64,000 nucleotides of DNA from Bacteriovorax sp. MedPE-SWde (GTDB taxonomy: Bacteria > Bdellovibrionota > Bacteriovoracia > Bacteriovoracales > Bacteriovoracaceae), in the NCBI GenBank assembly GCA_001874305.1, contig MPCU01000013.1, positions 1 to 64,000 on the forward strand. The letters are read 5' to 3'. The position numbers and the translations under genes were made by a program. This document shows positions 1 through 64,000 of this stretch, piece by piece. Each line of letters begins with the position of its first letter. The first letter of the stretch is position 1. Under the pieces are notes generated by a model. That model searched no databases and had not been told where the DNA came from. It was given only the letters and a program-made list of their open reading frames with translations.

Positions 1-958
1 ATTGATTTTTATTAATCTTTGAGAAACAAATTAAGAAAGATGTCACTGCAATTAACAGCACAGAAGAAAGAATATCGCTTAGATAATAAGATAGACCTCC
101 TAACATTTTTGCCTGATAAGCCTCACTCCATAGAAAATTGAATGTAAGTGGAGAACTAACAAGACTCGTTAAAAAGAAGGAAATATTTCCTGCTAAATCT
201 GTCTCCATTTGATAGTTAAGACTTTCACTAAAGAAAGTATTCCAATCGACAAGGAAAATATGAGGAAGCGAAGATAGAAATCCACTTAAGACCATCACCC
301 TTATTACCTTAATATCTTTGGGTAAAAATGGAATGACCGCCATGATTAGCCATAAAAAGTTAACTCTAATATAGAGACCTAATGATAGAAGTAAGCCGAT
401 AAAAATATATTCTTTAGTATCACTTTTTAAGTTTAGTAACTTATCTATAACAACCAGAAAAATTGCTAAACAAAGTGTCTCACTAATGAAGAAAACATAT
501 AAGAAACATAGAAATGGTGATAGAGCAGCTATGCTAGAACATATACTAGCGATCTTCTTGTTAAATAACTTATTTATGATTCTGATTAGTAAGAAGAGAA
601 TAAGTAAGCCACTCAGGTAGTGCCATATCAAGAAACCATACTTCTCACCAAATAAACCATAGAATGCCTTATATAATACTAGAGAGCCTCCTCCATGTTT
701 ATTTTCAAGCATTATAGGATAGAGGTCATTTTCACTTTTATAGTAGAAAACGGGGGCTGATTTTTCTTTATAAAAGCCTGTTTTGTTGGATAATTTATGA
801 AAGCTATGTTTCGAGTTAACCTTGAGAGGGTTTATTGAAGTCGCAACATTAGGCTTGGATCCTAATACACCATGAAGACTGTCCGACGAAATAGGGGGCC
901 GAAGCCCCCATATAATTGTAAATATTATTGTATATATAAAGTAATTTAAATACTTCAC
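1..958 (-). CDS. Multi-pass membrane protein, GT-C glycosyltransferase-like (partial, cut by window edge)
   Basis: The frame is open from a GTG at 958 down to base 1, giving about 319 residues with no stop. It starts with a signal-anchor-like hydrophobic segment (KYLNYFIYTIIFTIIWGL). A soluble loop of about 80 residues follows, then several strongly hydrophobic helices. One hydrophilic N-terminal loop followed by many membrane spans is the usual layout of GT-C (PMT/ArnT-like) glycosyltransferases, but I see no decisive catalytic motif, so that family is inference. The start codon overlaps the TAG stop of the upstream pseudopilin by one base (TAGTG), which indicates translational coupling. A link to that surface fibre, for example glycosylation, is possible but unproven. 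The C terminus lies outside the window. Confidence 0.65.
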   Translation of the reverse strand, partial: MKYLNYFIYTIIFTIIWGLRPPISSDSLHGVLGSKPNVATSINPLKVNSKHSFHKLSNKTGFYKEKSAPVFYYKSENDLYPIMLENKHGGGSLVLYKAFYGLFGEKYGFLIWHYLSGLLILFLLIRIINKLFNKKIASICSSIAALSPFLCFLYVFFISETLCLAIFLVVIDKLLNLKSDTKEYIFIGLLLSLGLYIRVNFLWLIMAVIPFLPKDIKVIRVMVLSGFLSSLPHIFLVDWNTFFSESLNYQMETDLAGNISFFLTSLVSSPLTFNFLWSEAYQAKMLGGLSYYLSDILSSVLLIAVTSFLICFSKINKNQ

Positions 959-2895
959 TAGTTTATAACAGGGCGACAACAGTATAAGTAACTTCGCCAA
1001 CCATGTGACCCACTTGAGAAGTGCAGGTAACGTCTTGCTACACCATTAACCATTTCATTGGCCGCACAAAGGTTATTATAGTAACCAGAAGATCCTGCAG
1101 TAGAGTTTGATGGATTAACATTATGACTGGCATAGTTATACCCTACATAGCGACAAGAAGATCTACTTGTCTGACTTACGCTTACGGCCCAACTTGTTTT
1201 ACATGAAGTACCAATACAAACCTGGCTACATGTTTGCTGCCTTGAACAGTTCGTATCACTCAGGGCAAAGTTACATCCAGTTCCACCATTAGTAACATCC
1301 CAATATTGGTCATTAGTACTACTAACTAAACTTCTCTTTTTCCTAATTCTGATAGCATCACATACATACTCACGCATAACATTAGCTGCTGTATCGTTTG
1401 AAGTATTATTGGCAATAATGTCAGTTAAGATTCCTGCGACATCTCCAGCAGCAGGTGCAAGAGTATTGGCAATGATAGTTTTTATCCATTCTACGTTTGG
1501 TACCATCTTATTACTTAGTGTTGTTGTACCTGCAACATTAGGTAGGTAAATTCTAGTATTAACTGTTGAATTTCCTGTCACAACTTCACTACCGTCAATC
1601 TGAGTATTACTAGTGACTCTTAAACTATCATTAACATAAACATAACCACCATTATTAGCAGTTGTATTTCTAATAAGCCCTCTTGTTTCAAGGATATCTC
1701 CGGCAGCATTTCCCAAGATAATACTATTCGAATTTAGTGTAATGTTTACGGCATCATTTGATGTTACTGAACCATTTTCAAATGCTGTTATTCCGTTTAT
1801 ATCAATAATGTCATTATAAACAGCAGACTTATCACCAATATCAATCGTGTTTTGGCCTGCATTCGCCCCTAATGCAACATTATAGTTTGCATTAAATGTA
1901 CCATTTACGTTAACGGTTGACGGCACAGCTACAGCATTTTCAGTTTGAGTACCAATATTTACGGTACCACCAAGTGTATTTATATTTAATGTTCCAGAGG
2001 TTGCCGCTGCTGCAATCGCCTGAATTTCATCAGAGTCGAATTTTAATACAGCAGTTAGTGCTCCATTATTTCTAACAACAAGTGGAGAAAAGGCATCTGT
2101 TAAAGTTACATCTGTACTATTCGCTGAACCAGCAACAATCGCAGGTCCAACTCTCTCCCCAGCGATGTTATCTGCAGCCAAAGAGATTTCGACACACTTA
2201 CCAAAATCGTCTAAATGTCCATTTAAAGCATTACATGCTGCTTCTACATATTCAGAACTCTCTCCATAACAACTCTGTATTACGTTAGCATTATCTGTTA
2301 CGACTTCGATCTCTACAATAATTGGAACTACAATATTACCGTAACTCGACTTCTTCTTTTGATCATCAGCTACTGCTGCACGACCTTTCTCAACAGTAAT
2401 TATCAGTCTAGCCGTACCTCTTTTTCTTGCGTTAACCCCTACTCCCCAAGCCGTCGTATTAGCACCAAGATTAAAGGTAGGAGCAGCAGCACCTAAATCC
2501 TTAAATCCTTGAACCTCAACAGATTGTATCTGCATCAAAGATGCACCTTGACCAAGAGTTCTACCCGCAACAAATACTGCATTAGGTGCAACATCGTTTG
2601 GAAAGAGTCCTGCCGGTACATTTGTTCCAGCAACAGAAAGAGCAATACCATTCAAACTTCGTGTACAAGCACTTTCTTTATTAAGAAGTCGTGTCGCATA
2701 CATCTTCACTTGAATCAGCTCAGCATCTTGCTGCATCTTTTTCGATGTCTTACCGAGGTTTGACATGATGTTAACAAGTGCAAGCGAGAGGATACCAACA
2801 AGTCCGGCCGCAACCATAACCTCGGCCAGGGTGAACCCTTTCTTGTTTCCCCACACATGATTTAATAATTTGTTTAAGCTACGATAGTCTTTCAC
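958..2895 (-). CDS. Pseudopilin-like protein with type IV prepilin leader and long fibre-like body
   Basis: This 645-residue protein has a short basic leader and then a prepilin peptidase site, G20|FTLAE. Glu is at mature position 5 and the hydrophobic helix runs to about residue 45, which is the class III / type IV pilin signature. Unlike ordinary pilins (about 150 residues), the body is long. Residues of about 250-480 are rich in N, T, G and V with repeated NI/VN/IDI spacing, resembling beta-helical fibre or trimeric autotransporter passenger sequence. The last 130 residues are rich in cysteine and aromatics (CSRQQTCSQVC, YLYCC) and look like a globular tip. The GTG start is preceded by an AAGAGGA ribosome binding site. 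It is probably exported through a type IV pilus or type II secretion machinery and displayed on the surface; attachment to prey is speculation. Confidence 0.75.
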   Translation of the reverse strand: MKDYRSLNKLLNHVWGNKKGFTLAEVMVAAGLVGILSLALVNIMSNLGKTSKKMQQDAELIQVKMYATRLLNKESACTRSLNGIALSVAGTNVPAGLFPNDVAPNAVFVAGRTLGQGASLMQIQSVEVQGFKDLGAAAPTFNLGANTTAWGVGVNARKRGTARLIITVEKGRAAVADDQKKKSSYGNIVVPIIVEIEVVTDNANVIQSCYGESSEYVEAACNALNGHLDDFGKCVEISLAADNIAGERVGPAIVAGSANSTDVTLTDAFSPLVVRNNGALTAVLKFDSDEIQAIAAAATSGTLNINTLGGTVNIGTQTENAVAVPSTVNVNGTFNANYNVALGANAGQNTIDIGDKSAVYNDIIDINGITAFENGSVTSNDAVNITLNSNSIILGNAAGDILETRGLIRNTTANNGGYVYVNDSLRVTSNTQIDGSEVVTGNSTVNTRIYLPNVAGTTTLSNKMVPNVEWIKTIIANTLAPAAGDVAGILTDIIANNTSNDTAANVMREYVCDAIRIRKKRSLVSSTNDQYWDVTNGGTGCNFALSDTNCSRQQTCSQVCIGTSCKTSWAVSVSQTSRSSCRYVGYNYASHNVNPSNSTAGSSGYYNNLCAANEMVNGVARRYLHFSSGSHGWRSYLYCCRPVIN

Positions 2896-3028
2896 TACAG
2901 TCCTCTTAAGTTAATAAGTAATTAAAAATACATAGATTCTAAAATTATAACCCCAACCCTTAACCTCGCACTAGGACTAAAAAATTTTAGTAGGATTTAC
3001 CGTAGTAAAATGGCCCAATATAGCAGCT

Positions 3029-3047
3029 AACCTACTAATAATAGGTT
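3029..3047. repeat. Imperfect palindrome in the divergent intergenic region
   Basis: The arms AACCTA and TAGGTT flank a 7-base centre. The site lies between the divergent pseudopilin gene (minus) and the oxidoreductase gene (plus) and could be an operator. The rest of 2896-3159 shows only a TATAAT on the minus strand at 2944-2949, with no good -35 box. Confidence 0.3.
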
Positions 3048-3147
3048 CACTTTTCACAATCTTGAGTTAAGTCCTCAACTAAGGAGTCTAAAACTCATAT
3101 TTAATGAGATTGACAATAAATTGAGACATTTAATGCTCGCATCGTGC

Positions 3148-3153
3148 TAAATT
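3148..3153 (+). promoter_or_regulatory. Extended -10 element for a leaderless transcript
   Basis: TAAATT is preceded by TGC, making an extended -10 (TGCTAAATT). It is followed by exactly six bases and then the ATG at 3160. There is no Shine-Dalgarno sequence, so transcription probably begins at or next to the start codon. The pattern recurs at several other genes in this window. Confidence 0.5.
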
Positions 3154-3159
3154 ATAAGA

Positions 3160-4113
3160 ATGAAAAAGAATAGATATGTAATTGTTGGTCTTGGAAAATA
3201 TGGCGGAAAAAGACTTAACTCACTCAATAAGAATCTGAAGAATTCTGAACTCGTTGGAGTTTTTGATACTAACCTAGATCAAAAATTTAAAGAACTTTCA
3301 TCTGACATGAAAATATACTCTTCATTAAAAGAAGTTTTCAATGATTCAAATGTAGATTCAATAATTCTTTCAACTCCAAACAATACGCACTTTGATATAT
3401 GTAAAGAAACACTATTACATGGAAAGAATATTCTTTGCGAAAAGCCACTTGGAATAAGTAATGATGAAGTTTTCAAGCTAAAAACTTTAGTACTTGAAAA
3501 CCCTCAACTAACTTTGAAAATGGGATCTAACCTCTCTTACTTTCCTGCTCTCATCAAGCTAAAAGAACTTCTTGAATCTAATAAGATTGGTCAGCTCGTT
3601 GAAGTAAAGTCTTCAATTGGTCATAATGGAGCCTATGTTAAAAACAGCTGGCATACATCTAAAGAGGTATCAGGAGGTGGATCATTAATTGATAATGGTG
3701 TTCATCTCATTACATATTTCAACTCTATCTTTGATGATCTTCAATTAATTGAATCAAATTTGATTAAAGAGGACTTTGAAGTTGAATCAGTTGCGCAGCT
3801 ACAACTTTCATCAATTCAATGTCCAAGTATTAAAATAGAAAGTACTTGGAAGAAAACAGATGGATACTGTGAGATAGAAGTTAAAGGTAGCCTTGGTTCT
3901 TTAAAAGTTAATGTTCTCAATGATGAAGTAATATTTCTTAACGATGGAAAGAGTAGCTCAATTCCTTGTGATGAAGATCTTCCTTCTATTGATAATGAAC
4001 TCATTAAGTTTTCTGAGGCGATTATAGAGAAGAAAGCAATATATCCTAATATTAGTGATGCTCAAAACATCCTAAATATTATTTTTAAGGCCTATTCTTC
4101 TTTTGAAAATTAA
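3160..4113 (+). CDS. Gfo/Idh/MocA family NAD(P)-dependent oxidoreductase
   Basis: The 317 residues match the family's usual length of 320-400. The N-terminal Rossmann fold has VIVGLGKYGGKR (GxGxxG at 10-15), and the diagnostic EKP motif is at 94-96 (CEKPLG). The second half is the alpha/beta dimerisation domain that supplies catalytic residues. Members oxidise or reduce hydroxyl groups of sugars, inositols or nucleotide sugars, and the substrate cannot be read from sequence. It opens the sugar-type cluster on the plus strand. Its 3' end overlaps the convergent radical SAM gene by 29 bp. It has no ribosome binding site and appears to be leaderless. Confidence 0.85.
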   Translation: MKKNRYVIVGLGKYGGKRLNSLNKNLKNSELVGVFDTNLDQKFKELSSDMKIYSSLKEVFNDSNVDSIILSTPNNTHFDICKETLLHGKNILCEKPLGISNDEVFKLKTLVLENPQLTLKMGSNLSYFPALIKLKELLESNKIGQLVEVKSSIGHNGAYVKNSWHTSKEVSGGGSLIDNGVHLITYFNSIFDDLQLIESNLIKEDFEVESVAQLQLSSIQCPSIKIESTWKKTDGYCEIEVKGSLGSLKVNVLNDEVIFLNDGKSSSIPCDEDLPSIDNELIKFSEAIIEKKAIYPNISDAQNILNIIFKAYSSFEN

Positions 4114-5092
4114 AGAAGAAATCAGGCTTTGTTGACCAGGTATCACAGCCTTCACAGGCCTTACACACATTGGTAAATTTTCCAGAAAGATGTTCATCTC
4201 TCATTTCTTCAACAAGCTCTGACTGCCAAATTTCCTCAAGTGTATCTTTGTTTACACTTCCAATTTTTAAATCCATCTTAGCATCTACACAGCAAATTGA
4301 GACATCTCCATGTACTGTAATAGTTGTAGTTAACCAAGGATGATAGCAGGGCCATCTCTTTGAGTTTGATTCTGTGGAACTCCAGTCACTTCTAAGTCCT
4401 GCAGAGTTATCATAGTGATCGTTCTCAATAACAATTCCAGCACTTCGTAGGTCGTCGAGTCTGGTCTCGTATTTTTTTTGCTCATCAACAGTATCAAATA
4501 ACCTGCATATTAAACTCTGATCAGAAGACAGCTCCTTTGCGAGCTCAAGCATATTTGAAATAACAAATTCAACATCTATATCTTTACCAACTCTAACTTT
4601 ATATTCTTCAGCATTAATAGTATGAAGACTGACAATAATTTGATCTATCTTTGCATCAACTATAAGTTGTCTATTCTTACTATTTAACAGAAATCCATTA
4701 GTGGTTAAGGTGATTCCATTTCGAGGATTACTTGTTTTTATATAAGATACAATCTCATACCACTTAGGATTTAAAAGAGGCTCACCCCACATATGTAGAG
4801 CAAAGACAGTAACCTTGGCCTTCTCATTTGCCTCATCGATTATCTTCTTCGCAAGTTCAACATCTATATGAGTCCCTTTCTCTGCTTCTGTTCTAGCGCA
4901 AAAAGGACAATCATAATTACAAGCACGAGATAATTCGAGGTTAATCTGTAGAGGGAATTTCTTATCAATGAGAAGTTGCATTCCACTCTTATAGATTTTT
5001 GAATAGATTGAATTAGAATACTTACTTAACTCAACCTGTTCAGTTGATTTAACAATGGCATTCTTTGCAATTTCCCTGAGTTTAGCTCTCAC
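4085..5092 (-). CDS. Radical SAM protein with C-terminal SPASM-like cysteine cluster
   Basis: The 335-residue protein has the radical SAM iron-sulfur motif SRACNYDCPFC (C58, C62, C65). It also has later cysteines (CC in the middle of the C-terminal half, CKACEGC near 310-316) typical of SPASM domains, which bind extra 4Fe-4S clusters. SPASM enzymes modify peptides or sugars, including radical dehydration or epimerisation in aminoglycoside pathways. The start is the GTG at 5092, whose GTGA overlaps the stop of the upstream GHMP kinase, so the two are translated together. The kinase-radical SAM pair runs opposite to the rest of the cluster. The exact reaction is not inferable. Confidence 0.8.
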   Translation of the reverse strand: MRAKLREIAKNAIVKSTEQVELSKYSNSIYSKIYKSGMQLLIDKKFPLQINLELSRACNYDCPFCARTEAEKGTHIDVELAKKIIDEANEKAKVTVFALHMWGEPLLNPKWYEIVSYIKTSNPRNGITLTTNGFLLNSKNRQLIVDAKIDQIIVSLHTINAEEYKVRVGKDIDVEFVISNMLELAKELSSDQSLICRLFDTVDEQKKYETRLDDLRSAGIVIENDHYDNSAGLRSDWSSTESNSKRWPCYHPWLTTTITVHGDVSICCVDAKMDLKIGSVNKDTLEEIWQSELVEEMRDEHLSGKFTNVCKACEGCDTWSTKPDFFFNFQKKNRP

Positions 5093-6051
5093 ACTAAACC
5101 TATATTAGAAAGAGATTCTTCACCTTGAATAAAGAGACCATTGGACTCTGGAGAAACTTTTTCAATATTCAATTTTGGAAGGGCCATTTGAATTTTGGGC
5201 ATTTCAGTTTTTGGAATGATAGCAGCAAAGTACCCTCCACCGCCTGCTCCTAAGAGCTTTGCCCCAAGGCATCCATTCCTCTTTAGAACACTATAAAGGT
5301 CGTCAATATCAGCATTAGTCATTTTTGATGACATTTCTTTTTTTATTTTCCAAGACTCATCTAAATATTTAGCAAAAATTTCAATATCTAGATCCTTCTT
5401 AATCACACTAGTTACTTCATCGACAATACTCATAAGATCATGAAGATGTGGGCTAACAGTATTACATGACTGAGTATAATCATGAATAACATCCCTGGCA
5501 TTTCTTCGAACACAAGTATCAATAAGATAAAGATCTTCTTTTAACTGCTCAACAATTCCAAAGTTTAAATTTTCAACTTTAATACCACCATCATTCTCAA
5601 AATCTATCCGGTTAAATCCACCAATCGCTGAAAGTAACTGATCCTGACAACCAACATTCTTACCGAGAATATTTTGTTCATACTTTGTCGTTAGTTTAGA
5701 GATTTCTAGAGGAGTATATTCTTTTTGAGATAACTTAAGCAGGAGTCCAATAAGGGAGTTAATCGTTGCTGAACTCGCCCCTGCTCCTTTATTTAAATAG
5801 CTGTGTATATTTGTTGATAAGGAATCTATTTCAGGTATCTCTAGATTCAAATAATGAGACAAAGAGTTCACTAGTTCAATATCTTTGCAATTGATATCAA
5901 CTAAGTAGTCGCTCTTAATATTAAATGCCCATGTACAATACCTATCAACAGAAGTACCTATTACCCTTCCACCATATTTATTAAACCACGATGGATAGTC
6001 CGTGCCACCACCAAAAAATGAAACTCTAAGAGGTGAATGGGCCAAAAACAT
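5089..6051 (-). CDS. GHMP-family sugar kinase (heptose-7-phosphate kinase HddA-like)
   Basis: The 320-residue protein begins with SPLRVSFFGGGTDYP, the N-terminal signature of HddA/LmbP-like GHMP sugar kinases. The ATP-binding GHMP motif is NKGAGASSATIN at about 88-97, and the C-terminal glycine-rich motif is GAGGGGYF at about 268. Known relatives phosphorylate D-glycero-D-manno-heptose 7-phosphate at C1, or fucose. No gmhA, gmhB or hddC partner gene is present here, so the substrate is uncertain. It is the first gene of a two-gene minus-strand unit, coupled to the radical SAM gene. A GGGA lies about 8 bases before the ATG. Confidence 0.85.
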   Translation of the reverse strand: MFLAHSPLRVSFFGGGTDYPSWFNKYGGRVIGTSVDRYCTWAFNIKSDYLVDINCKDIELVNSLSHYLNLEIPEIDSLSTNIHSYLNKGAGASSATINSLIGLLLKLSQKEYTPLEISKLTTKYEQNILGKNVGCQDQLLSAIGGFNRIDFENDGGIKVENLNFGIVEQLKEDLYLIDTCVRRNARDVIHDYTQSCNTVSPHLHDLMSIVDEVTSVIKKDLDIEIFAKYLDESWKIKKEMSSKMTNADIDDLYSVLKRNGCLGAKLLGAGGGGYFAAIIPKTEMPKIQMALPKLNIEKVSPESNGLFIQGEESLSNIGLV

Positions 6052-6134
6052 CGTAATCCCAATAAGTTAAAGATGGTTTATAATAATGAGGTATGTTATC
6101 TTAAATTATAAATAATATCAGCGGTTTTTACAAC

Positions 6135-6899
6135 ATGAACTCAAGATTAAAGCTATTTCAAAATGAATTACCAACACTTGCACTTACTTCAGAGCAGTTG
6201 AAATTCTATGATAAGAATGGCTTTCTAGTTATTGAAGGTTTCATAAGTCCTGAAGAATGTGATTCACTAGCACAAGCTGCGTTTGATTATGCTGGTGATA
6301 AAATTCACAATCATCTTAATTTTCATAGAGAGATCCAAGAATTTAAGGATCTGATCCTACACCCACAACTCCATGACATTTGTGATCAATTACAAAATAC
6401 AAGAATGATTCCTATAGGTTCTATATTCTTTTTTGGTAAACCAAATAATCCTCTGGAAAATGGATCTCTTGCCCATCAGGATAATTATGCAGCGAAAGCA
6501 CCGATTGGTAGTTACTTTGTGACAGCAGTTTCACTGGATGATGCTGACTCAGAAAATGGTGCACTAAATGTTTATCCCGGATCTCATAAGCTAGGTGAAC
6601 TTCCTTATAAGGATACAAAGAATTTTGAATTTGATGAAAATGGGAATATGACTAAGAACTACCCTATTGGAAGTGAAGTAGAAATTCCAGAAGGTCTTAA
6701 ATGCGAAACCTTATCGTATAAGAAGGGCGCTCTCATACTCATGCATACAAACACAATTCACAGTGCAGATAAGAATGAAAACACACAAGGTCGTTGGAGA
6801 AAGAAAATCTATATGCACTTTGTAAAAGATGGTGATCCATTCTGGCCTGGCTGGAATGCGAAAAGACAGATTATGGACAGAGGTCCTCGTCGAATATAA
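6135..6899 (+). CDS. Phytanoyl-CoA dioxygenase (PhyH) family Fe(II)/2-oxoglutarate oxygenase
   Basis: The 254 residues have the double-stranded beta-helix iron-binding triad: HQD (H114, D116) and a distal His in TIHSAD (about 209). An Arg near 220 is placed to bind 2-oxoglutarate. The family hydroxylates, epimerises or cleaves small molecules and occurs in natural-product and unusual-sugar pathways. The gene diverges from the kinase gene 83 bp away and begins a long plus-strand run. The next gene starts 11 bp after its stop, so it is very probably the head of the operon running to 13598. No strong ribosome binding site is visible. Confidence 0.8.
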   Translation: MNSRLKLFQNELPTLALTSEQLKFYDKNGFLVIEGFISPEECDSLAQAAFDYAGDKIHNHLNFHREIQEFKDLILHPQLHDICDQLQNTRMIPIGSIFFFGKPNNPLENGSLAHQDNYAAKAPIGSYFVTAVSLDDADSENGALNVYPGSHKLGELPYKDTKNFEFDENGNMTKNYPIGSEVEIPEGLKCETLSYKKGALILMHTNTIHSADKNENTQGRWRKKIYMHFVKDGDPFWPGWNAKRQIMDRGPRRI

Positions 6900-6910
6900 A
6901 TGGAGATTAT

Positions 6911-8032
6911 GTGGATAACTTTATTCCTGTTAATGAACCTATATTCATTGGTAATGAAAAGAAATATTTAAATGAGTGTATCGATACAGGATGGATTTCA
7001 TCTGCAGGTCGATTTATAACTGACTTTGAAGAACTTATGTCTAAAAGGTGTGAGCGAAACTATGGTGTAGCAGTATCAAGTGGCACGGCTGCATTAGAGA
7101 TTGCAGTAAAGTGCCTAGGTATAAAAGAAGGTGATGAAGTCATCATGCCTGCACTGACAATTATTTCATGTTCAAATTCTGTTATAAAGGCCGGTGGCAC
7201 TCCTGTTCTTGTAGACTGTGATGAGAGAACATTTAATATGACTCTTGAAACAATCAAAGAGAAAGTCACTGATAAAACAAAGGCCATCATGATTGTTCAT
7301 ATATATGGACTTCCTGTTGATATGGACCCAATTCTTGAGTTCGCTAAAGAGCGAGGTATTAAGATAATTGAAGATGCAGCAGAGATGCATGGCCAAACCT
7401 ATAAAGGAAGTCCTTGTGGAACTTTTGGTGATGTAAGTATTTTTAGCTTCTACGCTAATAAGCATGTCTCTACAGGTGAAGGCGGAATGCTCTTAACTAA
7501 CGACAAAGAGATTGCCGAGAAAGCCCAGTCCCTTAGAGACCATTGTTTTATGAAAGGAAGAAGATTCTTACATGATGATATTGGTGGAAATTTTCGTATG
7601 ACAAATCTACAGGCAGCAGTAGGGTTGGCCCAACTAGAATGCCTTGATACTTATATTGAAAAGAAAAGAGAGATGGGAAGACTATACTCTTCTATCTTAA
7701 GCGACTCTGATAAATTCGATATCCCAATTGTAGAAACAGAGTATGCAAAGAATGTGTACTGGGTTTATGCAATTACACTAAAAAATGAGTTCTATAAAAG
7801 TAGCGATGATATAGTAAGTAAACTTCGAGACTCAGCAATTGGTACAAGACCATTTTTCTGGCCTCTACATAAACAACCAATTTATCAAGAAATGGGATTA
7901 TTTAAAAATGAATCTTACCCCGTTTCAGAAAAGTTATCTCAATTAGGATTTTATCTTCCTAGTGGTTTGGCCTTAACTCCTGAACAAATAGAGCGATCAG
8001 CTAATTCACTTATTGAGGCAGTGAAGTCTTAA
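6911..8032 (+). CDS. DegT/DnrJ/EryC1 family PLP-dependent sugar aminotransferase
   Basis: The 373 residues are the usual length for the family. SSGTAALEIAV is the cofactor phosphate site and EDAAE (D155) contacts the pyridine nitrogen. K184 in YANKHVSTGEGG is the Schiff-base lysine. It resembles perosamine-synthetase-type enzymes, which transfer an amino group from glutamate to a keto-sugar. I chose the GTG at 6911 because it follows GGAG by five bases; nearby ATGs are out of frame. The stop overlaps the next gene's ATG (TAATG). Its presence implies that the product contains an amino sugar or aminocyclitol. Confidence 0.87.
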   Translation: MDNFIPVNEPIFIGNEKKYLNECIDTGWISSAGRFITDFEELMSKRCERNYGVAVSSGTAALEIAVKCLGIKEGDEVIMPALTIISCSNSVIKAGGTPVLVDCDERTFNMTLETIKEKVTDKTKAIMIVHIYGLPVDMDPILEFAKERGIKIIEDAAEMHGQTYKGSPCGTFGDVSIFSFYANKHVSTGEGGMLLTNDKEIAEKAQSLRDHCFMKGRRFLHDDIGGNFRMTNLQAAVGLAQLECLDTYIEKKREMGRLYSSILSDSDKFDIPIVETEYAKNVYWVYAITLKNEFYKSSDDIVSKLRDSAIGTRPFFWPLHKQPIYQEMGLFKNESYPVSEKLSQLGFYLPSGLALTPEQIERSANSLIEAVKS

Positions 8033-9510
8033 TGGATGCGCTAATAATAAATCCAGGGGGTAGAGATAAGACTTATCAAAACCTTAACAATGGCCTGACT
8101 GCAGTTGAGCCACCGATCTGGGCAGGGTTAATTACAAGCTTTCTAAAGAAGAAAGGTCATCATGTTGGTATTTTAGATACCAATGGCCTCTATCTGAATC
8201 CGAGTGAAACAGCAAAGAGAGTACAGGACTTAAAACCTAAACTTGTTGTTATAGTTGTATATGGACATAATCCATCTGCCTCTACTCAAACAATGCCATC
8301 AACTCGTGAAATAGTGACAGAGATTAGAAAGTCTTCTCAAGATATCAAAATTATACTCGTCGGTGGTCATGTCGCCTCCCTTCCAAAGAAATCTTTAGAA
8401 GAAGAAGATGTTGACTTTATCTGTACAGGTGAAGGTCCATACACATTAGATGATTTTATTCAATTTCAAAAAGGTAAGATTGAGTTGAATCAAGTAAGGG
8501 GAATTTGCTTTAATCATTCTGGGCAAATTATTCAATCCTCTCCAGCACCTCTCGTTGAAAACTTAGACGAAGAGATGCCAGGACTTCCTTGGGACCTACT
8601 TCCTATGGAGAACTATCGCTGCCATAACTGGCATGCTTTTGGTGGAATAGACAGATCTCCCTACGCTTCTATTTATACAACACTAGGATGTCCATTTACT
8701 TGTACATTTTGTTGTATTCAAGCTCCATTTAAAGAAGGCGAAGGCCTCTCTAATCAAACTAAAAATAGTTATCGCAAATGGTCTAGTAAAACAATTCTCT
8801 CTCAAATTGATATATTGGTTCAAGATTTTGGAATAAAGAATATCAAATTTGCAGATGAAATATTTGTTTTAGATAGAACACACGTTAATGAAATATGTGA
8901 TGGACTCATTGAGAGAGGATATGACCTAAATATTTGGGCCTATTCTCGAGTTGACACTATTACAGATGAAGTTGCCTCAAAGTTTTATAAGGCGGGAATA
9001 AAGTGGATCTGTCTTGGCATTGAATCATTTCATGAAGACTCACAAAAGAGTGTTAACAAAGCAATTAAAGGTACTCGAATTGATAAGGCAATTGAGATAT
9101 TAAAAAATCATCATATCAATATTATTGGTAATTTTATATTTGGTTTACCAGAAGATAATATGGAATCAATGCAGAGAACTCTAGATCTAGCAATTGAAAT
9201 GGATCTTGATTTTTCAAATTTCTATTGCACTATGCCCTATCCAGGCTCAGAGTTATACAAACAAGCAGTTAATGAAGGGCAAAAGCTACCAGAGGATTGG
9301 CAAGGCTATTCACAACACTCTTACAATACATGTCCTCTTCCAACAAATCATATAAGTGGAGTTGATGTACTACGTTTTAGAGATGATGCTTTTCATTCAT
9401 ATTATTCTCACCCTAGATATCTTAGCTATATTGAAAAGAAATTTGGAAAAGAAACAAGAGATAGTATTACTGCCATGTCTTCTACGAGACTTAAGAGGAA
9501 ATACACATGA
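8032..9510 (+). CDS. B12-binding-domain radical SAM protein
   Basis: The 492 residues begin with a cobalamin-binding-like domain: GGHVASLP, then DFICTGEGP at about 120-150. This is the usual layout of BchE-type radical SAM proteins. The radical SAM domain follows with GCPFTCTFC (cysteines at about 220, 224, 227). Relatives carry out methylations, ring contractions and carbon-skeleton changes. The N-terminal domain lacks an obvious DxHxxG lower-ligand motif, as is common in this class. It is coupled to the aminotransferase upstream (TAATG) and the epimerase downstream (ATGA). With the SPASM-type enzyme at 4085-5092, the cluster has two radical SAM proteins. Confidence 0.83.
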   Translation: MDALIINPGGRDKTYQNLNNGLTAVEPPIWAGLITSFLKKKGHHVGILDTNGLYLNPSETAKRVQDLKPKLVVIVVYGHNPSASTQTMPSTREIVTEIRKSSQDIKIILVGGHVASLPKKSLEEEDVDFICTGEGPYTLDDFIQFQKGKIELNQVRGICFNHSGQIIQSSPAPLVENLDEEMPGLPWDLLPMENYRCHNWHAFGGIDRSPYASIYTTLGCPFTCTFCCIQAPFKEGEGLSNQTKNSYRKWSSKTILSQIDILVQDFGIKNIKFADEIFVLDRTHVNEICDGLIERGYDLNIWAYSRVDTITDEVASKFYKAGIKWICLGIESFHEDSQKSVNKAIKGTRIDKAIEILKNHHINIIGNFIFGLPEDNMESMQRTLDLAIEMDLDFSNFYCTMPYPGSELYKQAVNEGQKLPEDWQGYSQHSYNTCPLPTNHISGVDVLRFRDDAFHSYYSHPRYLSYIEKKFGKETRDSITAMSSTRLKRKYT

Positions 9511-10487
9511 GTAAGAATATACTTGTAACAGGTGGCGCAGGATATGTTGGTGCTGAGCTAGTTCCAAAACTTTTAAATGAAGGTCACAAAGTAACAGTAC
9601 TCGATACATTTTGGTACAGTGACGAGAGCTTGTTTAAATCATCAGAAAATTTAAAGCTTATTAAAGGTGATATAAGAGATAAAGAAATCATTACTTCATC
9701 ACTTGTGGATATAACTGACGTGTTTCACCTTGCTTGTATCTCAAATGACCCAAGCTTTGACTTAGATCCTGAATTAGGAAAGAGTATAAATTATGACTGC
9801 TTTGAATATATAGTCAGTGAAGCTAAAAGAATGGGAGTTTCTCGATTTATTTATGCATCCTCATCAAGTGTATATGGCGTAAAAGAAACGCCAAATGTTA
9901 CAGAGGACTTATCCCTTGAGCCTCTTACTGATTACTCTAAGTACAAAGCGCTTTGTGAAACGATATTAAATAAGTATAAATCTGATAACTTCACTGTTGT
10001 ATCAGTTAGACCTGCGACTGTTTGTGGTCCTTCTAGACGACAGCGCCTTGATGTTGTTGTTAATATTCTTACTAACCATGCAATAAATAACGGTAAGATA
10101 AAGATTTTTGGTGGTGAACAAAAGAGGCCCAATATACATATTGAAGATATGTGCCAGGCCTATATTCAATTACTTAATGCTGAAGCTTCAATTATCAATG
10201 GTGAAATCTTTAATGCAGGTGGAGAAAATTTACCTGTAATGAAAATTGCACAGCTTGTATCGGAAGTCACTGGAGTTAAAACTCTAGATATACTACCAAC
10301 TGATGACATACGTTCTTACCATATTTCATCTGAGAAAATTTTCAATGCTATTGGATTTAAAGCACAAAAATCTGTTAAGGATGCAATTGTTGATCTTAAA
10401 AGTTCTTTCGACAATAATTTATTAAAAGACTCCTTGAGCGATCCAAAATACTTTAATGTTAAATTCGTTAAGGACTCATTACTCTAA
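9507..10487 (+). CDS. NAD-dependent epimerase/dehydratase (extended SDR)
   Basis: The 326 residues start with ILVTGGAGYVGAEL, the GxxGxxG dinucleotide site. The catalytic serines are in YASSSSVYG, and the YxxxK pair is in DYSKYK. This is the extended short-chain dehydrogenase family, whose members act on NDP-sugars as 4-epimerases, 4,6-dehydratases or reductases. The start ATG overlaps the previous stop (ATGA). Its partner in the same cluster is the epimerase at 15948-16877. The exact stereochemistry cannot be assigned from sequence. Confidence 0.87.
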   Translation: MSKNILVTGGAGYVGAELVPKLLNEGHKVTVLDTFWYSDESLFKSSENLKLIKGDIRDKEIITSSLVDITDVFHLACISNDPSFDLDPELGKSINYDCFEYIVSEAKRMGVSRFIYASSSSVYGVKETPNVTEDLSLEPLTDYSKYKALCETILNKYKSDNFTVVSVRPATVCGPSRRQRLDVVVNILTNHAINNGKIKIFGGEQKRPNIHIEDMCQAYIQLLNAEASIINGEIFNAGGENLPVMKIAQLVSEVTGVKTLDILPTDDIRSYHISSEKIFNAIGFKAQKSVKDAIVDLKSSFDNNLLKDSLSDPKYFNVKFVKDSLL

Positions 10488-10493
10488 GCTATT

Positions 10494-11915
10494 ATGAAAA
10501 TTGCGATAGATATTGATAACACATTAATAAACTATGAAGGCCTTTTTCTTGAGGCATCAAAAAGAGAAGGCTTAGATCTACCTAATTCCTTTAAAAAGAA
10601 TGACATCAAAGAGTATATAAGAGAGCAAGGGACATCGTGGCCAGAGCAGTGGATAAGAATCCAGGGCCATTGTTATGGAGATTTGATAAAGAATGCCCCC
10701 TACTTTAATAACGCAATTGAATCTATTTCTAAATGGATAGATTTAGGTCATCATATTCAGATAATTTCACATAAAACAGAATTAAGTCTTTGTCAGAACT
10801 ACAATCTTCATACGAGTTGTCTCGAAAGAATGGATGGAGATTTTTCAAATATAATGTTCTTTGACACTCTTAAAGATAAAGTAAATTACGTTAACAAGAA
10901 TAACTTCGACGTTGTCATTGATGACTTAAGTACTGTTTTAAATCTTGTGGATTCGAATATACTAAGGTTACACTTTACTGAAGAAACTCTATCTCAACAT
11001 CTATCATTTTTATCATGGACTAGAGTTGATGAGCTGATATCGGCAATCCCTACAGATATCTTCCCTATTGAAAATATTAAGAAGGTTGGAAAACAAACTT
11101 ATCAACTAACTTCAAAAAAACAAAAATATTTTCTTAAGTTATTCACAGATTTAACTCGATTTCAAAATGAACTCACTCTTTTAGATATATTAGATAAAGA
11201 ACAAATATATCACCCTAGGCCATTAGCTCAGCTAAGTAATGGTTTTATTTATAAAGACACAGAAGCTTTAGTTATCAAAGATTTTAGCGCTAAGTTCTGT
11301 GCTGATTATACAAATACATTAAGAAAGCTAAATACTTCGAAACATAAGTTTAATAGTGCCACACACTGTGTTTCTCATATTTCTCATTATTTATTAAATA
11401 TAGAGAATAGACTCAGCTCTTATAGTGGAGCTTATTTAGAAAAATTCACAAATATTTTTGATCATTTAAAGTCCAAAAAAATCACTGATCAAGATATTAA
11501 AACTATTATCTGCCAGCCAGATATGTTTAAAGATAATTTTGCTTACAAAGACGGTGAATTATATCTCTATGACTTTGAATCATTTGGATCCGATGATCCT
11601 GTCAGAATGATATTCAATGCAATTCATCACAATGGTCACAGTATAACTTTAGATGAGGCAACAAGCCTTTATCTATCAGTACGAGAACTATCGCATAATC
11701 ATGAGCTCTTCAACTACAGGTTCAAAACATTTTTTGATTGTAGTGCACTTGAATGGCTAATTATAATTGCAAACCAAGCAGAGATGTTTAATGACGCAAA
11801 AAAACTCAATTTAGTTCACCAATTAACAGATAAAATGACATATAATTTAAACAATTCTAAAAACATTTGGTCATGGCAAGGTGAGATCTATGACAGAATT
11901 CTCAAAATTATGTAA
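10494..11915 (+). CDS. HAD-like phosphatase domain fused to an APH/choline-kinase-like phosphotransferase domain
   Basis: The 473 residues comprise two domains. The first 170 or so start with AIDIDNTL, the HAD nucleophile motif (D6, D8), and resemble deoxyribonucleotidase-type HADs. From about 190 on there is an aminoglycoside-phosphotransferase-like fold. CQPDMFKDN (D343, N348) stands where APH enzymes have HGDLHxxN, and LYDFESFGSDDP (about 358) is the metal-binding DFE. The usual Brenner-motif histidine is replaced by Gln. A phosphatase and a kinase in one chain could swap phosphate positions on a sugar. It lies in the operon 6 bp after the epimerase gene, and its end overlaps the transketolase gene. 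Confidence 0.72.
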   Translation: MKIAIDIDNTLINYEGLFLEASKREGLDLPNSFKKNDIKEYIREQGTSWPEQWIRIQGHCYGDLIKNAPYFNNAIESISKWIDLGHHIQIISHKTELSLCQNYNLHTSCLERMDGDFSNIMFFDTLKDKVNYVNKNNFDVVIDDLSTVLNLVDSNILRLHFTEETLSQHLSFLSWTRVDELISAIPTDIFPIENIKKVGKQTYQLTSKKQKYFLKLFTDLTRFQNELTLLDILDKEQIYHPRPLAQLSNGFIYKDTEALVIKDFSAKFCADYTNTLRKLNTSKHKFNSATHCVSHISHYLLNIENRLSSYSGAYLEKFTNIFDHLKSKKITDQDIKTIICQPDMFKDNFAYKDGELYLYDFESFGSDDPVRMIFNAIHHNGHSITLDEATSLYLSVRELSHNHELFNYRFKTFFDCSALEWLIIIANQAEMFNDAKKLNLVHQLTDKMTYNLNNSKNIWSWQGEIYDRILKIM

Positions 11916-12690
11916 AGACATTAGATTTGATATCCTAGAGATATTTGAAAAAGGTGGAAGAGGGCATGTTCCTTCAGCATATTCACTTGTTGAAATACTT
12001 GCAACACTATACTTTGATACATTCAAACTGATACCTGAAAACTTTAAGACACAAGATAGACATAGAGTTCTTTTAAGTAAAGGCCACGGTTGTTTGGCCC
12101 TCTATGCAATTTTATATCGACTAAATTTCTATGATAAATCCGAGTTTCATAAATTTTGTAAAGTTGGTGGGATTCTTGGAGGTCATCCAACAAGAGGGAA
12201 AGTGCCAGGAGTAGAAATTTCTGCGGGCTCCCTTGGGCATGGAATGTCTCTTGGTATTGGACAGGCCATTTCATTAAAAAGAAAGGGCCTCGACAAGAAA
12301 GTAGCAGTCATAGTTGGTGACGGTGAATGCAATGAAGGATCGATTTGGGAAGCAGCACTATCTGCTAATAAGAACAATCTCGATAATTTCACTGTTCTCA
12401 TTGACTACAACAAAATTCAATCCTATGGACCTGTGGCAACGGTTTGTCCCCTGGAGCCTTTTCAAGACAAATGGAAGAGTTTTGGATTTGAAACCTACGA
12501 AGTAGATATGATTAACAACCCAAGAGAATTAAAAGCAATATTGGATAAAGAACAAAAGAGTCCGCGTGCGATTATTTGTCATACTAAGAAAGGCCAAGGA
12601 AATAGTATCCTAGAAAGTGATATTACGTGGCATCACAAGAATAAAGTCTCTAAAGAGGATATCGAACTTCTAAAAGGTGCCATGCTATGA
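11890..12690 (+). CDS. Transketolase, N-terminal (TPP-binding) subunit, first pair
   Basis: This is a stand-alone N-terminal half of a split transketolase, 266 residues from the ATG at 11890. An in-frame GTG lies at 11881, but AAGGTGAG sits just before the ATG and fits it better as a ribosome binding site. LSKGHGCLALY and GDGECNEGS (about 142) with the following Asn form the thiamine pyrophosphate and metal site. The start lies inside the 3' end of the HAD fusion gene, and the stop overlaps the C-terminal subunit's ATG. Such two-gene transketolases move two-carbon ketol units and often sit in sugar-biosynthesis clusters. Confidence 0.87.
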   Translation: MTEFSKLCKDIRFDILEIFEKGGRGHVPSAYSLVEILATLYFDTFKLIPENFKTQDRHRVLLSKGHGCLALYAILYRLNFYDKSEFHKFCKVGGILGGHPTRGKVPGVEISAGSLGHGMSLGIGQAISLKRKGLDKKVAVIVGDGECNEGSIWEAALSANKNNLDNFTVLIDYNKIQSYGPVATVCPLEPFQDKWKSFGFETYEVDMINNPRELKAILDKEQKSPRAIICHTKKGQGNSILESDITWHHKNKVSKEDIELLKGAML

Positions 12691-13598
12691 GAAAGACTGG
12701 TCTTAATACGATCTATGAATGTGCAAAGGAAGATAAGAATATTGTCTTCATTGGTTCTGACTTAGGTCCTGGAACATTGGACAATTTTAAAGAAGAGATG
12801 CCTTCACAGTTTTACATGGAGGGTATTTCAGAAGCTCATGTAATAAGTATGGCGGCAGGTATGGCAATGGAAGGAGATAGAGTTTATGTAAATACTATCG
12901 CTTCATTTCTCACTCGTAGAAGTCTTGAACAAGTAGCTTTAGATATATGTGCAGAAAATCTCAATGTGACAATTTATGGCAATGGAGGAGGTCTTGTATA
13001 TGGGCCACTTGGACATAGCCATACAGCAGTTGATGACTTTGCTCTACTTGCAGCACTCCCTAATCTCGTAGTTCTCGCTCCAGCAGATGCCAACGAGATG
13101 AGAGAATTTATAAAGCAAAGTGCGACATATGAGGGACCTATCTATATCCGTTTAGGAAAAGGTGGAGACCCACTGGTAACAGAAAAGAAAGATATTAAAA
13201 TTGGTGAGCCTTTATATTATGAAAAGAATCCTGACTCTAATAACCTCATTATAACAACAGGGATAATGCTCCAAAGAAGTCTCGATATGGCCAAAGAGCT
13301 AGACGTCAATATTCTTCACTACTCAACAGTGAAGCCGTTTAATACGAAATTACTTCTTGAGCATGTTAATAAGAGTACTAATATTGTTGTTATAGAGGAA
13401 CACTTAAAAAATGGTGGAATAGGAACTTCTGTTTGTCAGGAGCTAATTGAAAGTAGTATATCTCCAAAGTCTTTTCATCACTTTCATCTTGGTACAGAGT
13501 ATATTGATCAATATGGTCGACAAGAAGAAATCTTCGAATATCTAGAGCTAACACCAGAGAAAATGATTAATGTATTAAGAGATAAATGGGGCCTGTGA
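12687..13598 (+). CDS. Transketolase, C-terminal subunit, first pair
   Basis: The 303 residues carry the pyrimidine-binding domain, with the catalytic glutamate in GISEAH (E49), and the C-terminal transketolase domain. Canonical enzymes have GIAEQN here, so this pair deviates next to the catalytic Glu. GPLGHSHTAVDDFA is the cofactor-facing loop. Together with the 11890-12690 product it should form an alpha2beta2 enzyme. ATGA overlap with the upstream gene ensures equal synthesis. The 3' end overlaps the convergent RmlC-like gene by 24 bp, and this is the last gene of the plus-strand operon that begins at 6135. Confidence 0.87.
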   Translation: MRKTGLNTIYECAKEDKNIVFIGSDLGPGTLDNFKEEMPSQFYMEGISEAHVISMAAGMAMEGDRVYVNTIASFLTRRSLEQVALDICAENLNVTIYGNGGGLVYGPLGHSHTAVDDFALLAALPNLVVLAPADANEMREFIKQSATYEGPIYIRLGKGGDPLVTEKKDIKIGEPLYYEKNPDSNNLIITTGIMLQRSLDMAKELDVNILHYSTVKPFNTKLLLEHVNKSTNIVVIEEHLKNGGIGTSVCQELIESSISPKSFHHFHLGTEYIDQYGRQEEIFEYLELTPEKMINVLRDKWGL

Positions 13599-14093
13599 GT
13601 CTCGAGTAGAAAGAATCGGCTCCTTTGTAAATGGCCACTCTATTGAGAACTTTGGTTCATCATATTTATATGAAAACTGAGATTCCGGATCATAATTTGT
13701 TGATTGCTTATAATTAAAAATTCCAATATCTGAAATAATATAATGCCCATTAGCAAACCCCGGTGGAATAAGAACCTGATTACAACTCTTGGAGTCCAAT
13801 ATAAATGTTTGGCTCTTTCCAAAGTCAGAGCTTGATTCTCTTGTATCTACTACAGCTAAGAAAAGCTCTCCATAAGAGCAACTAACAAGTTTCCATGTTT
13901 TACTATCTCCATGTAGCCCTCTTAAGACATTTCTATGAGACTTAGAGTAATCATCTTGAATAAATTCGATATCTATTCCCGCTTCCTTATAATTATCTCT
14001 ATTATAAGTTTCGATATAGATACCTCTGTGATCTTCAAATTTCTCAGGAAATACTTCAAGTACACCGTCAAGATTAGTCTTTAAAACTCTCAT
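13575..14093 (-). CDS. dTDP-4-dehydrorhamnose 3,5-epimerase (RmlC) family protein
   Basis: The 172 residues match the family length (about 180). The cupin has the catalytic histidine motif RGLHGD (H61) followed by a substrate-binding Lys, then the barrel strands around LIPPGFANGHY. True RmlC enzymes have RGLHYQ and a Tyr-based acid, so the altered residues after the His make it an RmlC-like sugar epimerase or isomerase, not certainly the rhamnose enzyme. No rmlA, rmlB or rmlD is nearby. A GAGGTAAG ribosome binding site precedes the ATG. It is transcribed alone on the minus strand between the two transketolase pairs. Confidence 0.8.
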   Translation of the reverse strand: MRVLKTNLDGVLEVFPEKFEDHRGIYIETYNRDNYKEAGIDIEFIQDDYSKSHRNVLRGLHGDSKTWKLVSCSYGELFLAVVDTRESSSDFGKSQTFILDSKSCNQVLIPPGFANGHYIISDIGIFNYKQSTNYDPESQFSYKYDEPKFSIEWPFTKEPILSTRDSQAPFIS

Positions 14094-14130
14094 TTAACTT
14101 ACCTCTAAAAGAAAACTGCTCTCCAGTATA

Positions 14131-14176
14131 AGTATTTATTAAAATACTCATAAATACTAATATAACATGTTATAAT
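14131..14176 (+). promoter_or_regulatory. Palindrome-rich promoter of the second transketolase pair
   Basis: AGTATTT at 14131-14137 and AAATACT at 14142-14148 form a hairpin-like inverted repeat. TATAACATGTTATA at 14161-14174 is a perfect 14-base palindrome. A consensus TATAAT at 14171-14176 overlaps it, and the ATG follows at 14210 behind GAGGA. The layout suits a promoter covered by a dimeric regulator. Confidence 0.45.
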
Positions 14177-14209
14177 TTTTTATAAAATCTAGCTTTAATT
14201 GAGGATAAT

Positions 14210-15025
14210 ATGGATATTAAGACTCTTGAAGAAAAGTGCGTCTTTCATAGAAAGAAAGTACTCGAAACATGCCTACGTGCAGAAACTGGCCACGTAACTT
14301 CATCTCTATCATGCATAGAAATACTAATCACTTTATATTACAAAAACTACATTAGACAAAATCCAAATGATCCTAATGACGATGACCGTGACAGGTTCAT
14401 ACTAAGTAAAGCTCAGGCGAGTCCTCTACTCTATGCAATTCTAGCAGATCTTGGTTATTACGACCTTGGAGAGCTTGATAAGTTTGCACAAAAAGATGGA
14501 ATATTTGGAGTTCACCTTCAACATACAGTTCCAGGTGTAGAAAGTACTGCTGGGGCACTTGGACACGGACTTGGACTTGCTGCCGGTATTGCTTTAAGGG
14601 CAAAGATGGATAGAAAGTTATATCTTACCTATACACTCTTAGGTGATGGAGAATTATATGAGGGCTCTATTTGGGAAAGTATGAAATTTGCTTCTCATCA
14701 TAACTTAAATAACCTCGTTGGAATTATTGATAGAAATTATCTTTGTACAACTGATTTTACTGAAAATATAGTTGAACTAGAACCACTAACGGACAAGATT
14801 GAAGCATTCGGTTGGAATTGTATTCGCATTGATGGTCATAATCTTGAAGAACTAGATAAGGCCTTTGCAAACCTAAGATCAAGACCATCTCGAAAGCCAA
14901 CAATGATTATATGTGACACTGTAAAAGGCAAGGGACTTGATGTTATGAGTTTCAAACCACTATGTCACGGGATTCCACCAAAAGGTGAAGATGCAGAAAA
15001 AGCTAAAAAGGAATTAGGTATATGA
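14210..15025 (+). CDS. Transketolase, N-terminal subunit, second pair
   Basis: The 271 residues form the TPP-binding half of a second split transketolase. RDRFILSKAQASPLLYA replaces the usual SKGH, so the conserved His after SKG is missing. GDGELYEGS (about 144) and the Asn in IIDRNYL are retained. It has its own promoter region and a GAGGA ribosome binding site. It ends in an ATGA overlap with the C-terminal subunit. The sequence is clearly diverged from the first pair 2 kb upstream, so a different substrate is likely and a recent duplication is not. Confidence 0.86.
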   Translation: MDIKTLEEKCVFHRKKVLETCLRAETGHVTSSLSCIEILITLYYKNYIRQNPNDPNDDDRDRFILSKAQASPLLYAILADLGYYDLGELDKFAQKDGIFGVHLQHTVPGVESTAGALGHGLGLAAGIALRAKMDRKLYLTYTLLGDGELYEGSIWESMKFASHHNLNNLVGIIDRNYLCTTDFTENIVELEPLTDKIEAFGWNCIRIDGHNLEELDKAFANLRSRPSRKPTMIICDTVKGKGLDVMSFKPLCHGIPPKGEDAEKAKKELGI

Positions 15026-15942
15026 AAACTCAAAGAGATACTTTTTGGGATACATTATTTGAACTCGCAAAAAAAGATAGAGATATAATTGTTATTAGTG
15101 CTGATATGGGTGCTCCATCTCTGGATAAATTTAGAACAGAGCTTCCACATCAATTCATAAATACTGGTATCGCTGAACAAAATACAATTCTTGTTGGATC
15201 TGGATTAGCAAAAGAAGGTAAGAAGGTTTTCGTATATGCGATAGCTTCCTTCTTAACTCTAAACTGTGTGGAAAAAATTAGAGTTCAAAATGCGATGATG
15301 AATATTCCATTAAATATAGTCGGTGTTGGAGCAGGTTTTAGTTATCCTGATTCAGGGCCAACACATCATCTCCTTGAAGATATAGCCGTGATGAGATCTA
15401 TGCCAAATATAGATACTCTAAGCATAACTGATGCGACAATGGCACAAGCTGTTGCTGAAAACTACGGTTCCTACACAAATACAAAGTATATTAGACTCGA
15501 AAGACAACCTCTTGGTGAGATATATAACGAGACAAAGGATATATCATTTGAAGATGGTATGACAGAGATCTTCAAAGGTGAAGATACACTAGTTATAGCT
15601 AATGGTGTTATGCTATTAAAAGCTCATAAACTCATTAAAGAACATAAGCTTAAATGTGGTCTACTCGATATTTACCAAATTCCTATCAATTCGAAGAAAT
15701 TAGTTGAAGTTGCTTCTCAATATAAAAGGATTGTAACGATTGAGGAAACATTTCTTCCTGGTGGATTCGGTTCCGCAGTTCTTGAGTCTCTAAATGATCA
15801 TGAGTTAAGTATACCTGTTAAGAGAATAGGTATACCTATCGAAAAAGGATTCTGCTATGAATATGGTGGAAGAGACGAAATCCTTAAATATTATGGAATC
15901 ACAGAAGAATCAATTTTAGCAGATATTACTAAGGGCCTATAA
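15022..15942 (+). CDS. Transketolase, C-terminal subunit, second pair
   Basis: The 306 residues have the canonical GIAEQN catalytic motif (E52), unlike the first pair's GISEAH. They also have the loop PDSGPTHHLLEDIAVMR, which matches classical transketolase and DXS-like C-terminal halves with their paired histidines. It is coupled to the N-terminal subunit by ATGA. The gene converges on the minus-strand epimerase with only 5 bp between stops. Between the stops, AAGGGCC and GGTCCTT form a small imperfect hairpin without a T-run. Confidence 0.87.
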   Translation: MKTQRDTFWDTLFELAKKDRDIIVISADMGAPSLDKFRTELPHQFINTGIAEQNTILVGSGLAKEGKKVFVYAIASFLTLNCVEKIRVQNAMMNIPLNIVGVGAGFSYPDSGPTHHLLEDIAVMRSMPNIDTLSITDATMAQAVAENYGSYTNTKYIRLERQPLGEIYNETKDISFEDGMTEIFKGEDTLVIANGVMLLKAHKLIKEHKLKCGLLDIYQIPINSKKLVEVASQYKRIVTIEETFLPGGFGSAVLESLNDHELSIPVKRIGIPIEKGFCYEYGGRDEILKYYGITEESILADITKGL

Positions 15943-15947
15943 GGTCC

Positions 15948-16877
15948 TTAGATATTTGTCTCTCTAACGATTGTCATTTGTGAAGCTTTTATCATTTCGC
16001 GAATACCTGAACGTAAATCACGTTTAGCGATAAATCCCCTGTCGGCCAGTTTCTTATTACTTACAATATAGTTTCTCTTATCGGGATCAATCGCATATTC
16101 ATCACAAGAAATATCAACATCGCTATATTCAGATTTGATCATATTTGCTAATTCAAGTTTTGAAATATTTGCTGAATCGAGACCAAGATTAAAGGCCTCC
16201 CCTCTTAGCTTTTCAAAGTTATCTATTATGAATATGAAGCAATCAATAACATCTCTTATATGTATAAAGTTTCTTTTAAAGTGTCCCTCATAAATAACAA
16301 GTTTCTTTTCTTTTACTGCACGGTAGACAAAATCATTTACCATGAGATCAAATCTCGTTCTATATGATGTACCAAAAACTGTTGCTAGTCGAAGAGTAAC
16401 GGCTTTATTAGAAGCGAGTAATACTTCCTCTGCTTCAACCTTAGTTCTTCCATACAAAGATATTGGATCAAGAGGCGTTTCTTCTGTACAAAACTCTTCA
16501 CCAGACTTTGTTCCATAACCGCTATTAGTTGTTGGATAAATTATTCTTTGATTATACTTAACATTTTTTACTAGTGTTTTAATCGATTCTAAATTTACAG
16601 CTTGTGCTTCTTCTGGAAATTTATCACAAAGAGGTGCTCCAACGAGGCAGGCCAAAGGAAAAATTACATCAACGTCATCTAAAGCAGTAATTAAGGTTTT
16701 TTCACATTTCACATCACCATATATGAATTCAAATCGATCATTATAACAGAATTGATCTAGTGAGTTTTGTTTAAATCGTAAGATATCGAGGACACGGACA
16801 TTATGACCATCACTTAATAGTTTATCAATAAGTAGTGAGCCAATATAACCAGCTCCACCAGTAACAAGAATATTCAT
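15948..16877 (-). CDS. NAD-dependent epimerase/dehydratase (extended SDR), in the aro operon
   Basis: The 309 residues start with ILVTGGAGYIGSLL, the NAD site. The catalytic pair is in SLYGRTK (YxxxK), and NFIHIRDV is the usual substrate-domain motif. It is a nucleotide-sugar-type extended SDR and the second in the cluster. It lies 11 bp downstream of aroA on the same strand, so it is probably co-transcribed with aroC-aroB-aroA although its chemistry belongs to the neighbouring sugar cluster. The exact substrate is unknown. Confidence 0.85.
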   Translation of the reverse strand: MNILVTGGAGYIGSLLIDKLLSDGHNVRVLDILRFKQNSLDQFCYNDRFEFIYGDVKCEKTLITALDDVDVIFPLACLVGAPLCDKFPEEAQAVNLESIKTLVKNVKYNQRIIYPTTNSGYGTKSGEEFCTEETPLDPISLYGRTKVEAEEVLLASNKAVTLRLATVFGTSYRTRFDLMVNDFVYRAVKEKKLVIYEGHFKRNFIHIRDVIDCFIFIIDNFEKLRGEAFNLGLDSANISKLELANMIKSEYSDVDISCDEYAIDPDKRNYIVSNKKLADRGFIAKRDLRSGIREMIKASQMTIVRETNI

Positions 16878-16888
16878 TCTTTCTCTCT

Positions 16889-18109
16889 TTATTCCATCTC
16901 TGTAAAGAAGCTCGGAAATGACTTAGCTACACAACTTGAGTTACCAAGGACTCCACCACCATTAAATCTTTGAAACAAATATGCAACCATAACCATTCTA
17001 TGATCCACAGGAGGATCATAATTTACAATGTCCTCGTGAGGATCTCGACCAGTAATCGAAAGCATATCTTTTTCTAAATCATATGAAAAACTAACTCCAA
17101 ATGCTTCTAACATTCTTTGCATTTCAGCTAAACGGTCACATTCTTTATGTTTTAGAACATCTACATTATATAGTTTGGTCGTTCCTCTACTATAACTTGC
17201 TATAAAACAAAGTGTAGGAACAAGGTCTGGACAATCTTTACAGTCTTTTTCAAATCCAGGAATATCATCTCTACCCGCAACAACTAGTCCCTCTTTTGAA
17301 AACTCTAAATCAAGCCCTAGCTCTTCTAGTAAGTAAATCAGTGTACTATCTGCTTGAAAACGATCTATTCCACGACAGTTTTTCACAAGAACTCTTCCCG
17401 AAAAACTGGCCATCGCCAGAGGATAGGATAGAGAACTAAAGTCGACGGGAATATCAAAAACATCTCCATCTTTGAAACTATCAATTATATTAACTGTCAT
17501 TTCCCAATAAGGAGTTGAAGTCGTTAAGTTTACAGGAGTTATATCAACATTTAGTTTTGAAAGACTTAACGCAAGGCCTGTAGCAAATTGTGTTGATCGA
17601 GAACAATCAACATCAACAACATGTCGATTAATTTTATAAGGACCCTTTAATGAAAACCATGTCTTCGAATCTCTAATAACATCAACGCCAAGACTAGTCA
17701 TTACTTCGTCTAGTTCATCCATAGGCCTTTCAATCATCATCTCAGAGGCTTTTAAACTATATCTATTAGAGCCCAAAGCAAGTAAAGGTATAATAAACCT
17801 ATTTGTAGTACCACCGTCACCAGTAACTAGTTCAACCGTATCTTCACATGGAACTTCACACTCTGGAAATGAATTCACAATAGTTATAGAGTCAGCCTCT
17901 TCAACTATTTCAATCCCAACGGCACGTAAGCATTTCTTCATATTAACAACATCTGTAGATTCAGGCATATTGTTTAAAGTTACAGGACTGTCATTAATAG
18001 CTGCGAGTATTAACGCTCTATTAGCAAACGACTTTGATGTCGGAACGACAAGAGTCTTATTTAAAACTGGAGTCCTTTTTGTATTATAAGATAAATTTTC
18101 TGAGCTCAT
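16889..18109 (-). CDS. aroA: 3-phosphoshikimate 1-carboxyvinyltransferase (EPSP synthase)
   Basis: The 406 residues resemble the two-domain EPSP synthase fold. VPTSKSFANRALI contains the N-terminal Lys and Ser that bind shikimate 3-phosphate. TGDGGTTNRF replaces the usual LGNAGTAMR, with the Arg kept. DCPDLVPTLCF carries the catalytic Asp, HKECDRLAEM binds PEP, and DHRMVMV is near the C terminus. The unusual glycine loop makes it a diverged, class II-like member. The start overlaps the end of aroB by 26 bp. It catalyses the sixth step of the shikimate pathway. Confidence 0.9.
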   Translation of the reverse strand: MSSENLSYNTKRTPVLNKTLVVPTSKSFANRALILAAINDSPVTLNNMPESTDVVNMKKCLRAVGIEIVEEADSITIVNSFPECEVPCEDTVELVTGDGGTTNRFIIPLLALGSNRYSLKASEMMIERPMDELDEVMTSLGVDVIRDSKTWFSLKGPYKINRHVVDVDCSRSTQFATGLALSLSKLNVDITPVNLTTSTPYWEMTVNIIDSFKDGDVFDIPVDFSSLSYPLAMASFSGRVLVKNCRGIDRFQADSTLIYLLEELGLDLEFSKEGLVVAGRDDIPGFEKDCKDCPDLVPTLCFIASYSRGTTKLYNVDVLKHKECDRLAEMQRMLEAFGVSFSYDLEKDMLSITGRDPHEDIVNYDPPVDHRMVMVAYLFQRFNGGGVLGNSSCVAKSFPSFFTEME

Positions 18110-19109
18110 CTATTTTCTCACTTAAGTTTTTTTCAAATTCACTAAATTTTATTCTTTCAATCTCTGGTGACCCAATCTCCTGGATCTTAATAATATCTAG
18201 CTCTTCACTAGTTACAGCTTTCTTATCTTTTCGTATGTAATTCATAATATCATCAATTGGAAAACTCTTATTGTGCCACGGCGGTTGTTCTAAGTTTATT
18301 GATAATTTACCACTAAACTCTTTAAGCATTATGAGATTTTTACTATCATCATACATTTTAAATATTACAAGAATTCCCCAAGCAACAGCAACTCCGTGAG
18401 GAAGGTTAAAGATCCTTTCAAGAGCATGGCCAACAGTGTGTCCAAGGTTTAATACTTTTCTCTTTCCACTTTCTTTAAAGTCTTCTTCAACGATTTGTTG
18501 CTTATATTTTGCACACGATTGAATAACTTCATTGAAATTGTGTTCATCAAGAATCATTTTTCCTATTTCTTTATCTAGGAAACAATACTTTAATAACTCA
18601 CCTCTTCCTGAGTTAATATTAGATGAGTCAAGTGTATCTAAAAAATCTTGGTGAATATAAATATTGTCAGGAAGATGAAAGGCTCCCACGAGATTCTTAC
18701 CGTATTCAGAGTTAATGGCCACTTTACCACCTATAGACGCATCTATCATTGATAATAAAGTTGTAGGAACAACACTCCAGTGAACTCCTCTTAATAGCAT
18801 TGAGGCAACTAAACCAGCGAAGTCACTACAGGCCCCTCCGCCAAATGCAATCAAATGTGATCTTCTATGAACACCCTTTGAAAGAAAGAACTCAAGACAA
18901 TGTTTTAATTCATCATAATCTTTAGTTTCCTCACCATCTAAGCACTTCCAGATATGTACTTTCTTACCTTTGATATTTAAAAAATCAAAAGACTTCCTAT
19001 ATAGATTATATACATTCGCATCTACTACTAGCAAAATTGTGTCAGTATTTAGTTTTTCAAATTCTTTTTTTAGAACTTCCAACGATTTAACATTCAATAA
19101 ATTACTCAT
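18084..19109 (-). CDS. aroB: 3-dehydroquinate synthase
   Basis: The 341 residues have the NAD-binding signature FGGGACSDFAG, where most AroB have GGGVxGD. DASIGGKVAIN is the substrate site. The zinc ligands are in GRGELLKY, LGHTVGHALE and LPHGVAVAWG. It converts DAHP to 3-dehydroquinate. The broader family includes sugar-phosphate cyclases that make aminocyclitols. Because it sits beside a sugar-type cluster, that alternative was considered, but tight linkage to aroC and aroA favours the shikimate role. It lies 11 bp after aroC. Confidence 0.9.
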   Translation of the reverse strand: MSNLLNVKSLEVLKKEFEKLNTDTILLVVDANVYNLYRKSFDFLNIKGKKVHIWKCLDGEETKDYDELKHCLEFFLSKGVHRRSHLIAFGGGACSDFAGLVASMLLRGVHWSVVPTTLLSMIDASIGGKVAINSEYGKNLVGAFHLPDNIYIHQDFLDTLDSSNINSGRGELLKYCFLDKEIGKMILDEHNFNEVIQSCAKYKQQIVEEDFKESGKRKVLNLGHTVGHALERIFNLPHGVAVAWGILVIFKMYDDSKNLIMLKEFSGKLSINLEQPPWHNKSFPIDDIMNYIRKDKKAVTSEELDIIKIQEIGSPEIERIKFSEFEKNLSEKIDELRKFIL

Positions 19110-19120
19110 GTAATATCCTA

Positions 19121-20113
19121 TTAGCTATATGCTTTCTGTCTTAAATAATGATCTGCTAAAACAACTTGAATCATTGCCTCTACAACGGGAACAGCACGAG
19201 GAAGAATACATGGATCATGTCTTCCGGCCTTGGCCTTATCCCCTACGGTCGATGTCGGCTTAAATGTGGCCTTTAATGTAATTAAAGTTCCGTTTGAAAT
19301 TCCACCTTCAATTCCACCAAAGTTTGCTCTATCAGTGCTAACTTCAGAACCCTTTCTGTTCGCCATTTCCTCACCTAGTCCAAATGAGAATGAGACACAC
19401 GCGCCTATTGATAATAGTGCTTTACCTAGGTCTGCTTTTAATTTATCAAATGCCGGCTCACCTAGACCTGCAGGACAGTTCTCTATATTTATAGATATTT
19501 GTCCACCAACAGAATCTCCATCACGTTTGAGCCCCACAAGGTAGTCCTCTATTTCTTGATCCTTTTCAGGATGCCCAAAATTATAACGACCAAGGTCTTT
19601 ATCAATATTATCTAATACATCCTCATCATAGACGAAGGGACCCATCTTGGAGATATAGGCCTTAACTTTTATGTCTGGTATAAACAGAGATGCAAAATAG
19701 CCACCTATTACACGAGATAGAGTTTCTCTGCCACTACTTCTTCCACCACCACGATGATCTCTTACTCCATACTTTTGAATATATGTTTCATCAGCATGAC
19801 CTGGTCTATAGTCAGATTTTAGTTTTTCGTAATCTTTACTTCTTTGATTAGTATTTCTCACAATTACAGCAATCGGTGTTCCCATCGTCTTGTTTTCAAA
19901 AACGCCAGAAAGTACCTCAGCCTTATCGGCTTCTTTACGGGCAGTCGTTCCTTTTGATTGTCCAGGAGCTCGTCTGTCCAATGCTTTTTGAAGGTCCTCT
20001 AAACTAAACTCAAGACCAGGGGGAACGCCATCAATTACAACACCTAAGGCTACACCGTGTGACTCCCCAAAAGATGTAATAGAAAATAACTTTCCAAATG
20101 AATTTCCGCGCAT
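19121..20113 (-). CDS. aroC: Chorismate synthase
   Basis: The 330 residues are slightly short (usual 350-390). SFGESHGVALGVVIDGVPPG is the N-terminal signature. GVRDHRGGGRSSGRETLSR and GRHDPCILPRAVPVVEAM are the FMN and EPSP sites. It makes chorismate from EPSP at the end of the shikimate pathway. An AGGGG ribosome binding site is four bases before the ATG. It is the first gene of the operon aroC-aroB-aroA-epimerase and diverges from the zinc-ribbon gene. The other shikimate genes (aroD, aroE, aroK) are not in the window. Confidence 0.95.
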   Translation of the reverse strand: MRGNSFGKLFSITSFGESHGVALGVVIDGVPPGLEFSLEDLQKALDRRAPGQSKGTTARKEADKAEVLSGVFENKTMGTPIAVIVRNTNQRSKDYEKLKSDYRPGHADETYIQKYGVRDHRGGGRSSGRETLSRVIGGYFASLFIPDIKVKAYISKMGPFVYDEDVLDNIDKDLGRYNFGHPEKDQEIEDYLVGLKRDGDSVGGQISINIENCPAGLGEPAFDKLKADLGKALLSIGACVSFSFGLGEEMANRKGSEVSTDRANFGGIEGGISNGTLITLKATFKPTSTVGDKAKAGRHDPCILPRAVPVVEAMIQVVLADHYLRQKAYS

Positions 20114-20199
20114 ACTGCCCCTATTTTATTTAATTAATAACTCATTGTATCAAAAAGAGTTTTATTTCTTTTGCTACTGCAAATTTGACCACTCTTATA

Positions 20200-20205
20200 T
20201 ACAAT
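20200..20205 (+). promoter_or_regulatory. -10 element for a leaderless transcript
   Basis: TACAAT is followed by exactly six bases and then ATG at 20212, with no ribosome binding site. This decides the start of the zinc-ribbon gene over an in-frame TTG at 20185, which would lie upstream of the promoter element. Confidence 0.5.
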
Positions 20206-20211
20206 GAACTT

Positions 20212-20922
20212 ATGGATTTTTATAGATATTTACTCGACATACAATCACTAGACCTCGTAATCAAAAGACACCTTGACCAAACTCAAGAAGAACTTAAAAG
20301 AATCGATTTTCTTCAAAAACAAAAGCAAAAGCGTATTGATGAAAACGATGAAATGATTAACAAGAAGACCGATCTAAAAGATCAACTAACAGCACTTGAG
20401 AAGAAGCTATTTACTCTAGAAGATAAAATATCTAAGTCTAAATCTCATATGGAGCAAGCTAACTCTGAAAGTCAGATCAATGCCCTAAATAAAGAAGTCG
20501 AGACTCTAACTCCACAAATTGATGAAGTAGAAAATGAGATCCTTGCTACATTAGATAAAGTTGAGCAGTGTGAACAATACGTTGAAGATAACAAAGAATA
20601 TTTCAGCGGAATAGAGGACACAATTAAAGATATTCAAACTGAAGTAACAAAAATAGAAAATGAAAACAAAGAAAAGATAGATGCACTGGAATTACAAATA
20701 TCAGGTTTAATTAAAGAAATTCCAGAAAGTTTTCTATCTACATATTCAAGAATAAGGGAGAAGTTTAGATTTCAAACTCCTATTGTTCAGCTCACTGGTA
20801 CTGCATGTTCTGTTTGTCGTATGCAAATCTCATCAGGTGAAGCAACTGAGGTAAACAACTCATATCAGCATAGAATTTGTAGTGGTTGTGGAAGATTGAT
20901 TATTTCTAACAATGTAAAATAG
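20212..20922 (+). CDS. Coiled-coil protein with C-terminal C4 zinc ribbon (DUF164-like)
   Basis: The 236 residues from the ATG at 20212 are almost entirely charged heptad-rich coiled coil up to about 190. A C4 zinc ribbon follows (CSVC and CSGC about 25 residues apart). This matches the widely conserved C4-type zinc ribbon family whose molecular role is poorly defined; nucleic-acid or flagellar roles have been proposed for relatives. The N terminus MDFYRYLLDIQSLD is typical of the family start, supporting the ATG over the TTG 27 bases upstream. It appears to be monocistronic. Confidence 0.8.
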   Translation: MDFYRYLLDIQSLDLVIKRHLDQTQEELKRIDFLQKQKQKRIDENDEMINKKTDLKDQLTALEKKLFTLEDKISKSKSHMEQANSESQINALNKEVETLTPQIDEVENEILATLDKVEQCEQYVEDNKEYFSGIEDTIKDIQTEVTKIENENKEKIDALELQISGLIKEIPESFLSTYSRIREKFRFQTPIVQLTGTACSVCRMQISSGEATEVNNSYQHRICSGCGRLIISNNVK

Positions 20923-20945
20923 AGCAAGGCCTTAGACCCTGCTCT
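20921..20945. terminator. Possible weak bidirectional terminator
   Basis: AGAGCA at 20921-20926 pairs with TGCTCT at 20940-20945 between the convergent zinc-ribbon and RND pump genes. There is only a poor T-run on either side, so termination is uncertain. Confidence 0.35.
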
Positions 20946-20960
20946 TAAAGTAATTATTTA

Positions 20961-23900
20961 TTAAGCTTTTACTTCAGTATGTGAAAGATGAGATTCCACT
21001 TCTTCTTCGATCTCATCAATATCTTTATAACTTCCTAGATCAATTTTATTTTCTTTCTTTCTTAAAAAGTTCTTTAACTTTTCAAAAACTAAGTACTGAC
21101 TTGGAATAAAAATTAAAGTCACGGCAGTTGCAAATGCAAGTCCCCAAGCAAAACTCATGGCCATTGGTTTTAAAAATGGATCACCACCACTAGCATCACT
21201 AAAAGGAATAATAACGTTCACTTCAGGATGGGCAACTGGTAGTAGTCCTACAACAGTTGTAATCGTAGTTAGTAGAACAGGTCTCATCCTAGAAAGACAT
21301 GCTTCAAATATGGCCTTATAAAGGTTCGGCTCTGTTTCTCTTTTTACATTTATAAAGTTAACAAGAACAATGGAGTCGTTAATAACAACACCAATTAATC
21401 CAACTACACCCATCATCGCCATAAATCCGAGGCTCATACCAAACATTTTAAATGCCCAGATTACTCCAATCATCCCAAGAGGAATTGCAGACATTACCGC
21501 AATTGGTTGTTCAAGTGAGTTAAACATGAGTACAAGAACTAAGAAGATACACGCCATAGCAATCATAAAAGATTTCATCAAACCAGACATCGACTCTTTT
21601 GTATCGTCATTTTCACCACCAAACTTATATGTCATTCCTTTGTGGGATTTAACGATTCCAGCAACAGTCTCTTTAAAATCTTTTGCTACTTTACGCGGGT
21701 TTGTTATTGCTTTATCTATTGAAGCTGAAACTGAAAATATTCTCTTACCGTCAAGTCTTCTAATGACAAAGGCACCAGGTTGTTTCTCAATATTAACAAC
21801 TTTTCTTAACTCAATTCTTCTTCCTTGAGCATTTAATACACTCATACCCAAGAGTGGATCTTCGTTTTTAATCCACGATTCATCAAACTTAGCTTTTACC
21901 TCGATATCCTCATCAGAATTCTTAATCTCAGTAATCATATCACCAGCTAAAGACCTTCTTAATTCAAAAGCGATTTGCCTTATGCTTAAACCTAATCTTG
22001 TCGCCTCAGACTCGTTTACTTTGAAAATTATTTGATCATTACCTTCTTCAAAATCAATTTCAGTTGTTGTTATACCCTTCACTTCCTTCAGGGCCTTTTC
22101 CACTGCTTTAGAGGCAAGTTTCAAGTCAGCAATTGAATCACTTTTTAAATTAATATCAACAGGCTTACCTCTTGGAGGTCCACCTTGTACTTTTTTAACA
22201 AGAATACTGTATTCAGGGTCAATTATTTTTCGACCTTCTTCGGTCGCAATATTTAAAATTTCATCAGTGGTTCTTTCTCTTTCTGCCGGGTCTGTAAGGT
22301 ACATGACAATAGAGCCATAGTGATTACCAACTTTGTTTCCATGTTCTCCAACAAGCATTCCGATTCTTGCTTGAATTTGTTGTAATTCAGTCTTAGGAAA
22401 TTTATTAACTAGCATTCTTTCAACTTTTAACATTTCTTGAGATGTCTTATCTTGAGAAACACCAACTCTTCCTTTGAACTGTAAGAAAACTGTCCTTACG
22501 TCATCACCAGGAAATAACTCAAAGTTCATACGAGAGGCCATAAAGATTGATGCAAAGAAGAGAAGAAAGAAGAAGCTCACAGTACTAACAGGAAATCTTG
22601 TACAAAGCTTTACCATTTTTCCATAGTACTTTAATAGTCTCGCATACCACTTGGCCGGGTCTTTCTTTTTATTCTTTTTCAATTTAACAAAGTCAGCTAA
22701 GTGGGCCGGTAAGATTACAAAACACTCAAAGAGTGAAGCGGCCAAACATATAATAACAGTAGCAGGAACAGGCCACAGGAATTTTCCCATAATCCCACCC
22801 ATATAGAATAAGGCACCAAAGGCAATCATTGTAGTTACTACTGTTGCTGTTACTGGCTTAATAGTTTCGAGAGCTGCTATTCTCGCGGCTTCCCTAGGTT
22901 CATAGCCGTCCTCTAGTTTTTGATAGAAGTGCTCTGAAACAATAATTGAGTCATCAACTAACATCCCAAGAACTAATATTAGCCCAAACATTGAGATGAG
23001 GTTCATCGAAAGCCCCATCATAGACATCCCTGCAAATGCGATCATAAATGCAAGTGGAGCTCCCATAGAGGTTACTACAGAAGAAGAAAAGTTTAGAAAT
23101 AAGAGGAGACACCCAAAAACTAGAATGATTCCCATAATTCCATTGTCCCTAAGAACATTTAATCTTCTTTTAACAAAGTATGATGAATCATCTAAGAAGT
23201 TATAAGTAACATCTTTATATGCAGGGTCTTCAAAGAATGTAACAACTGTACTCTTAATTTTGTCACTTGCTGAAAGAATATCTGCAGAGCCTTTAATTTT
23301 AACATCTAAGAATAGTGCTTCCACTCCATTAGATCTTCCAAAAACAGAGTTTTTTTCAGGTCGTTGAACAACGTTAGCAACATCACCGACAGTGACTCTC
23401 TTCCCTTCACTATTAGAGCGAATGACAACACTTGCAACATCAGCAGGACCAGTGAACTCATTTAAAGTTCTTATGTATACATCACCTTCTGCAGCTTCAA
23501 TCTTTCCTGCAGATAGATTTGTATTACTTTTTGCAATAGCATTATGAACTTCAGATACAGTAACTTCATTCTCTCTAAGCTTTGCAGGGTCCATCAAAGC
23601 AATGATTTCATCTTTACGATAGCCTTCTATGTCTACAATAGAGATTTTCTTATTTTGCTCTAGCTCATCACGTAGCTTTTTAGAGACTTCTCTTAGTCGG
23701 TCATAAGAAGCACCTTTCACGGCAACCTTTATGACTCCACGTCTATTCTTATTATTTAAGCTTGTAACGATTGGTTCTTTAACCTCTTCAGGAAAATCAT
23801 CAATACTATCCAAAGCAGTCTTTACATCATCTTCAACATCTTTAATTACTGCATCAGGTTCAACAGTAGCATATACAATGCTGAAGCCTTCAGATGAAAG

Positions 23901-24149
23901 AGCATTAACTTCCTTTAACCCATCAACTTCTTTTAGAGATCTCTCAACACTTAATGTCACAAGCTTTTCAACATCTTCAGATGAAGAGCCTGGATAAGAT
24001 GTCCTAATTAGGATCGTATCAAAATCAACCTGTGGAAAAATATCTTTTTGCAACGTAAAGGCACTAACAATCCCAACCACAATAATGATAAAGGTCATAA
24101 GGTTTACTACAAGTGATCTATCTATAAAGAATTCTATAATTTTTTTCAT
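20961..24149 (-). CDS. RND-family inner-membrane efflux transporter (AcrB-like)
   Basis: The 1062 residues are the standard RND size. There is an N-terminal membrane helix (about 10-30), a large periplasmic loop beginning after DIFPQVDFDT, and then a bundle of helices. The proton-relay aspartates are in LGMLVDDSIIVSEHF. A second loop and a second helix bundle with GVVINDSIVLVNF follow. Such pumps export drugs, detergents or lipids with proton antiport. It is coupled to the upstream TolC-like gene (TAATG). No membrane-fusion protein gene accompanies it, which is unusual for a tripartite pump. Confidence 0.92.
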   Translation of the reverse strand: MKKIIEFFIDRSLVVNLMTFIIIVVGIVSAFTLQKDIFPQVDFDTILIRTSYPGSSSEDVEKLVTLSVERSLKEVDGLKEVNALSSEGFSIVYATVEPDAVIKDVEDDVKTALDSIDDFPEEVKEPIVTSLNNKNRRGVIKVAVKGASYDRLREVSKKLRDELEQNKKISIVDIEGYRKDEIIALMDPAKLRENEVTVSEVHNAIAKSNTNLSAGKIEAAEGDVYIRTLNEFTGPADVASVVIRSNSEGKRVTVGDVANVVQRPEKNSVFGRSNGVEALFLDVKIKGSADILSASDKIKSTVVTFFEDPAYKDVTYNFLDDSSYFVKRRLNVLRDNGIMGIILVFGCLLLFLNFSSSVVTSMGAPLAFMIAFAGMSMMGLSMNLISMFGLILVLGMLVDDSIIVSEHFYQKLEDGYEPREAARIAALETIKPVTATVVTTMIAFGALFYMGGIMGKFLWPVPATVIICLAASLFECFVILPAHLADFVKLKKNKKKDPAKWYARLLKYYGKMVKLCTRFPVSTVSFFFLLFFASIFMASRMNFELFPGDDVRTVFLQFKGRVGVSQDKTSQEMLKVERMLVNKFPKTELQQIQARIGMLVGEHGNKVGNHYGSIVMYLTDPAERERTTDEILNIATEEGRKIIDPEYSILVKKVQGGPPRGKPVDINLKSDSIADLKLASKAVEKALKEVKGITTTEIDFEEGNDQIIFKVNESEATRLGLSIRQIAFELRRSLAGDMITEIKNSDEDIEVKAKFDESWIKNEDPLLGMSVLNAQGRRIELRKVVNIEKQPGAFVIRRLDGKRIFSVSASIDKAITNPRKVAKDFKETVAGIVKSHKGMTYKFGGENDDTKESMSGLMKSFMIAMACIFLVLVLMFNSLEQPIAVMSAIPLGMIGVIWAFKMFGMSLGFMAMMGVVGLIGVVINDSIVLVNFINVKRETEPNLYKAIFEACLSRMRPVLLTTITTVVGLLPVAHPEVNVIIPFSDASGGDPFLKPMAMSFAWGLAFATAVTLIFIPSQYLVFEKLKNFLRKKENKIDLGSYKDIDEIEEEVESHLSHTEVKA

Positions 24150-25528
24150 TACTTACTCATGTAGTTTTCTAGTTGTCCGTAAATATCAAGTAGCCCATAG
24201 TATTGCTTCTTTCTTGCTAGCTTATATTCTACGAATGATGTTTCAGTATTAATAAGATCTTCTTCAGCTCTAATAACCTGATCGAGACTTGCGCGACCCT
24301 TATTATAGAGTCTGTTATATTCACGAACAGTTTTCTTTGCGAGATCATATCTATTTGCAACACTTGCAATATTCTTATCAAGTCTTTTAATATTTCTCTT
24401 ATAATTTAAGATATTATTTCTTACAGATACCAGTGCTAATCTTTGAGAGTATTCAGCTTCCATTTTAGTTAGCTTCGCTCTTTTGTAAGCATTCTTTTCA
24501 ACTTGAAAACCTAGAGGCATTGATATTGTTAACGAGACCGCTTTATTATTGTTATCTGATCCAAATGTCCCATCAGATACAGGATTATCTAATGTTTCAT
24601 AATTATTAGTCTCATAAGTACCTTTTAAAGTAATAGACGGAAACATTGTGTTATCAGACTTCTTTAATTCTTTATTAAGGTATGAAATTTTCTTCTTGAT
24701 TGCTTTAACACTAAGGTTAGAATTGATTTCACCACTTGGAATGTCCTTTAAGTCTTCCTTAGTGATAGAAAATGGCTTAATTTTCGATAACTCTACTTTT
24801 CTTTCCATTCTTGTTTCTAAATCTCTTAGCTCATTAGCTAACGTAGCTTTCTTTTCATCTAATACTTCTGTTTGAAAGCTGTGTGCTGTTTGTGAACTAT
24901 AGAGATCTACTTTTTCTTTTATTCCGTCTCTTACTTGTTTTTTAACTAAGTTCAATCTCTTCAAAGATCTCTTGTAAGCATTTTCTTGAAGACTTAATAA
25001 AGTCTTTTGTCTTCTTACCTCAAGGTAGTCACTAATTAGATTCACTATTGACTGAGATTTTGTTCCGTCAAATTTTAGTTTTTGATAATCCTCAGTTTCT
25101 TTAGCAATATCTGAACTTAGAAAATCATTACGACCAAAGAAATTTTGACCTATGTCTTGAGAATAAGTAAGTGCTTGAGTATAGCTCTTAACATTCGACG
25201 AAGATTCTAAGTCATATAAAGTTCCAGTAAACGATAACTCTCCACCCCACACAAATTCCTTTGATAATGAGATTGCTTCCGTATTCGATTTTTGATTTCC
25301 CGTATTTAGAGAAAATGGAGAGGTCTCTAAAGTTGAATCCTCAAAACTACTAGAAGCAGCTAATGTCCAAGGACGCTTAGATTCCTCAAGCTCTGTTAGA
25401 AGCATTTGATTGTCATATGAAAACTTTGATTGCTTAACCTCATTTGACTCACCTAAATACTCTCTAACAAAATCTTTTAGACTGGCTTGTGAGTTAATGG
25501 CCATCAGGCAAAGTAACAAATATTTCAT
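24149..25528 (-). CDS. TolC-like outer-membrane efflux channel
   Basis: The 459 residues have a short signal peptide (LLLCLMAINSQAS). Two long repeats of coiled-coil helix and short beta strands follow, the TolC/OEP fold. Examples are the paired long helices around 180-260 and 390-450, and the strand region KAVSLTISMPLGF at about 330. It would form the outer-membrane exit for the RND pump encoded downstream and overlapping by one base. A GGAGATATAT stretch before the ATG is the ribosome binding site. It is the first gene of the pump operon, which reads away from rnpB. Confidence 0.88.
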   Translation of the reverse strand: MKYLLLCLMAINSQASLKDFVREYLGESNEVKQSKFSYDNQMLLTELEESKRPWTLAASSSFEDSTLETSPFSLNTGNQKSNTEAISLSKEFVWGGELSFTGTLYDLESSSNVKSYTQALTYSQDIGQNFFGRNDFLSSDIAKETEDYQKLKFDGTKSQSIVNLISDYLEVRRQKTLLSLQENAYKRSLKRLNLVKKQVRDGIKEKVDLYSSQTAHSFQTEVLDEKKATLANELRDLETRMERKVELSKIKPFSITKEDLKDIPSGEINSNLSVKAIKKKISYLNKELKKSDNTMFPSITLKGTYETNNYETLDNPVSDGTFGSDNNNKAVSLTISMPLGFQVEKNAYKRAKLTKMEAEYSQRLALVSVRNNILNYKRNIKRLDKNIASVANRYDLAKKTVREYNRLYNKGRASLDQVIRAEEDLINTETSFVEYKLARKKQYYGLLDIYGQLENYMSK

Positions 25529-25655
25529 ATATATCTCCTATCTCAATACGTGTGCATAATTTGATAGTTTTTTACCACATTTGTTTAGGAGATGACCATT
25601 CTCATTGACGCAACTAACATAAAACTGACAAAGAAAGACTAGATTTTCTTTTTCG

Positions 25656-25684
25656 TTGACTTAAAGCAGCACAAATAGCATAAA
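25656..25684 (+). promoter_or_regulatory. Sigma-70-type promoter of rnpB
   Basis: TTGACT at 25656-25661 and CATAAA at 25679-25684 are separated by 17 bases, with the mature RNA starting about 6 bases later. The rest of the 160-base gap between the pump operon and rnpB shows no gene. Confidence 0.65.
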
Positions 25685-25689
25685 TAACG

Positions 25690-26042
25690 TCCGAGTTAAG
25701 GAGACTATCGCCGGAAACTTAGGTTTCGGGAGGAAAGTCCGGGCACCAAATGGCAGCTTAGCGGGTAACGCCCGTCGGCCGTGAGGCTAGGACAAGTGCA
25801 ACAGAAAGAATGTACAGGGGTCTGAATTAGATTGGGGTAGCTTCGGCCGTCCAATCAATGAGAGTTTCGGCTCACCTGCTGTAGTGAAAACAGGTAAACT
25901 CTAGGCGGTGCAAGTTCAAATAGGTCCACATTATGAGAGCGGCCAGCTTTCGTGGACGGGTTGAGCGCTTGAGCCTAACGGTAACGTTAGGCCTAGACGA
26001 ATGGTAGTCCAATACAGGACCCGGCTTATACCTTAACTCGGA
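25690..26042 (+). ncRNA. rnpB: RNase P RNA, bacterial class A
   Basis: The RNA matures tRNA 5' ends with the RnpA protein. Evidence is the P1 helix, CCGAGTTAAG at 25691-25700 pairing exactly with CTTAACTCGG at 26032-26041. The universal GGAGGAAAGTCCGGGC block is at about 25729. The GACGAATGGTAGTCCAATACAG-type conserved 3' region lies near 25995, and a GGCTTATA-containing end follows. The length is about 350 bases, and helices P7-P17 can be drawn by eye (for example CGGCC/GGCCG stems). A short T-run follows P1 and may terminate transcription. The convergent small gene ends 4 bases further on. Confidence 0.96.
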
Positions 26043-26045
26043 TTT

Positions 26046-26348
26046 TTAAGCCACTCTTCTCATATTTTCAATTTCAACTTCCTCTGGTGCTGTGGCCCAG
26101 TAGAACGAAGATCCATTATATCTCATTGATAAACTACTTAAGAATAACTCAGGATCGCTTGAAGCTGATATATGCTTTGATACAGACGGAGAAGGATTAA
26201 AGATACCTTCCTTTAAAATTCTTTCAAGGTCATCATTTACATGAGTAAGGTGAACAACCTGATTCACAACGCTTCCATCTTGAACGTAAACGTAGTTTAT
26301 TACTCTATGTCCTTCATTAGTTTTTTCAAGAATCCTAACTGCTTTCAT
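26046..26348 (-). CDS. Small conserved-looking protein of unknown function
   Basis: The 100 residues from the second of two consecutive ATGs (26351 and 26348) include an AAGGAGAG ribosome binding site that suits the second ATG better (about 5 bases). The sequence has no signal peptide or membrane helix. It is mixed alpha/beta with a hydrophobic core (VINYVYVQDGSVVNQVVHL), and I do not recognise it. It is not a shadow of another gene, since the opposite strand is empty until 26433. It converges on rnpB with almost no gap, so readthrough in either direction would be antisense. Confidence 0.65.
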   Translation of the reverse strand: MKAVRILEKTNEGHRVINYVYVQDGSVVNQVVHLTHVNDDLERILKEGIFNPSPSVSKHISASSDPELFLSSLSMRYNGSSFYWATAPEEVEIENMRRVA

Positions 26349-26432
26349 CATCTCTCCTTATATATTTCCCATTTGCATGTGAGCAGCTTATCGGATTTAA
26401 TAAATCAAATATTATAGAAAAAAGGAAAATAT

Positions 26433-28463
26433 ATGAAATACCCAGCGGCTAAGAAAGTTGACCATCTTACTAAAAAATTTAATGACGAGATTAATGATCA
26501 ATACTTTTGGATGAGAGATCTTAAGAAAGACAATGACGTTATGGAGCTACTCAATAAAGAGAATTCTATAACTAAAGAATATTTAACTGACGTAGATGAT
26601 TTAAAAGAGTCTATCTTTGAAGAACTAAAGTCTAAGGAACTTGAAAGTTACGAAACCTTTCCTTACAAGCACGGTGAGTATTACTACTTTGAAAGGTATG
26701 AGGCCGGAAAGGAATATCCTATACATTGTAGAAGGCGCTTAAACTCTGATAATGTTGAAATCTGTCTTGATGAAAATGAGATGGCCGAAGGACTTGATTA
26801 CTTCAGCCTCGGGATCTTTGATTTATCTAGTGATCACAAGATACTTGCTTACTCTGTGGATACAGATGGTTCAGAGCTCTACACTCTAAAGTTTAAAAAT
26901 CTTGAAACGGGTGAAATTTATTCTGATGAAATTAAAAATACAGCTAAATCAGTCTGTTGGTTTAAAGATACTTACAGCATTGCCTATGTTGTTCAAAATG
27001 ATAATCAAAGGCCATACAAAGTACTGACTCATGAACTTGGTAAAAGTAACGATAGAACACTCTTCGAAGAGAAGTCTGGCGAGTTCTTTGTAAGTGTATC
27101 AGAGACAATGGATCATAATTACATTTTAATTTCTTCTGATGGCTCTATTACTAATGAGACTCTCTTTATGAAAGGTAATGACCCTCAGTCTGAAGTAAAG
27201 CTCTTTCAAGAAAGAATAAAAGGTCTTGAGTACCACGTTGAGCATAAGGACGATAATTTCTATGTTGTAACAAATGACACTCACATAAACTTTCGCGTTT
27301 GTACTACTCCTTCTACAAAAACAGAGAAAGAAAACTGGGAAGAGTTCATTGCTCCATCTGATAAGAAGTATATCAACGACTTTAGCTGTTATAAGGACTT
27401 CTTCGTCAATAACTATAAGGAAGAAGGCCTAAATAAACTAGAGGTCATTCTCAACGACAACTCTAAGGAACTAATAACTTTTCCAGAAGACGCATACTAT
27501 ATTGAAGATGGTGATAATGCAGAATTTGAGACAGAGAACTTTCGCTACAACTACTACTCTCTGACAACACCTCTATCATCATTTGATTACAATATTAAAT
27601 CTCAAACTAGCAAGAAAGTTTATACTAAAGAAGTACCTGGCTTTGATGAATCACTCTATAAGGTTGAAAGAATAAGCTATCCATCTGAGGATGGAACTTT
27701 AATTCCAATGAGTATCCTCTACAAGAAAGATACCAAACTTGATGGAACAGCTCCATGCTACCTCTATGGATATGGATCTTACGGAATGTGTATTGAGCCT
27801 TGGTTTAACAAAAGAATATTCTCACTAGTTGATCGTGGCTTTGTTTATGCGATTGCTCATGTTCGAGGAAGCTCTACACTTGGAAGACAATGGTACGAAG
27901 ACGGAAAATTCTTGAATAAGAAAAATACTTTTATCGACTTCAACTCTGCTGCTGAATACCTTTCTAAGGAAAAATATACTTCAGATGGTAAGATTGTTAT
28001 CTCAGGAGGAAGTGCTGGTGGCCTTCTTGTTGGAGCGACGATGAATATTTCAAGACCAGGTCTTTTAAAGGCCGTTATTGCAGACGTCCCATTTGTTGAT
28101 GTTCTCAATACTATGCTTGATAGCTCCCTACCACTCACTGAACTTGAGTATGACGAATGGGGAAACCCAAATGATGAAGAATACTACAACTACATAAAGT
28201 CCTACTCTCCATATGATAATTTAGTTGAAAGAGACTACCCTGCGGTTCTTGCCATTGCCGGCCTCAATGACCCAAGAGTTACTTATTGGGAGCCAATGAA
28301 GTGGACATATAAATTAAGAGACTTCTCAAAAGATAGTAATCCAAAACTACTCCATACTAATATGGAAGCAGGCCATGCTGGCGCATCAGGAAGGTTTGAA
28401 TTTCTCAAAGAAGATGCAATGGTTTACAGTTTTGTACTAAAGCAATTTGATATCAAATGCTAA
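26433..28463 (+). CDS. ptrB: Oligopeptidase B (prolyl oligopeptidase family S9A)
   Basis: The 676 residues are close to E. coli PtrB (686). An N-terminal beta-propeller domain gates access to a C-terminal alpha/beta hydrolase domain. The catalytic triad is S527 in GGSAGG, an Asp in GLNDPRVTYWEP (about 613) and H648 in EAGHAG. The family cleaves short peptides after basic residues in the cytoplasm. It lacks a signal peptide. A peptidase of this kind would suit a predator that digests prey peptides, but that is inference. An AAAGGA ribosome binding site precedes the ATG. It appears to be monocistronic. Confidence 0.92.
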   Translation: MKYPAAKKVDHLTKKFNDEINDQYFWMRDLKKDNDVMELLNKENSITKEYLTDVDDLKESIFEELKSKELESYETFPYKHGEYYYFERYEAGKEYPIHCRRRLNSDNVEICLDENEMAEGLDYFSLGIFDLSSDHKILAYSVDTDGSELYTLKFKNLETGEIYSDEIKNTAKSVCWFKDTYSIAYVVQNDNQRPYKVLTHELGKSNDRTLFEEKSGEFFVSVSETMDHNYILISSDGSITNETLFMKGNDPQSEVKLFQERIKGLEYHVEHKDDNFYVVTNDTHINFRVCTTPSTKTEKENWEEFIAPSDKKYINDFSCYKDFFVNNYKEEGLNKLEVILNDNSKELITFPEDAYYIEDGDNAEFETENFRYNYYSLTTPLSSFDYNIKSQTSKKVYTKEVPGFDESLYKVERISYPSEDGTLIPMSILYKKDTKLDGTAPCYLYGYGSYGMCIEPWFNKRIFSLVDRGFVYAIAHVRGSSTLGRQWYEDGKFLNKKNTFIDFNSAAEYLSKEKYTSDGKIVISGGSAGGLLVGATMNISRPGLLKAVIADVPFVDVLNTMLDSSLPLTELEYDEWGNPNDEEYYNYIKSYSPYDNLVERDYPAVLAIAGLNDPRVTYWEPMKWTYKLRDFSKDSNPKLLHTNMEAGHAGASGRFEFLKEDAMVYSFVLKQFDIKC

Positions 28464-28500
28464 AAAGAGTACTTCAATGTAACTAAGGTTGAGTAATAAA

Positions 28501-28519
28501 GTTGTGAAACTTACACAAC
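28501..28519 (+). repeat. Small inverted repeat downstream of ptrB
   Basis: GTTGTG and CACAAC flank seven bases. It has no T-run, so it is not a standard terminator. It may be an mRNA 3' stem or a protein-binding site. Confidence 0.3.
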
Positions 28520-28528
28520 ATATTGAAA

Positions 28529-28583
28529 TCACACTAAATGTAAGGTAATTAGCTTTGACATCTAGTGTGACGCAGGGAAAAAT
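28529..28583 (+). promoter_or_regulatory. Promoter with an overlapping 13-base inverted repeat
   Basis: TTGACA at 28555-28560 and AAAAAT at 28578-28583 are 17 bases apart. The -35 box is embedded in an inverted repeat, TCACACTAAATGT at 28529-28541 and ACATCTAGTGTGA at 28558-28570, with one mismatch. This looks like an operator for a dimeric regulator controlling the secreted-protein gene at 28648. Confidence 0.5.
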
Positions 28584-28647
28584 AACTAAGTAAAGAATTC
28601 AGACACACTATTAATTCTATTTATAAAAACATATTCATGGAGAGAAG

Positions 28648-29145
28648 ATGAAAAACCTTAGAAACTTAGTACTATTCACATTTTTAATTGCGCTACCAGT
28701 TCAACAGTCAAAAGCACTAGTTGCTGGAATAACGGCATTCTTTAATCCTGTTACTGCAACATATATCGCGCTATCCGGACTTGCATCACCAGTAGTTGGT
28801 GTAGTTATTTCATATGCCACTTCTGAAGAAGATGGATGTGACGCAGGGGCTTGCATGGTTGGCTTAGTTCTTGGCGGAATGCTAGGTCTTGTTCTTCTTG
28901 AAGAAAAGGGTAAAGCAGAATTTTCAACTCTTACAAAAGAAGATACTCAACGTCTTGGACTAGATCCAGCATCTGTTGCAATCTTTAATACTGAAGTTGA
29001 TGAAGCAAATATTTTACTATCTGAAGTATCTAGCCAGATGAAGAAGTTCTCAACTCAAGAAGATGCTAAGAAAGCGTGGGCCGACCTTAAAGAATACGTA
29101 AGCCCAGAAACAATTGAAGTAATGGAAGTAATTTCAAATCAATAA
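28648..29145 (+). CDS. Exported glycine-rich hydrophobic protein of unknown function
   Basis: The 165 residues have a clear signal peptide (LVLFTFLIALPVQQSKA). Two further hydrophobic glycine-rich stretches lie around 27-55 and 68-85 (CMVGLVLGGMLGLVLL), separated by a loop with two cysteines. The last 75 residues are hydrophilic and helical. This suggests a membrane-anchored envelope protein with a periplasmic or cytoplasmic tail. I do not recognise a family. A GGAGAGAAG ribosome binding site, a good promoter and a strong terminator show a single-gene transcript that is probably well expressed. Confidence 0.7.
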   Translation: MKNLRNLVLFTFLIALPVQQSKALVAGITAFFNPVTATYIALSGLASPVVGVVISYATSEEDGCDAGACMVGLVLGGMLGLVLLEEKGKAEFSTLTKEDTQRLGLDPASVAIFNTEVDEANILLSEVSSQMKKFSTQEDAKKAWADLKEYVSPETIEVMEVISNQ

Positions 29146-29172
29146 AAGAATAAATTAATTTATTATGACAAA

Positions 29173-29196
29173 GGGAGCTCCAAGCTCCCTTTTTTT
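29173..29196 (+). terminator. Rho-independent terminator
   Basis: GGGAGCT and AGCTCCC are separated by three bases and followed by seven T. It ends the 28648 gene and lies just before the stop of the convergent nuclease-like gene. Confidence 0.85.
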
Positions 29197-30304
29197 ATTG
29201 CTCAACAGTGATCGAAACACCGTAGTGATCTGATAAATTTACTAATTTCTCTTTGCCATCAATAGTAACTCTTACCTTTTGTTTTAAGACGACCTCTTCG
29301 CTAGAAGTATAGAGCCCTCTTGTATAAATATGATCAATGAGTCTGTTTAGTTTTGTTCCAGCTATTTCGTTCTCAGAGCAGAAAGTACAACTTGGGTTTT
29401 CTTCTTCTATTGCGTCTTTAAAGAAGCTATTTAAAAGGTCACAGCTTTCTACTAACTCAGAAGATAGGTTTGTACCACTAACAGCATGACCACAATTAAA
29501 GTCCCCCATCATTGCAGTAGGTTCATCTGCATCAAGGGCATCTTCAAGTAGCTTCTCAGCTTGTGCATAATTCTCTTCGCCCCATGAATTAAACTTTCCA
29601 GCATAAGGTGCTTCATCCTCAAGATTTGCTGATAAATGAGTACAGTAGATATTTCCTACGTCTTCAACTGACGCCTTAAGCGCAGATCTTCTACTTAAAG
29701 TTGATATATCGGACATATTTAAAAGAGATTTATTTGTCATCTTCTTTTTAGAGAGAAGCAATAACCCATTACTTCCTTCATAAGTAAAAAGTGCTGCTTT
29801 TTTAAATGGGTTAATAACTGCCCAGATAGATGCCGTTGATGATTTACCAACTTGTGCCATTAGAGATGCGGCACACTGACGATTTGTATTCTTAAGCCTA
29901 ACAAGAGACTCTCCACACTTATTGATGACACAACTTGTGAAGTCATCTCCATCTAGCTTCTTACATTGTTTTAATGTACAGGTAACAAAGCGATCCTTAC
30001 CAAAGAGCTCTTTAATTTTACATATTGGTTTCTTACTCGCTCTCTCTTGTTCAATCTTCGTAAAGTGAGAATGAGGGTATTGGGATTTTAGAGATTCTAT
30101 AATTAGATTTCGATCTTCTTTCTTCCACACTTCCTGAAGACATAGAACATCTGAATCTTGAGAAGATAGAGCATCGATAATTGGTGCTATTCTCTGTGTA
30201 GCGTATGGAACGTAAGTGTGAGCAAGTCCCGCATTAAAAGTTGTTAACTTTACTGGAGCAGCAAATATAAGAGTTGTTGCTAATAAAGATAATAGAAATT
30301 TCAT
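29195..30304 (-). CDS. Secreted endonuclease/exonuclease/phosphatase family protein
   Basis: The 369 residues have a signal peptide (FLLSLLATTLIFAAP). The fold resembles DNase I, inositol phosphatase and neutral sphingomyelinase: LTTFNAGLAHTY, the metal-binding Glu in VLCLQEVW, the catalytic Asp/Asn in MGDFNCGH, and the terminal SDHYGV. An extra insert at about 95-150 holds six or more cysteines, which suggests disulfides and an extracytoplasmic location. The substrate, nucleic acid or phospholipid, cannot be decided. A predator could use either against prey. AAGGAAGAAG precedes the ATG. Confidence 0.85.
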   Translation of the reverse strand: MKFLLSLLATTLIFAAPVKLTTFNAGLAHTYVPYATQRIAPIIDALSSQDSDVLCLQEVWKKEDRNLIIESLKSQYPHSHFTKIEQERASKKPICKIKELFGKDRFVTCTLKQCKKLDGDDFTSCVINKCGESLVRLKNTNRQCAASLMAQVGKSSTASIWAVINPFKKAALFTYEGSNGLLLLSKKKMTNKSLLNMSDISTLSRRSALKASVEDVGNIYCTHLSANLEDEAPYAGKFNSWGEENYAQAEKLLEDALDADEPTAMMGDFNCGHAVSGTNLSSELVESCDLLNSFFKDAIEEENPSCTFCSENEIAGTKLNRLIDHIYTRGLYTSSEEVVLKQKVRVTIDGKEKLVNLSDHYGVSITVEQ

Positions 30305-30358
30305 TTCTTCTTCCTTAGGTTATTAATTGCGCAGAGCCAAATAAAGCTACCATCTGCC

Positions 30359-30871
30359 CTAAGGAGTGACAAAGAGTATTTCAGTAAATTTTGTTTTCTT
30401 CTCAACTTTCGACCAGATAAAGCCTGTCGCTCTTCCCTCTTCAGTTAATATTCTCATGCAACCAATACCAATGCCTGATGACGACCTGGAGTCATTATCG
30501 TGTGGACGCTTTGAAGAATCAAATACCTTAACTGTAATACTATCCTTATCTTTACTAATCTCTTCAAGGAAAACTGCTAAGTGCCCAGTACTCCCCTTTT
30601 GAGGGATATTATTTTTACGCCACATTATAATATCGCCTGGACGTAGAGAATCGACAGTACTAAAAGCAATTGGTTTTAATTCTTCAAATATTTCATAGGC
30701 CTTTGATGAAGCTAATTTTCGATCACACTTATTCAGTAGATACTTTATGATCCCTGAACAATTTGTCTTAAAGGTTTTGTTTTGAATATCAATTATATTT
30801 GCAGTACTAAATTCATTGATTTCTAAATTTATTAATACTTCATTAATATAATCTAAAATCCTATGCTTCAT
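30359..30871 (-). CDS. NlpC/P60-like cysteine peptidase-like protein (tentative)
   Basis: The 170 residues have no signal peptide. TNCSGIIKYLL (Cys near 36), then SLRPGDIIMW and GHLAVFLEE with a later DSS are placed as in papain-like NlpC/P60 folds: Cys on a helix, a PGDIIxW strand, then a His on the next strand. The overall family assignment is by pattern only. It overlaps the end of mutY by 11 bp and is presumably co-transcribed with it. Possible roles are peptidoglycan peptide cleavage or an amidase acting in the cytoplasm. Confidence 0.5.
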   Translation of the reverse strand: MKHRILDYINEVLINLEINEFSTANIIDIQNKTFKTNCSGIIKYLLNKCDRKLASSKAYEIFEELKPIAFSTVDSLRPGDIIMWRKNNIPQKGSTGHLAVFLEEISKDKDSITVKVFDSSKRPHDNDSRSSSGIGIGCMRILTEEGRATGFIWSKVEKKTKFTEILFVTP

Positions 30872-31901
30872 TTAGTTTCTTAAAAACCTTAGTGGCCGAC
30901 GTCGCAAAATTTGTCTTGGTTTCATCTTGCGTAAAGAATTGATACTTCTTACTCTTAGAGAAGCTTTCAAATTCCTTGTCTGTTAAAGTCACAATGTAGT
31001 TAGTAATTTTATATTTCGTAATACTTGTTTTAAATTTTGGAAGTTTTTCCAAATCAATCTTCTTTGTTAGTTTTGGATACTGCTTTAGAGATTCATCCTC
31101 ACTATTGATAACAAAAGTTGGTACTTCAATTTGACCAGCAAGCCATTCCTTTTCAGACTTACTATAACCTTTTATTCTCTTTCTATTTTTTATAAAAACT
31201 CTTAATAGTTTTAAATCATAGTATTTAGCAGTCTTAACTGTTGGACTCTCAGGGTAACTCAGAGGTTCTCCACTCTTAAAAGCTTCACAGCTCTTTCTTA
31301 TTGGACATAGCTCACAAGTAACCTTTCTAGCCTGACAGAAGTTTCTACCTAGATCCATAAAGGCTTCATTAAGATCTCTATAGCTTTCAGTTTTTTTGAT
31401 ATTAAGATCACCATCTTCAAATCGTTGCTTTAAAATTTTATGAAGCTTTGGACCCTTCTTAGATTTTATCCCAAGTATCCTTGAAACAACTCTTTCGATA
31501 TTAGCATCAATGGCCAATGCTTTTTGATCGGCACCAATTGATAGAATTGCGTTTGCAGTATAATCACCAATCCCACTAATTGAAACCAAGTCATCATAAT
31601 CTAGAGGAATAATACCTTCGTATTTCTCTTTAATATCAATTGCAGCTTTTCTAAGGTTTCTCGCTCTTCGGTAATAACCTAAACCTTTCCAGGCCATGCA
31701 AACTTCATCTTCAGTACTTTGTGCAAGCTTTTCTACTGTCGGATATGTTTCTAAGAATCGATTATAGTGATTGCGAACTGTGGAGACAGTTGTTTGTTGC
31801 AACATTATTTCAGATACAAGTGTTGTATAAAGAGAGCGTTCATCTCGCCATGGGAGATTGATATAGTTGTCTTTCGACCAATTTATTAAATTTGTAAACA
31901 T
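30861..31901 (-). CDS. mutY: A/G-specific adenine DNA glycosylase
   Basis: The 346 residues match MutY. EIMLQQTTV contains the conserved Glu and Gln of the adenine pocket. The helix-hairpin-helix SGIGDYTANAI is at about 109-119, and the catalytic Asp is D132 in IDANIERV. The 4Fe-4S cluster cysteines are 189, 196, 199 and 205 (Cx6Cx2Cx5C). A shortened C-terminal Nudix-like domain recognises 8-oxoguanine. It removes A mispaired with 8-oxoG. It lies 14 bp downstream of the VWA-like gene. Confidence 0.94.
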   Translation of the reverse strand: MFTNLINWSKDNYINLPWRDERSLYTTLVSEIMLQQTTVSTVRNHYNRFLETYPTVEKLAQSTEDEVCMAWKGLGYYRRARNLRKAAIDIKEKYEGIIPLDYDDLVSISGIGDYTANAILSIGADQKALAIDANIERVVSRILGIKSKKGPKLHKILKQRFEDGDLNIKKTESYRDLNEAFMDLGRNFCQARKVTCELCPIRKSCEAFKSGEPLSYPESPTVKTAKYYDLKLLRVFIKNRKRIKGYSKSEKEWLAGQIEVPTFVINSEDESLKQYPKLTKKIDLEKLPKFKTSITKYKITNYIVTLTDKEFESFSKSKKYQFFTQDETKTNFATSATKVFKKLNEA

Positions 31902-31915
31902 AGATTAAGAAGTAG

Positions 31916-32701
31916 CTACTTCTTACGATTTTGGCAAGTTTTGGAAAGTGTTTCAACGTGATTCAGTAACTTATCACCATCAAAGTCCCCTGTATCAGCA
32001 CCATAGAGATTCGCGCCTATGCGCATCAAATACTCTCTAAATTGTAGTGTTCCCTCATCTATATCGGTAACAAGAATGAGATGTTTTGCATTGGACTCAT
32101 CTATCCAATTCATTAAACGCTTTTGATCATTAAGTCCGTAATTAATACAAAGACCAGGAAGACCACCCATTTGTTTTTTTGAAGTATCAAAAGTCTGTAC
32201 TTCAATAGAGCATTTATTCTTAAGTCTCTCAACAAAGCTTCTTCTATAGCAATTTGTATTATCTTTCGACCAGTCTACATTTCTAAGACTAGAGCTTGTA
32301 TCTATCCATACTTCAAAATCTACTGGTCCATGACTTTCGGGCTTCGCTTTACCACAGAAAATATCCCAGTAGTTTCCTTCCTTACAATCAATCATATTAG
32401 TATCCATTGAATTGATTGTTTTTAACTTCTTTGCTTTCTTCTCATCTTTTTGATCTTCTAAACTTTTTTCACTCTTGCCTTCAATAAAGCCTAACTGAGG
32501 ATGAAAGCATCCATCTCCCATAGGAACGCAGTTATCTTTATTCATTGCGATTGATCTAAAGACTATTGGATATTTTTCATTTGTTAGTATTTTGAGGTCC
32601 GCTGTTTTGCTTGCAGACAAAAAGATAATATCAACCTTCTTTGGTAAGGCCGCTACTTTTGATAATGATAGAATTGCTATTGTTATTAAAAATATTCTCA
32701 A
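31916..32701 (-). CDS. Secreted VWA-like protein with MIDAS-type motif
   Basis: The 261 residues have a signal peptide (FLITIAILSLSKVAALP). From about 128 the sequence FEVWIDTSSSLRNVD contains DxSxS, the metal-ion-dependent adhesion motif. HLILVTDIDEG is placed like the second metal loop of von Willebrand A domains. Eight or more cysteines point to a periplasmic or exported fold. The family assignment rests on these motifs. Its start overlaps the end of the XRE regulator by four bases, so the two are coupled. Confidence 0.6.
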   Translation of the reverse strand: MRIFLITIAILSLSKVAALPKKVDIIFLSASKTADLKILTNEKYPIVFRSIAMNKDNCVPMGDGCFHPQLGFIEGKSEKSLEDQKDEKKAKKLKTINSMDTNMIDCKEGNYWDIFCGKAKPESHGPVDFEVWIDTSSSLRNVDWSKDNTNCYRRSFVERLKNKCSIEVQTFDTSKKQMGGLPGLCINYGLNDQKRLMNWIDESNAKHLILVTDIDEGTLQFREYLMRIGANLYGADTGDFDGDKLLNHVETLSKTCQNRKK

Positions 32702-33342
32702 GCAATCATTCCCTTTTGTCTGAAGTAACGGAATAAATCGTTACCTAGGTCTACAATTAAATCTTTTGCTTCCATGTCTAAACTTAAAAAGTCAGTCATA
32801 TATGCTTTCTGTCTTGGAGATAGTTGTGCAAACTTATCTCTAAGGTCAGTCTCTGAATTTGGTCCGCCAGCGTCTGCATTGAATGGAATCTTTCTCGTCT
32901 GATTACCAATCTTAACTGTAGCAGTTGCCTTTCTTTGCGCAGTCCCAGTGCTTAAAGAATCAACGAGCGCATCTCCTAACGTATCTCCCGTCGCAGCTGC
33001 TGGTTGAGTTTGCTGAGTCACTGTTGGCTCTGGGGTAGCAGGGCTTTCACCTGGTGCCTTATCTCCTTTATAGAAGTTAACTAATCTTCTAAAGCGCTCC
33101 CAATACTCCTCTTCGACAAAATCGACCACTTCACTGAGGGGAATATCTAAATATGAGCATATTTTAGCTACTATTTGCGGATTAATATCAGCAGTCTTTC
33201 TTGCAAGAAAGCGCGACATAGTAGAAACACCTGTATCAGTGTGTTCTGCGAGGTCTTTTTGGGACATGGGACCTCTAAGTTGCATATACTTCCTTACTAC
33301 GGCCAAGAAATCTTCTAGTTTTTCACGGTTAAATTCCGCCAT
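32698..33342 (-). CDS. XRE-family helix-turn-helix regulator
   Basis: The 214 residues start with a Cro/C1-type helix-turn-helix at about 20-65 (MSQKDLAEHTDTGVSTMSRF). A linker rich in P, T, Q and A follows (about 95-135), and a conserved-looking C-terminal domain ends in a helical segment (KDLIVDLGNDLFRYFRQKG). The C-terminal domain could bind a ligand or partner. CAAGGAG precedes the ATG. The upstream region has several TTGCAA palindromes, one touching its own -10 box, which suggests autoregulation. It heads the operon regulator - VWA-like - mutY - NlpC-like. Confidence 0.78.
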   Translation of the reverse strand: MAEFNREKLEDFLAVVRKYMQLRGPMSQKDLAEHTDTGVSTMSRFLARKTADINPQIVAKICSYLDIPLSEVVDFVEEEYWERFRRLVNFYKGDKAPGESPATPEPTVTQQTQPAAATGDTLGDALVDSLSTGTAQRKATATVKIGNQTRKIPFNADAGGPNSETDLRDKFAQLSPRQKAYMTDFLSLDMEAKDLIVDLGNDLFRYFRQKGMIA

Positions 33343-33351
33343 GACATTCTC

Positions 33352-33548
33352 CTTGCAAGTTTTTTCAGCTTTGATTCTATTGCAATATTATACAACTTAC
33401 TGAAAATACATAATTGCAGCAATTTTGATCCTTATATTAAGGCCCATAGCTGCTTAATATTGTTATCGGATTGCAAATAAATTTCTTTATGCAATTTTAT
33501 TGCTTGACGCAAAGAGTCAATTATTATACTCTGTATATGAGCTTGCAA
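33352..33548. promoter_or_regulatory. Divergent regulatory region with four TTGCAA palindromes
   Basis: TTGCAA occurs at 33353, 33380, 33471 and 33543, with further partial copies (ATTGCAGCAAT, ATGCAATT). On the minus strand, TATAAT at 33392-33387 abuts the 33380 site. On the plus strand, TTGACG at 33504-33509 and TATACT at 33525-33530 (15-base spacer) are flanked by the 33471 and 33543 sites. These are plausible operators for the XRE regulator, controlling itself and the pentapeptide gene. Confidence 0.5.
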
Positions 33549-33583
33549 CATAGCTCAACACATACAAGACTTAGGGGTAACAA

Positions 33584-34117
33584 ATGGAAACACTAACTCG
33601 CTTTATCAATCCAGTATTTGACGCTCAACTAGATCAGGCTAAGTACGAAGTTATTGAAAACGAAGTCATTAAGGCTAATGATTTAGATGAGTTAACGATT
33701 TCTGGTTCTCTCTTCTCTCTAACGACGTTTACAGGTGTTACCTTTAAGTCTTGTGTGTTCTTTGCAACGAGATTGGAAAATTGCAACTTCATTGGTTGCA
33801 AGTTCATCGATTGCAAATTTGAATTTTCGCACATTACGCATTGCAAATTTGAAACAACAGTATTTGAAGATTGCAATTGGGAGTTCTCAACTATAAAGAG
33901 CAACCAATTCAATCACTCAAGATTTGATGCAAAAACTCAGCATCTTATAACTAAGGCGGCGAACAAACAGGAAAACTGTATTTGCCCATTACCTACAAGC
34001 TGGGAAGAAGCAGAAGTATTGCTTCTTCATAAAGAGCAAAAAGAGGAAGAGGAAACTCATGTATCACCAAACGAATGGGGTACAGCGCTTCTCAACTTTT
34101 TGAAAACGGCTGCTTAA
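33584..34117 (+). CDS. Pentapeptide-repeat-like protein
   Basis: The 177 residues contain a central stretch at about 45-110 with a five-residue period built on Phe at the core position and Cys at others (NCNFIGCKFIDCKF). This predicts about two to three coils of a right-handed quadrilateral beta-helix. Pentapeptide proteins include DNA mimics and gyrase-protecting factors, but many have unknown roles. The C-terminal third is acidic and helical. AGGGG lies just upstream of the ATG. It diverges from the XRE regulator and probably shares its operators. Confidence 0.75.
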   Translation: METLTRFINPVFDAQLDQAKYEVIENEVIKANDLDELTISGSLFSLTTFTGVTFKSCVFFATRLENCNFIGCKFIDCKFEFSHITHCKFETTVFEDCNWEFSTIKSNQFNHSRFDAKTQHLITKAANKQENCICPLPTSWEEAEVLLLHKEQKEEEETHVSPNEWGTALLNFLKTAA

Positions 34118-34269
34118 AAGAAAATTAAATTTACTGGCTGCATATTTGGCTCAACGACTTCATGGATTATATTTGCCAGAGACACATCTTTGCCCGAAGT
34201 CGACATTTCTAACCTACTGAAGAAAACGGAAAATCTCTTTAGGATATCTTGAACACATCTATCGAGCTT

Positions 34270-34298
34270 GGGGCTTCGGCCCCATCTCACTTCTTTTT
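34270..34298 (+). terminator. GC-rich hairpin with a TTCG tetraloop
   Basis: GGGGC-TTCG-GCCCC at 34270-34283 is an extra-stable hairpin. A T-run follows only after ten more bases (34294-34298). It may be an imperfect terminator for the pentapeptide gene or a 5' UTR structure of the gene at 34312. Confidence 0.45.
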
Positions 34299-34311
34299 CA
34301 AGGGGCCATCA

Positions 34312-34569
34312 ATGAGATTTTATTTTCTACTCTTTATATTCTCTCACTTTTTTGCTGGAGAATGCTGGGCCAAAGATAGACGAGTTGCAAGTACAAAAGA
34401 TCATGTAATTAATAACATAAAAGAAGATATGAATTTTAGCATCCCACTCCCAACATTTAAGAGCAAAGGAGGATATTATGAAACTACACCTCGCAATTAT
34501 ATTGATGTTAATTACAAACATCTTGAGTACGAGAGAAGTTATGGATTGGGGTTTACAATTTCTTTTTAG
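34312..34569 (+). CDS. Small secreted protein ending in a beta-barrel-like C terminus
   Basis: The 85 residues from the ATG at 34312, behind AAGGGG, start with a signal peptide (FYFLLFIFSHFFAGECWA). A frame running upstream to a TTG would put the strong hairpin inside the gene and is rejected. The mature part is about 65 residues and ends YERSYGLGFTISF, an alternating strand closing with Phe. This is the C-terminal signature of outer-membrane barrel proteins, although the chain is too short for a full barrel alone. Its last 19 codons are duplicated downstream. Function unknown. Confidence 0.55.
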   Translation: MRFYFLLFIFSHFFAGECWAKDRRVASTKDHVINNIKEDMNFSIPLPTFKSKGGYYETTPRNYIDVNYKHLEYERSYGLGFTISF

Positions 34570-34573
34570 TTTT
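34512..34573 (+). repeat. Direct repeat copy A (62 bp)
   Basis: This stretch covers the last codons and stop of the small secreted protein gene. It recurs at 34683-34744 with a single mismatch, at an offset of exactly 171 bases (57 codons). Confidence 0.95.
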
Positions 34574-34595
34574 TAATTTCTCAATTGAAGTAACC

Positions 34596-34665
34596 GTGAT
34601 CTCGCGGCTTCGCCTGGATCACTTGAAGTAGTTCCACTCTGCAGACAAAACTGTCCTTTGGGACA
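34596..34665 (+). other. Two small hairpins between the repeat copies
   Basis: GTGATC at 34596-34601 pairs with GATCAC at 34617-34622 around an inner GGC/GCC pair. TGTCC at 34652-34656 pairs with GGACA at 34661-34665. They may be remnants of terminators or a small structured RNA. No promoter is evident. Confidence 0.35.
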
Positions 34666-34740
34666 CTTTTGATCGCAGGCGGTTACAAACATCTTGAGTT
34701 CGAGAGAAGTTATGGATTGGGGTTTACAATTTCTTTTTAG
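34638..34740 (+). pseudogene. Fragment of a duplicated gene 3' end
   Basis: Reading in the frame of repeat copy B gives LQTKLSFGTLLIAGGYKHLE and then the same C terminus as the 34312 gene, ending at the TAG at 34738-34740. There is no start codon or signal peptide. It looks like the residue of a second, tandem member of the family, or of a longer barrel protein, after deletion. Confidence 0.45.
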
Positions 34741-34744
34741 TTTT
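34683..34744 (+). repeat. Direct repeat copy B (62 bp)
   Basis: This is the second copy of the 34512-34573 sequence, differing at one base (A to T in the codon after CTTGAG). It ends on the last base of the convergent nadB stop codon. Confidence 0.95.
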
Positions 34745-36309
34745 CAGTCTTTACGGTAGAAACAACCAACAGATTCACTATTTCGACTAGAAGAGTTCTG
34801 AACAAGAGTGGCCACTTCAACAGCGTTACGAAGGCCAATTAGTGCATCTGTTAATGTACATCTCTTATAGAATCGATTGATTTCATCACTTAACTCACTG
34901 AACATCGCTTCCGCTCTTTTAAGACGATTCGATGTTCTCGATAAACCAACATAGTTCCACATTGTTTGCTTAAGAGTCATCCAGTCTTGATGAACAAGCG
35001 CCTTATCAACATTTTCATGTCCATCTCGCCAGTTCTTAATATCAAAAGGAGAATAATGCTCAATTGAGTCTATATTTTTTGAGATACTATCCGCTGATAA
35101 GTATCCCCAAGTTAGACCTTCAAGTAATGAAGTAGAAGCTAAGCGATTTGCTCCATGCAGACCAGTACAAGAAACCTCGCCTACTGCGTAGAGATTTTTT
35201 AGACTTGTTCTTCCTTCCATATCAACTTTCACTCCACCACATGTGTAGTGAGCGGCAGGAACGACAGGAATTGGTTGTTTAGTTATATCGATCCCTTTTG
35301 ATTTACAGTGGCTGTAAATTGTTGGAAAACGATTCTTTATCCATTCAGCATCTTTATGAGAAATATCTAAATAAACACACTCATGATGTGTTTCAATAGT
35401 CTCTTCTACAATTGCACGGGCAACAACATCACGAGGAGCAAGTTCCATATCAACATGATACTTCTCCATGAATCTTTCACCCTTAGAGTTGATCAGGACA
35501 CCACCTTCTCCTCTAACAGCTTCTGATACTAGAAACCTTCTATGACTTGAACTATCGTAAAAAGTTGTAGGATGAAATTGAATGAATTCCATATCAATAA
35601 TTGAAGCACCAGCTCTCTTTGCCATTGCCTGTCCATCTCCTCTTGCTCCTTCAGAGTTTGAGTGATGGAGATAGAGTGCGCCAATTCCACCTGTAGCAAG
35701 AATTGTTATTTTTGAGATGGCCTTATATACTTCATTTGTTTCTTGATTTAATAGGTAGGCCCCAACGATTTTATTTTCTTCATATCTTTGTTTAATACTT
35801 ACACCCTGATGCTGAGGAGTAATAAGGTCAATCGCCGTATGGCTTTGAAGAAACTTTACGTTAGGAAATTTATCATTGTCTTTAAGGTAGTTTAAAAGAG
35901 AGATCTGAATTTCTTTTCCGGTGAAGTCACCTTTATATAAAATTCGGTCAATTGTGTGTGCTGCTTCTTTGGTGAAGAGCAACTCTCCATCTTCACTTCT
36001 CTTGAAATCTGTTTGAGCTTTATCTAGTAAGAGATCATCAACCGCTTGACGACCAAATCTTTGAAGAACATCAATTGCTTCTTGGTTTGATGTTTCACAA
36101 GATGCTTTAGAAATATCACTTTCAAGTGATTTATCTGTCTCACTTGGATAAATGATTCCACCTTGGGCCCAGAAAGTATTTGAAAGTTTTGGATCTTTCT
36201 CTCTTGTTACAATACCAACTTGTTTTCCTTGTTCAGCGAGCTTAGCGGCAGCACTAAGCCCCGCAATACCACAACCAATAATAAGAACATCAAATTGATA
36301 ATCTGCCAC
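34744..36309 (-). CDS. nadB: L-aspartate oxidase
   Basis: The 521 residues match the flavoprotein family (about 530-540). VLIIGCGIAGLSAAAKLAE is the FAD site, NTFWAQGGI is a NadB hallmark, and EFIQFHPTTFY with the later ARGEGG-type SEAVRGEGG form the active site. The helical C-terminal domain is SRTSNRLKRA. It oxidises aspartate to iminoaspartate, the first step of NAD synthesis. The GTG start at 36309 is preceded by GAGAG. It lies 3 bp after nadC. The quinolinate synthase gene nadA is not in the window. Confidence 0.95.
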   Translation of the reverse strand: MADYQFDVLIIGCGIAGLSAAAKLAEQGKQVGIVTREKDPKLSNTFWAQGGIIYPSETDKSLESDISKASCETSNQEAIDVLQRFGRQAVDDLLLDKAQTDFKRSEDGELLFTKEAAHTIDRILYKGDFTGKEIQISLLNYLKDNDKFPNVKFLQSHTAIDLITPQHQGVSIKQRYEENKIVGAYLLNQETNEVYKAISKITILATGGIGALYLHHSNSEGARGDGQAMAKRAGASIIDMEFIQFHPTTFYDSSSHRRFLVSEAVRGEGGVLINSKGERFMEKYHVDMELAPRDVVARAIVEETIETHHECVYLDISHKDAEWIKNRFPTIYSHCKSKGIDITKQPIPVVPAAHYTCGGVKVDMEGRTSLKNLYAVGEVSCTGLHGANRLASTSLLEGLTWGYLSADSISKNIDSIEHYSPFDIKNWRDGHENVDKALVHQDWMTLKQTMWNYVGLSRTSNRLKRAEAMFSELSDEINRFYKRCTLTDALIGLRNAVEVATLVQNSSSRNSESVGCFYRKD

Positions 36310-36312
36310 AAT

Positions 36313-37164
36313 CTACTCTCTTGCGTATTTTAAAGAGATATCAACAGGAGGAGCTCCATAAGTTATTGCTCCAACACTGATCGCATCTACACCTTCGATA
36401 AGATAGTCATCAATTGTAGAAAGTCTTATTCCACCAGATACTTCTATCGTTACACCTTCAGGTTTTTTATTAATTACTTTTCTAATATCTTCAGGAGAGA
36501 AGTTATCTAACATCATATGCTTAACACCCATCTCTAGGACTTGGTCAAACTCTGCGATGTCGTGAACCTCTACTTCAATAGGTGTATAGAATCCCTTCAT
36601 GCTTCTAAAGAACTCTACTGCTTCCTTTACACCACCAAAGAAGCTCTTGTGATTGTCTTTCACCATCCATAGATCAGTTTGTCCTAATCTATGGTTATAA
36701 CCACCACCAACTCTCACAGCATACTTCTCTAATGATCTATGGCCAGGTGTTGTTTTTCTTGTATCAAGAATCGCAATTCCTGTTCCCTCTGCTTTTTTCA
36801 TATACTGACTAGCATGTGTTGCTATTGCAGAGGCATGTTGTAATAAATTAAGAGCAATTCTCTCTCCAGTTAGCGCAATACTAAAAGGAAGTTCAAACTC
36901 TATTTCAGACTTATCACTTTTATTAAATTCGATACCTTCATATTTTTCAAAGGTCTTATAATCAATATCAGCACCAAGGTATCTGAAGACCTCTACGAAG
37001 TATGGAAGTCCAGCTAATACTAGATCATCTTTAAGCTTGAGCTTACATTTTACGAGATCACTTGGAAGTGAATTTATATAGAAGAGGTTTCTAGAAAGAT
37101 CATCTTCGTTAAAATAGTTTTCAATCGTCGCTCTAACAGCATTCGAAATTAACGTATTCGACAT
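36313..37164 (-). CDS. nadC: Nicotinate-nucleotide pyrophosphorylase (carboxylating)
   Basis: The 283 residues from the ATG at 37164 are the family's usual length. I chose this over the ATG at 37182 because GGAG lies nine bases upstream of it and none precedes the other. LDTRKTTPGHRSLEKYAV and GGGYNHRLGQTD are the quinolinate and PRPP site, and VEVSGGIRLSTIDDY ends the barrel. It converts quinolinate and PRPP to nicotinate mononucleotide. It is the first gene of the nadC-nadB operon and diverges from the ComEC-like gene. Confidence 0.95.
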   Translation of the reverse strand: MSNTLISNAVRATIENYFNEDDLSRNLFYINSLPSDLVKCKLKLKDDLVLAGLPYFVEVFRYLGADIDYKTFEKYEGIEFNKSDKSEIEFELPFSIALTGERIALNLLQHASAIATHASQYMKKAEGTGIAILDTRKTTPGHRSLEKYAVRVGGGYNHRLGQTDLWMVKDNHKSFFGGVKEAVEFFRSMKGFYTPIEVEVHDIAEFDQVLEMGVKHMMLDNFSPEDIRKVINKKPEGVTIEVSGGIRLSTIDDYLIEGVDAISVGAITYGAPPVDISLKYARE

Positions 37165-37283
37165 ATTTACGTGCTCCGTCATTTTTTAAGTGCTGGTTGT
37201 TGTATCACTTTCAATATAGAAATAAAATTAGAGACTTACCCTTTTTTGGTGATTTTTTATGCTTCACTGACTAGCTTCCAATC

Positions 37284-38207
37284 GTGAAACGATCTCTCTT
37301 TCTTCTCATTCTCTTTGTTCTTACTCTAAGTGTTCAAAATAACATGAAACACCAACGATATTCATACAATAGATCAAAGCCCTTTAAGTTTAACTTCTCG
37401 CGACGCATCAAGAGGGCATTTAAAGAGAAGCACAACTTCTATATCTATCGAAGCTTTCTTACCGGACGTAAAAGAGGTGTTTCAAAAGATCTAAAGAAGG
37501 CCCTAACAAATCTCAACCTTCTTCATCTACTTACACCATCCGGCCTTCACCTAAGCTCACTTCTACTTATTATTGCTCTAATGAGAAAGAGATTCAAAGG
37601 CCCATGGCCCAAGAGAGTCGAATTAATTATATGCTTATCAATTTACTTCTTCTTACCCGGCTACTATTCCTTAAAGCGAGTTGCCCTTCTTAGATCTTTA
37701 TTTATTGCAAATAACTATTTTAAAAATCACTTTAAAAGTCTTCAAATATTTTCGATATTTTTGATCATTGATATCATGTTTGGAACTTTTCAATATAGTA
37801 AAATTAGTTTCGCCTATAGTGTTCTCTTCTTGGGAATTATATTTCTAGGAGGAAAGCTTAATTTTATAAAACTCTCACTTCTCTTTTTTTCAGGTCAGGT
37901 TCTCATAGCTGCAATTAATGATCAGCAGATCTCATACTTATCAGTAGTTGTGTCACCAATACTGACTTGGATATTCACCCTTGCTTATCCTCTTCTCTTT
38001 CTTAATCTATTCTTCATTAAGATTTTTAATTATTCGCAATACTTTGTAGGACTATTTTCTGACATAGTTATTTTTTTAAATATATGGCTGTCTAAATTTT
38101 CAATGATAGATATAACTTGGCCTCTAATTATAGTGGCCATCATTATAAATAGAAGAACACTCTATCTTTGCATTGGGATAATAACGATTAACTTATTCAT
38201 CTACTGA
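37284..38207 (+). CDS. ComEC/Rec2-like membrane protein, competence domain only
   Basis: The 307 residues start at a GTG with no ribosome binding site, but TAGCTT sits six bases upstream as in the other leaderless-type starts. One N-terminal helix is followed, after a basic soluble segment, by about seven helices. LLTPSGLHLSSLL corresponds to the HLLAISGLH motif of ComEC, and RVALLRSLFI to its transmembrane Arg motif. The OB and metallo-beta-lactamase domains found in full ComEC (700+ residues) are missing, so it may be a minimal channel. Its 3' end overlaps ung by 15 bp. Confidence 0.65.
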   Translation: MKRSLFLLILFVLTLSVQNNMKHQRYSYNRSKPFKFNFSRRIKRAFKEKHNFYIYRSFLTGRKRGVSKDLKKALTNLNLLHLLTPSGLHLSSLLLIIALMRKRFKGPWPKRVELIICLSIYFFLPGYYSLKRVALLRSLFIANNYFKNHFKSLQIFSIFLIIDIMFGTFQYSKISFAYSVLFLGIIFLGGKLNFIKLSLLFFSGQVLIAAINDQQISYLSVVVSPILTWIFTLAYPLLFLNLFFIKIFNYSQYFVGLFSDIVIFLNIWLSKFSMIDITWPLIIVAIIINRRTLYLCIGIITINLFIY

Positions 38208-38876
38208 TAGAGGTAGGCTCCAGTCGATTACACCTAATTTCTTCTTCGATAGAAATTCATTTGTTTGTGAGAATGGCTTACTTTCAAAAAAGCCTCTATA
38301 TGATGAAAGTGGAGATGGATGAGGAGATTTTAAAATAAAGTGTTTAGACTCATCTACTTTCTTTGCCTTCTTTTGAGCTGGTGCTCCCCAAAGAATAAAG
38401 ACCAAGTTTTCCTTCTTATCATTTAACTCTTGAATCACTTTATCTGTGAATTTCTCCCATCCTTTCTTGTGATGAGAGCCCGCTTTACCATCTTCCACAG
38501 TTAAGCATGCATTGAGAAGAAGAACACCTTCTTGTGCCCATTTCATTAGATAGCCATGTTCAGGAATCTGCGACCCTGTATCACTATTTAATTCTTTATA
38601 AATATTTCTCAGAGACGGTGGAACTTTTACTCCAGGCTTAACAGAGAAGCACATACCATGTGCCTGTCCAGGGCCGTGATAAGGATCTTGGCCAATTATG
38701 ACAACTTTTACTTTATCAAATGGAGTTTCATTAAAGGCCGCGAAAAGGTCATCATCACAAGGGTAGACTTCTTTTCCACTCTGTCTTTCAGTATCAATAA
38801 ATGAAAGCAGCTCAGTCATATACTCAGCACTAAACTCGTCTTTTAAAATTTCTTTCCACTTAGATTCAATTTTCAT
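38193..38876 (-). CDS. ung: Uracil-DNA glycosylase
   Basis: The 227 residues from the ATG at 38876 match family 1 UDG (about 225). VIIGQDPYHGPGQAHG carries the catalytic Asp, LLNACLTVE and the Asn region bind uracil, and HPSPLSSYRGF is the Leu-intercalation loop with the catalytic His. A longer reading from 38906 would place the terminator hairpin inside the coding region and is rejected. It removes uracil from DNA. It is convergent with the ComEC-like gene. Confidence 0.94.
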   Translation of the reverse strand: MKIESKWKEILKDEFSAEYMTELLSFIDTERQSGKEVYPCDDDLFAAFNETPFDKVKVVIIGQDPYHGPGQAHGMCFSVKPGVKVPPSLRNIYKELNSDTGSQIPEHGYLMKWAQEGVLLLNACLTVEDGKAGSHHKKGWEKFTDKVIQELNDKKENLVFILWGAPAQKKAKKVDESKHFILKSPHPSPLSSYRGFFESKPFSQTNEFLSKKKLGVIDWSLPLSVDE

Positions 38877-38882
38877 AGGCAC

Positions 38883-38911
38883 AAAAAAAGGGTGCCATGA
38901 AGACACCCTTT
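38883..38911 (-). terminator. Rho-independent terminator after the E1 gene
   Basis: On the minus strand, AAAGGGTG (38911-38904) and CACCCTTT (38894-38887) flank nine bases and are followed by four more T. It separates the E1 gene from ung. Confidence 0.8.
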
Positions 38912-38927
38912 GTAACTTTTTATTCGT

Positions 38928-41120
38928 TTAGTAATTTATCAATTTTTGTAATTGCTCATATACATCATCAACTTGAGGAAGAACAAAGTCTTCTTGCTGA
39001 GGACAATATGGTACATGACAATCTTTTGCTGCAACTCTTAGAATTGGAGCATCAAGAGATTCAAAACACTCTTCATTAACTCTTGCTGCGATTTCTCCAG
39101 CAAAACCAGAAGTCTTAGTCTCTTCATGACAGATTAGAAGTCTATTTGTCTTACCTAGAGATTCTTTAATTGCATCCATATCAAATGGAGCTAAAGTTCT
39201 AAGGTCGATAACTTCGATAGACTTACCTGTTTCATTTTCTATTTTCTTAGCTGCATCAATTGATTTTTGAACAAGAGCTCCCCATGCAACAACTGTTACA
39301 TCAGCACCTTCTTTAGCTATTCTCGCTTTACCAAATGGAATCATATAATCATCCCCTGGCTCAGCTGTTCTATTGTAACCTTGATAATATAAATGCTTAT
39401 GCTCTAGGAACATAACTGGGTCATCACCTCTTATTGCAGTTCTTAAAAGACCTGCAGCATCCGCTGCATTAGAAGGAAATACAACTCTAATACCCGGAAC
39501 ATGTGTAAAGAGAGACTCTCCACATTGTGAGTGATAAATTGATCCACCTCTTAGGTAACCACCGATTGGAACTCTTACAACCATTGGACACTTAAAGTCT
39601 CCACCTGAACGATAGCGAGTTGTCGCCATTTCATTCTTTAGTTGCATATAAGCAGTCCAAATATAATCGAAGAATTGAATTTCAACGACAGGCTTTAAAC
39701 CTCTCATTGCCATACCAATTGCACGTCCAATGATATTTGCTTCAGCCAGTGGTGAGTTAAAAACTTGGTCATCTTTTGAAGCTCTTTGTACTCCAGAAGA
39801 TACTTTAAAAACTCCACCCTTACCTTTTAGATCAGGGTTATCCATTTTTTCCATTTGAGAAAAGTCAGCTACATCTTCACCGAACATTCTAAGAAGTGGA
39901 TTCTTTGAGAATTCAGATCTTAAAACATTGTTGATTGTTGTCGCCATTGGAATATCATCTTTACCTTCAAATATTCCGGCCTTATCAAAATCAGAAGAAG
40001 TCATATCAACATCTTCAGAATATAAGTGATCAAGAGAAGATTCTACTGTTGGCCAAGGTGTATCAATCGCCTTAGTCATAGCTTCTCTAACTTCAGAGCT
40101 AACTTCTTCTAGAAGATCGTTAACTTCTTTTTCAGTCATGATCCCAGCTTCAATTAAAGTCTTTGGGTATGAGTTGAAAACATCAAGGATCTTTTCTTCA
40201 GCAAGTTCAGCTGAAGTTCTATACATTGATTGATCATCAGAAAGAGAGTGAGAGTATGGTCTTGTTACATGTGAATGAACAAGAGCTGGACCCTTACCTG
40301 CTCTAATATGTTTCGCAGCTTTTGAAAAAGCCTCATATGATTCAATTGGGCAGTTACCATCACATTCAATTACTTTTAGACCTGGAAATTCATCCATTGC
40401 CTTAGAGATTGACCCTCCAGGTGTTTGAACAAATGTAGGAGTCGAGATTGCATAACCATTATCCTCAACATGAAAAAGAACTGGAAGCTTATTAACACAA
40501 GCAGTTGTTATACCTTCCCAAAATTCACCTTGAGAAGTCGTACCATCACCACATGATGTATAAGTTACCTCTGTCTTATTCAGTTTAAATTCTGAAACAT
40601 CAAGACCATGTTTCTTATTCATTTTCTCAAGATATAAACCGGCCTCGGCTACACCACAAGCTTGTAGGAACTGTGTTCCTGTACAAGATGACTTCTGAAC
40701 AATATTTAATTTAACATTTCCCCAGTGAGCCGGCATTTGACGACCGTGAGTTGCAGTATCACCTACGTTACCGTTAGCCTGACATAGCATTTCGTATGGA
40801 GTTACACCAAGTCCTGTACATAGAGCTCTATCTCTATAATATGGAATGAACCAGTCATATGCTGGCTTCAGTACTTTCGCTGCAGCTGTTAAAACACCTT
40901 CGTGTCCAGCACCAGAAATTTGAAAGAATGCCTTTGACTGCTTCTTCATTGAAATTTCAGCATCATCTAGTTTTCTTGATACATAAATATTTCTAAGCAT
41001 CGCAACAAGATCTTCTTTTGAAAGATCATACTTCTTTGCGAGTTTCATTTTCTTTTCAATAATCTTTGTACGGGATTCGTTTTTCTTACTCATAGACTTT
41101 CCCTTTGTCTTATCTAACAT
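38928..41120 (-). CDS. Fused alpha-beta 2-oxoacid dehydrogenase E1 (branched-chain type)
   Basis: The 730 residues join E1-alpha (about 25-370) and E1-beta (about 395-730) in one chain. In many organisms these are separate genes. The alpha part has the TPP motif GDGTTSQGEFWEG with a downstream Asn (VEDN) and the SLSDDQSMYR loop typical of branched-chain or pyruvate E1. The beta part has MFGEDVADF, GRAIGMAMRG and the C-terminal EETKTSGF. It decarboxylates 2-oxoacids and passes the acyl group to E2, which is absent here. Nearby leucine dehydrogenase favours the branched-chain role. GAGG precedes the ATG at 41120; an ATG at 41093 is an alternative. Confidence 0.9.
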   Translation of the reverse strand: MLDKTKGKSMSKKNESRTKIIEKKMKLAKKYDLSKEDLVAMLRNIYVSRKLDDAEISMKKQSKAFFQISGAGHEGVLTAAAKVLKPAYDWFIPYYRDRALCTGLGVTPYEMLCQANGNVGDTATHGRQMPAHWGNVKLNIVQKSSCTGTQFLQACGVAEAGLYLEKMNKKHGLDVSEFKLNKTEVTYTSCGDGTTSQGEFWEGITTACVNKLPVLFHVEDNGYAISTPTFVQTPGGSISKAMDEFPGLKVIECDGNCPIESYEAFSKAAKHIRAGKGPALVHSHVTRPYSHSLSDDQSMYRTSAELAEEKILDVFNSYPKTLIEAGIMTEKEVNDLLEEVSSEVREAMTKAIDTPWPTVESSLDHLYSEDVDMTSSDFDKAGIFEGKDDIPMATTINNVLRSEFSKNPLLRMFGEDVADFSQMEKMDNPDLKGKGGVFKVSSGVQRASKDDQVFNSPLAEANIIGRAIGMAMRGLKPVVEIQFFDYIWTAYMQLKNEMATTRYRSGGDFKCPMVVRVPIGGYLRGGSIYHSQCGESLFTHVPGIRVVFPSNAADAAGLLRTAIRGDDPVMFLEHKHLYYQGYNRTAEPGDDYMIPFGKARIAKEGADVTVVAWGALVQKSIDAAKKIENETGKSIEVIDLRTLAPFDMDAIKESLGKTNRLLICHEETKTSGFAGEIAARVNEECFESLDAPILRVAAKDCHVPYCPQQEDFVLPQVDDVYEQLQKLINY

Positions 41121-41224
41121 ATGTCTGCCTCGTAGAATTAGCTCGGGAAGTCTATCAATTTAAACTGTGGACGTGGATATGCAACGCAACATCAGATGCG
41201 TAATTTCAATGAGTTATATATAAA

Positions 41225-42322
41225 CTAAAAACCGGAAGAGAATCCGAGTACGAAACGCCTATCTTCTTTACCTCTAAACTCACTTGTTGTTGTATCAACA
41301 GCGTAAGTTGTTAGGTCAAATTCTAACTTTTGGGCCTTAACTCCAATACCTCCGGAACCAAAACCATCTCCATAACCAGCTCTAATAAAGAATATTCTTC
41401 CAATATCTAGCTCCATTCCCGCTAGAATCTTTCTAGTGGCCGCAACATCAGGGTAGAGATTCGTTATGTCTTTAAGGTTAGCTTCAAAGTGAATCCTAAC
41501 TCCTTTTCCTATTTGAGGAGTAATAGAAAAACCAGCATCTATAGTATTCTTAATACCATCTGGTGCTCCTGCACTTCCTGAAGTTTCAGAGAATGTCTGT
41601 TGAGCAGTATTGTGGGAAACTATTGAGAATGTAGGTAAGAATGTAATTGGTAGAGTTAATCTGAGTCCACTGTTAATTATTAGAGCAGTCCCTTGATCAT
41701 AGTTACTGTCCTTAAGGTCCACTTTAGTTGTTTGAGCAGATGTTCCAATGACTTCTTTTCTATTTAATAAGACCGCTGTAAAACCAGCCTTAATTACCCC
41801 ACCGAATAGAGATAGGTTCAATCCCGCGTAAGGACCATGGTCTCTTCTTTGTGCATATTCAAAGTCTGCACCGGCAGCTTGACCTATCATCGCTCTTTGT
41901 TGAAAAGAGAATAGGTAGCCAAGGGTAAAGTATCTTGTCGTAAAATTTGGAAGCGCATGAAATCTAGAATGAGAGATTTGTCCTTTATGATCAAGGAGTA
42001 GCTCTCTTGTTCCTTCAAGGTTGAATGCTTTTGGAAATTTTGTTGCTGCATCGCTAGCCTGCCCACTTGTTGCAGACTTCATCCATCCTTGATTAGACTC
42101 AAATTGAAAATTAGATATGTGTAAGTGTGTAAAGCGAACAGAGCCTAAGCCCGCTGGATTATAAAACGCAGCTGAAGCATCATCTACCTTATTGATAAAA
42201 GCATTTCCCATAGCAAGGCCACGCGAAGATGTTGCAAGTTCTGGAAAGACTGCGTCCTCAAACTCAATTGACCATGAAGAAAACGAAAATAGAAATAGTG
42301 ATAATAGTGCTAGCTTGTTCAC
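41225..42322 (-). CDS. FadL/PorV-like outer-membrane beta-barrel protein
   Basis: The 365 residues have a signal peptide (LLSLFLFSFSSWS). SRGLAMGNAFINKVDDASAAFYNPAGL is the N-terminal signature of the OmpP1/FadL/UPF0164 group of long-chain fatty acid or hydrophobic-compound channels. Alternating beta strands follow up to the C-terminal Phe (RRFVLGFSSGF). It probably lets hydrophobic nutrients pass the outer membrane. The GTG start has no ribosome binding site, but TATACT lies exactly six bases before it, so a leaderless mRNA is likely. Transcribed on the minus strand, apparently alone. Confidence 0.82.
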   Translation of the reverse strand: MNKLALLSLFLFSFSSWSIEFEDAVFPELATSSRGLAMGNAFINKVDDASAAFYNPAGLGSVRFTHLHISNFQFESNQGWMKSATSGQASDAATKFPKAFNLEGTRELLLDHKGQISHSRFHALPNFTTRYFTLGYLFSFQQRAMIGQAAGADFEYAQRRDHGPYAGLNLSLFGGVIKAGFTAVLLNRKEVIGTSAQTTKVDLKDSNYDQGTALIINSGLRLTLPITFLPTFSIVSHNTAQQTFSETSGSAGAPDGIKNTIDAGFSITPQIGKGVRIHFEANLKDITNLYPDVAATRKILAGMELDIGRIFFIRAGYGDGFGSGGIGVKAQKLEFDLTTYAVDTTTSEFRGKEDRRFVLGFSSGF

Positions 42323-42328
42323 CTAACT

Positions 42329-42334
42329 AGTATA
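42329..42334 (-). promoter_or_regulatory. -10 element for a leaderless transcript
   Basis: On the minus strand TATACT is followed by six bases and then the GTG at 42322. ACTAGT occurs twice around it (42326-42342), a possible binding site. Confidence 0.5.
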
Positions 42335-42374
42335 TTAACTAGTGCCACGGTGCGATATACGAGGTACTTTTTAC

Positions 42375-43040
42375 CTATAGTGATTTCAGATACTTAATGA
42401 GGACTTCAGCACTTTTATTCTTCTTATGACAGGCCATATATTCTCTAACTTCTTTAATCAGGTATGAATTGTCATAGTGGTAGGTTTTATCAAAACCAGC
42501 TTTACCATTTTTAAAGTAGAGATAAATATCAGGAACACTTTCAAGAATATAATCAACTCTACCCCTTTCAAGCATTGAGAATAATTGTTTCTCATCTGTC
42601 ACAAAGAAATAGTTCCTATCATCTACGAATTTTATCCCACTCTTATACATAGATCTAATTGCGACATTTTTCATTTTATGATGATTCGCCTTAGTAACCT
42701 TAAAATCACCTTTAAGGCTAATTGCATATAGCTCAATAGAACCGAGCTCTTTAGAAAGAATGATATTCTCATCAACTTCTTTTGCGTCATCTTTTGAGAA
42801 TGGAAAGATACAACTTCCAGAGTTCTTTTTAAATTTCTTAAAGCTTCTTCCAAAAGGTAGAAACTCCACATCAAAATTAAAAGATGTTCTTCTCTCTATT
42901 TTTTTTAGAAACTTATTATAAGGACCTGCATTGTCAGGAGTGTTAATTTTTTTGATTTCATTTGTATAAATCGTAAATGCGCTACCAGCACTCGCAGCAA
43001 AGAACGAAATGATAATATATTTTAATAAAAGTGCTTTCAT
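42375..43040 (-). CDS. Periplasmic solute-binding protein-like (family 3 fold)
   Basis: The 221 residues have a signal peptide (YIIISFFAASAGSA). The sequence FTIYTNEIKKINTPDNAGPY and the later NVAIRSMYKSG, then GRVDYILESVPD, follow the order of strands in bacterial family 3 solute-binding domains, as in uncharacterised PBPb proteins. No ABC permease or ATPase gene is adjacent, so it may be an orphan binding or sensing protein. It has no ribosome binding site with proper spacing; TAGAAT stands six bases before the ATG. Confidence 0.65.
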   Translation of the reverse strand: MKALLLKYIIISFFAASAGSAFTIYTNEIKKINTPDNAGPYNKFLKKIERRTSFNFDVEFLPFGRSFKKFKKNSGSCIFPFSKDDAKEVDENIILSKELGSIELYAISLKGDFKVTKANHHKMKNVAIRSMYKSGIKFVDDRNYFFVTDEKQLFSMLERGRVDYILESVPDIYLYFKNGKAGFDKTYHYDNSYLIKEVREYMACHKKNKSAEVLIKYLKSL

Positions 43041-43046
43041 AGCCTT

Positions 43047-43052
43047 ATTCTA
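43047..43052 (-). promoter_or_regulatory. -10 element for a leaderless transcript
   Basis: On the minus strand TAGAAT is followed by six bases and then the ATG at 43040. It lies just downstream of the terminator of the leucine dehydrogenase gene, so the binding-protein gene has its own start site. Confidence 0.45.
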
Positions 43053-43065
43053 CTCTAGGTCTAGG

Positions 43066-43093
43066 TAAAAAAAAAGGGCTCCTTTTGGAGCCC
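43066..43093 (-). terminator. Rho-independent terminator of the leucine dehydrogenase gene
   Basis: On the minus strand GGGCTCC, four A, GGAGCCC and then nine T. Confidence 0.92.
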
Positions 43094-43115
43094 TCTTAGA
43101 TATTTAATCGATTTC

Positions 43116-44225
43116 TTAGTGACGAGTTTTTCTTCCTGGGAATCTATGAGGAAGATTACCAAGGTAATTACCTTTGATATTTCTAATTGCTTCAATTCTC
43201 GATTCAGCAAGAACGTCAGTCGCTTTATTCACTGGAATATTTTGTTCATCAGAGATAGCGAACACGTCCAGAGTTGTATCAAAGATTGAGTCTACCATTC
43301 TCACAGCTTTGTCTTCCGACCAACCTTCGAACTCAATTGAAACGTTCATTAGTCCACCAGCATTGATTAAGTAATCTGGTGCATAAAGAACGCCTTTATC
43401 TTTTAAGATTTGACCATGTCTATCTTCTGCAAGTTGGTTATTTGCAGCACCTGCAACAATCTTACACTTTAGTCTATCAATAGTATTATCGTTAACCGTC
43501 GCACCTAGAGCACATGGAGAATAGATATCACAATCAACATCGTAGATTTCGTCGATACCAACTACTTCAGCATTTGGAACTTTCTCTTTAAATAACTCAA
43601 GGTTCTTTTCAGAGATGTCACAAACATAAACTTTAGCACCTTCGTTATATAGGTATTCTCCTAAGAATCTACCTACTGATCCAGCACCTTGAAGAGCAAC
43701 AACTTTACCTTTTAAAGATTTGTCTCCGTATACTTTTTGACAAGAAGCTTGAATTCCTCTGAAAACACCTCTTGCAGTCCATGGAGAAGGGTTACCTGAT
43801 CCACCGTGAACTTCAGCAACACCAACACAGTTACTTGTTTCAGTGAAGATATGCTCGATATCTTCTACTCTTGTGTTAACGTCTTCAGCTGTAATATATC
43901 TACCGTTTAGAGACTCAAGGAATCTACCATAAGATCTAAATAGTGCTTCTGATTTATCTTTTTCTGGATCACCGATAATAACAGCTTTCCCACCACCAAG
44001 GTTAAGACCTGAAACAGCGGCCTTATATGTCATACCTTTTGAAAGTCTTAGTACGTCGTCGATAGCTTCTTCTTCTGAAGCATATTGCCACATTCTCGTT
44101 CCACCTAGAGCTGGCCCTAGAATTGTGTTGTGAATCGCTACAACTACTTTTAGGTTACAACTTGGATCACTAAAGAAAACAACTTCTTCGTGTCCGTCTT
44201 TGTATAGTCTTTCGAAACTTAACAT
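43116..44225 (-). CDS. Leucine (Leu/Phe/Val) dehydrogenase
   Basis: The 369 residues match leucine dehydrogenase (about 365). LGPALGGTRMW and NLGGGKAVI (catalytic Lys) are in the substrate domain, LQGAGSVGRFLGEYL is the NAD site, and VAGAANNQL and DYLINAGGL are the conserved C-terminal motifs. It deaminates branched-chain amino acids to 2-oxoacids with NAD. The products are substrates for the fused E1 encoded at 38928-41120. This supports an amino-acid-burning metabolism. AGGAG precedes the ATG. It is a single-gene unit with its own terminator. Confidence 0.93.
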   Translation of the reverse strand: MLSFERLYKDGHEEVVFFSDPSCNLKVVVAIHNTILGPALGGTRMWQYASEEEAIDDVLRLSKGMTYKAAVSGLNLGGGKAVIIGDPEKDKSEALFRSYGRFLESLNGRYITAEDVNTRVEDIEHIFTETSNCVGVAEVHGGSGNPSPWTARGVFRGIQASCQKVYGDKSLKGKVVALQGAGSVGRFLGEYLYNEGAKVYVCDISEKNLELFKEKVPNAEVVGIDEIYDVDCDIYSPCALGATVNDNTIDRLKCKIVAGAANNQLAEDRHGQILKDKGVLYAPDYLINAGGLMNVSIEFEGWSEDKAVRMVDSIFDTTLDVFAISDEQNIPVNKATDVLAESRIEAIRNIKGNYLGNLPHRFPGRKTRH

Positions 44226-44331
44226 AAATACTCCTGTCTTATACCGGCATTGCTTAAGTAAAAATCAGCAAATTCCGATAAGAGTTGTAAAATAATATGA
44301 TGAACTTTACTCAAACAAAGGTAAAAGTAAT

Positions 44332-44685
44332 ATGCCCACCGTGTCAGTCGTTGAATTAGACAATTTTGGTAATGAAATAGCAGGAACAACTAAGGAATTT
44401 CAAGTAGATACAGGTGATCTCATTTATGACTCCCTAGACAATCAAGGATACAAACTTCCACATGGTTGTCTTGCGGGATCTTGTGGATCGTGTCGAATCC
44501 TTATTTTAGAAGGTGTTGAAAACCTTGCAGGTACAAGCGTGATTGAAGCCAATACTATAGAGAATATCGTCAAAGATTATAAACAAGATAAAGGCGAAGA
44601 GTTTACTAAAGGTAGAACCTTTAGACTTTCATGTCGTGCACGAGTTAGCGCTGGTGATATAAAAATTGGTGCACTCAAGGCCTAG
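44332..44685 (+). CDS. 2Fe-2S ferredoxin
   Basis: The 117 residues have the plant/adrenodoxin-type cluster site C46-x4-C51-x2-C54 (HGCLAGSCGSC), with the fourth Cys at 101 in RLSCRAR. The gap of 46 residues before the last Cys is longer than in common plant-type ferredoxins (about 29) or adrenodoxin (about 36). It carries electrons to an unknown partner. A flavoprotein reductase-like gene is encoded 950 bp away on the other strand. AAAGGT precedes the ATG. It converges on the lipase-like gene with a 1-base gap. Confidence 0.88.
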   Translation: MPTVSVVELDNFGNEIAGTTKEFQVDTGDLIYDSLDNQGYKLPHGCLAGSCGSCRILILEGVENLAGTSVIEANTIENIVKDYKQDKGEEFTKGRTFRLSCRARVSAGDIKIGALKA

Positions 44686-44686
44686 G

Positions 44687-45637
44687 CTACTTTAGCTTAC
44701 TAGTATTTAAATAGAGTAGAGTCTTAATATGCTCTACTCTATTGAAGTTCCAGTTTTTGTAACGGTTTACAACACTAGGTAAGAGACGCAGGTGTTTAAA
44801 ATTTAAAACAGTTGCCAGGTGATCAACACCATCATCAACGATGTAGTTACCATAAGGTAAGTAGGCTGAGCCAACTTCAACGAGTCCATCGTTACGACCT
44901 CTCTTAGACAAGATTAAGTCACGTAATGATTCTAATGGTGATTCTGGACCAAACTCGTTCTTTATATAAGTCACATATTGAAGAAGGTTAATATCTTGAA
45001 CAATCTTTTTAATCTTAGACTTGTTAAGTTTGTGATACTTATTCATTTTCTGAGTGCCGACAGATTTTAGTCCATCTAAGCTTCCACCAAAGAAAGTAAA
45101 TACCCACTCAGTTCCTATTCTTAATCCCCTTGTATTAGCAAAAAAATCCGCGATATAGGCTCCATAGAAAGGTGTTTGCATTGCAATCCATCCTTTCGTT
45201 CTCTTTCTAATACTTTTTTCAGAAAGAAGGACATCTAAGAATTCATTACCACCCTTAGAGTGAGTCACAACAACGATATCGCCCTTAATCTTTCTAAGCT
45301 GATCTACAATAAATTTCGAATTATTCTCTACGGTATCTTCAGACTCAACAATTATTCGAGTATTTTTAATTCCAACGGAGTCTAGCCAAGTCATATAATC
45401 TTTAAAATAATCGCCTAATAATAAAGAAAAATTTAGAGGTTGCTTAGAACCGTCAATAACTGTCTCAGAAAGTATTCCAGGAAGTAGAACGACAGTCATA
45501 TCTTTTAAACGACTCTTTAATTCTACTTCATGAAGTTTAGAAAGAGACTTCTTTGTTCTACTATAATCTTCGCTAAGGTTCTTGGCGTTTATTACTAACG
45601 AAGAAAGTATTGTGAGGATTAGTAGAACAGTTTTCAT
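44687..45637 (-). CDS. Exported alpha/beta hydrolase, lipase/esterase-like
   Basis: The 316 residues have a signal peptide (TVLLILTILSSLVINA). MTVVLLPGILSE is the first strand and oxyanion region. VVVTHSKGG (S127) is a nucleophile elbow with Lys-Gly after Ser and His in place of the first Gly. DGVDHLATVL is a candidate catalytic His. It looks like a secreted lipase or a related acyl hydrolase. It is coupled to the upstream reductase-like gene (TAATG), so the two may be expressed together although their chemistry differs. Confidence 0.72.
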   Translation of the reverse strand: MKTVLLILTILSSLVINAKNLSEDYSRTKKSLSKLHEVELKSRLKDMTVVLLPGILSETVIDGSKQPLNFSLLLGDYFKDYMTWLDSVGIKNTRIIVESEDTVENNSKFIVDQLRKIKGDIVVVTHSKGGNEFLDVLLSEKSIRKRTKGWIAMQTPFYGAYIADFFANTRGLRIGTEWVFTFFGGSLDGLKSVGTQKMNKYHKLNKSKIKKIVQDINLLQYVTYIKNEFGPESPLESLRDLILSKRGRNDGLVEVGSAYLPYGNYIVDDGVDHLATVLNFKHLRLLPSVVNRYKNWNFNRVEHIKTLLYLNTSKLK

Positions 45638-46653
45638 TACTTATTTCTCGCTTGCTCAAGTAGCTTACTTCTTTTTGCTGATCTGATCTTTCTGTTAATA
45701 TCATCGAGACTGTCTACGGCCATATCCCATGCAGTATAAATTTGCTTTTTAAAACCTGCTCTAATATCACCGGCAACATAGAAGTTCTCAATATTTGTCA
45801 TACCACTTTTTTCTGTAACGACATAACCACGGTCATCTAGCTCCGCACCTACCGCCTTTGCCAGCTCATTATAAATAATTGTACCAAGGGAAACAAAACT
45901 AAAGTAACTCTCTATTTGTCTTCCACTTTTAAACTTATAACCATGTAATTGACCAGCTCTCTTGTCTCCGATAACTTCAACAATCTCACTGTCAAAAACT
46001 TCAATTTTATAAAGTTCAATAAGCTCTTTAACTTCATCACTAAATTCTGGCTGCTTACCATTTGTTAAGATACTCATACTTGGAGTGTTATATCTTTCCT
46101 TGAGCATAACTGCGACCCAAGCTGCTCCATTTCCGTGTCCAATTATTGAAGTATGCTTGTCTATAACATGATGTCCATCACAACGAAGACAGTAATCAAC
46201 AGTCTGGGCATTCGCATAGGGAAGAATTGGTTGAATAGACTCTTTAAAGTGCGGTTGCACATCCATAATTCCAGTACATAGTACGACATACTTTGCTTTA
46301 TATGATTCACCTTTGGAGTCAGTTAACTTAAAACTACCGTTAGCTAGTTTTTCAACCTCAGTAACCCCAGTCTTTGCGATCGTATGAAGATTATCTTTAA
46401 ATTCACTCTCTGCAATCCATTCAAGAGTATCTTTATTTGGGTTAACAATACCTTTCTTATAATGTGCAAAGCCTGGCATATTCTCAACCTTAGCAACCCA
46501 AAACTCTCGGGACTTCTTCTTGTCTTTTGGCGTCCCTGGAAAAAAGAGAACTTCATCATTATTTAGGACACCTCTTAAAACCGCCATAACCCCAGCAGCT
46601 CCACCACCGATAACAGCTATTTCATATTCTTTTTCTTCAGTATTAGTACTCAT
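45637..46653 (-). CDS. Thioredoxin reductase-like FAD/NAD(P) oxidoreductase
   Basis: The 338 residues have the FAD site IAVIGGGAAGVMA, a redox pair in DYCLRCDGHH (C155, C158) in the position of the thioredoxin reductase CxxC, and the NAD(P) site SIIGHGNGAAW. NFYVAGDIRAGFKKQ is the second FAD motif. The CLRC pair and insertions (KDKKKSREFW) make it unlike housekeeping TrxB, so it is called only a family member. It could reduce a thioredoxin or ferredoxin partner. GGAG precedes the ATG. First gene of a two-gene unit. Confidence 0.82.
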   Translation of the reverse strand: MSTNTEEKEYEIAVIGGGAAGVMAVLRGVLNNDEVLFFPGTPKDKKKSREFWVAKVENMPGFAHYKKGIVNPNKDTLEWIAESEFKDNLHTIAKTGVTEVEKLANGSFKLTDSKGESYKAKYVVLCTGIMDVQPHFKESIQPILPYANAQTVDYCLRCDGHHVIDKHTSIIGHGNGAAWVAVMLKERYNTPSMSILTNGKQPEFSDEVKELIELYKIEVFDSEIVEVIGDKRAGQLHGYKFKSGRQIESYFSFVSLGTIIYNELAKAVGAELDDRGYVVTEKSGMTNIENFYVAGDIRAGFKKQIYTAWDMAVDSLDDINRKIRSAKRSKLLEQARNK

Positions 46654-46785
46654 TTTGGCTCCTTTTCCTCACCATATTGTAAACTTAGTATAGGCAAAGG
46701 TAAAACTTGCCGCCAATCAATTATCTCTATGCCCTGATAAACATCGACTGTTAAATAGCCGATTTTACTATAGAGAAGAGTAGAA

Positions 46786-49425
46786 ATGGCCATAGACAAA
46801 CAAACAGAAGAGTTCTTGCTCGATGCTGTTGAGAATGACGACTTTGAAAGTATAAAGTCACAGCTCAAGCAAGACTTAGACATTAACGCAAAATTTCCAG
46901 ATGGAGAGACAATTCTCCACAAGTGCTTTGCTACTCGTAAATACAATCTAACCCAACATCTCGTACTTCTTGGTGTTGATATATTTTCAAAAAACTCATT
47001 AAATAGAACACCTCTTCATATTGGCGCCAGGTCAGGCTTCTACGAAGGCACGCTCCTCTACACTCTTCTCGCAAATGACCTTAACCAGCAGGATCACAAA
47101 GGGCGTATACCGCTCATGCATGCAATTAAATTTAAACAAATGCTTCTCGTTAAAATACTGATGTCTAAAGGAAGTAATACTGATCTCAAAGATAATAATG
47201 GCTACTCTTCTCTCATGTGGGCCGTTAAACATTTAGATCCAGCAGAACTAAAAGAAATGATGTCACAGTCAACCGACGAGGAAATCCAAAACCATATTCA
47301 GGAGTGCATAGAACAAGGAAAAGATGTTCAAGTATCTGACGAAATAATTGATCAGGCCAATGAACAGTTAGCAGAAGATGGAGCAGCGGACAAACCGGAA
47401 CAAGAAGAAATAGTTCTTCCAAACCCTTTAGCGGAAATGATTACAAAGCCTGAAAATGAAGAACATCTCGCACCTTACTCAATTACTGATCATATCGAGT
47501 CACTTAAAGTAAAAGCAGAACAAGAAGGCTTTAGTTATGAGATGGCCATTAAGCCAGAGTTTGAAAAAAAGGAATACCCTGAAGATGATTCATCAAGTAT
47601 CAGGGGTGAAGAAACGAGTACGGACTCAAGCATTGAATCTTTTTCAAGAAAGACGACAGATGAAGAAGCTATATTACAAACCGTAACTGGTGATGCTGAG
47701 CCAAAAGAAGAAATGGAAATTATTAGAGGATCAGGAGCAAATAATGATCAAGAGCTTGAAAGACAAGAAATTCTCTCGCGTCCAGAATCTTCTTCTCCAG
47801 AGTTATTAGAACGTGAAGAGGTACAGAGAGTTTCTGGTAAATCCCCTGAGGTCTTAGAGTCTGAAACTGTGAAAATCAAAAGGCCTGAACTAGATGTAAA
47901 TTCAGAGGTCATGAAAGAAACAGAAAGGTCTCGTTCAGAAAATGAAAGCGATTCTCGGGAAATCAACGAAGAGCAAAGTTCACTTACAGCAAATAATCGT
48001 TCGACCACTGTAGCTGACAACAAGGAAACAGAAGACGAATCCGAGTTCATGACAGGAAAAGGCAGTGTTGATCACATTAAAGAAGAGACTTCGGTTATAA
48101 AAAGCCTAGAAGGTGAAAAGAGGCAAGAAGAACAATGGAGTGGTGAATCTAAAGGTGGTGTTGATAATACAACAGACTATGAAATAACTAAGCTAAAAAG
48201 AGCTGAGGCCAAAGAAGAAGCGAAACAGTCTTTAGAAGAGAAGCTAGATTCATCAACAGAACAAGAAACTGTATATGTTAAAAAGAAAGAACTCAACTAC
48301 ATTAAAGACGGATATAAAGAAGAATATAAAGATGATTACGGAGAAATTAGAAGTGTAGATAAAACCATTGCACAAGATGCTCCAGGAGAAATTAAGAGTG
48401 TAGATAAACAAATAGCTGAAACTGAATATGGAGAGATTAAGTCTGCTGACAAGGCCGTTGAAAGCTCTTATGAAGTTCAAGAGAAAGCACCAGAAGAAAA
48501 CCTTTCAACTAATTACTCAAGAGTTGAATCTACAGGGGATCCGACACAAGAGGCATCTGAAAGTATTAAGGTCACAAAAAAAGAAGTCACTCCTCTTGAA
48601 AGAGAAGAGAGAGAAAAGCGTCCAGAATTAAATACTGATACACTTCAAAAAGAAGAAGTACAAAGAGTTAAGAGTTCTTCTCCTGATAATGTGACCGAAG
48701 AGTCAATGAGAGTTTCTTCAACGAACTCTGAGAATGATAAGGAAAATGAAACAGTAAAACTCACATCTCCTAAAGAGCTATCTGAAGAAGTGACAGAAGT
48801 TACTGGTAGCACTGAAAATACAGCAGATGAACAAACTATAGTTGAAGGAAGTGATACACAAGAACAAGAAGAAGTCCTTACTGTCGAAGAGCAAAAAGTT
48901 ATGACAAATATGGTTGATGCCAATCAGAAGAATAAAAAAGGACAGACTCTTTCTTGGCTGGCTGCTGACAAAGGACAAGCAACTCTTCTAAAGAAGTTAA
49001 TTCAAAAAGGTGCTGACTACGAAATCAAAGATACCCAAGGTGTCTCTCCTCTTATGACAGCAGCAATGAAAGGTCACACAGAAGTTGTTGAATACCTCGC
49101 GCATAAAGTTAGAAATATCGATGAAAAAAGAAGAGATGGTCAAACGGCCCTCACTCTTGCCATAGAGGCAGATCAGTCAGATGTACTAAAGGCCCTCGTT
49201 GATAATGGAGCTAGTTCTGAAACAAAGATAAAGGGAAGTACACTACTTATGCATGCCGCTAGTATGGGGAGTGTTAAATGCATAAAGGTTCTTATACTTC
49301 TTGGACATGACCCTAAAGAAAAGAACTTCAGAGGTAAGACCTCTCTAGATATTGCAAAGGCCTCAAGACAAAAGCGTGCCTATGCTCTTCTTAAGAAAAT
49401 TATAGAATCGAGAAAGGCCGGATAG
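46786..49425 (+). CDS. Ankyrin-repeat protein split by a long acidic repetitive insert
   Basis: Among the 879 residues, 1-160 hold about four ankyrin repeats (NRTPLHIGARSG, GRIPLMHAIKFK, GYSSLMWAVKH). Residues of about 190-700 are extremely rich in E, S, K and T and must be disordered. Residues 705-879 hold about five more ankyrin repeats (GVSPLMTAAMKGHTEVVEYL). The insert contains three tandem 15-residue units (GEIKSVDK type, 48340-48470) and two diverged copies of a longer PEL...EEVQRV...SSP module (about residues 325 and 605). There is no signal peptide. It probably acts as a scaffold binding several partners. AGAAGAG is the ribosome binding site. Confidence 0.85.
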   Translation: MAIDKQTEEFLLDAVENDDFESIKSQLKQDLDINAKFPDGETILHKCFATRKYNLTQHLVLLGVDIFSKNSLNRTPLHIGARSGFYEGTLLYTLLANDLNQQDHKGRIPLMHAIKFKQMLLVKILMSKGSNTDLKDNNGYSSLMWAVKHLDPAELKEMMSQSTDEEIQNHIQECIEQGKDVQVSDEIIDQANEQLAEDGAADKPEQEEIVLPNPLAEMITKPENEEHLAPYSITDHIESLKVKAEQEGFSYEMAIKPEFEKKEYPEDDSSSIRGEETSTDSSIESFSRKTTDEEAILQTVTGDAEPKEEMEIIRGSGANNDQELERQEILSRPESSSPELLEREEVQRVSGKSPEVLESETVKIKRPELDVNSEVMKETERSRSENESDSREINEEQSSLTANNRSTTVADNKETEDESEFMTGKGSVDHIKEETSVIKSLEGEKRQEEQWSGESKGGVDNTTDYEITKLKRAEAKEEAKQSLEEKLDSSTEQETVYVKKKELNYIKDGYKEEYKDDYGEIRSVDKTIAQDAPGEIKSVDKQIAETEYGEIKSADKAVESSYEVQEKAPEENLSTNYSRVESTGDPTQEASESIKVTKKEVTPLEREEREKRPELNTDTLQKEEVQRVKSSSPDNVTEESMRVSSTNSENDKENETVKLTSPKELSEEVTEVTGSTENTADEQTIVEGSDTQEQEEVLTVEEQKVMTNMVDANQKNKKGQTLSWLAADKGQATLLKKLIQKGADYEIKDTQGVSPLMTAAMKGHTEVVEYLAHKVRNIDEKRRDGQTALTLAIEADQSDVLKALVDNGASSETKIKGSTLLMHAASMGSVKCIKVLILLGHDPKEKNFRGKTSLDIAKASRQKRAYALLKKIIESRKAG
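48340..48470 (+). repeat. Tandem 45-bp coding repeats in the ankyrin gene
   Basis: Near-identical stretches begin at 48340, 48385 and 48430. The 45-base period encodes 15 residues with the core GEI(R/K)S(V/A)DK. Confidence 0.85.
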
Positions 49426-49427
49426 AT

Positions 49428-50264
49428 ATGTTTACAGATAAAGCATTCCATATTGTAGAGAAGAACAACTTTGATAGTATAACTATGATTCGTGAAAATC
49501 ATGATGAGTTACGAGAGATAGTAGAAAAGTACTTAGAAAAGCCAAAACATCTTGTCTTTAACCTTGATATGGCCGAAGACCCTACTGAAGAGTTTCTCGA
49601 TCAAATTAATTTTCTTTCAACACTTTTAAAAAGTGATAACTACTCTCTTCAAATTTTCTCGTGCCCCGATTCAGTTGCAGGAAAGCTCAAGTCGCACAGA
49701 TTGAGGAACCTACCCGAGATCCAAGACCTTTCACACTTTATTAGTTCGTTGAATGCTATTGAAAGAGAGCTACGAGTTGAAAGCTTACTCAAGTCATATA
49801 TCGACAATACTATGAAGCACGTATTTTCAAAGTCAGGTCTTATTGTTCGAAGAGGTGAACTTACCATTGAGAGTGATCCTGAAAACTTTCTCAATGAAAT
49901 GAACTTCTTTCAAACATTTCAGTTAAATGACTCGTTCTTTTCTTTTGTCATTGGATCATCTGAAGAATTCTTTTCAGAATTTCTCGATGCCTTAAAAGAA
50001 AATGAACTAACACCAATACTCAATCATATTGCATCACAAATACCCGAGACTCTTTTGACAGGAGTTGAGATACACGATTACCTCACACATCCATATGACA
50101 AATTCCCAACAGAGAAGATGTCTATCGCAGGAAAAGAATATTCGTACTTTCATAACTGTGCTGTCATGAAAGTACCTTTAGAATGTGATCTAGGTATTTT
50201 TAATTTGGAAGTTTGGATTCCTAAGGATTTTACAGCTCAAGTTTATAGCTTTCTCAATCCTTAG
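49428..50264 (+). CDS. Two-domain protein of unknown function, possibly STAS-like plus CheX-like
   Basis: The 278 residues are coupled closely to the ankyrin gene (2 bp gap). The first 110 residues alternate strands and helices, with KHLVFNLDMAEDPTEEFLDQINFL resembling an anti-sigma-factor-antagonist (STAS) fold. Residues of about 145-278 contain a FFSFVIGSSEEFFSEFL stretch and later strands that recall CheX/CheC-type phosphatase folds. Neither catalytic motif is clear, so both are weak guesses from pattern. There is no signal peptide. With the ankyrin protein it may form a cytoplasmic complex. Confidence 0.5.
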   Translation: MFTDKAFHIVEKNNFDSITMIRENHDELREIVEKYLEKPKHLVFNLDMAEDPTEEFLDQINFLSTLLKSDNYSLQIFSCPDSVAGKLKSHRLRNLPEIQDLSHFISSLNAIERELRVESLLKSYIDNTMKHVFSKSGLIVRRGELTIESDPENFLNEMNFFQTFQLNDSFFSFVIGSSEEFFSEFLDALKENELTPILNHIASQIPETLLTGVEIHDYLTHPYDKFPTEKMSIAGKEYSYFHNCAVMKVPLECDLGIFNLEVWIPKDFTAQVYSFLNP

Positions 50265-50276
50265 GTAAAAATTAAA

Positions 50277-51605
50277 TTATTCTTCAGTTGCTGAAAAGTC
50301 TTGGGCCTCATTTGCTTCTCTTTTCGAGAAAATGTGCTTTTCACCGTCAACGTCTTTGATTTTTATTTCTCGTATTTCATAGTCGTCAACACGCTCTAAT
50401 GAGAAGCTTAGGCCTTCCCAAACAATAATCTGTCCTGACTCTGGAAAGTTATTACCAAGCATATCTAAAATAAAACCTGCAAGAGTTGAGTAGTTATCAT
50501 TTAGAGGGATCTTAATATCAAACTCAGAATAGAGGTCTCTTAACGTAGTTGAGCCTTCAACGACAATTCCTACTTCAAGATCACTTTCTTCATATTCTTT
50601 TCTAACATCATCTTCTTCGATATCATGTTCATCCTGAATTTCCCCAAGAATTTCTTCAATAATATCTTCAATTGTAATGATACCAACAATCAACCCAGTT
50701 TCATCTTTAACTAGTGCTAAGTGTATTTTCTTTCTATTCATATGATCAAATACGGCCTGTATTTTCATATGCTCATATACAAAGAATGGCTCTTTAAGGT
50801 GTGTTAGTAGATCAAAGGATCCTTTATTCTCAGCACTTACTAGAGCTAGAGACTTAACATGAAGGAAGCCCTTCATATTTTCGATATCACCGTCACAAAC
50901 AGGATAACGACTGTGCGTATCTGCACTAACAACATCCAGAACTTCGTTATAGTTAGACTTTGCTTGAATAGACTTGATTTCCTTTCTAGGAATCATGATA
51001 TCTTTTACTTTAATTTTTGGAAACTCTAGAATGGAGTTAAGCATATCAATTTGCTTAGAGTCCATTGTATTTTCTTTCTCTGCTTTTTGAATCATATATT
51101 CAATGTCGTCTTTCGTTATAAGACGTCCAGTGAGTTGTGCATTTTCACCTAGCACAGTATGAATCACCCAAACCATTAACTTAATGATTGGGTATAAAGC
51201 AAAGTAGAAAACTTGAAGAACACGAATAACAAATAGAGATAAGTTCTCTGCGTGTGTTCTTGCAAATGTTTTTGGAATTATTTCACCAAAGATTAGAATG
51301 ATAAATGTCGTAATACCAACAGCGATACCAATAGCATCATCAGCAAAAGCTCTTTGTGCTAATACAGTTGTTAAAGATGATGCAAAAATATTTACGACGT
51401 TATTTCCAACTAGGATTGTAGTTAGGATCTCACTTGGCTTTTCAACCATGAAAGACAGGGCCTTTCCTTTTGATCCACCTTCTTCAATAAGTTGTTTTGC
51501 TCTGTCATGTCCAATTGAAAGTAGAACAGCTTCAGAGCCTGAGAAAAAACCAGAAAGAATAAAACATAAAGCTAGTGATCCTAGCTCGAGACTGTCTATC
51601 TCCAT
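50277..51605 (-). CDS. CorC/HlyC-type membrane protein with CNNM (DUF21), CBS pair and CorC domain
   Basis: The 442 residues start with a DUF21/CNNM membrane domain at 1-180 (FFSGSEAVLLSIG, VGNNVVNIFASSL). Two CBS domains lie at about 200-325 (IMIPRKEIKSI, GIITIEDIIEEILGEI), and a C-terminal CorC_HlyC domain at about 345-430 (LAGFILDMLGNNFPESG). These proteins are linked to magnesium and cobalt export and tolerance. A TATACT lies 12 bases before the ATG. The 51606-51826 region upstream holds no gene; it includes GTCAT/ATGAC stem arms at 51808-51821. Confidence 0.9.
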   Translation of the reverse strand: MEIDSLELGSLALCFILSGFFSGSEAVLLSIGHDRAKQLIEEGGSKGKALSFMVEKPSEILTTILVGNNVVNIFASSLTTVLAQRAFADDAIGIAVGITTFIILIFGEIIPKTFARTHAENLSLFVIRVLQVFYFALYPIIKLMVWVIHTVLGENAQLTGRLITKDDIEYMIQKAEKENTMDSKQIDMLNSILEFPKIKVKDIMIPRKEIKSIQAKSNYNEVLDVVSADTHSRYPVCDGDIENMKGFLHVKSLALVSAENKGSFDLLTHLKEPFFVYEHMKIQAVFDHMNRKKIHLALVKDETGLIVGIITIEDIIEEILGEIQDEHDIEEDDVRKEYEESDLEVGIVVEGSTTLRDLYSEFDIKIPLNDNYSTLAGFILDMLGNNFPESGQIIVWEGLSFSLERVDDYEIREIKIKDVDGEKHIFSKREANEAQDFSATEE

Positions 51606-51826
51606 GATTTCGATCCGAGTATATGATTGAATAAATTTACTGATGTAAAAGACTGGGGGTAATTAAGCGGAGGTTCTATTTCTTTTTCCTTGTTAAGATC
51701 TTACTTTTTTGGTCAAGTTTTAAACCAATTAAGTTTAGATCAATTTTACTATAGTTCACGTTTTTAGTCTATATGACACAGATAATCAAGTATATACTAC
51801 ACGACATGTCATCTAAATGACTGGTT

Positions 51827-52306
51827 TTAGTGGTGGTCGAGCTGCTCGCCTTTAAAATCATGGTCAGAATAAACAATTCTATCGTTCATTTCATGGTTAA
51901 AGTCGTGAATTTCCTCAATATTTGCTACGTTTCTGAAGATCCCGTTACACTTATAACAAATTGCTACTTGCTTAAGTCTTCTGAATAAAATGAAGTCAAA
52001 AATATAGAGAATGATAAATGGAGCTACAGAATAAGGAGCATACTCAGTAGTTGCTACATAGAGAGTCATTAGTGCGGCCATTACAAATAAGACTACACCT
52101 ATTTTTCTATTGAAGTCTTTTTGCTTATAAAAATCTTTCCTTTCACAAGAAGGACAATCTTTTAAAACCCCTTCATGGTGCTCAGGAGTAAACTTCACAG
52201 GCTCAACATGATCACATACCTTACACTGTGCCTCAGTAGCACCAGCTGTCGGAGTAAAAGCAATCCCTGAACCACACTCAGGACAAGTCAAAGTTATTTC
52301 AATCAT
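51827..52306 (-). CDS. Zinc-ribbon membrane protein of unknown function
   Basis: The 159 residues start with a zinc ribbon (CPECGSG, CKVCDHV), followed by a second CxxC (CPSCER). Two membrane helices follow (VVLFVMAALMTLYVA, YSVAPFIILYIFDFILF), then another CYKC and an acidic His-rich tail. The four CxxC pairs suggest metal-bound cytoplasmic modules around a hairpin in the inner membrane. The start overlaps the upstream membrane gene by four bases, so it belongs to the nudix-membrane-ribbon operon. I know no specific function. Confidence 0.75.
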   Translation of the reverse strand: MIEITLTCPECGSGIAFTPTAGATEAQCKVCDHVEPVKFTPEHHEGVLKDCPSCERKDFYKQKDFNRKIGVVLFVMAALMTLYVATTEYAPYSVAPFIILYIFDFILFRRLKQVAICYKCNGIFRNVANIEEIHDFNHEMNDRIVYSDHDFKGEQLDHH

Positions 52307-53079
52307 ATAAGTAATCCGTATTTAAAAAAGAGAAAGCTTGAAATCATTTCCCCGATAAAAATGAATATTGTCATGGCATAGAAAATCCCAGTAGCACTTT
52401 GAATTGATCTCATTGCTACAAGTTTCCAACCAAATATCGACATTACAATTATTACAACATATCCCCAAAGAGCTCTCATAGAAACCATCATCCAATTAAA
52501 AGCGTATCCGCCACCAAGACGAGTTCCGACTTCGAGATACTCAGATGCTTGCATAGTCTCAACACCACTCCAAACAAGTTTAGGTATGACAATTAACCAC
52601 ATAGCGATGAGTGCAATCTTTAAAGGCTTCTCACTTAGCTTTGGTGTAACAAGGTACCAATGTCCTAGAATCATAGCGTACGTTACGGCCCCTAAGTAAA
52701 GTGCCGACGATAAGATAAATAAGTAATTAGTTATTTGAGAGTTTTGAAATGTATAGAACGCAACAAATGTTAATACCGCAGGAACTGAATAAAGGATCCA
52801 AAGCAGTACATTCTTCTTATCAAAAGTGTCGTGTAGCTGACGATGAAATAACATTGAAACCATTGAAGTATAGAGAATAATACTATGTAGGTCTGAAGCT
52901 GAGTTTCCTGCTACCACATGACAAATTTGAGCAATAAAAAGTGAAACAAGACACACTGTTGTGAGTAGTTTTTGAAAACCTCCACCAGTCATTTCGGACT
53001 TTGCCACTGGTGCAAAAATAAATACACCAAATCCAAGTGATAGAAGAAAGAACTGTGCCATTTCCATTATATAGTTCAT
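52303..53079 (-). CDS. Polytopic membrane protein of unknown function
   Basis: The 258 residues have about seven to eight hydrophobic helices spread over the whole length, starting with FFLLSLGFGVFIFAPVA. Conserved-looking His and Trp residues lie in loops and helix ends (QICHVVAG, LFHRQLHD, GHWYLV). This recalls cytochrome or heme-associated membrane proteins, but no such family can be named. It is coupled at both ends: its ATG overlaps the nudix stop (TAATG), and its stop overlaps the zinc-ribbon gene (ATGA). Confidence 0.7.
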   Translation of the reverse strand: MNYIMEMAQFFLLSLGFGVFIFAPVAKSEMTGGGFQKLLTTVCLVSLFIAQICHVVAGNSASDLHSIILYTSMVSMLFHRQLHDTFDKKNVLLWILYSVPAVLTFVAFYTFQNSQITNYLFILSSALYLGAVTYAMILGHWYLVTPKLSEKPLKIALIAMWLIVIPKLVWSGVETMQASEYLEVGTRLGGGYAFNWMMVSMRALWGYVVIIVMSIFGWKLVAMRSIQSATGIFYAMTIFIFIGEMISSFLFFKYGLLI

Positions 53080-53513
53080 TAAAGTATTCCTAATTGAGTC
53101 TTTTTAAACTCAATAAATTGCATTAAGAAATTCTTATTTGCCTCTGGGATATTTGCACTTTTTACATCATTTTTCGCAGTTTCCCAAGAAATCTTTTGCT
53201 CAGTTAGCTCATGCTTTTTACCATTTAAGAGTGATGCGTCAATATAGTAAATATAGAAGAGTAAAGATCTATCATCATATTCAAATGGATAAATTGAGAA
53301 CGCTTTCAGGTCCTGCTGATCGACGGAGATACCAACTTCTTCTTCAAACTCTCTACCAGCAGCGTCTATTGGTGCTTCCCCCGTGTCTATTTTTCCACCA
53401 GGGAATTCCCACATTCCATCAAGTGGACCACTCTCCTTTCTCAACTGAACAAAGAGTGAAATTCCGTCACTATGAAATGACGTAGGTATAACAATAGAGA
53501 TTGATTTCAACAT
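53079..53513 (-). CDS. Nudix hydrolase, MutT-like
   Basis: The 144 residues have the complete Nudix box at 40-62 (G-x5-E-x7-REFEEEVGI). PLDGMWEFPGG just before it is characteristic of MutT-type enzymes that clean oxidised nucleotides such as 8-oxo-dGTP. The rest fits the MutT length (about 130). It is the first gene of the operon with the two membrane proteins. No ribosome binding site is clear, and TAGAAA stands six bases before the ATG. It diverges from the dihydrouridine synthase gene 28 bp away. Confidence 0.9.
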   Translation of the reverse strand: MLKSISIVIPTSFHSDGISLFVQLRKESGPLDGMWEFPGGKIDTGEAPIDAAGREFEEEVGISVDQQDLKAFSIYPFEYDDRSLLFYIYYIDASLLNGKKHELTEQKISWETAKNDVKSANIPEANKNFLMQFIEFKKTQLGIL

Positions 53514-53541
53514 ATAGAGTTTCTACATTGCTTTCAAATAC

Positions 53542-54567
53542 ATGGCCAATTTGGCGCAGCTCGTCTATAACATGCCCGTGACGTCACTACCGTTTAAAAA
53601 ACATTCTCTACTATTTGCTCCTATGGAAGGAGTTACTGATGCGGCCTACAGGATCGCCATATCTAGGGCCTTTCCAGAATGGGACTATTTTAGTACTGAT
53701 TTTTATAGAGTTCCGACTGTTGGGAACATTCAAAAGAAGGCAATTCTCAATCACTATGGTCACTCTGCTTTAGAAAAAAAGAATCTCGCGAGTAAAACTA
53801 GTTACCAAATTCTAACTTCGGCAAGGGCACAAACCAGAGATGTAGTTGAAATTATTAATAGCGAAGGTTTTGAACACTTGGATCTTAACCTTGGTTGTCC
53901 CTCTAAGAAAGTTAATGCTCACAAAGGTGGAGCATTCTTACTAAGTGATATCGAAACACTTAGACCAATAATTAAAACAATTCGTGAATCATTTAAGAGA
54001 ACATTTACTGTTAAGATTAGAATTGGATATAAAGACGACAACCTCTTCTTTGATCTATTAAAAATGTTTGAAGACGAAGGAGTTGATGCGATAACTCTTC
54101 ATGCTAGAACTCGTGATCAACTTTATAACGGTATTGCAGATTGGAGTTATATCAAGAAGGCCGTAGAGAGCACATCAATTCCAGTAATTGGAAATGGTGA
54201 TATCTGGACGGTACAGGATATTATTAGAATATACGACGAGTGTGACCCATACGCTATTATGCTCGGAAGAGGCGCTCTAAAAACACCCTGGCTTGCAACA
54301 ACGTACTATGAGCACAAGAACAATCCAGATTTTCTAAGTGATGAGTATCTTCTTGAAGAAAGAAAGAAGGGACTTGATATGTACTTCTATGAGCTTGAAA
54401 AAGAGTATAGAAAAGAAAATCTACCTGATATTAATATTCTAAAAAGATTTAAGTCGTTTTCACGCTATCTCTTTGATGATTTTGAAGATCATGAAGTAGT
54501 AAGAGGAAGATTTCTAAGATCCGTGCATCTAGATGAGTTTAAGTCTCATCTTCAAAAGTTAATCTAG
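53542..54567 (+). CDS. dus: tRNA-dihydrouridine synthase
   Basis: The 341 residues form the TIM-barrel Dus family. LLFAPMEGVTDAAYR is the first strand, DLNLGCPSKKV carries the catalytic Cys (C119), and IPVIGNGDIW and AIMLGRGAL bind FMN. It reduces uridine to dihydrouridine in tRNA D-loops. The motif GCPSKKV is closest to DusB, but I do not assign the subtype. The start ATG at 53542 may be replaced by the ATG at 53572; neither has a visible ribosome binding site. The 3' end overlaps the convergent membrane gene by 29 bp. Confidence 0.92.
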   Translation: MANLAQLVYNMPVTSLPFKKHSLLFAPMEGVTDAAYRIAISRAFPEWDYFSTDFYRVPTVGNIQKKAILNHYGHSALEKKNLASKTSYQILTSARAQTRDVVEIINSEGFEHLDLNLGCPSKKVNAHKGGAFLLSDIETLRPIIKTIRESFKRTFTVKIRIGYKDDNLFFDLLKMFEDEGVDAITLHARTRDQLYNGIADWSYIKKAVESTSIPVIGNGDIWTVQDIIRIYDECDPYAIMLGRGALKTPWLATTYYEHKNNPDFLSDEYLLEERKKGLDMYFYELEKEYRKENLPDINILKRFKSFSRYLFDDFEDHEVVRGRFLRSVHLDEFKSHLQKLI

Positions 54568-54955
54568 AATATAATCTGAAAGAAACTTCAAAAAGAATTG
54601 CCCCGAAAAATAAAGCAATCAGCGACCCTACTGAAAAATCAACTAGAACAAAAACAAGGCCATAACATAGCCCAGTTGCATGAGTTAAAATTAACTCTCT
54701 ATACCTAATACCTTCTTTTATATTCAGGTTTAAGAAGTTCCAAATAGAAAATAGCACTGATACAAAAGCTAGTCTCTTTCGAGGGTTCTCTTTATAAGAA
54801 TTAATATTAGGATGCTCAAAAAAGGCCGCAAATGTGTAGGTTATAAAGAAAGGTAAGAGCGTGTCTATAGAAATACTTGTAAAGAGCAAGAGTATTGAGG
54901 CCAAGAAAATAATTGGAAGAGTTGCAAGATGATATTTAGTAATTCTATTTTTCAA
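54539..54955 (-). CDS. Small membrane protein of unknown function
   Basis: The 138 residues start at a TTG with TAGGT upstream. Four or five hydrophobic segments cover most of the protein (LPIIFLASILLLFTS, TLLPFFITYTFAAFF, ATGLCYGLVFVLVDF, SLIALFFGAILFEVSF). It is probably an inner-membrane protein. I recognise no family. It lies just beyond the rny terminator on the same strand, so it has its own promoter or depends on readthrough. Confidence 0.55.
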   Translation of the reverse strand: MKNRITKYHLATLPIIFLASILLLFTSISIDTLLPFFITYTFAAFFEHPNINSYKENPRKRLAFVSVLFSIWNFLNLNIKEGIRYRELILTHATGLCYGLVFVLVDFSVGSLIALFFGAILFEVSFRLYSRLTFEDET

Positions 54956-54970
54956 TTTAGACCTACTCTC

Positions 54971-54995
54971 AAAAAAAAAGGGAGCCGAAGCTCCC
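54971..54995 (-). terminator. Rho-independent terminator with TTCG loop, after rny
   Basis: On the minus strand GGGAGC-TTCG-GCTCCC is followed by nine T (54979-54971). It ends the zapA-fthC-rny transcript. Confidence 0.92.
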
Positions 54996-55011
54996 TCTCA
55001 TATATTCTTTT

Positions 55012-56571
55012 TTATTTTGCAACACCAACAGACTTAGTCTCTCTAACAACCGTAATCTTGATTGTTCCAGGATAAGACATTTCTTCTTCAATCTTTCTCG
55101 CGATGTCACGAGATAGCATGATTGTCTCTTCGTCATTAACTTGATCATTCTCAACGAATACTCTAACTTCACGACCACCAGAGATAGCGTAAGATTTAGA
55201 AACACCTTCAAATGAGTTAACAATTTCTTCAATATCACTAAGTCTAGAAACATAAGACTCAGTAAGTGCCTTACGTGCACCTGGTCTCGCTCCAGAGATT
55301 GCGTCAGAAGCTGCAACAATGTGAGCAAGAATTGATTCTGGCTTTTCATCATCATGGTGAGCTCTAATCGCGTGAACGATATCTGCAGATTCTCCATATT
55401 TCTTAGCAAAGTCTGCACCAATAACAGCATGTGAACCTTCTGCAGAAGCATCAAGAACTTTACCGATATCATGTAGAAGAGCAGCTCTTCTTGCTTGTTT
55501 TACATTAAGACCCATTTCAGATGCCATTGCGCCAGCAACAAACGCTGCTTCAATTGCATGCTGATATTGGTTTTGAGTATATGACGTTCTAAAGTTTAGA
55601 GCACCAACTAACTTAAGGATTTCAGGATGAATTCCGTGAACTCCAATTTCCATCTGTGCTTTTTCACCAAGAGTAAGAAGAGCTTTCTCAAACTCAGCTT
55701 TTGACTTGTCATGAAACTCTTCAATTTTTGCTGGGTGAATACGACCATCAGCAATTAGTTTTTCAATTGTTTTCTTTGCAATCTCACGTCTCACAACATT
55801 GAATGAAGAAAGAACAACTAGCTCAGGAGTATCATCAATAATTAAATCTACACCACAGATAGTTTCGAATGCTCTAATGTTACGACCTTCACGACCGATC
55901 AATCTTCCTTTTACATCATCAGATGGAAGGTCAACTGTTGTAATTGTTTTTTCAGCTACATACTCTCCAGAGAATCTTTGAACTGCAATTCCAACAATTC
56001 TTTTCGCTCTAGTTTCAGCTTCTTCTTTAGCTTCCTCTTCCATTTTCTTAATCATTTTAGAGAAATCAACTTTAGCTTCTTCTTCCATTGTACTGATCAA
56101 TTCATCCTTCGCTTGCTCCTTAGTCATAGAAGCTACTTCTGATAACTTAGCTGCGAATTCTTCTTGTCTTACAACGTACTTTTCTTTTTCTTTGAATACT
56201 TGAAGTTCTTTGTCCTTAAGATCTTCTTCTTTCTTCTTTAGTTTCTTTACACCTTCTTCGTGCTCATCAACTTTAGCTTCAAATTTAGCTTGTTTCTTAT
56301 TAAGCTCTTTTTCTTGGTCATTAGCTTCACGCTTAGCTTTCTCTACATAACGATCAGCTTCACGCTTTTCTTCTTGAGCAATCTCTTTTGCTTCTTTTCT
56401 TGCTTTATAGCTTAGGTCTTTCGCTTGCTCTTTAGCTTTGTTGATTATTTCATCACCTTTACTTTCTCTTTCAGCTACTTCTTTCTTAGCTTGAGAATTT
56501 CTGATAACAAACCCAACTCCAGCTCCAACGAGCAAGAAAAGAAATGATGCTAGTATTACTTCAGTATTCAC
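55012..56571 (-). CDS. rny: Ribonuclease Y
   Basis: The 519 residues are the standard length. An N-terminal membrane anchor (ILASFLFLLVGAGVGFVI) is followed by a long charged coiled coil to about 200, a KH domain (KGRLIGREGRNIRAFE) and an HD domain (ALLHDIGKVLD) with the catalytic His-Asp pair. It starts mRNA decay from the inner membrane. The start is a GTG behind GGAGAGAAGA. It lies 14 bp after fthC, giving the operon zapA-fthC-rny. Confidence 0.97.
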   Translation of the reverse strand: MNTEVILASFLFLLVGAGVGFVIRNSQAKKEVAERESKGDEIINKAKEQAKDLSYKARKEAKEIAQEEKREADRYVEKAKREANDQEKELNKKQAKFEAKVDEHEEGVKKLKKKEEDLKDKELQVFKEKEKYVVRQEEFAAKLSEVASMTKEQAKDELISTMEEEAKVDFSKMIKKMEEEAKEEAETRAKRIVGIAVQRFSGEYVAEKTITTVDLPSDDVKGRLIGREGRNIRAFETICGVDLIIDDTPELVVLSSFNVVRREIAKKTIEKLIADGRIHPAKIEEFHDKSKAEFEKALLTLGEKAQMEIGVHGIHPEILKLVGALNFRTSYTQNQYQHAIEAAFVAGAMASEMGLNVKQARRAALLHDIGKVLDASAEGSHAVIGADFAKKYGESADIVHAIRAHHDDEKPESILAHIVAASDAISGARPGARKALTESYVSRLSDIEEIVNSFEGVSKSYAISGGREVRVFVENDQVNDEETIMLSRDIARKIEEEMSYPGTIKITVVRETKSVGVAK

Positions 56572-56585
56572 TCTTCTCTCCTATT

Positions 56586-57146
56586 TCAAACTTCCAGGAT
56601 CTCTTTGTCTGTAATTATAAAGTCCACAGGGATATCAAAACTATCAACGGGTACTTCATCAACAAGTTGATCATGAAAGCAGATTCCGATTTTAATATAT
56701 TTGCCTTCACTTAAAAATCTATCATAGAAACCTTTACCTCTTCCGAGTCGGTTACCCTCTCTATCAAATGCCAAACCAGGCATTATGATAATTTCAGGAT
56801 CAACCTCTGAAGCTATCTCCAAGGGCTGTCTAAATGTTCTTCCAAAAGCTTTCGTCTCTGTCAGCTCTTTGATTTTCGATTTCTTAAAAATCATTTTGGG
56901 CTCAATAGAGTCAGACCTCATAAGAGGAAAGGACAAAAGGTCCTCGTCAACGATAGGACATTCAACAGTCCAATCGGCTTCATCTTCTAAAGGGAAAAAC
57001 GCCCCAATTTCTTTTTGGATATACAAAGGATTTGAAAGAAAAGATTCTAGCTTCTTACTTATTTCACGAGACAGTGTAACCTTTTGATTTGCATCTAGTT
57101 GTTGCATTGTCTGCTTTATAAATCTTCGTAACTCTTGCTTACTCAT
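56586..57146 (-). CDS. fthC: 5-formyltetrahydrofolate cyclo-ligase
   Basis: The 186 residues are the family length. KQELRRFIKQ is the N-terminal helix, EIGAFFPLEDE binds ATP, and MPGLAFDREGNRLGRGKGFYDRFL is the C-terminal hallmark. It converts 5-formyl-THF to 5,10-methenyl-THF with ATP. Its ATG overlaps the zapA stop. In gamma-proteobacteria the 6S RNA gene lies between zapA and this gene (ygfA), but here there is no space for it. Confidence 0.93.
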   Translation of the reverse strand: MSKQELRRFIKQTMQQLDANQKVTLSREISKKLESFLSNPLYIQKEIGAFFPLEDEADWTVECPIVDEDLLSFPLMRSDSIEPKMIFKKSKIKELTETKAFGRTFRQPLEIASEVDPEIIIMPGLAFDREGNRLGRGKGFYDRFLSEGKYIKIGICFHDQLVDEVPVDSFDIPVDFIITDKEILEV

Positions 57147-57451
57147 TAATGAGTTGTAGGAGCTACTTCCTCAACAAGCTTTAAAGCTTCACGTGCTGTC
57201 TTCTGTAGAGAATTAATATTATGTTTAAATTCTTTCTCTATAGTTAACTTATCTTGTGCCATTTTAAGGGCCAAGAGAACTGCCACTTGTGAGTCAGCTA
57301 AATTAGGTACACTTTGTTTAATTGCATCAATTTCTTCGGTGAGAAAACTTACTACTTCATCTGGAGAAATTGTATCTTCATCATTAGATTCTTTAAGTCT
57401 AATATTTTGCCCTAAAACATTGTATTCTTTTACTTCTAATTGCATATCCAT
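57146..57451 (-). CDS. zapA: Cell division protein ZapA
   Basis: The 101 residues match ZapA. The N-terminal strand part (VLGQNIRLK) folds into a small dimerisation domain, and the C-terminal half is a coiled coil. It bundles FtsZ filaments at midcell. TACAAT lies eight bases before the ATG with no ribosome binding site, so the 5' UTR may be almost absent. First gene of the operon with fthC and rny, downstream of ftsY. Confidence 0.8.
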   Translation of the reverse strand: MDMQLEVKEYNVLGQNIRLKESNDEDTISPDEVVSFLTEEIDAIKQSVPNLADSQVAVLLALKMAQDKLTIEKEFKHNINSLQKTAREALKLVEEVAPTTH

Positions 57452-57459
57452 AGTTCTTA

Positions 57460-57465
57460 ATTGTA
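57460..57465 (-). promoter_or_regulatory. -10 element for a near-leaderless transcript
   Basis: On the minus strand TACAAT is followed by eight bases and then the zapA ATG at 57451, with no ribosome binding site. Confidence 0.4.
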
Positions 57466-57492
57466 GTACTTGCCTGAATTGACGTCAACGTC

Positions 57493-58734
57493 TCAGTTAC
57501 CTACCAGCGCGTCAATATAATCATTTAACGCGAACTCATTAAGATCTTCTACATTCTCTCCAACACCAATATATGTAATTGGAACTTGAAGTTTTTGAAC
57601 GATGGCAACAGCACTACCTGCCTTTGATGACCCATCGCATTTTGTAAATATTAAACCAGTCAGATCGAGCGCCTTATTGAACTCTTCAGCCTGACGTATT
57701 GCATTTTGACCAGTAATAGCATCGATCACCAATAAAACTTGATGAGGAGCATCTGGCATTAACTTTTTAAGTACATTCTTACTCTTGGCCAATTCGACCA
57801 TTAAATTTTCTGCTGTGTGTAATCTTCCCGCCGTATCAAGGATACAGTAATCAGCGTTAGAGCTCATTGCCTCACTAAGTGCGTCATAACCAACACCACT
57901 AGGATTAGCTCCCTCTTTCGCTCTAATCATTTTAGCGCCCGCTCTATCACACCACACTTGTAGCTGATCTACAGCTGCCGCCCTAAAAGTATCACAAGCA
58001 CCAACAACAACATTGGCACCTTGGTTAGTCAGCTTTGTTGCCAGCTTTCCAATTGTAGTCGTTTTACCTGCACCATTAACACCCACAATCATTATGACCT
58101 TAGGTAATCCCGGTTCAGCTTTTTTATATTCAAATAAAGAGCTATCAATATTTTCTTGAACAGATTTCATTTTCTCTTTTAAGAAGTTCTTTAAAAAGGC
58201 CTTAAACTGGTCTTCACCAAAGCCTTCCTTTTTCACTTCTTCCTGTAGAGCATCAATAAGCTCTTGAGCCGTTGCAGGGCCTATGTCAGCACCGTAAAGG
58301 ATCTCTTCAATCTCCTCTAGCGCATCATCATCAATTTTTCCTGAAGTAAATATTCCACCAAGTTTTCCCCAGACTTCACTACGAGATCTAGATAGACCTT
58401 TCTTCAGTCTTTCTGACCAAGAAGGCCCTACCTTTTCAACAGGATCTTCTTTAAAGACCTCTTTAACGACCTCATCCATTTTCTCTGCAACAACTTCTTC
58501 TGAAATTGTTTCTTCAGGAGTTACAGGTGTAGGAGCAGCCGCTTCAGACTTATCTTTTATTTCTTTTGCTTCTTCAGCTTCAACAGCATCAGTTGATCTA
58601 AAAATTAATGATAAACCAGTAAGGAATACAACAGAGGTTACAGCTATAAAGATGTAAGCATGTACATCAGTTACAAGAAGTTTAACTCCTAACTCATCAA
58701 CCCACGATTGAAGCACAGCAATAAATTGAACCAT
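57493..58734 (-). CDS. ftsY: Signal recognition particle receptor FtsY
   Basis: The 413 residues comprise an N-terminal membrane helix (about 22-42: AYIFIAVTSVVFLTGLSLIF), an acidic linker to about 105, and then the NG domain. G1 is GVNGAGKTTTIGKL (about 218-231), DTFRAAAVDQL is the insertion box, LDTAGRLHT is G3, and TKCDG is G4. It docks ribosome-SRP complexes at the membrane. A true membrane helix in FtsY, as here, occurs in several lineages. AAGGA is the ribosome binding site. Confidence 0.96.
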   Translation of the reverse strand: MVQFIAVLQSWVDELGVKLLVTDVHAYIFIAVTSVVFLTGLSLIFRSTDAVEAEEAKEIKDKSEAAAPTPVTPEETISEEVVAEKMDEVVKEVFKEDPVEKVGPSWSERLKKGLSRSRSEVWGKLGGIFTSGKIDDDALEEIEEILYGADIGPATAQELIDALQEEVKKEGFGEDQFKAFLKNFLKEKMKSVQENIDSSLFEYKKAEPGLPKVIMIVGVNGAGKTTTIGKLATKLTNQGANVVVGACDTFRAAAVDQLQVWCDRAGAKMIRAKEGANPSGVGYDALSEAMSSNADYCILDTAGRLHTAENLMVELAKSKNVLKKLMPDAPHQVLLVIDAITGQNAIRQAEEFNKALDLTGLIFTKCDGSSKAGSAVAIVQKLQVPITYIGVGENVEDLNEFALNDYIDALVGN

Positions 58735-58842
58735 TATATATCCTTATTTTTTTTAGATTTTGTAGCTTTAGACTTATGATGGCTAAGCTCAAAAATCAAC
58801 TTTTTCTTGATGCAAGGGACCTTATTAGGTTAAGTTCGATGC

Positions 58843-59802
58843 ATGAAGACAAAATTACCACTCTTTCATTTACAGCAGGCAATTCGTAATCACTTCACGG
58901 AACAAGAATTCCTCGACATTCTTACGCCACCCGTCGTAAATAACCCAGGAATGGAAGTCCATATTCACCCATTCCAACTTAAATCAATAAATGAAAAGAG
59001 TGAGCTTCAAAAATTTCTACACACTTCTCCTGAGTTTCATATGAAGAAACTCTTAAGTGAAGGATTCAAAAAAATCTTCACGCTATCATACTGCTTTAGA
59101 GATGAACCAAATAGTGAGACACATCGTCCACAATTTCTCATGCTTGAATGGTATAGAGCAAATTGCCGCTACGAAAAAATAATGACCGACTGTGAAGAAC
59201 TTTTTCAATCAGCAAATAATTATCTCAAAGCTAAAAATATCAAAACCCAAAAAGAAGAGATCTCATTTACAAAGAAAACTGTACAAGAAATATTTTTAGA
59301 AATTATCAACGTTGATATTCTTAATTATATAGATGACAAGGATTCATTATATAGCCTCATAAAGAATGACTTTCCAAATATCCATCTTCCAGAAGATTCG
59401 TCTCTTCTAACGTGGGATGATTTATTCTTTTTACTCATGCTAAATGAAGTTGAGCCAAAGTTTAAAAAGTATGAATTTCTTTTACTTTATGAATTCCCTG
59501 CACCATTAAAGGCCCTATCAACAATTAAAGAAGCTGACTCAAGGGTTTGTGAAAGATTTGAAATCTATGCCAGTGGTATTGAAATTTGTAATTGCTTTAA
59601 TGAATTAACCGATATCAAAGAACAAAGAAAAAGATTTTCTGAGCAAGCCTTAGAAAAGAAAGCGACATATGACTATTCTCTTCCAGAGGCAAGCTTGCTA
59701 TTTGACGCCCTTGAAAAAGGAATACCTGAAAGTGCTGGTATCGCTCTTGGTGTAGAAAGACTCCTAATGGCACTTACAGGAAATAAAGACTGCTTTTATT
59801 AG
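58843..59802 (+). CDS. epmA: EF-P lysine ligase EpmA (GenX/PoxA), class II LysRS-like
   Basis: The 319 residues lack the anticodon-binding domain of LysRS (500 residues) and match EpmA (about 325). LHTSPEFHMKKLL is motif 2-proximal, FTLSYCFRDEPNSETHRPQFLMLEWY is class II motif 2, and GIALGVERLLMAL is motif 3. It attaches beta-lysine to a Lys of elongation factor P. The partner genes epmB and efp are not in this window. TAAGTT lies six bases before the ATG with no ribosome binding site, so it may be leaderless. Confidence 0.9.
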   Translation: MKTKLPLFHLQQAIRNHFTEQEFLDILTPPVVNNPGMEVHIHPFQLKSINEKSELQKFLHTSPEFHMKKLLSEGFKKIFTLSYCFRDEPNSETHRPQFLMLEWYRANCRYEKIMTDCEELFQSANNYLKAKNIKTQKEEISFTKKTVQEIFLEIINVDILNYIDDKDSLYSLIKNDFPNIHLPEDSSLLTWDDLFFLLMLNEVEPKFKKYEFLLLYEFPAPLKALSTIKEADSRVCERFEIYASGIEICNCFNELTDIKEQRKRFSEQALEKKATYDYSLPEASLLFDALEKGIPESAGIALGVERLLMALTGNKDCFY

Positions 59803-60596
59803 TTTCTTTTTTGAAGAGTATTAAATAACTTATGAAGCTTTATAATTATCTCTGACTTTACAAACTGAATTGGCACTCTCTTTGCCCACTTCTTATGCAT
59901 TTTCGCACTTGTATTAGATCTAAGTTTATTTTTCCAAACAGGATATTTCTTTGCCATTTCGCCAGAAAAAACTCCGTACCAGTCATAGAAACTTTCTCTA
60001 TCAGTACTAAGGTAGACGTCAATTACATCTAATGATCTTTCCGTAACAATTCTCTTCACAGAGTAAATATTTATTTTAGAAAGCTTTTCTTTAGTTACTT
60101 CTTTTCCAACAAATCTCTTCATGAAATAAATCGAAAATGCTTCAGCACTCTTACTTAGTTGAGAGTCATAGTTTTCTAAGCGTGCATAATAAGAGTCGAG
60201 AACCATCGCTCTATATATTCCTTCTCTAGTCGCTCCTTGATTAAGCGTCCCCATCCATTTCGCAAGTTCGTTTCTATTAGCCTTAACTTCTCGTGTTTGC
60301 TCAATCAGTTCGCTAACAAATGCTATATCATACTGCTGCTTTTTAGCTGGATCTATCTTAACAGTCTCTTCCTTAGCCTTCCTTTCATAAATTTCAGTTG
60401 AAGTTACATCGTTCACAACCTTAGGGATTGCAGGAAGTAATAACTCTTCTTCTTTTACACCCCAAATTTTTGAAGCAACATCAGCGCCCAAATACTTTTC
60501 AATCATTGGTCTTAGGCTAACTAACTTATCTGCAAAACCTGCGGCATGACATACTGGAGACATACCAATAGCTAAAGCTAATATAATTACTTTCAC
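59799..60596 (-). CDS. Exported protein of unknown function
   Basis: The 265 residues from a GTG at 60596 begin after AAAGGAG with five-base spacing. An upstream GTG at 60611 lies before this ribosome binding site and is less likely. A signal peptide (VIILALAIGMSPVCHA) is followed by a helical mature part rich in K, E, Y and R. It has no membrane segments, and I recognise no family. It follows the sigma-54 activator gene by 14 bp and may be controlled with it. The 3' end overlaps epmA by four bases. Confidence 0.65.
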   Translation of the reverse strand: MKVIILALAIGMSPVCHAAGFADKLVSLRPMIEKYLGADVASKIWGVKEEELLLPAIPKVVNDVTSTEIYERKAKEETVKIDPAKKQQYDIAFVSELIEQTREVKANRNELAKWMGTLNQGATREGIYRAMVLDSYYARLENYDSQLSKSAEAFSIYFMKRFVGKEVTKEKLSKINIYSVKRIVTERSLDVIDVYLSTDRESFYDWYGVFSGEMAKKYPVWKNKLRSNTSAKMHKKWAKRVPIQFVKSEIIIKLHKLFNTLQKRN

Positions 60597-60610
60597 GTGA
60601 ACTCCTTTCA

Positions 60611-61933
60611 CTACTTCTTTATTACTTTATAAAATTGATTATTAGATATTTTTAAAATACTTATTGTCTTTCGTGCCTTCTTTTCATTCTTCTCATAGAA
60701 ATAATTAATCATAAAACTTTCAAAGTCATTTACCACTTCAGGTAATCCCTTCTCTTCCACGAGCTCTATAAAGTTAAAAAACATTTCTTCACGACTCGTT
60801 TTAATGAGATTGAGTCGCTCCCTACTACTTTGAACTTCTTTACTCAATATTGAATTACGATCAATAACTCCAATCCCAAGAGATATTAGTTTTTCAATAT
60901 ATCTTTGAAGCTCTCTTATATTTCCATCCCAGCTTCTTTCAAAGATCAGCTCTCTTGCATCATTTGTAATAACAACTCTTCGCTTTGAGCTTTTTAGTAT
61001 ATCTTCTAAGACTGAGTTCTTATCGATTAAGGATAAATCTCTAAACGAAGGAATTACAATTTCAATCCCTTTTATACGCTGATAGAGATCCTTTCTAAAA
61101 CCAACGTCGTTCAGATTATCGCATGTAGCAGAGATTAGTATAAAGTCGACCTTCTTCTCAACCTCACCACCAACTTCAAAATATGATTTCTTTTCTAGAA
61201 CCGTCAAAAGCTTCTTTTGTACTGATTCAGAGATACTTCCTATTTCATCTATAAAGAGTATCCCACCATCTGCTCTATCAAGTAGTCCGCTCTTAGATGT
61301 TGTCGCTCCAGTAAAGGCTCCCTTAACATGGCCAAATATTTCCGACTCAATTAACGACTCATTCAACTCATTACAATTGAGCGAAACAAAGGGAATCTCT
61401 CTATCTTCAATATCTTGAAAAAATTGATGTAAATTATTCGCCATACGAGTTTTACCAACTCCTGTCTCTCCAGTCAGAAGTATCGGTTGCTTACAAAAAG
61501 AATAGGCCTTCAATTCCTCAACTGTTGATCTCGGAATTCCTCTTAGGAACTCAGACTTTTTTGACAGCTTCTTTTCAACTTCATACCTATGAAGGACAGC
61601 ATCAAGCATTTCTTCTTCAGCTGGCTTAACTAAGTAATCCTTAGCTCCAAGCTCATAGGCCTGGATGATATGCTCATCCTCATCATGACCCGTCAGTACA
61701 ACACAATAAATTCCTCGTTTCACAAATTCTGCTAAAACTTCGAGACCTATCAGATCTTCTTCAAGATCTAAGTCAATAAATGCAATATCTGGACGAAGCG
61801 AATCAATTTCACTCAAGAGCACTTTTGCTTGAGAAAACTCAAACAGGTTCGATTTTTCTCCTGACTTATTCTTTATAAGTGCAGAAAAGCCAATCCGTGC
61901 AATTTCATCGTCTTCTAGTAATAAGATATTCAT
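60611..61933 (-). CDS. Sigma-54-dependent response regulator (NtrC family)
   Basis: The 440 residues from the ATG at 61933 start directly in the receiver domain (ILLLEDDE; phospho-acceptor near D54 in AFIDLD; conserved K in DYLVKPAE). The sigma-54 activator AAA+ domain follows: GETGVGKT (Walker A), the GAFTGA loop at about 205 and ILFIDEIG (Walker B). A degenerate Fis-type helix-turn-helix at the end (KTISILKISNNQFYKVIKK) is weaker than usual. No histidine kinase gene is adjacent. A longer reading from 62002 adds 23 residues before the domain and is rejected. TATAAT is six bases before the ATG. Confidence 0.9.
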   Translation of the reverse strand: MNILLLEDDEIARIGFSALIKNKSGEKSNLFEFSQAKVLLSEIDSLRPDIAFIDLDLEEDLIGLEVLAEFVKRGIYCVVLTGHDEDEHIIQAYELGAKDYLVKPAEEEMLDAVLHRYEVEKKLSKKSEFLRGIPRSTVEELKAYSFCKQPILLTGETGVGKTRMANNLHQFFQDIEDREIPFVSLNCNELNESLIESEIFGHVKGAFTGATTSKSGLLDRADGGILFIDEIGSISESVQKKLLTVLEKKSYFEVGGEVEKKVDFILISATCDNLNDVGFRKDLYQRIKGIEIVIPSFRDLSLIDKNSVLEDILKSSKRRVVITNDARELIFERSWDGNIRELQRYIEKLISLGIGVIDRNSILSKEVQSSRERLNLIKTSREEMFFNFIELVEEKGLPEVVNDFESFMINYFYEKNEKKARKTISILKISNNQFYKVIKK

Positions 61934-61939
61934 AAAAAG

Positions 61940-61945
61940 ATTATA
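61940..61945 (-). promoter_or_regulatory. Consensus -10 element for a leaderless transcript
   Basis: On the minus strand the perfect TATAAT is followed by six bases and then the ATG at 61933. There is no ribosome binding site and no good -35 box. Confidence 0.55.
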
Positions 61946-62102
61946 TGCGCTTTTACGTATTTTTGAGTAGATAAGCGAATTTTGACCATCTATTGCCAAC
62001 AAAGGGAGTCAACTACTCTTTAAGTAGGGAGGAAGATATTGCCCTATCCGACTGAAATTAAATGACTCTAATATTTCCTTAAACATTAAACGCTTTTTTG
62101 AC

Positions 62103-62108
62103 GATAAT
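62103..62108 (+). promoter_or_regulatory. -10 element for a leaderless transcript
   Basis: GATAAT is followed by six bases and then the ATG at 62115, with no ribosome binding site. It lies in the 181-bp divergent region between the regulator and lipoprotein genes. Confidence 0.45.
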
Positions 62109-62114
62109 TTGTTC

Positions 62115-64000
62115 ATGAGAAAGTTAAAGGGAATTAGCACATTTATAGTTTTAGTTTTACTCCTTCAGGGTTGTATGCCCGATAGTCTAACTAAGTTCAA
62201 AGAAGCCGAAACAAAAAGCGAAGAAGTAGCCTCAGGTGTTGAAGCTCCAGATCTTCTCGATGGTGATGGAAATCCCATTGAAGCAGACGCTTTAGTCGCT
62301 CCTGTTTCAGTTAGCTATGATGATAAGATAATCGTCTCAGGTGCTGATGTCGACATTGTTCCAGGGGGATCACTAAATGACCTTGAAGTTCAAGTAGATA
62401 TTCCGAATGACACATATGAACTAATTGCGAATATGGAAACAAACTACTCTCCCAACTATACAATTGTTCCAGCACTTCCAACAGGGTTAACACTTAACAC
62501 AGTTACCGGAGTAATTTTTGGGGCACCAGTTGCACCAGTTAATCTTGCAGCCTATACAATCACACTCACTTATACAGACCCAACGTCGCTTGCAACTGTT
62601 ACACTTAATGACACTTTTAACCTAACAATCGAGGAAGAAATTCCTGCAGATTTTAGAATCACTTATAATGCTGCCGTTGTAACAAAGAAGCTTGGACTAG
62701 AACTCGGAACTAATGAAAATTTCCTATCCGGTGTTACAACTATATCTTCAAAGAATGGTGCCACTGGTACTCTTGTTCTAGCAGATGCATCAAACTCAGT
62801 ATTTATCGATGTTACTGCCGGAGAATTTTTAATAGCTGACGAGATTGATAATAATGGGACTTATATTGCCCCAGAATCAACTGTTTCGACACTCACATAT
62901 TTCTTTGCGACTAATGCAACGGTTGACCTTATACCAATGGCATCAAGTACATCTTCTCTTGATTCAACACAAAATAGTGTTACCTATGAAATTCTTCCAG
63001 ATCTACCAACCGGACTAACTTTAAATACCTCAACTGGTGCAATCACAGGAACAGTAGCTACATCGGTTGCATCAACAGAACACACTTACAAGATTAGTAA
63101 TTCTCAGTTTACACAAAGTTACAAGTTTTCGCTCGCAATTACGGAAGCTCCAAGAGCTCTATCTCATACAAATTCATTGGTATTAGAGGTAAGTGATCCT
63201 TCAAACTTCGAAGTAGGAAGTGCTATATCTGCAAACTTCACACCTCCTCTAACAGCAGGAGGACTTGGTGAAGTTTTATTTAAACAAGGTAATACATTAA
63301 TAATTAGACATATCTCCGGTTCTTTTGAGAATGGACAAGCCATTGATAATTTTTCTTCTTACATTGATGAGGAAACGAAAATTGCGAGTACCCCTGAACA
63401 GGTTACATCCGTAATTTCTGTAGCAGATGGAACTGTCGCAACTTTAGGTGACTACAATTCAGCAGTAGCTAATTTTGTAGTATGTCAGCAAGATGGTGGT
63501 AATAATGAAGCGAAAGGTACAATTACAAAACTCATCGAAGATGGTGATGGTAACGGTGTAGATGATGCTGATATCGATTTAATATTTGTAACGCAAACAA
63601 AGGCACTTGCAGGAACGGATTGGGATGGAGAATTTGCTGATGGTATTGGTGAAAGTCTATTTTTAAATACTACATGTGATGCCTTAAATGTAAATGCTCC
63701 AGTAGTTGGTATTGGTGTTACTTCAGTTTGGTCTCCTTCAATGAGACTTACAGGTACGGCCACAACAGGATTTAAGGATGGTTATGATCTTATAACTAAC
63801 AACCTTGCAACAGCATACATAAGTGATCTTACTGCAACAGATTTTTACATCTCACCAACGAGTGCAACTTTTATAGACTCTGGTGATATTGTAGATTATT
63901 CGAGACCATACAATAGTGGCGGTGTAGGAACTCAAGAAACAACAACAGCTGTCAGAACTAACCTTAAGTTTGAGCTTAAGCGTGGAGAGGAAGTTCTACT
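62115..64000 (+). CDS. Large lipoprotein with putative Ig-like (He_PIG-type) repeats, partial
   Basis: The frame is open from the ATG at 62115 to the window end, giving at least 628 residues. A lipoprotein signal ends in LLLQGC with the acylated Cys at 20. The next residues (MPD) do not include Asp at +2. Two copies of a Putative Ig motif lie at about 115-160 and 290-340: ALPTGLTLNTVTG and DLPTGLTLNTSTG, each followed by a G-A/T strand. The rest is rich in T, S, N, G and V, typical of beta-sandwich surface or adhesion proteins. It diverges from the sigma-54 regulator. The C terminus is outside the window. Confidence 0.85.
   Translation, partial: MRKLKGISTFIVLVLLLQGCMPDSLTKFKEAETKSEEVASGVEAPDLLDGDGNPIEADALVAPVSVSYDDKIIVSGADVDIVPGGSLNDLEVQVDIPNDTYELIANMETNYSPNYTIVPALPTGLTLNTVTGVIFGAPVAPVNLAAYTITLTYTDPTSLATVTLNDTFNLTIEEEIPADFRITYNAAVVTKKLGLELGTNENFLSGVTTISSKNGATGTLVLADASNSVFIDVTAGEFLIADEIDNNGTYIAPESTVSTLTYFFATNATVDLIPMASSTSSLDSTQNSVTYEILPDLPTGLTLNTSTGAITGTVATSVASTEHTYKISNSQFTQSYKFSLAITEAPRALSHTNSLVLEVSDPSNFEVGSAISANFTPPLTAGGLGEVLFKQGNTLIIRHISGSFENGQAIDNFSSYIDEETKIASTPEQVTSVISVADGTVATLGDYNSAVANFVVCQQDGGNNEAKGTITKLIEDGDGNGVDDADIDLIFVTQTKALAGTDWDGEFADGIGESLFLNTTCDALNVNAPVVGIGVTSVWSPSMRLTGTATTGFKDGYDLITNNLATAYISDLTATDFYISPTSATFIDSGDIVDYSRPYNSGGVGTQETTTAVRTNLKFELKRGEEVL

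Follow-up and report, generated by a model that had tools for sequence, protein, structure and literature searches.

Is a cluster of nucleotide-sugar-type enzymes in Bacteriovorax sp. MedPE-SWde an orphan pathway that works without transferases, or one arm of a larger glycan locus? The cluster lies at positions 3160–16877 of the 64,000-nucleotide stretch of contig MPCU01000013.1 analysed here (the window), and the original prediction regarded it as a stand-alone system and as the best candidate in the window for an undescribed one. Computation shows the joining of two contigs, the presence of glycosyltransferases beyond the join, the two recurrent cassettes and the conserved catalytic motifs described below; from these we infer substrates and enzyme steps.

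Genes of the interval

The interval contains 14 tightly coupled genes (Table 1), so the expected cluster stands with 14 members instead of 12 or 13. The enzyme classes named in the original prediction are all present (Gfo/Idh/MocA, SPASM radical SAM, GHMP kinase, PhyH, DegT, B12 radical SAM, two SDR, HAD-kinase, RmlC-like and two N+C transketolase pairs), and the coupling it described is confirmed at a TAATG junction (8032), ATGA junctions (9507, 12687 and 15022) and a minus-strand GTGA junction (5089–5092).

Table 1. Features of the sugar gene cluster and its borders (window positions)
Feature	Position	Strand	Evidence
N-terminal part of multi-membrane protein, truncated by contig end; remainder C9:1-655	2..1000	-	26-nt overlap with C9; homologues G012, G020
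Prepilin-type protein, borders sugar genes	958..2895	-	PF07963 / TIGR02532; same neighbour in Halobacteriovorax L025 (synteny)
Gfo/Idh/MocA oxidoreductase	3160..4113	+	PF01408 9.8e-22; relatives in L027, L086
Radical SAM/SPASM protein	4085..5092	-	PF04055, PF13186; 52% homologue in L025
GHMP kinase, nearest HddA (heptose-7-phosphate kinase)	5089..6051	-	NF049969 96 bits, cut-off 600; PDB 3k85 9e-26
PhyH-type oxygenase	6135..6899	+	PF05721 8.1e-21; 62-67% homologues in TK2 loci
DegT aminotransferase, nearest perosamine synthase	6911..8032	+	PF01041 4.5e-108; PDB 3bn1 2.2e-84
B12-binding radical SAM protein, TK2 cassette marker	8032..9510	+	PF02310, PF04055; with TK2N in 12/12 genomes
Epi1, SDR epimerase/dehydrogenase-type, first gene of TK1 cassette	9507..10487	+	PF01370 1.8e-40; best PDB 6vo6 2.4e-33
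HAD phosphatase - APH/choline-kinase-fold kinase fusion	10494..11915	+	Motif alignment; model pLDDT 90; fold matches
TK1N, N half of split transketolase 1	11881..12690	+	PF00456 6.8e-31; residue mapping, tree
TK1C, C half of split transketolase 1	12687..13598	+	PF02779, PF02780
RmlC-like 3,5-epimerase	13575..14093	-	PF00908 2.2e-47; TIGR01221 148 bits, cut-off 155.75
TK2N, N half of split transketolase 2 (H66 to Q)	14210..15025	+	PF00456 2.2e-39; residue mapping, tree
TK2C, C half of split transketolase 2	15022..15942	+	PF02779, PF02780
Epi2, SDR epimerase/dehydratase-type, TK2 cassette	15948..16877	-	PF01370 3e-32; 42-60% homologues beside TK2 in L023, L028, L144-L148
aroC-aroB-aroA, housekeeping border of locus, outside pathway	16889..20113	-	AroB single copy; same border in G003, G007

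The top PDB match of Epi1, 6vo6, is presumably Cj1427 (GDP-heptose C4-dehydrogenase), an identity for which a literature search gave no confirmation, and the runner-up scores close behind. The HAD-kinase fusion found no match in Pfam or NCBIfam profile searches, nor in a PDB sequence search, and because of the latter its structure was predicted. The model matches deoxyribonucleotidase (Z 16.2) and kinases of the LicA/APH/NahK type (Z 15–17), and the HAD and kinase motifs are kept in an alignment of ten homologues.

Continuation of the locus across the contig end

Base 1 of the window is a contig end, and it shares an exact 26-nt overlap with the end of another contig from this genome, C9. Joining the window's contig (C5) to C9 produces an intact in-frame ORF for a 542-aa membrane protein. 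Intact homologues in G012 and G020 align with it over 539 and 514 aa, respectively; these genomes represent two genera, and their gene order also matches on both sides of the join. The genes of one cassette (TK1, below) are divided between C5 and C9 here and are adjacent in other genomes. The join is based on sequence overlap and synteny rather than reads, in selected stretches of the assembly. That it is accidental, and the cluster a true orphan at another genomic position, is exceedingly improbable: the overlap is short (26 nt), and the assembly may have other overlapping ends, but its exactness, the restored ORF, the shared neighbours and the split cassette all argue against coincidence. 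The joined locus spans ∼52 kb, from aroCBA to dsbA/dsbB. Synteny of dsbA and aroCBA within 10 kb occurs in G003 only, these genes being far apart or on different contigs in the other genomes examined; it supports the join without proving it, a role that falls to the 26-nt overlap and the ORF restoration.

The C9 side encodes three GT2 glycosyltransferases, a carbamoyltransferase, a C-methyltransferase and multi-membrane proteins without a confident family match (GT-C included). The absence of transferases from the interval is thus explained by the contig ending at window base 1 while the locus continues on C9. The claim that glycosyltransferase, nucleotidyltransferase, polymerase and exporter are all lacking holds within the interval and fails for the locus, by virtue of its glycosyltransferases; the searches made identified no flippase or polymerase on the C9 side, and they found this genome's locus, C9 side included, to lack a nucleotidyltransferase. 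The only nucleotidyltransferase found is an unlinked HddC-like gene on contig C2 (179 bits, cut-off 300), and Wzx-like genes on C11 were recognised by eye only.

Two C9 genes exceed the cut-offs of the NCBIfam models named for a 'sporadic carbohydrate cluster': TIGR04323 (SpoChoClust_1, LIC12192 family) at C9:29962-30357 (84 bits, cut-off 55) and TIGR04324 (SpoChoClust_2 oxygenase) at C9:30344-31093 (250 bits, cut-off 150). No description of this cluster or its product was found in the literature searched. The locus is therefore of a known kind, probably making an unusual sugar building block for the surface coat, and is neither an orphan pathway nor the prime candidate in the window for an undescribed one: transferases lie across the join, and part of the module already carries an NCBIfam name. 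The outcome set beforehand as the test of orphan status, namely that these genes belong to a surface-glycan locus whose transferases lie immediately beyond them, is found both here and in relatives.

Recurrent cassettes and split transketolases

The gene set consists of two recurrent cassettes. The TK1 cassette comprises the epimerase, the HAD-kinase, the split transketolase and the 'sporadic carbohydrate cluster' proteins, whose TIGR04323/TIGR04324-type genes adjoin it in relatives. The TK2 cassette comprises the B12-radical SAM protein, DegT, the split transketolase and the epimerase; among 369 genomes of the phylum, the B12-radical SAM protein is present in all 12 that have TK2N. The suggested search for the gene set elsewhere recovers the same genes in surface-glycan loci of relatives (L017, L018, L023/L086, L028, L144-L148), with glycosyltransferases, nucleotidyltransferase, carbamoyltransferase and methyltransferase. 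In relatives, TK1 has GmhA-, GmhB-, HldE-, HddA- and HddC-like genes as neighbours; all such heptose-type assignments score below the curated equivalog cut-offs. These heptose-pathway-like neighbours suggest a decorated sugar derived from NDP-heptose.

In the glycan locus of Solidesulfovibrio carbinolicus plasmid pDCAR1 (NZ_CP026539.1), the genes for a HAD protein, an APH-type kinase, TK1N, TK1C and a methyltransferase (48% identity) follow the order seen here, together with pseB/pseC and a TIGR04372 glycosyltransferase. Unlike here, the HAD protein and the kinase are encoded separately, and Epi1 is missing from the corresponding position.

Both transketolases keep the ThDP-binding and catalytic residues H26, H100, H261, E411 and H473 (E. 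coli TktA numbering), while their acceptor sites are changed: H461 is replaced by G in both pairs and D469 by L (TK1) or S (TK2), and TK2 additionally has H66 replaced by Q. The mapping covers positions other than S385 and R520, where the alignment is ambiguous. In TktA, we take H461 and D469 to be the positions that bind the substrate phosphate and the acceptor hydroxyl. The two odd pairs may carry out sugar chemistry that is so far uncharacterised. No direct description emerged from literature searches covering transketolases of O-antigen loci, Bdellovibrio, flagellin glycosylation and Bacteriovorax LPS. Split-gene transketolases that branch keto-sugars have been proposed, none being characterised in vitro, and the 13 split transketolases of a 2025 review are all from Streptomyces natural-product clusters, in contrast to the Bdellovibrionota surface-glycan loci here (PMC12247030). 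Those of miharamycin and amipurimycin share with the ones here the split into N and C halves and a neighbouring oxidoreductase that could make the keto-sugar (PMC12247030).

Proposed pathway and alternatives

The interval is probably the nucleotide-sugar arm of the ∼52-kb variable surface-glycan locus (for LPS, capsule or pilin glycan) running from aroCBA to dsbA/dsbB and broken at window base 1, with heptose and ketol-transfer chemistry as follows. The HddA-like kinase and the unlinked HddC-like nucleotidyltransferase on C2 would activate a heptose-type sugar phosphate, and Epi1 and Epi2 would convert the resulting NDP-sugar into a keto-sugar by oxidation. Epimerisation, reduction, hydroxylation, amination and methylation of this sugar would be the work of the RmlC-like, Gfo/Idh, PhyH, DegT and B12-radical SAM enzymes. 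With their altered acceptor site, the split transketolases may pass a ketol unit of two carbons to an acceptor other than the usual one, either a keto-sugar or an unusual sugar phosphate, which in the latter case would be processed by the HAD-kinase. The GT2 enzymes would transfer the sugar to polyprenyl phosphate, and the multi-membrane proteins, as putative transferases, would attach it outside the cell. The original reading of a coherent nucleotide-sugar pathway, probably to a rare branched or amino sugar, is supported.

Among the closest described systems is the capsular GDP-heptose modification pathway of Campylobacter jejuni, involving GmhA, HddA, GmhB, HddC, a C4-dehydrogenase and a 3,5-epimerase (PMC10680097). 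The likeness extends to the HddA-like kinase, RmlC-like epimerase and keto-sugar-type SDR enzymes here, the HddC-like gene on C2 and the GmhA/GmhB/HldE-like genes of relatives, with scores below the equivalog level (HddA 96 vs 600 bits, HddC-like 179 vs 300). The two split transketolases, B12-radical SAM, PhyH and HAD-kinase go beyond it: PMC10680097 mentions none as pathway members, and the word transketolase is absent from it.

The role of the transketolases admits two readings. They may be sugar-phosphate enzymes of the same surface-glycan locus, making a dedicated keto-sugar phosphate, whether sedoheptulose-7-P itself, an epimer of it or an amino analogue, for conversion to an NDP-heptose by the HAD-kinase and other enzymes, with no keto-sugar branching, a reading to which we give somewhat less than an even chance. 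Sedoheptulose-7-P is the start of heptose pathways (PMC10680097), and the heptose-type genes accompanying TK1 in relatives are consistent with such a role. So is the HAD-kinase fusion immediately before TK1N. A standard-type transketolase is however already encoded in the same genome (C8:307098), and both split enzymes have lost H461 and D469, with their presumed role in phosphate and acceptor binding. Alternatively, and with still less confidence, TK1 and TK2 could be two split transketolase families that attach a ketol branch of two carbons to NDP-keto-sugars; amination and then methylation by the B12-radical SAM protein would give branched higher-carbon amino sugars on the Bdellovibrionota surface. 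We regard this as rather unlikely.

Neither reading concerns a secreted small molecule or a cyclitol/aminoshikimate compound, which is a very improbable product. The aroCBA genes are adjacent, Gfo/Idh, DegT, HAD, kinase and split transketolase genes resemble the gene types of aminoshikimate routes, and some cassettes lack close glycosyltransferases (none among the close neighbours in G003 and L025). Nevertheless, AroB is single-copy in three genomes, hence there is no second cyclase, no PKS/NRPS-type gene was seen, and glycosyltransferases are linked here and in most relatives. Because AroB is single-copy, aroCBA look like housekeeping genes, and the cyclitol-like product once considered is disfavoured. 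The aminoshikimate (AHBA) pathway itself was rejected; PF01761 has one match each in G000, G003 and G007.

A false 'orphan pathway', created by a contig break that had hidden the transferases, is thus removed, and two rare-sugar cassettes that recur across genomes, each with an uncharacterised split transketolase, are now defined. Because they are compact and the changes at the acceptor site are easy to recognise, keto-sugar branching by such enzymes would become testable in them; if true, a transketolase would be building surface sugars from a nucleotide sugar. The surface glycans of these bacteria may have a bearing on their contact with phages and prey.

Enzymes of the rare-sugar cluster

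The 14 genes within window 3160-16877 include all the enzyme classes named in the original prediction (Pfam and NCBIfam searches), and the tight coupling it described is borne out by TAATG at 8032, ATGA at 9507, 12687 and 15022, and GTGA at 5089-5092 (minus strand). The GHMP kinase is nearest to HddA (under the curated equivalog cut-off), the DegT protein to perosamine synthases, and the top PDB sequence match of the SDR epimerase-type protein Epi1 is 6vo6, which we take to be Cj1427. The HAD phosphatase-kinase fusion (HAD-kinase) gave no family match in the Pfam/NCBIfam search; alignment of ten homologues reveals conserved HAD (DxDxT, S, K, DD) and kinase (PD....N, D.E) signatures. In its AlphaFold model (pLDDT 90), residues 1-187 match deoxyribonucleotidases (Z 14-16), and the remainder matches LicA, APH and N-acetylhexosamine kinases (Z 14-17), matches that establish the predicted fold only and do not imply a substrate.

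The two split transketolases (N and C halves TK1N/TK1C and TK2N/TK2C) form distinct clades (support 1.0 each), and in the tree TK2 has the pair from Azospirillum B510 as its neighbour. Mapped onto E. coli TktA (L102), both pairs retain H26, H100, H261, E411 and H473, with H461 replaced by G and D469 by L or S, and H66 by Q in TK2. H461 contributes to binding of the substrate phosphate and D469 to that of the acceptor hydroxyl, and their replacement suggests that the acceptor is probably unusual. One predicted role is keto-sugar branching, possible but unproven because the split-gene transketolases of Streptomyces clusters for which it was proposed are still uncharacterised (2025 review, PMC12247030); that TK1 and TK2 are instead sugar-phosphate enzymes is about as likely. 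A Methylovirgula sp. HY1 plasmid offers a simpler test case for branching: its split transketolase, also without the H461 equivalent, comes after rfbF-rfbG-reductase-rfbH, genes expected to provide a CDP-4-keto-3,6-dideoxy sugar.

Extension onto a second contig

The window begins at the very first base of contig C5 (141 kb), an end off which a minus-strand ORF runs, and contig C9 of the same genome starts mid-ORF. These ends overlap by exactly 26 nt, an overlap not shared by any other of the stretches examined, and the joined ORF encodes a 542-aa protein that can be aligned with intact proteins of the Halobacteriovorax MAG G012 (over 539 aa) and of the relative G020 (over 514 aa). The homologue adjoins a pilin gene in G012 (L025), as on C5, and is followed by DegT and cupin genes in G020 (L086), as on C9. 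The overlap, the intact ORF in relatives and the matching neighbours argue with high confidence, at the sequence level, that C5 and C9 are contiguous, and TK1-associated genes on C9 tie the contigs independently.

The missing TRANSFERASES behind the claim of a cluster with no transferase is thus a contig-end artefact: three GT2 glycosyltransferases lie across the join, one nearest to PgfS/ArnC polyprenyl-phosphate transferases (score under cut-off). The joined aroA-to-dsbA span is ∼52 kb, and the corresponding interval of the sister genome G003 is ∼7 kb (the TK1 core with oxygenase, DegT and methyltransferase genes), indicating a variable site in the genus. C9 also shares four genes with the Halobacteriovorax TK2 locus, encoding a VCBS-type lipoprotein, a ∼545-aa protein with a Tat-like N-terminus, a small protein and a cytochrome-like protein.

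Locations of features in the joined locus and related stretches
Feature	Location	Remark
ORF at C5 end	2-1000 (-)	
Prepilin-type proteins by TK2	window 958-2895; L025:1575-3746; L136 near 5763; L150:3661-4767	
NodU-type carbamoyltransferase	C9 side	
GDP-mannose-dehydratase-like protein	C9 side	
Sugar C-methyltransferase	C9 side	PF08421/PF13489/PF08484
Additional DegT and radical SAM genes	C9 side	
Several multi-membrane proteins	C9 side	
Shared four-gene set	C9:18231-24763; L025:12001-18536	
2OG-oxygenase, small protein, methyltransferase	C9:29.3-31.1 kb	TK1-associated
dsbA/dsbB	C9:35.5-36.6 kb	far end of locus
HddC-like nucleotidyltransferase	C2:121042-121749 (L060:10042-10749)	unlinked to locus
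Three-gene row	C11:156049-159752 (L056:16049-19752)	second large polysaccharide locus
Methylovirgula genes	L074:4752-10727	plasmid

Two cassettes and their distribution

The TK1 cassette comprises Epi1, HAD-kinase, TK1N and TK1C, usually followed by 2OG-oxygenase, small protein and methyltransferase genes; on C9, two of these last three score above the cut-offs of TIGR04323/TIGR04324 (NCBIfam 'sporadic carbohydrate cluster' models), the latter exceeded in 18 of 369 phylum genomes. A Solidesulfovibrio plasmid has the same HAD/kinase/TK1/methyltransferase order, with pseB/pseC and a glycosyltransferase.

The TK2 cassette comprises B12-radical SAM, DegT, TK2N, TK2C and the epimerase-type protein Epi2, accompanied by a GHMP kinase and, among relatives, an NTP-transferase. 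At E ≤ 1e-90, TK2N occurs in 12/369 phylum genomes, all among the 23 with the B12-radical SAM protein (hypergeometric 1.2e-16, overstated since some genomes are close relatives), and for 10 of those 12 genomes the two lie ≤5 kb apart. A compact B12-radical SAM, DegT, TK2N, TK2C, Epi2 run occurs in a different family within the phylum (L144-L146), neighboured by GT2, NTP-transferase, GHMP-type kinase and membrane genes. Pilin could be a target for glycosylation, since large prepilin-type proteins are recurrent neighbours of the TK2 cassette across families.

Probable product and nature of the locus

TK1 loci of relatives encode GmhB-, GmhA-, HldE-, HddC- and HddA-like proteins. Because all such scores fall below the curated equivalog cut-offs, we infer, rather than assign, a heptose or heptose-like sugar as product. 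In C. jejuni, sedoheptulose-7-P-derived heptose is activated as GDP-heptose before a 4-keto intermediate is formed (PMC10680097). A candidate for the activation step is the HddC-like nucleotidyltransferase on contig C2 (179 bits, cut-off 300), adjoined by a radical SAM-like gene.

Elsewhere in the genome, three consecutive genes on contig C11 recall the core genes for O-methyl phosphoramidate modification of the Campylobacter capsule. Their products are like PEP synthase (PRK05849, 979 bits, cut-off 501) and gamma-glutamyl-CDP-amidate hydrolase (109 bits, cut-off 250), and the third is an NTP transferase.

The locus is not an orphan system; 3160-16877 is an authentic rare-sugar pathway, with unusual cassettes, in an ordinary type of surface-glycan locus.
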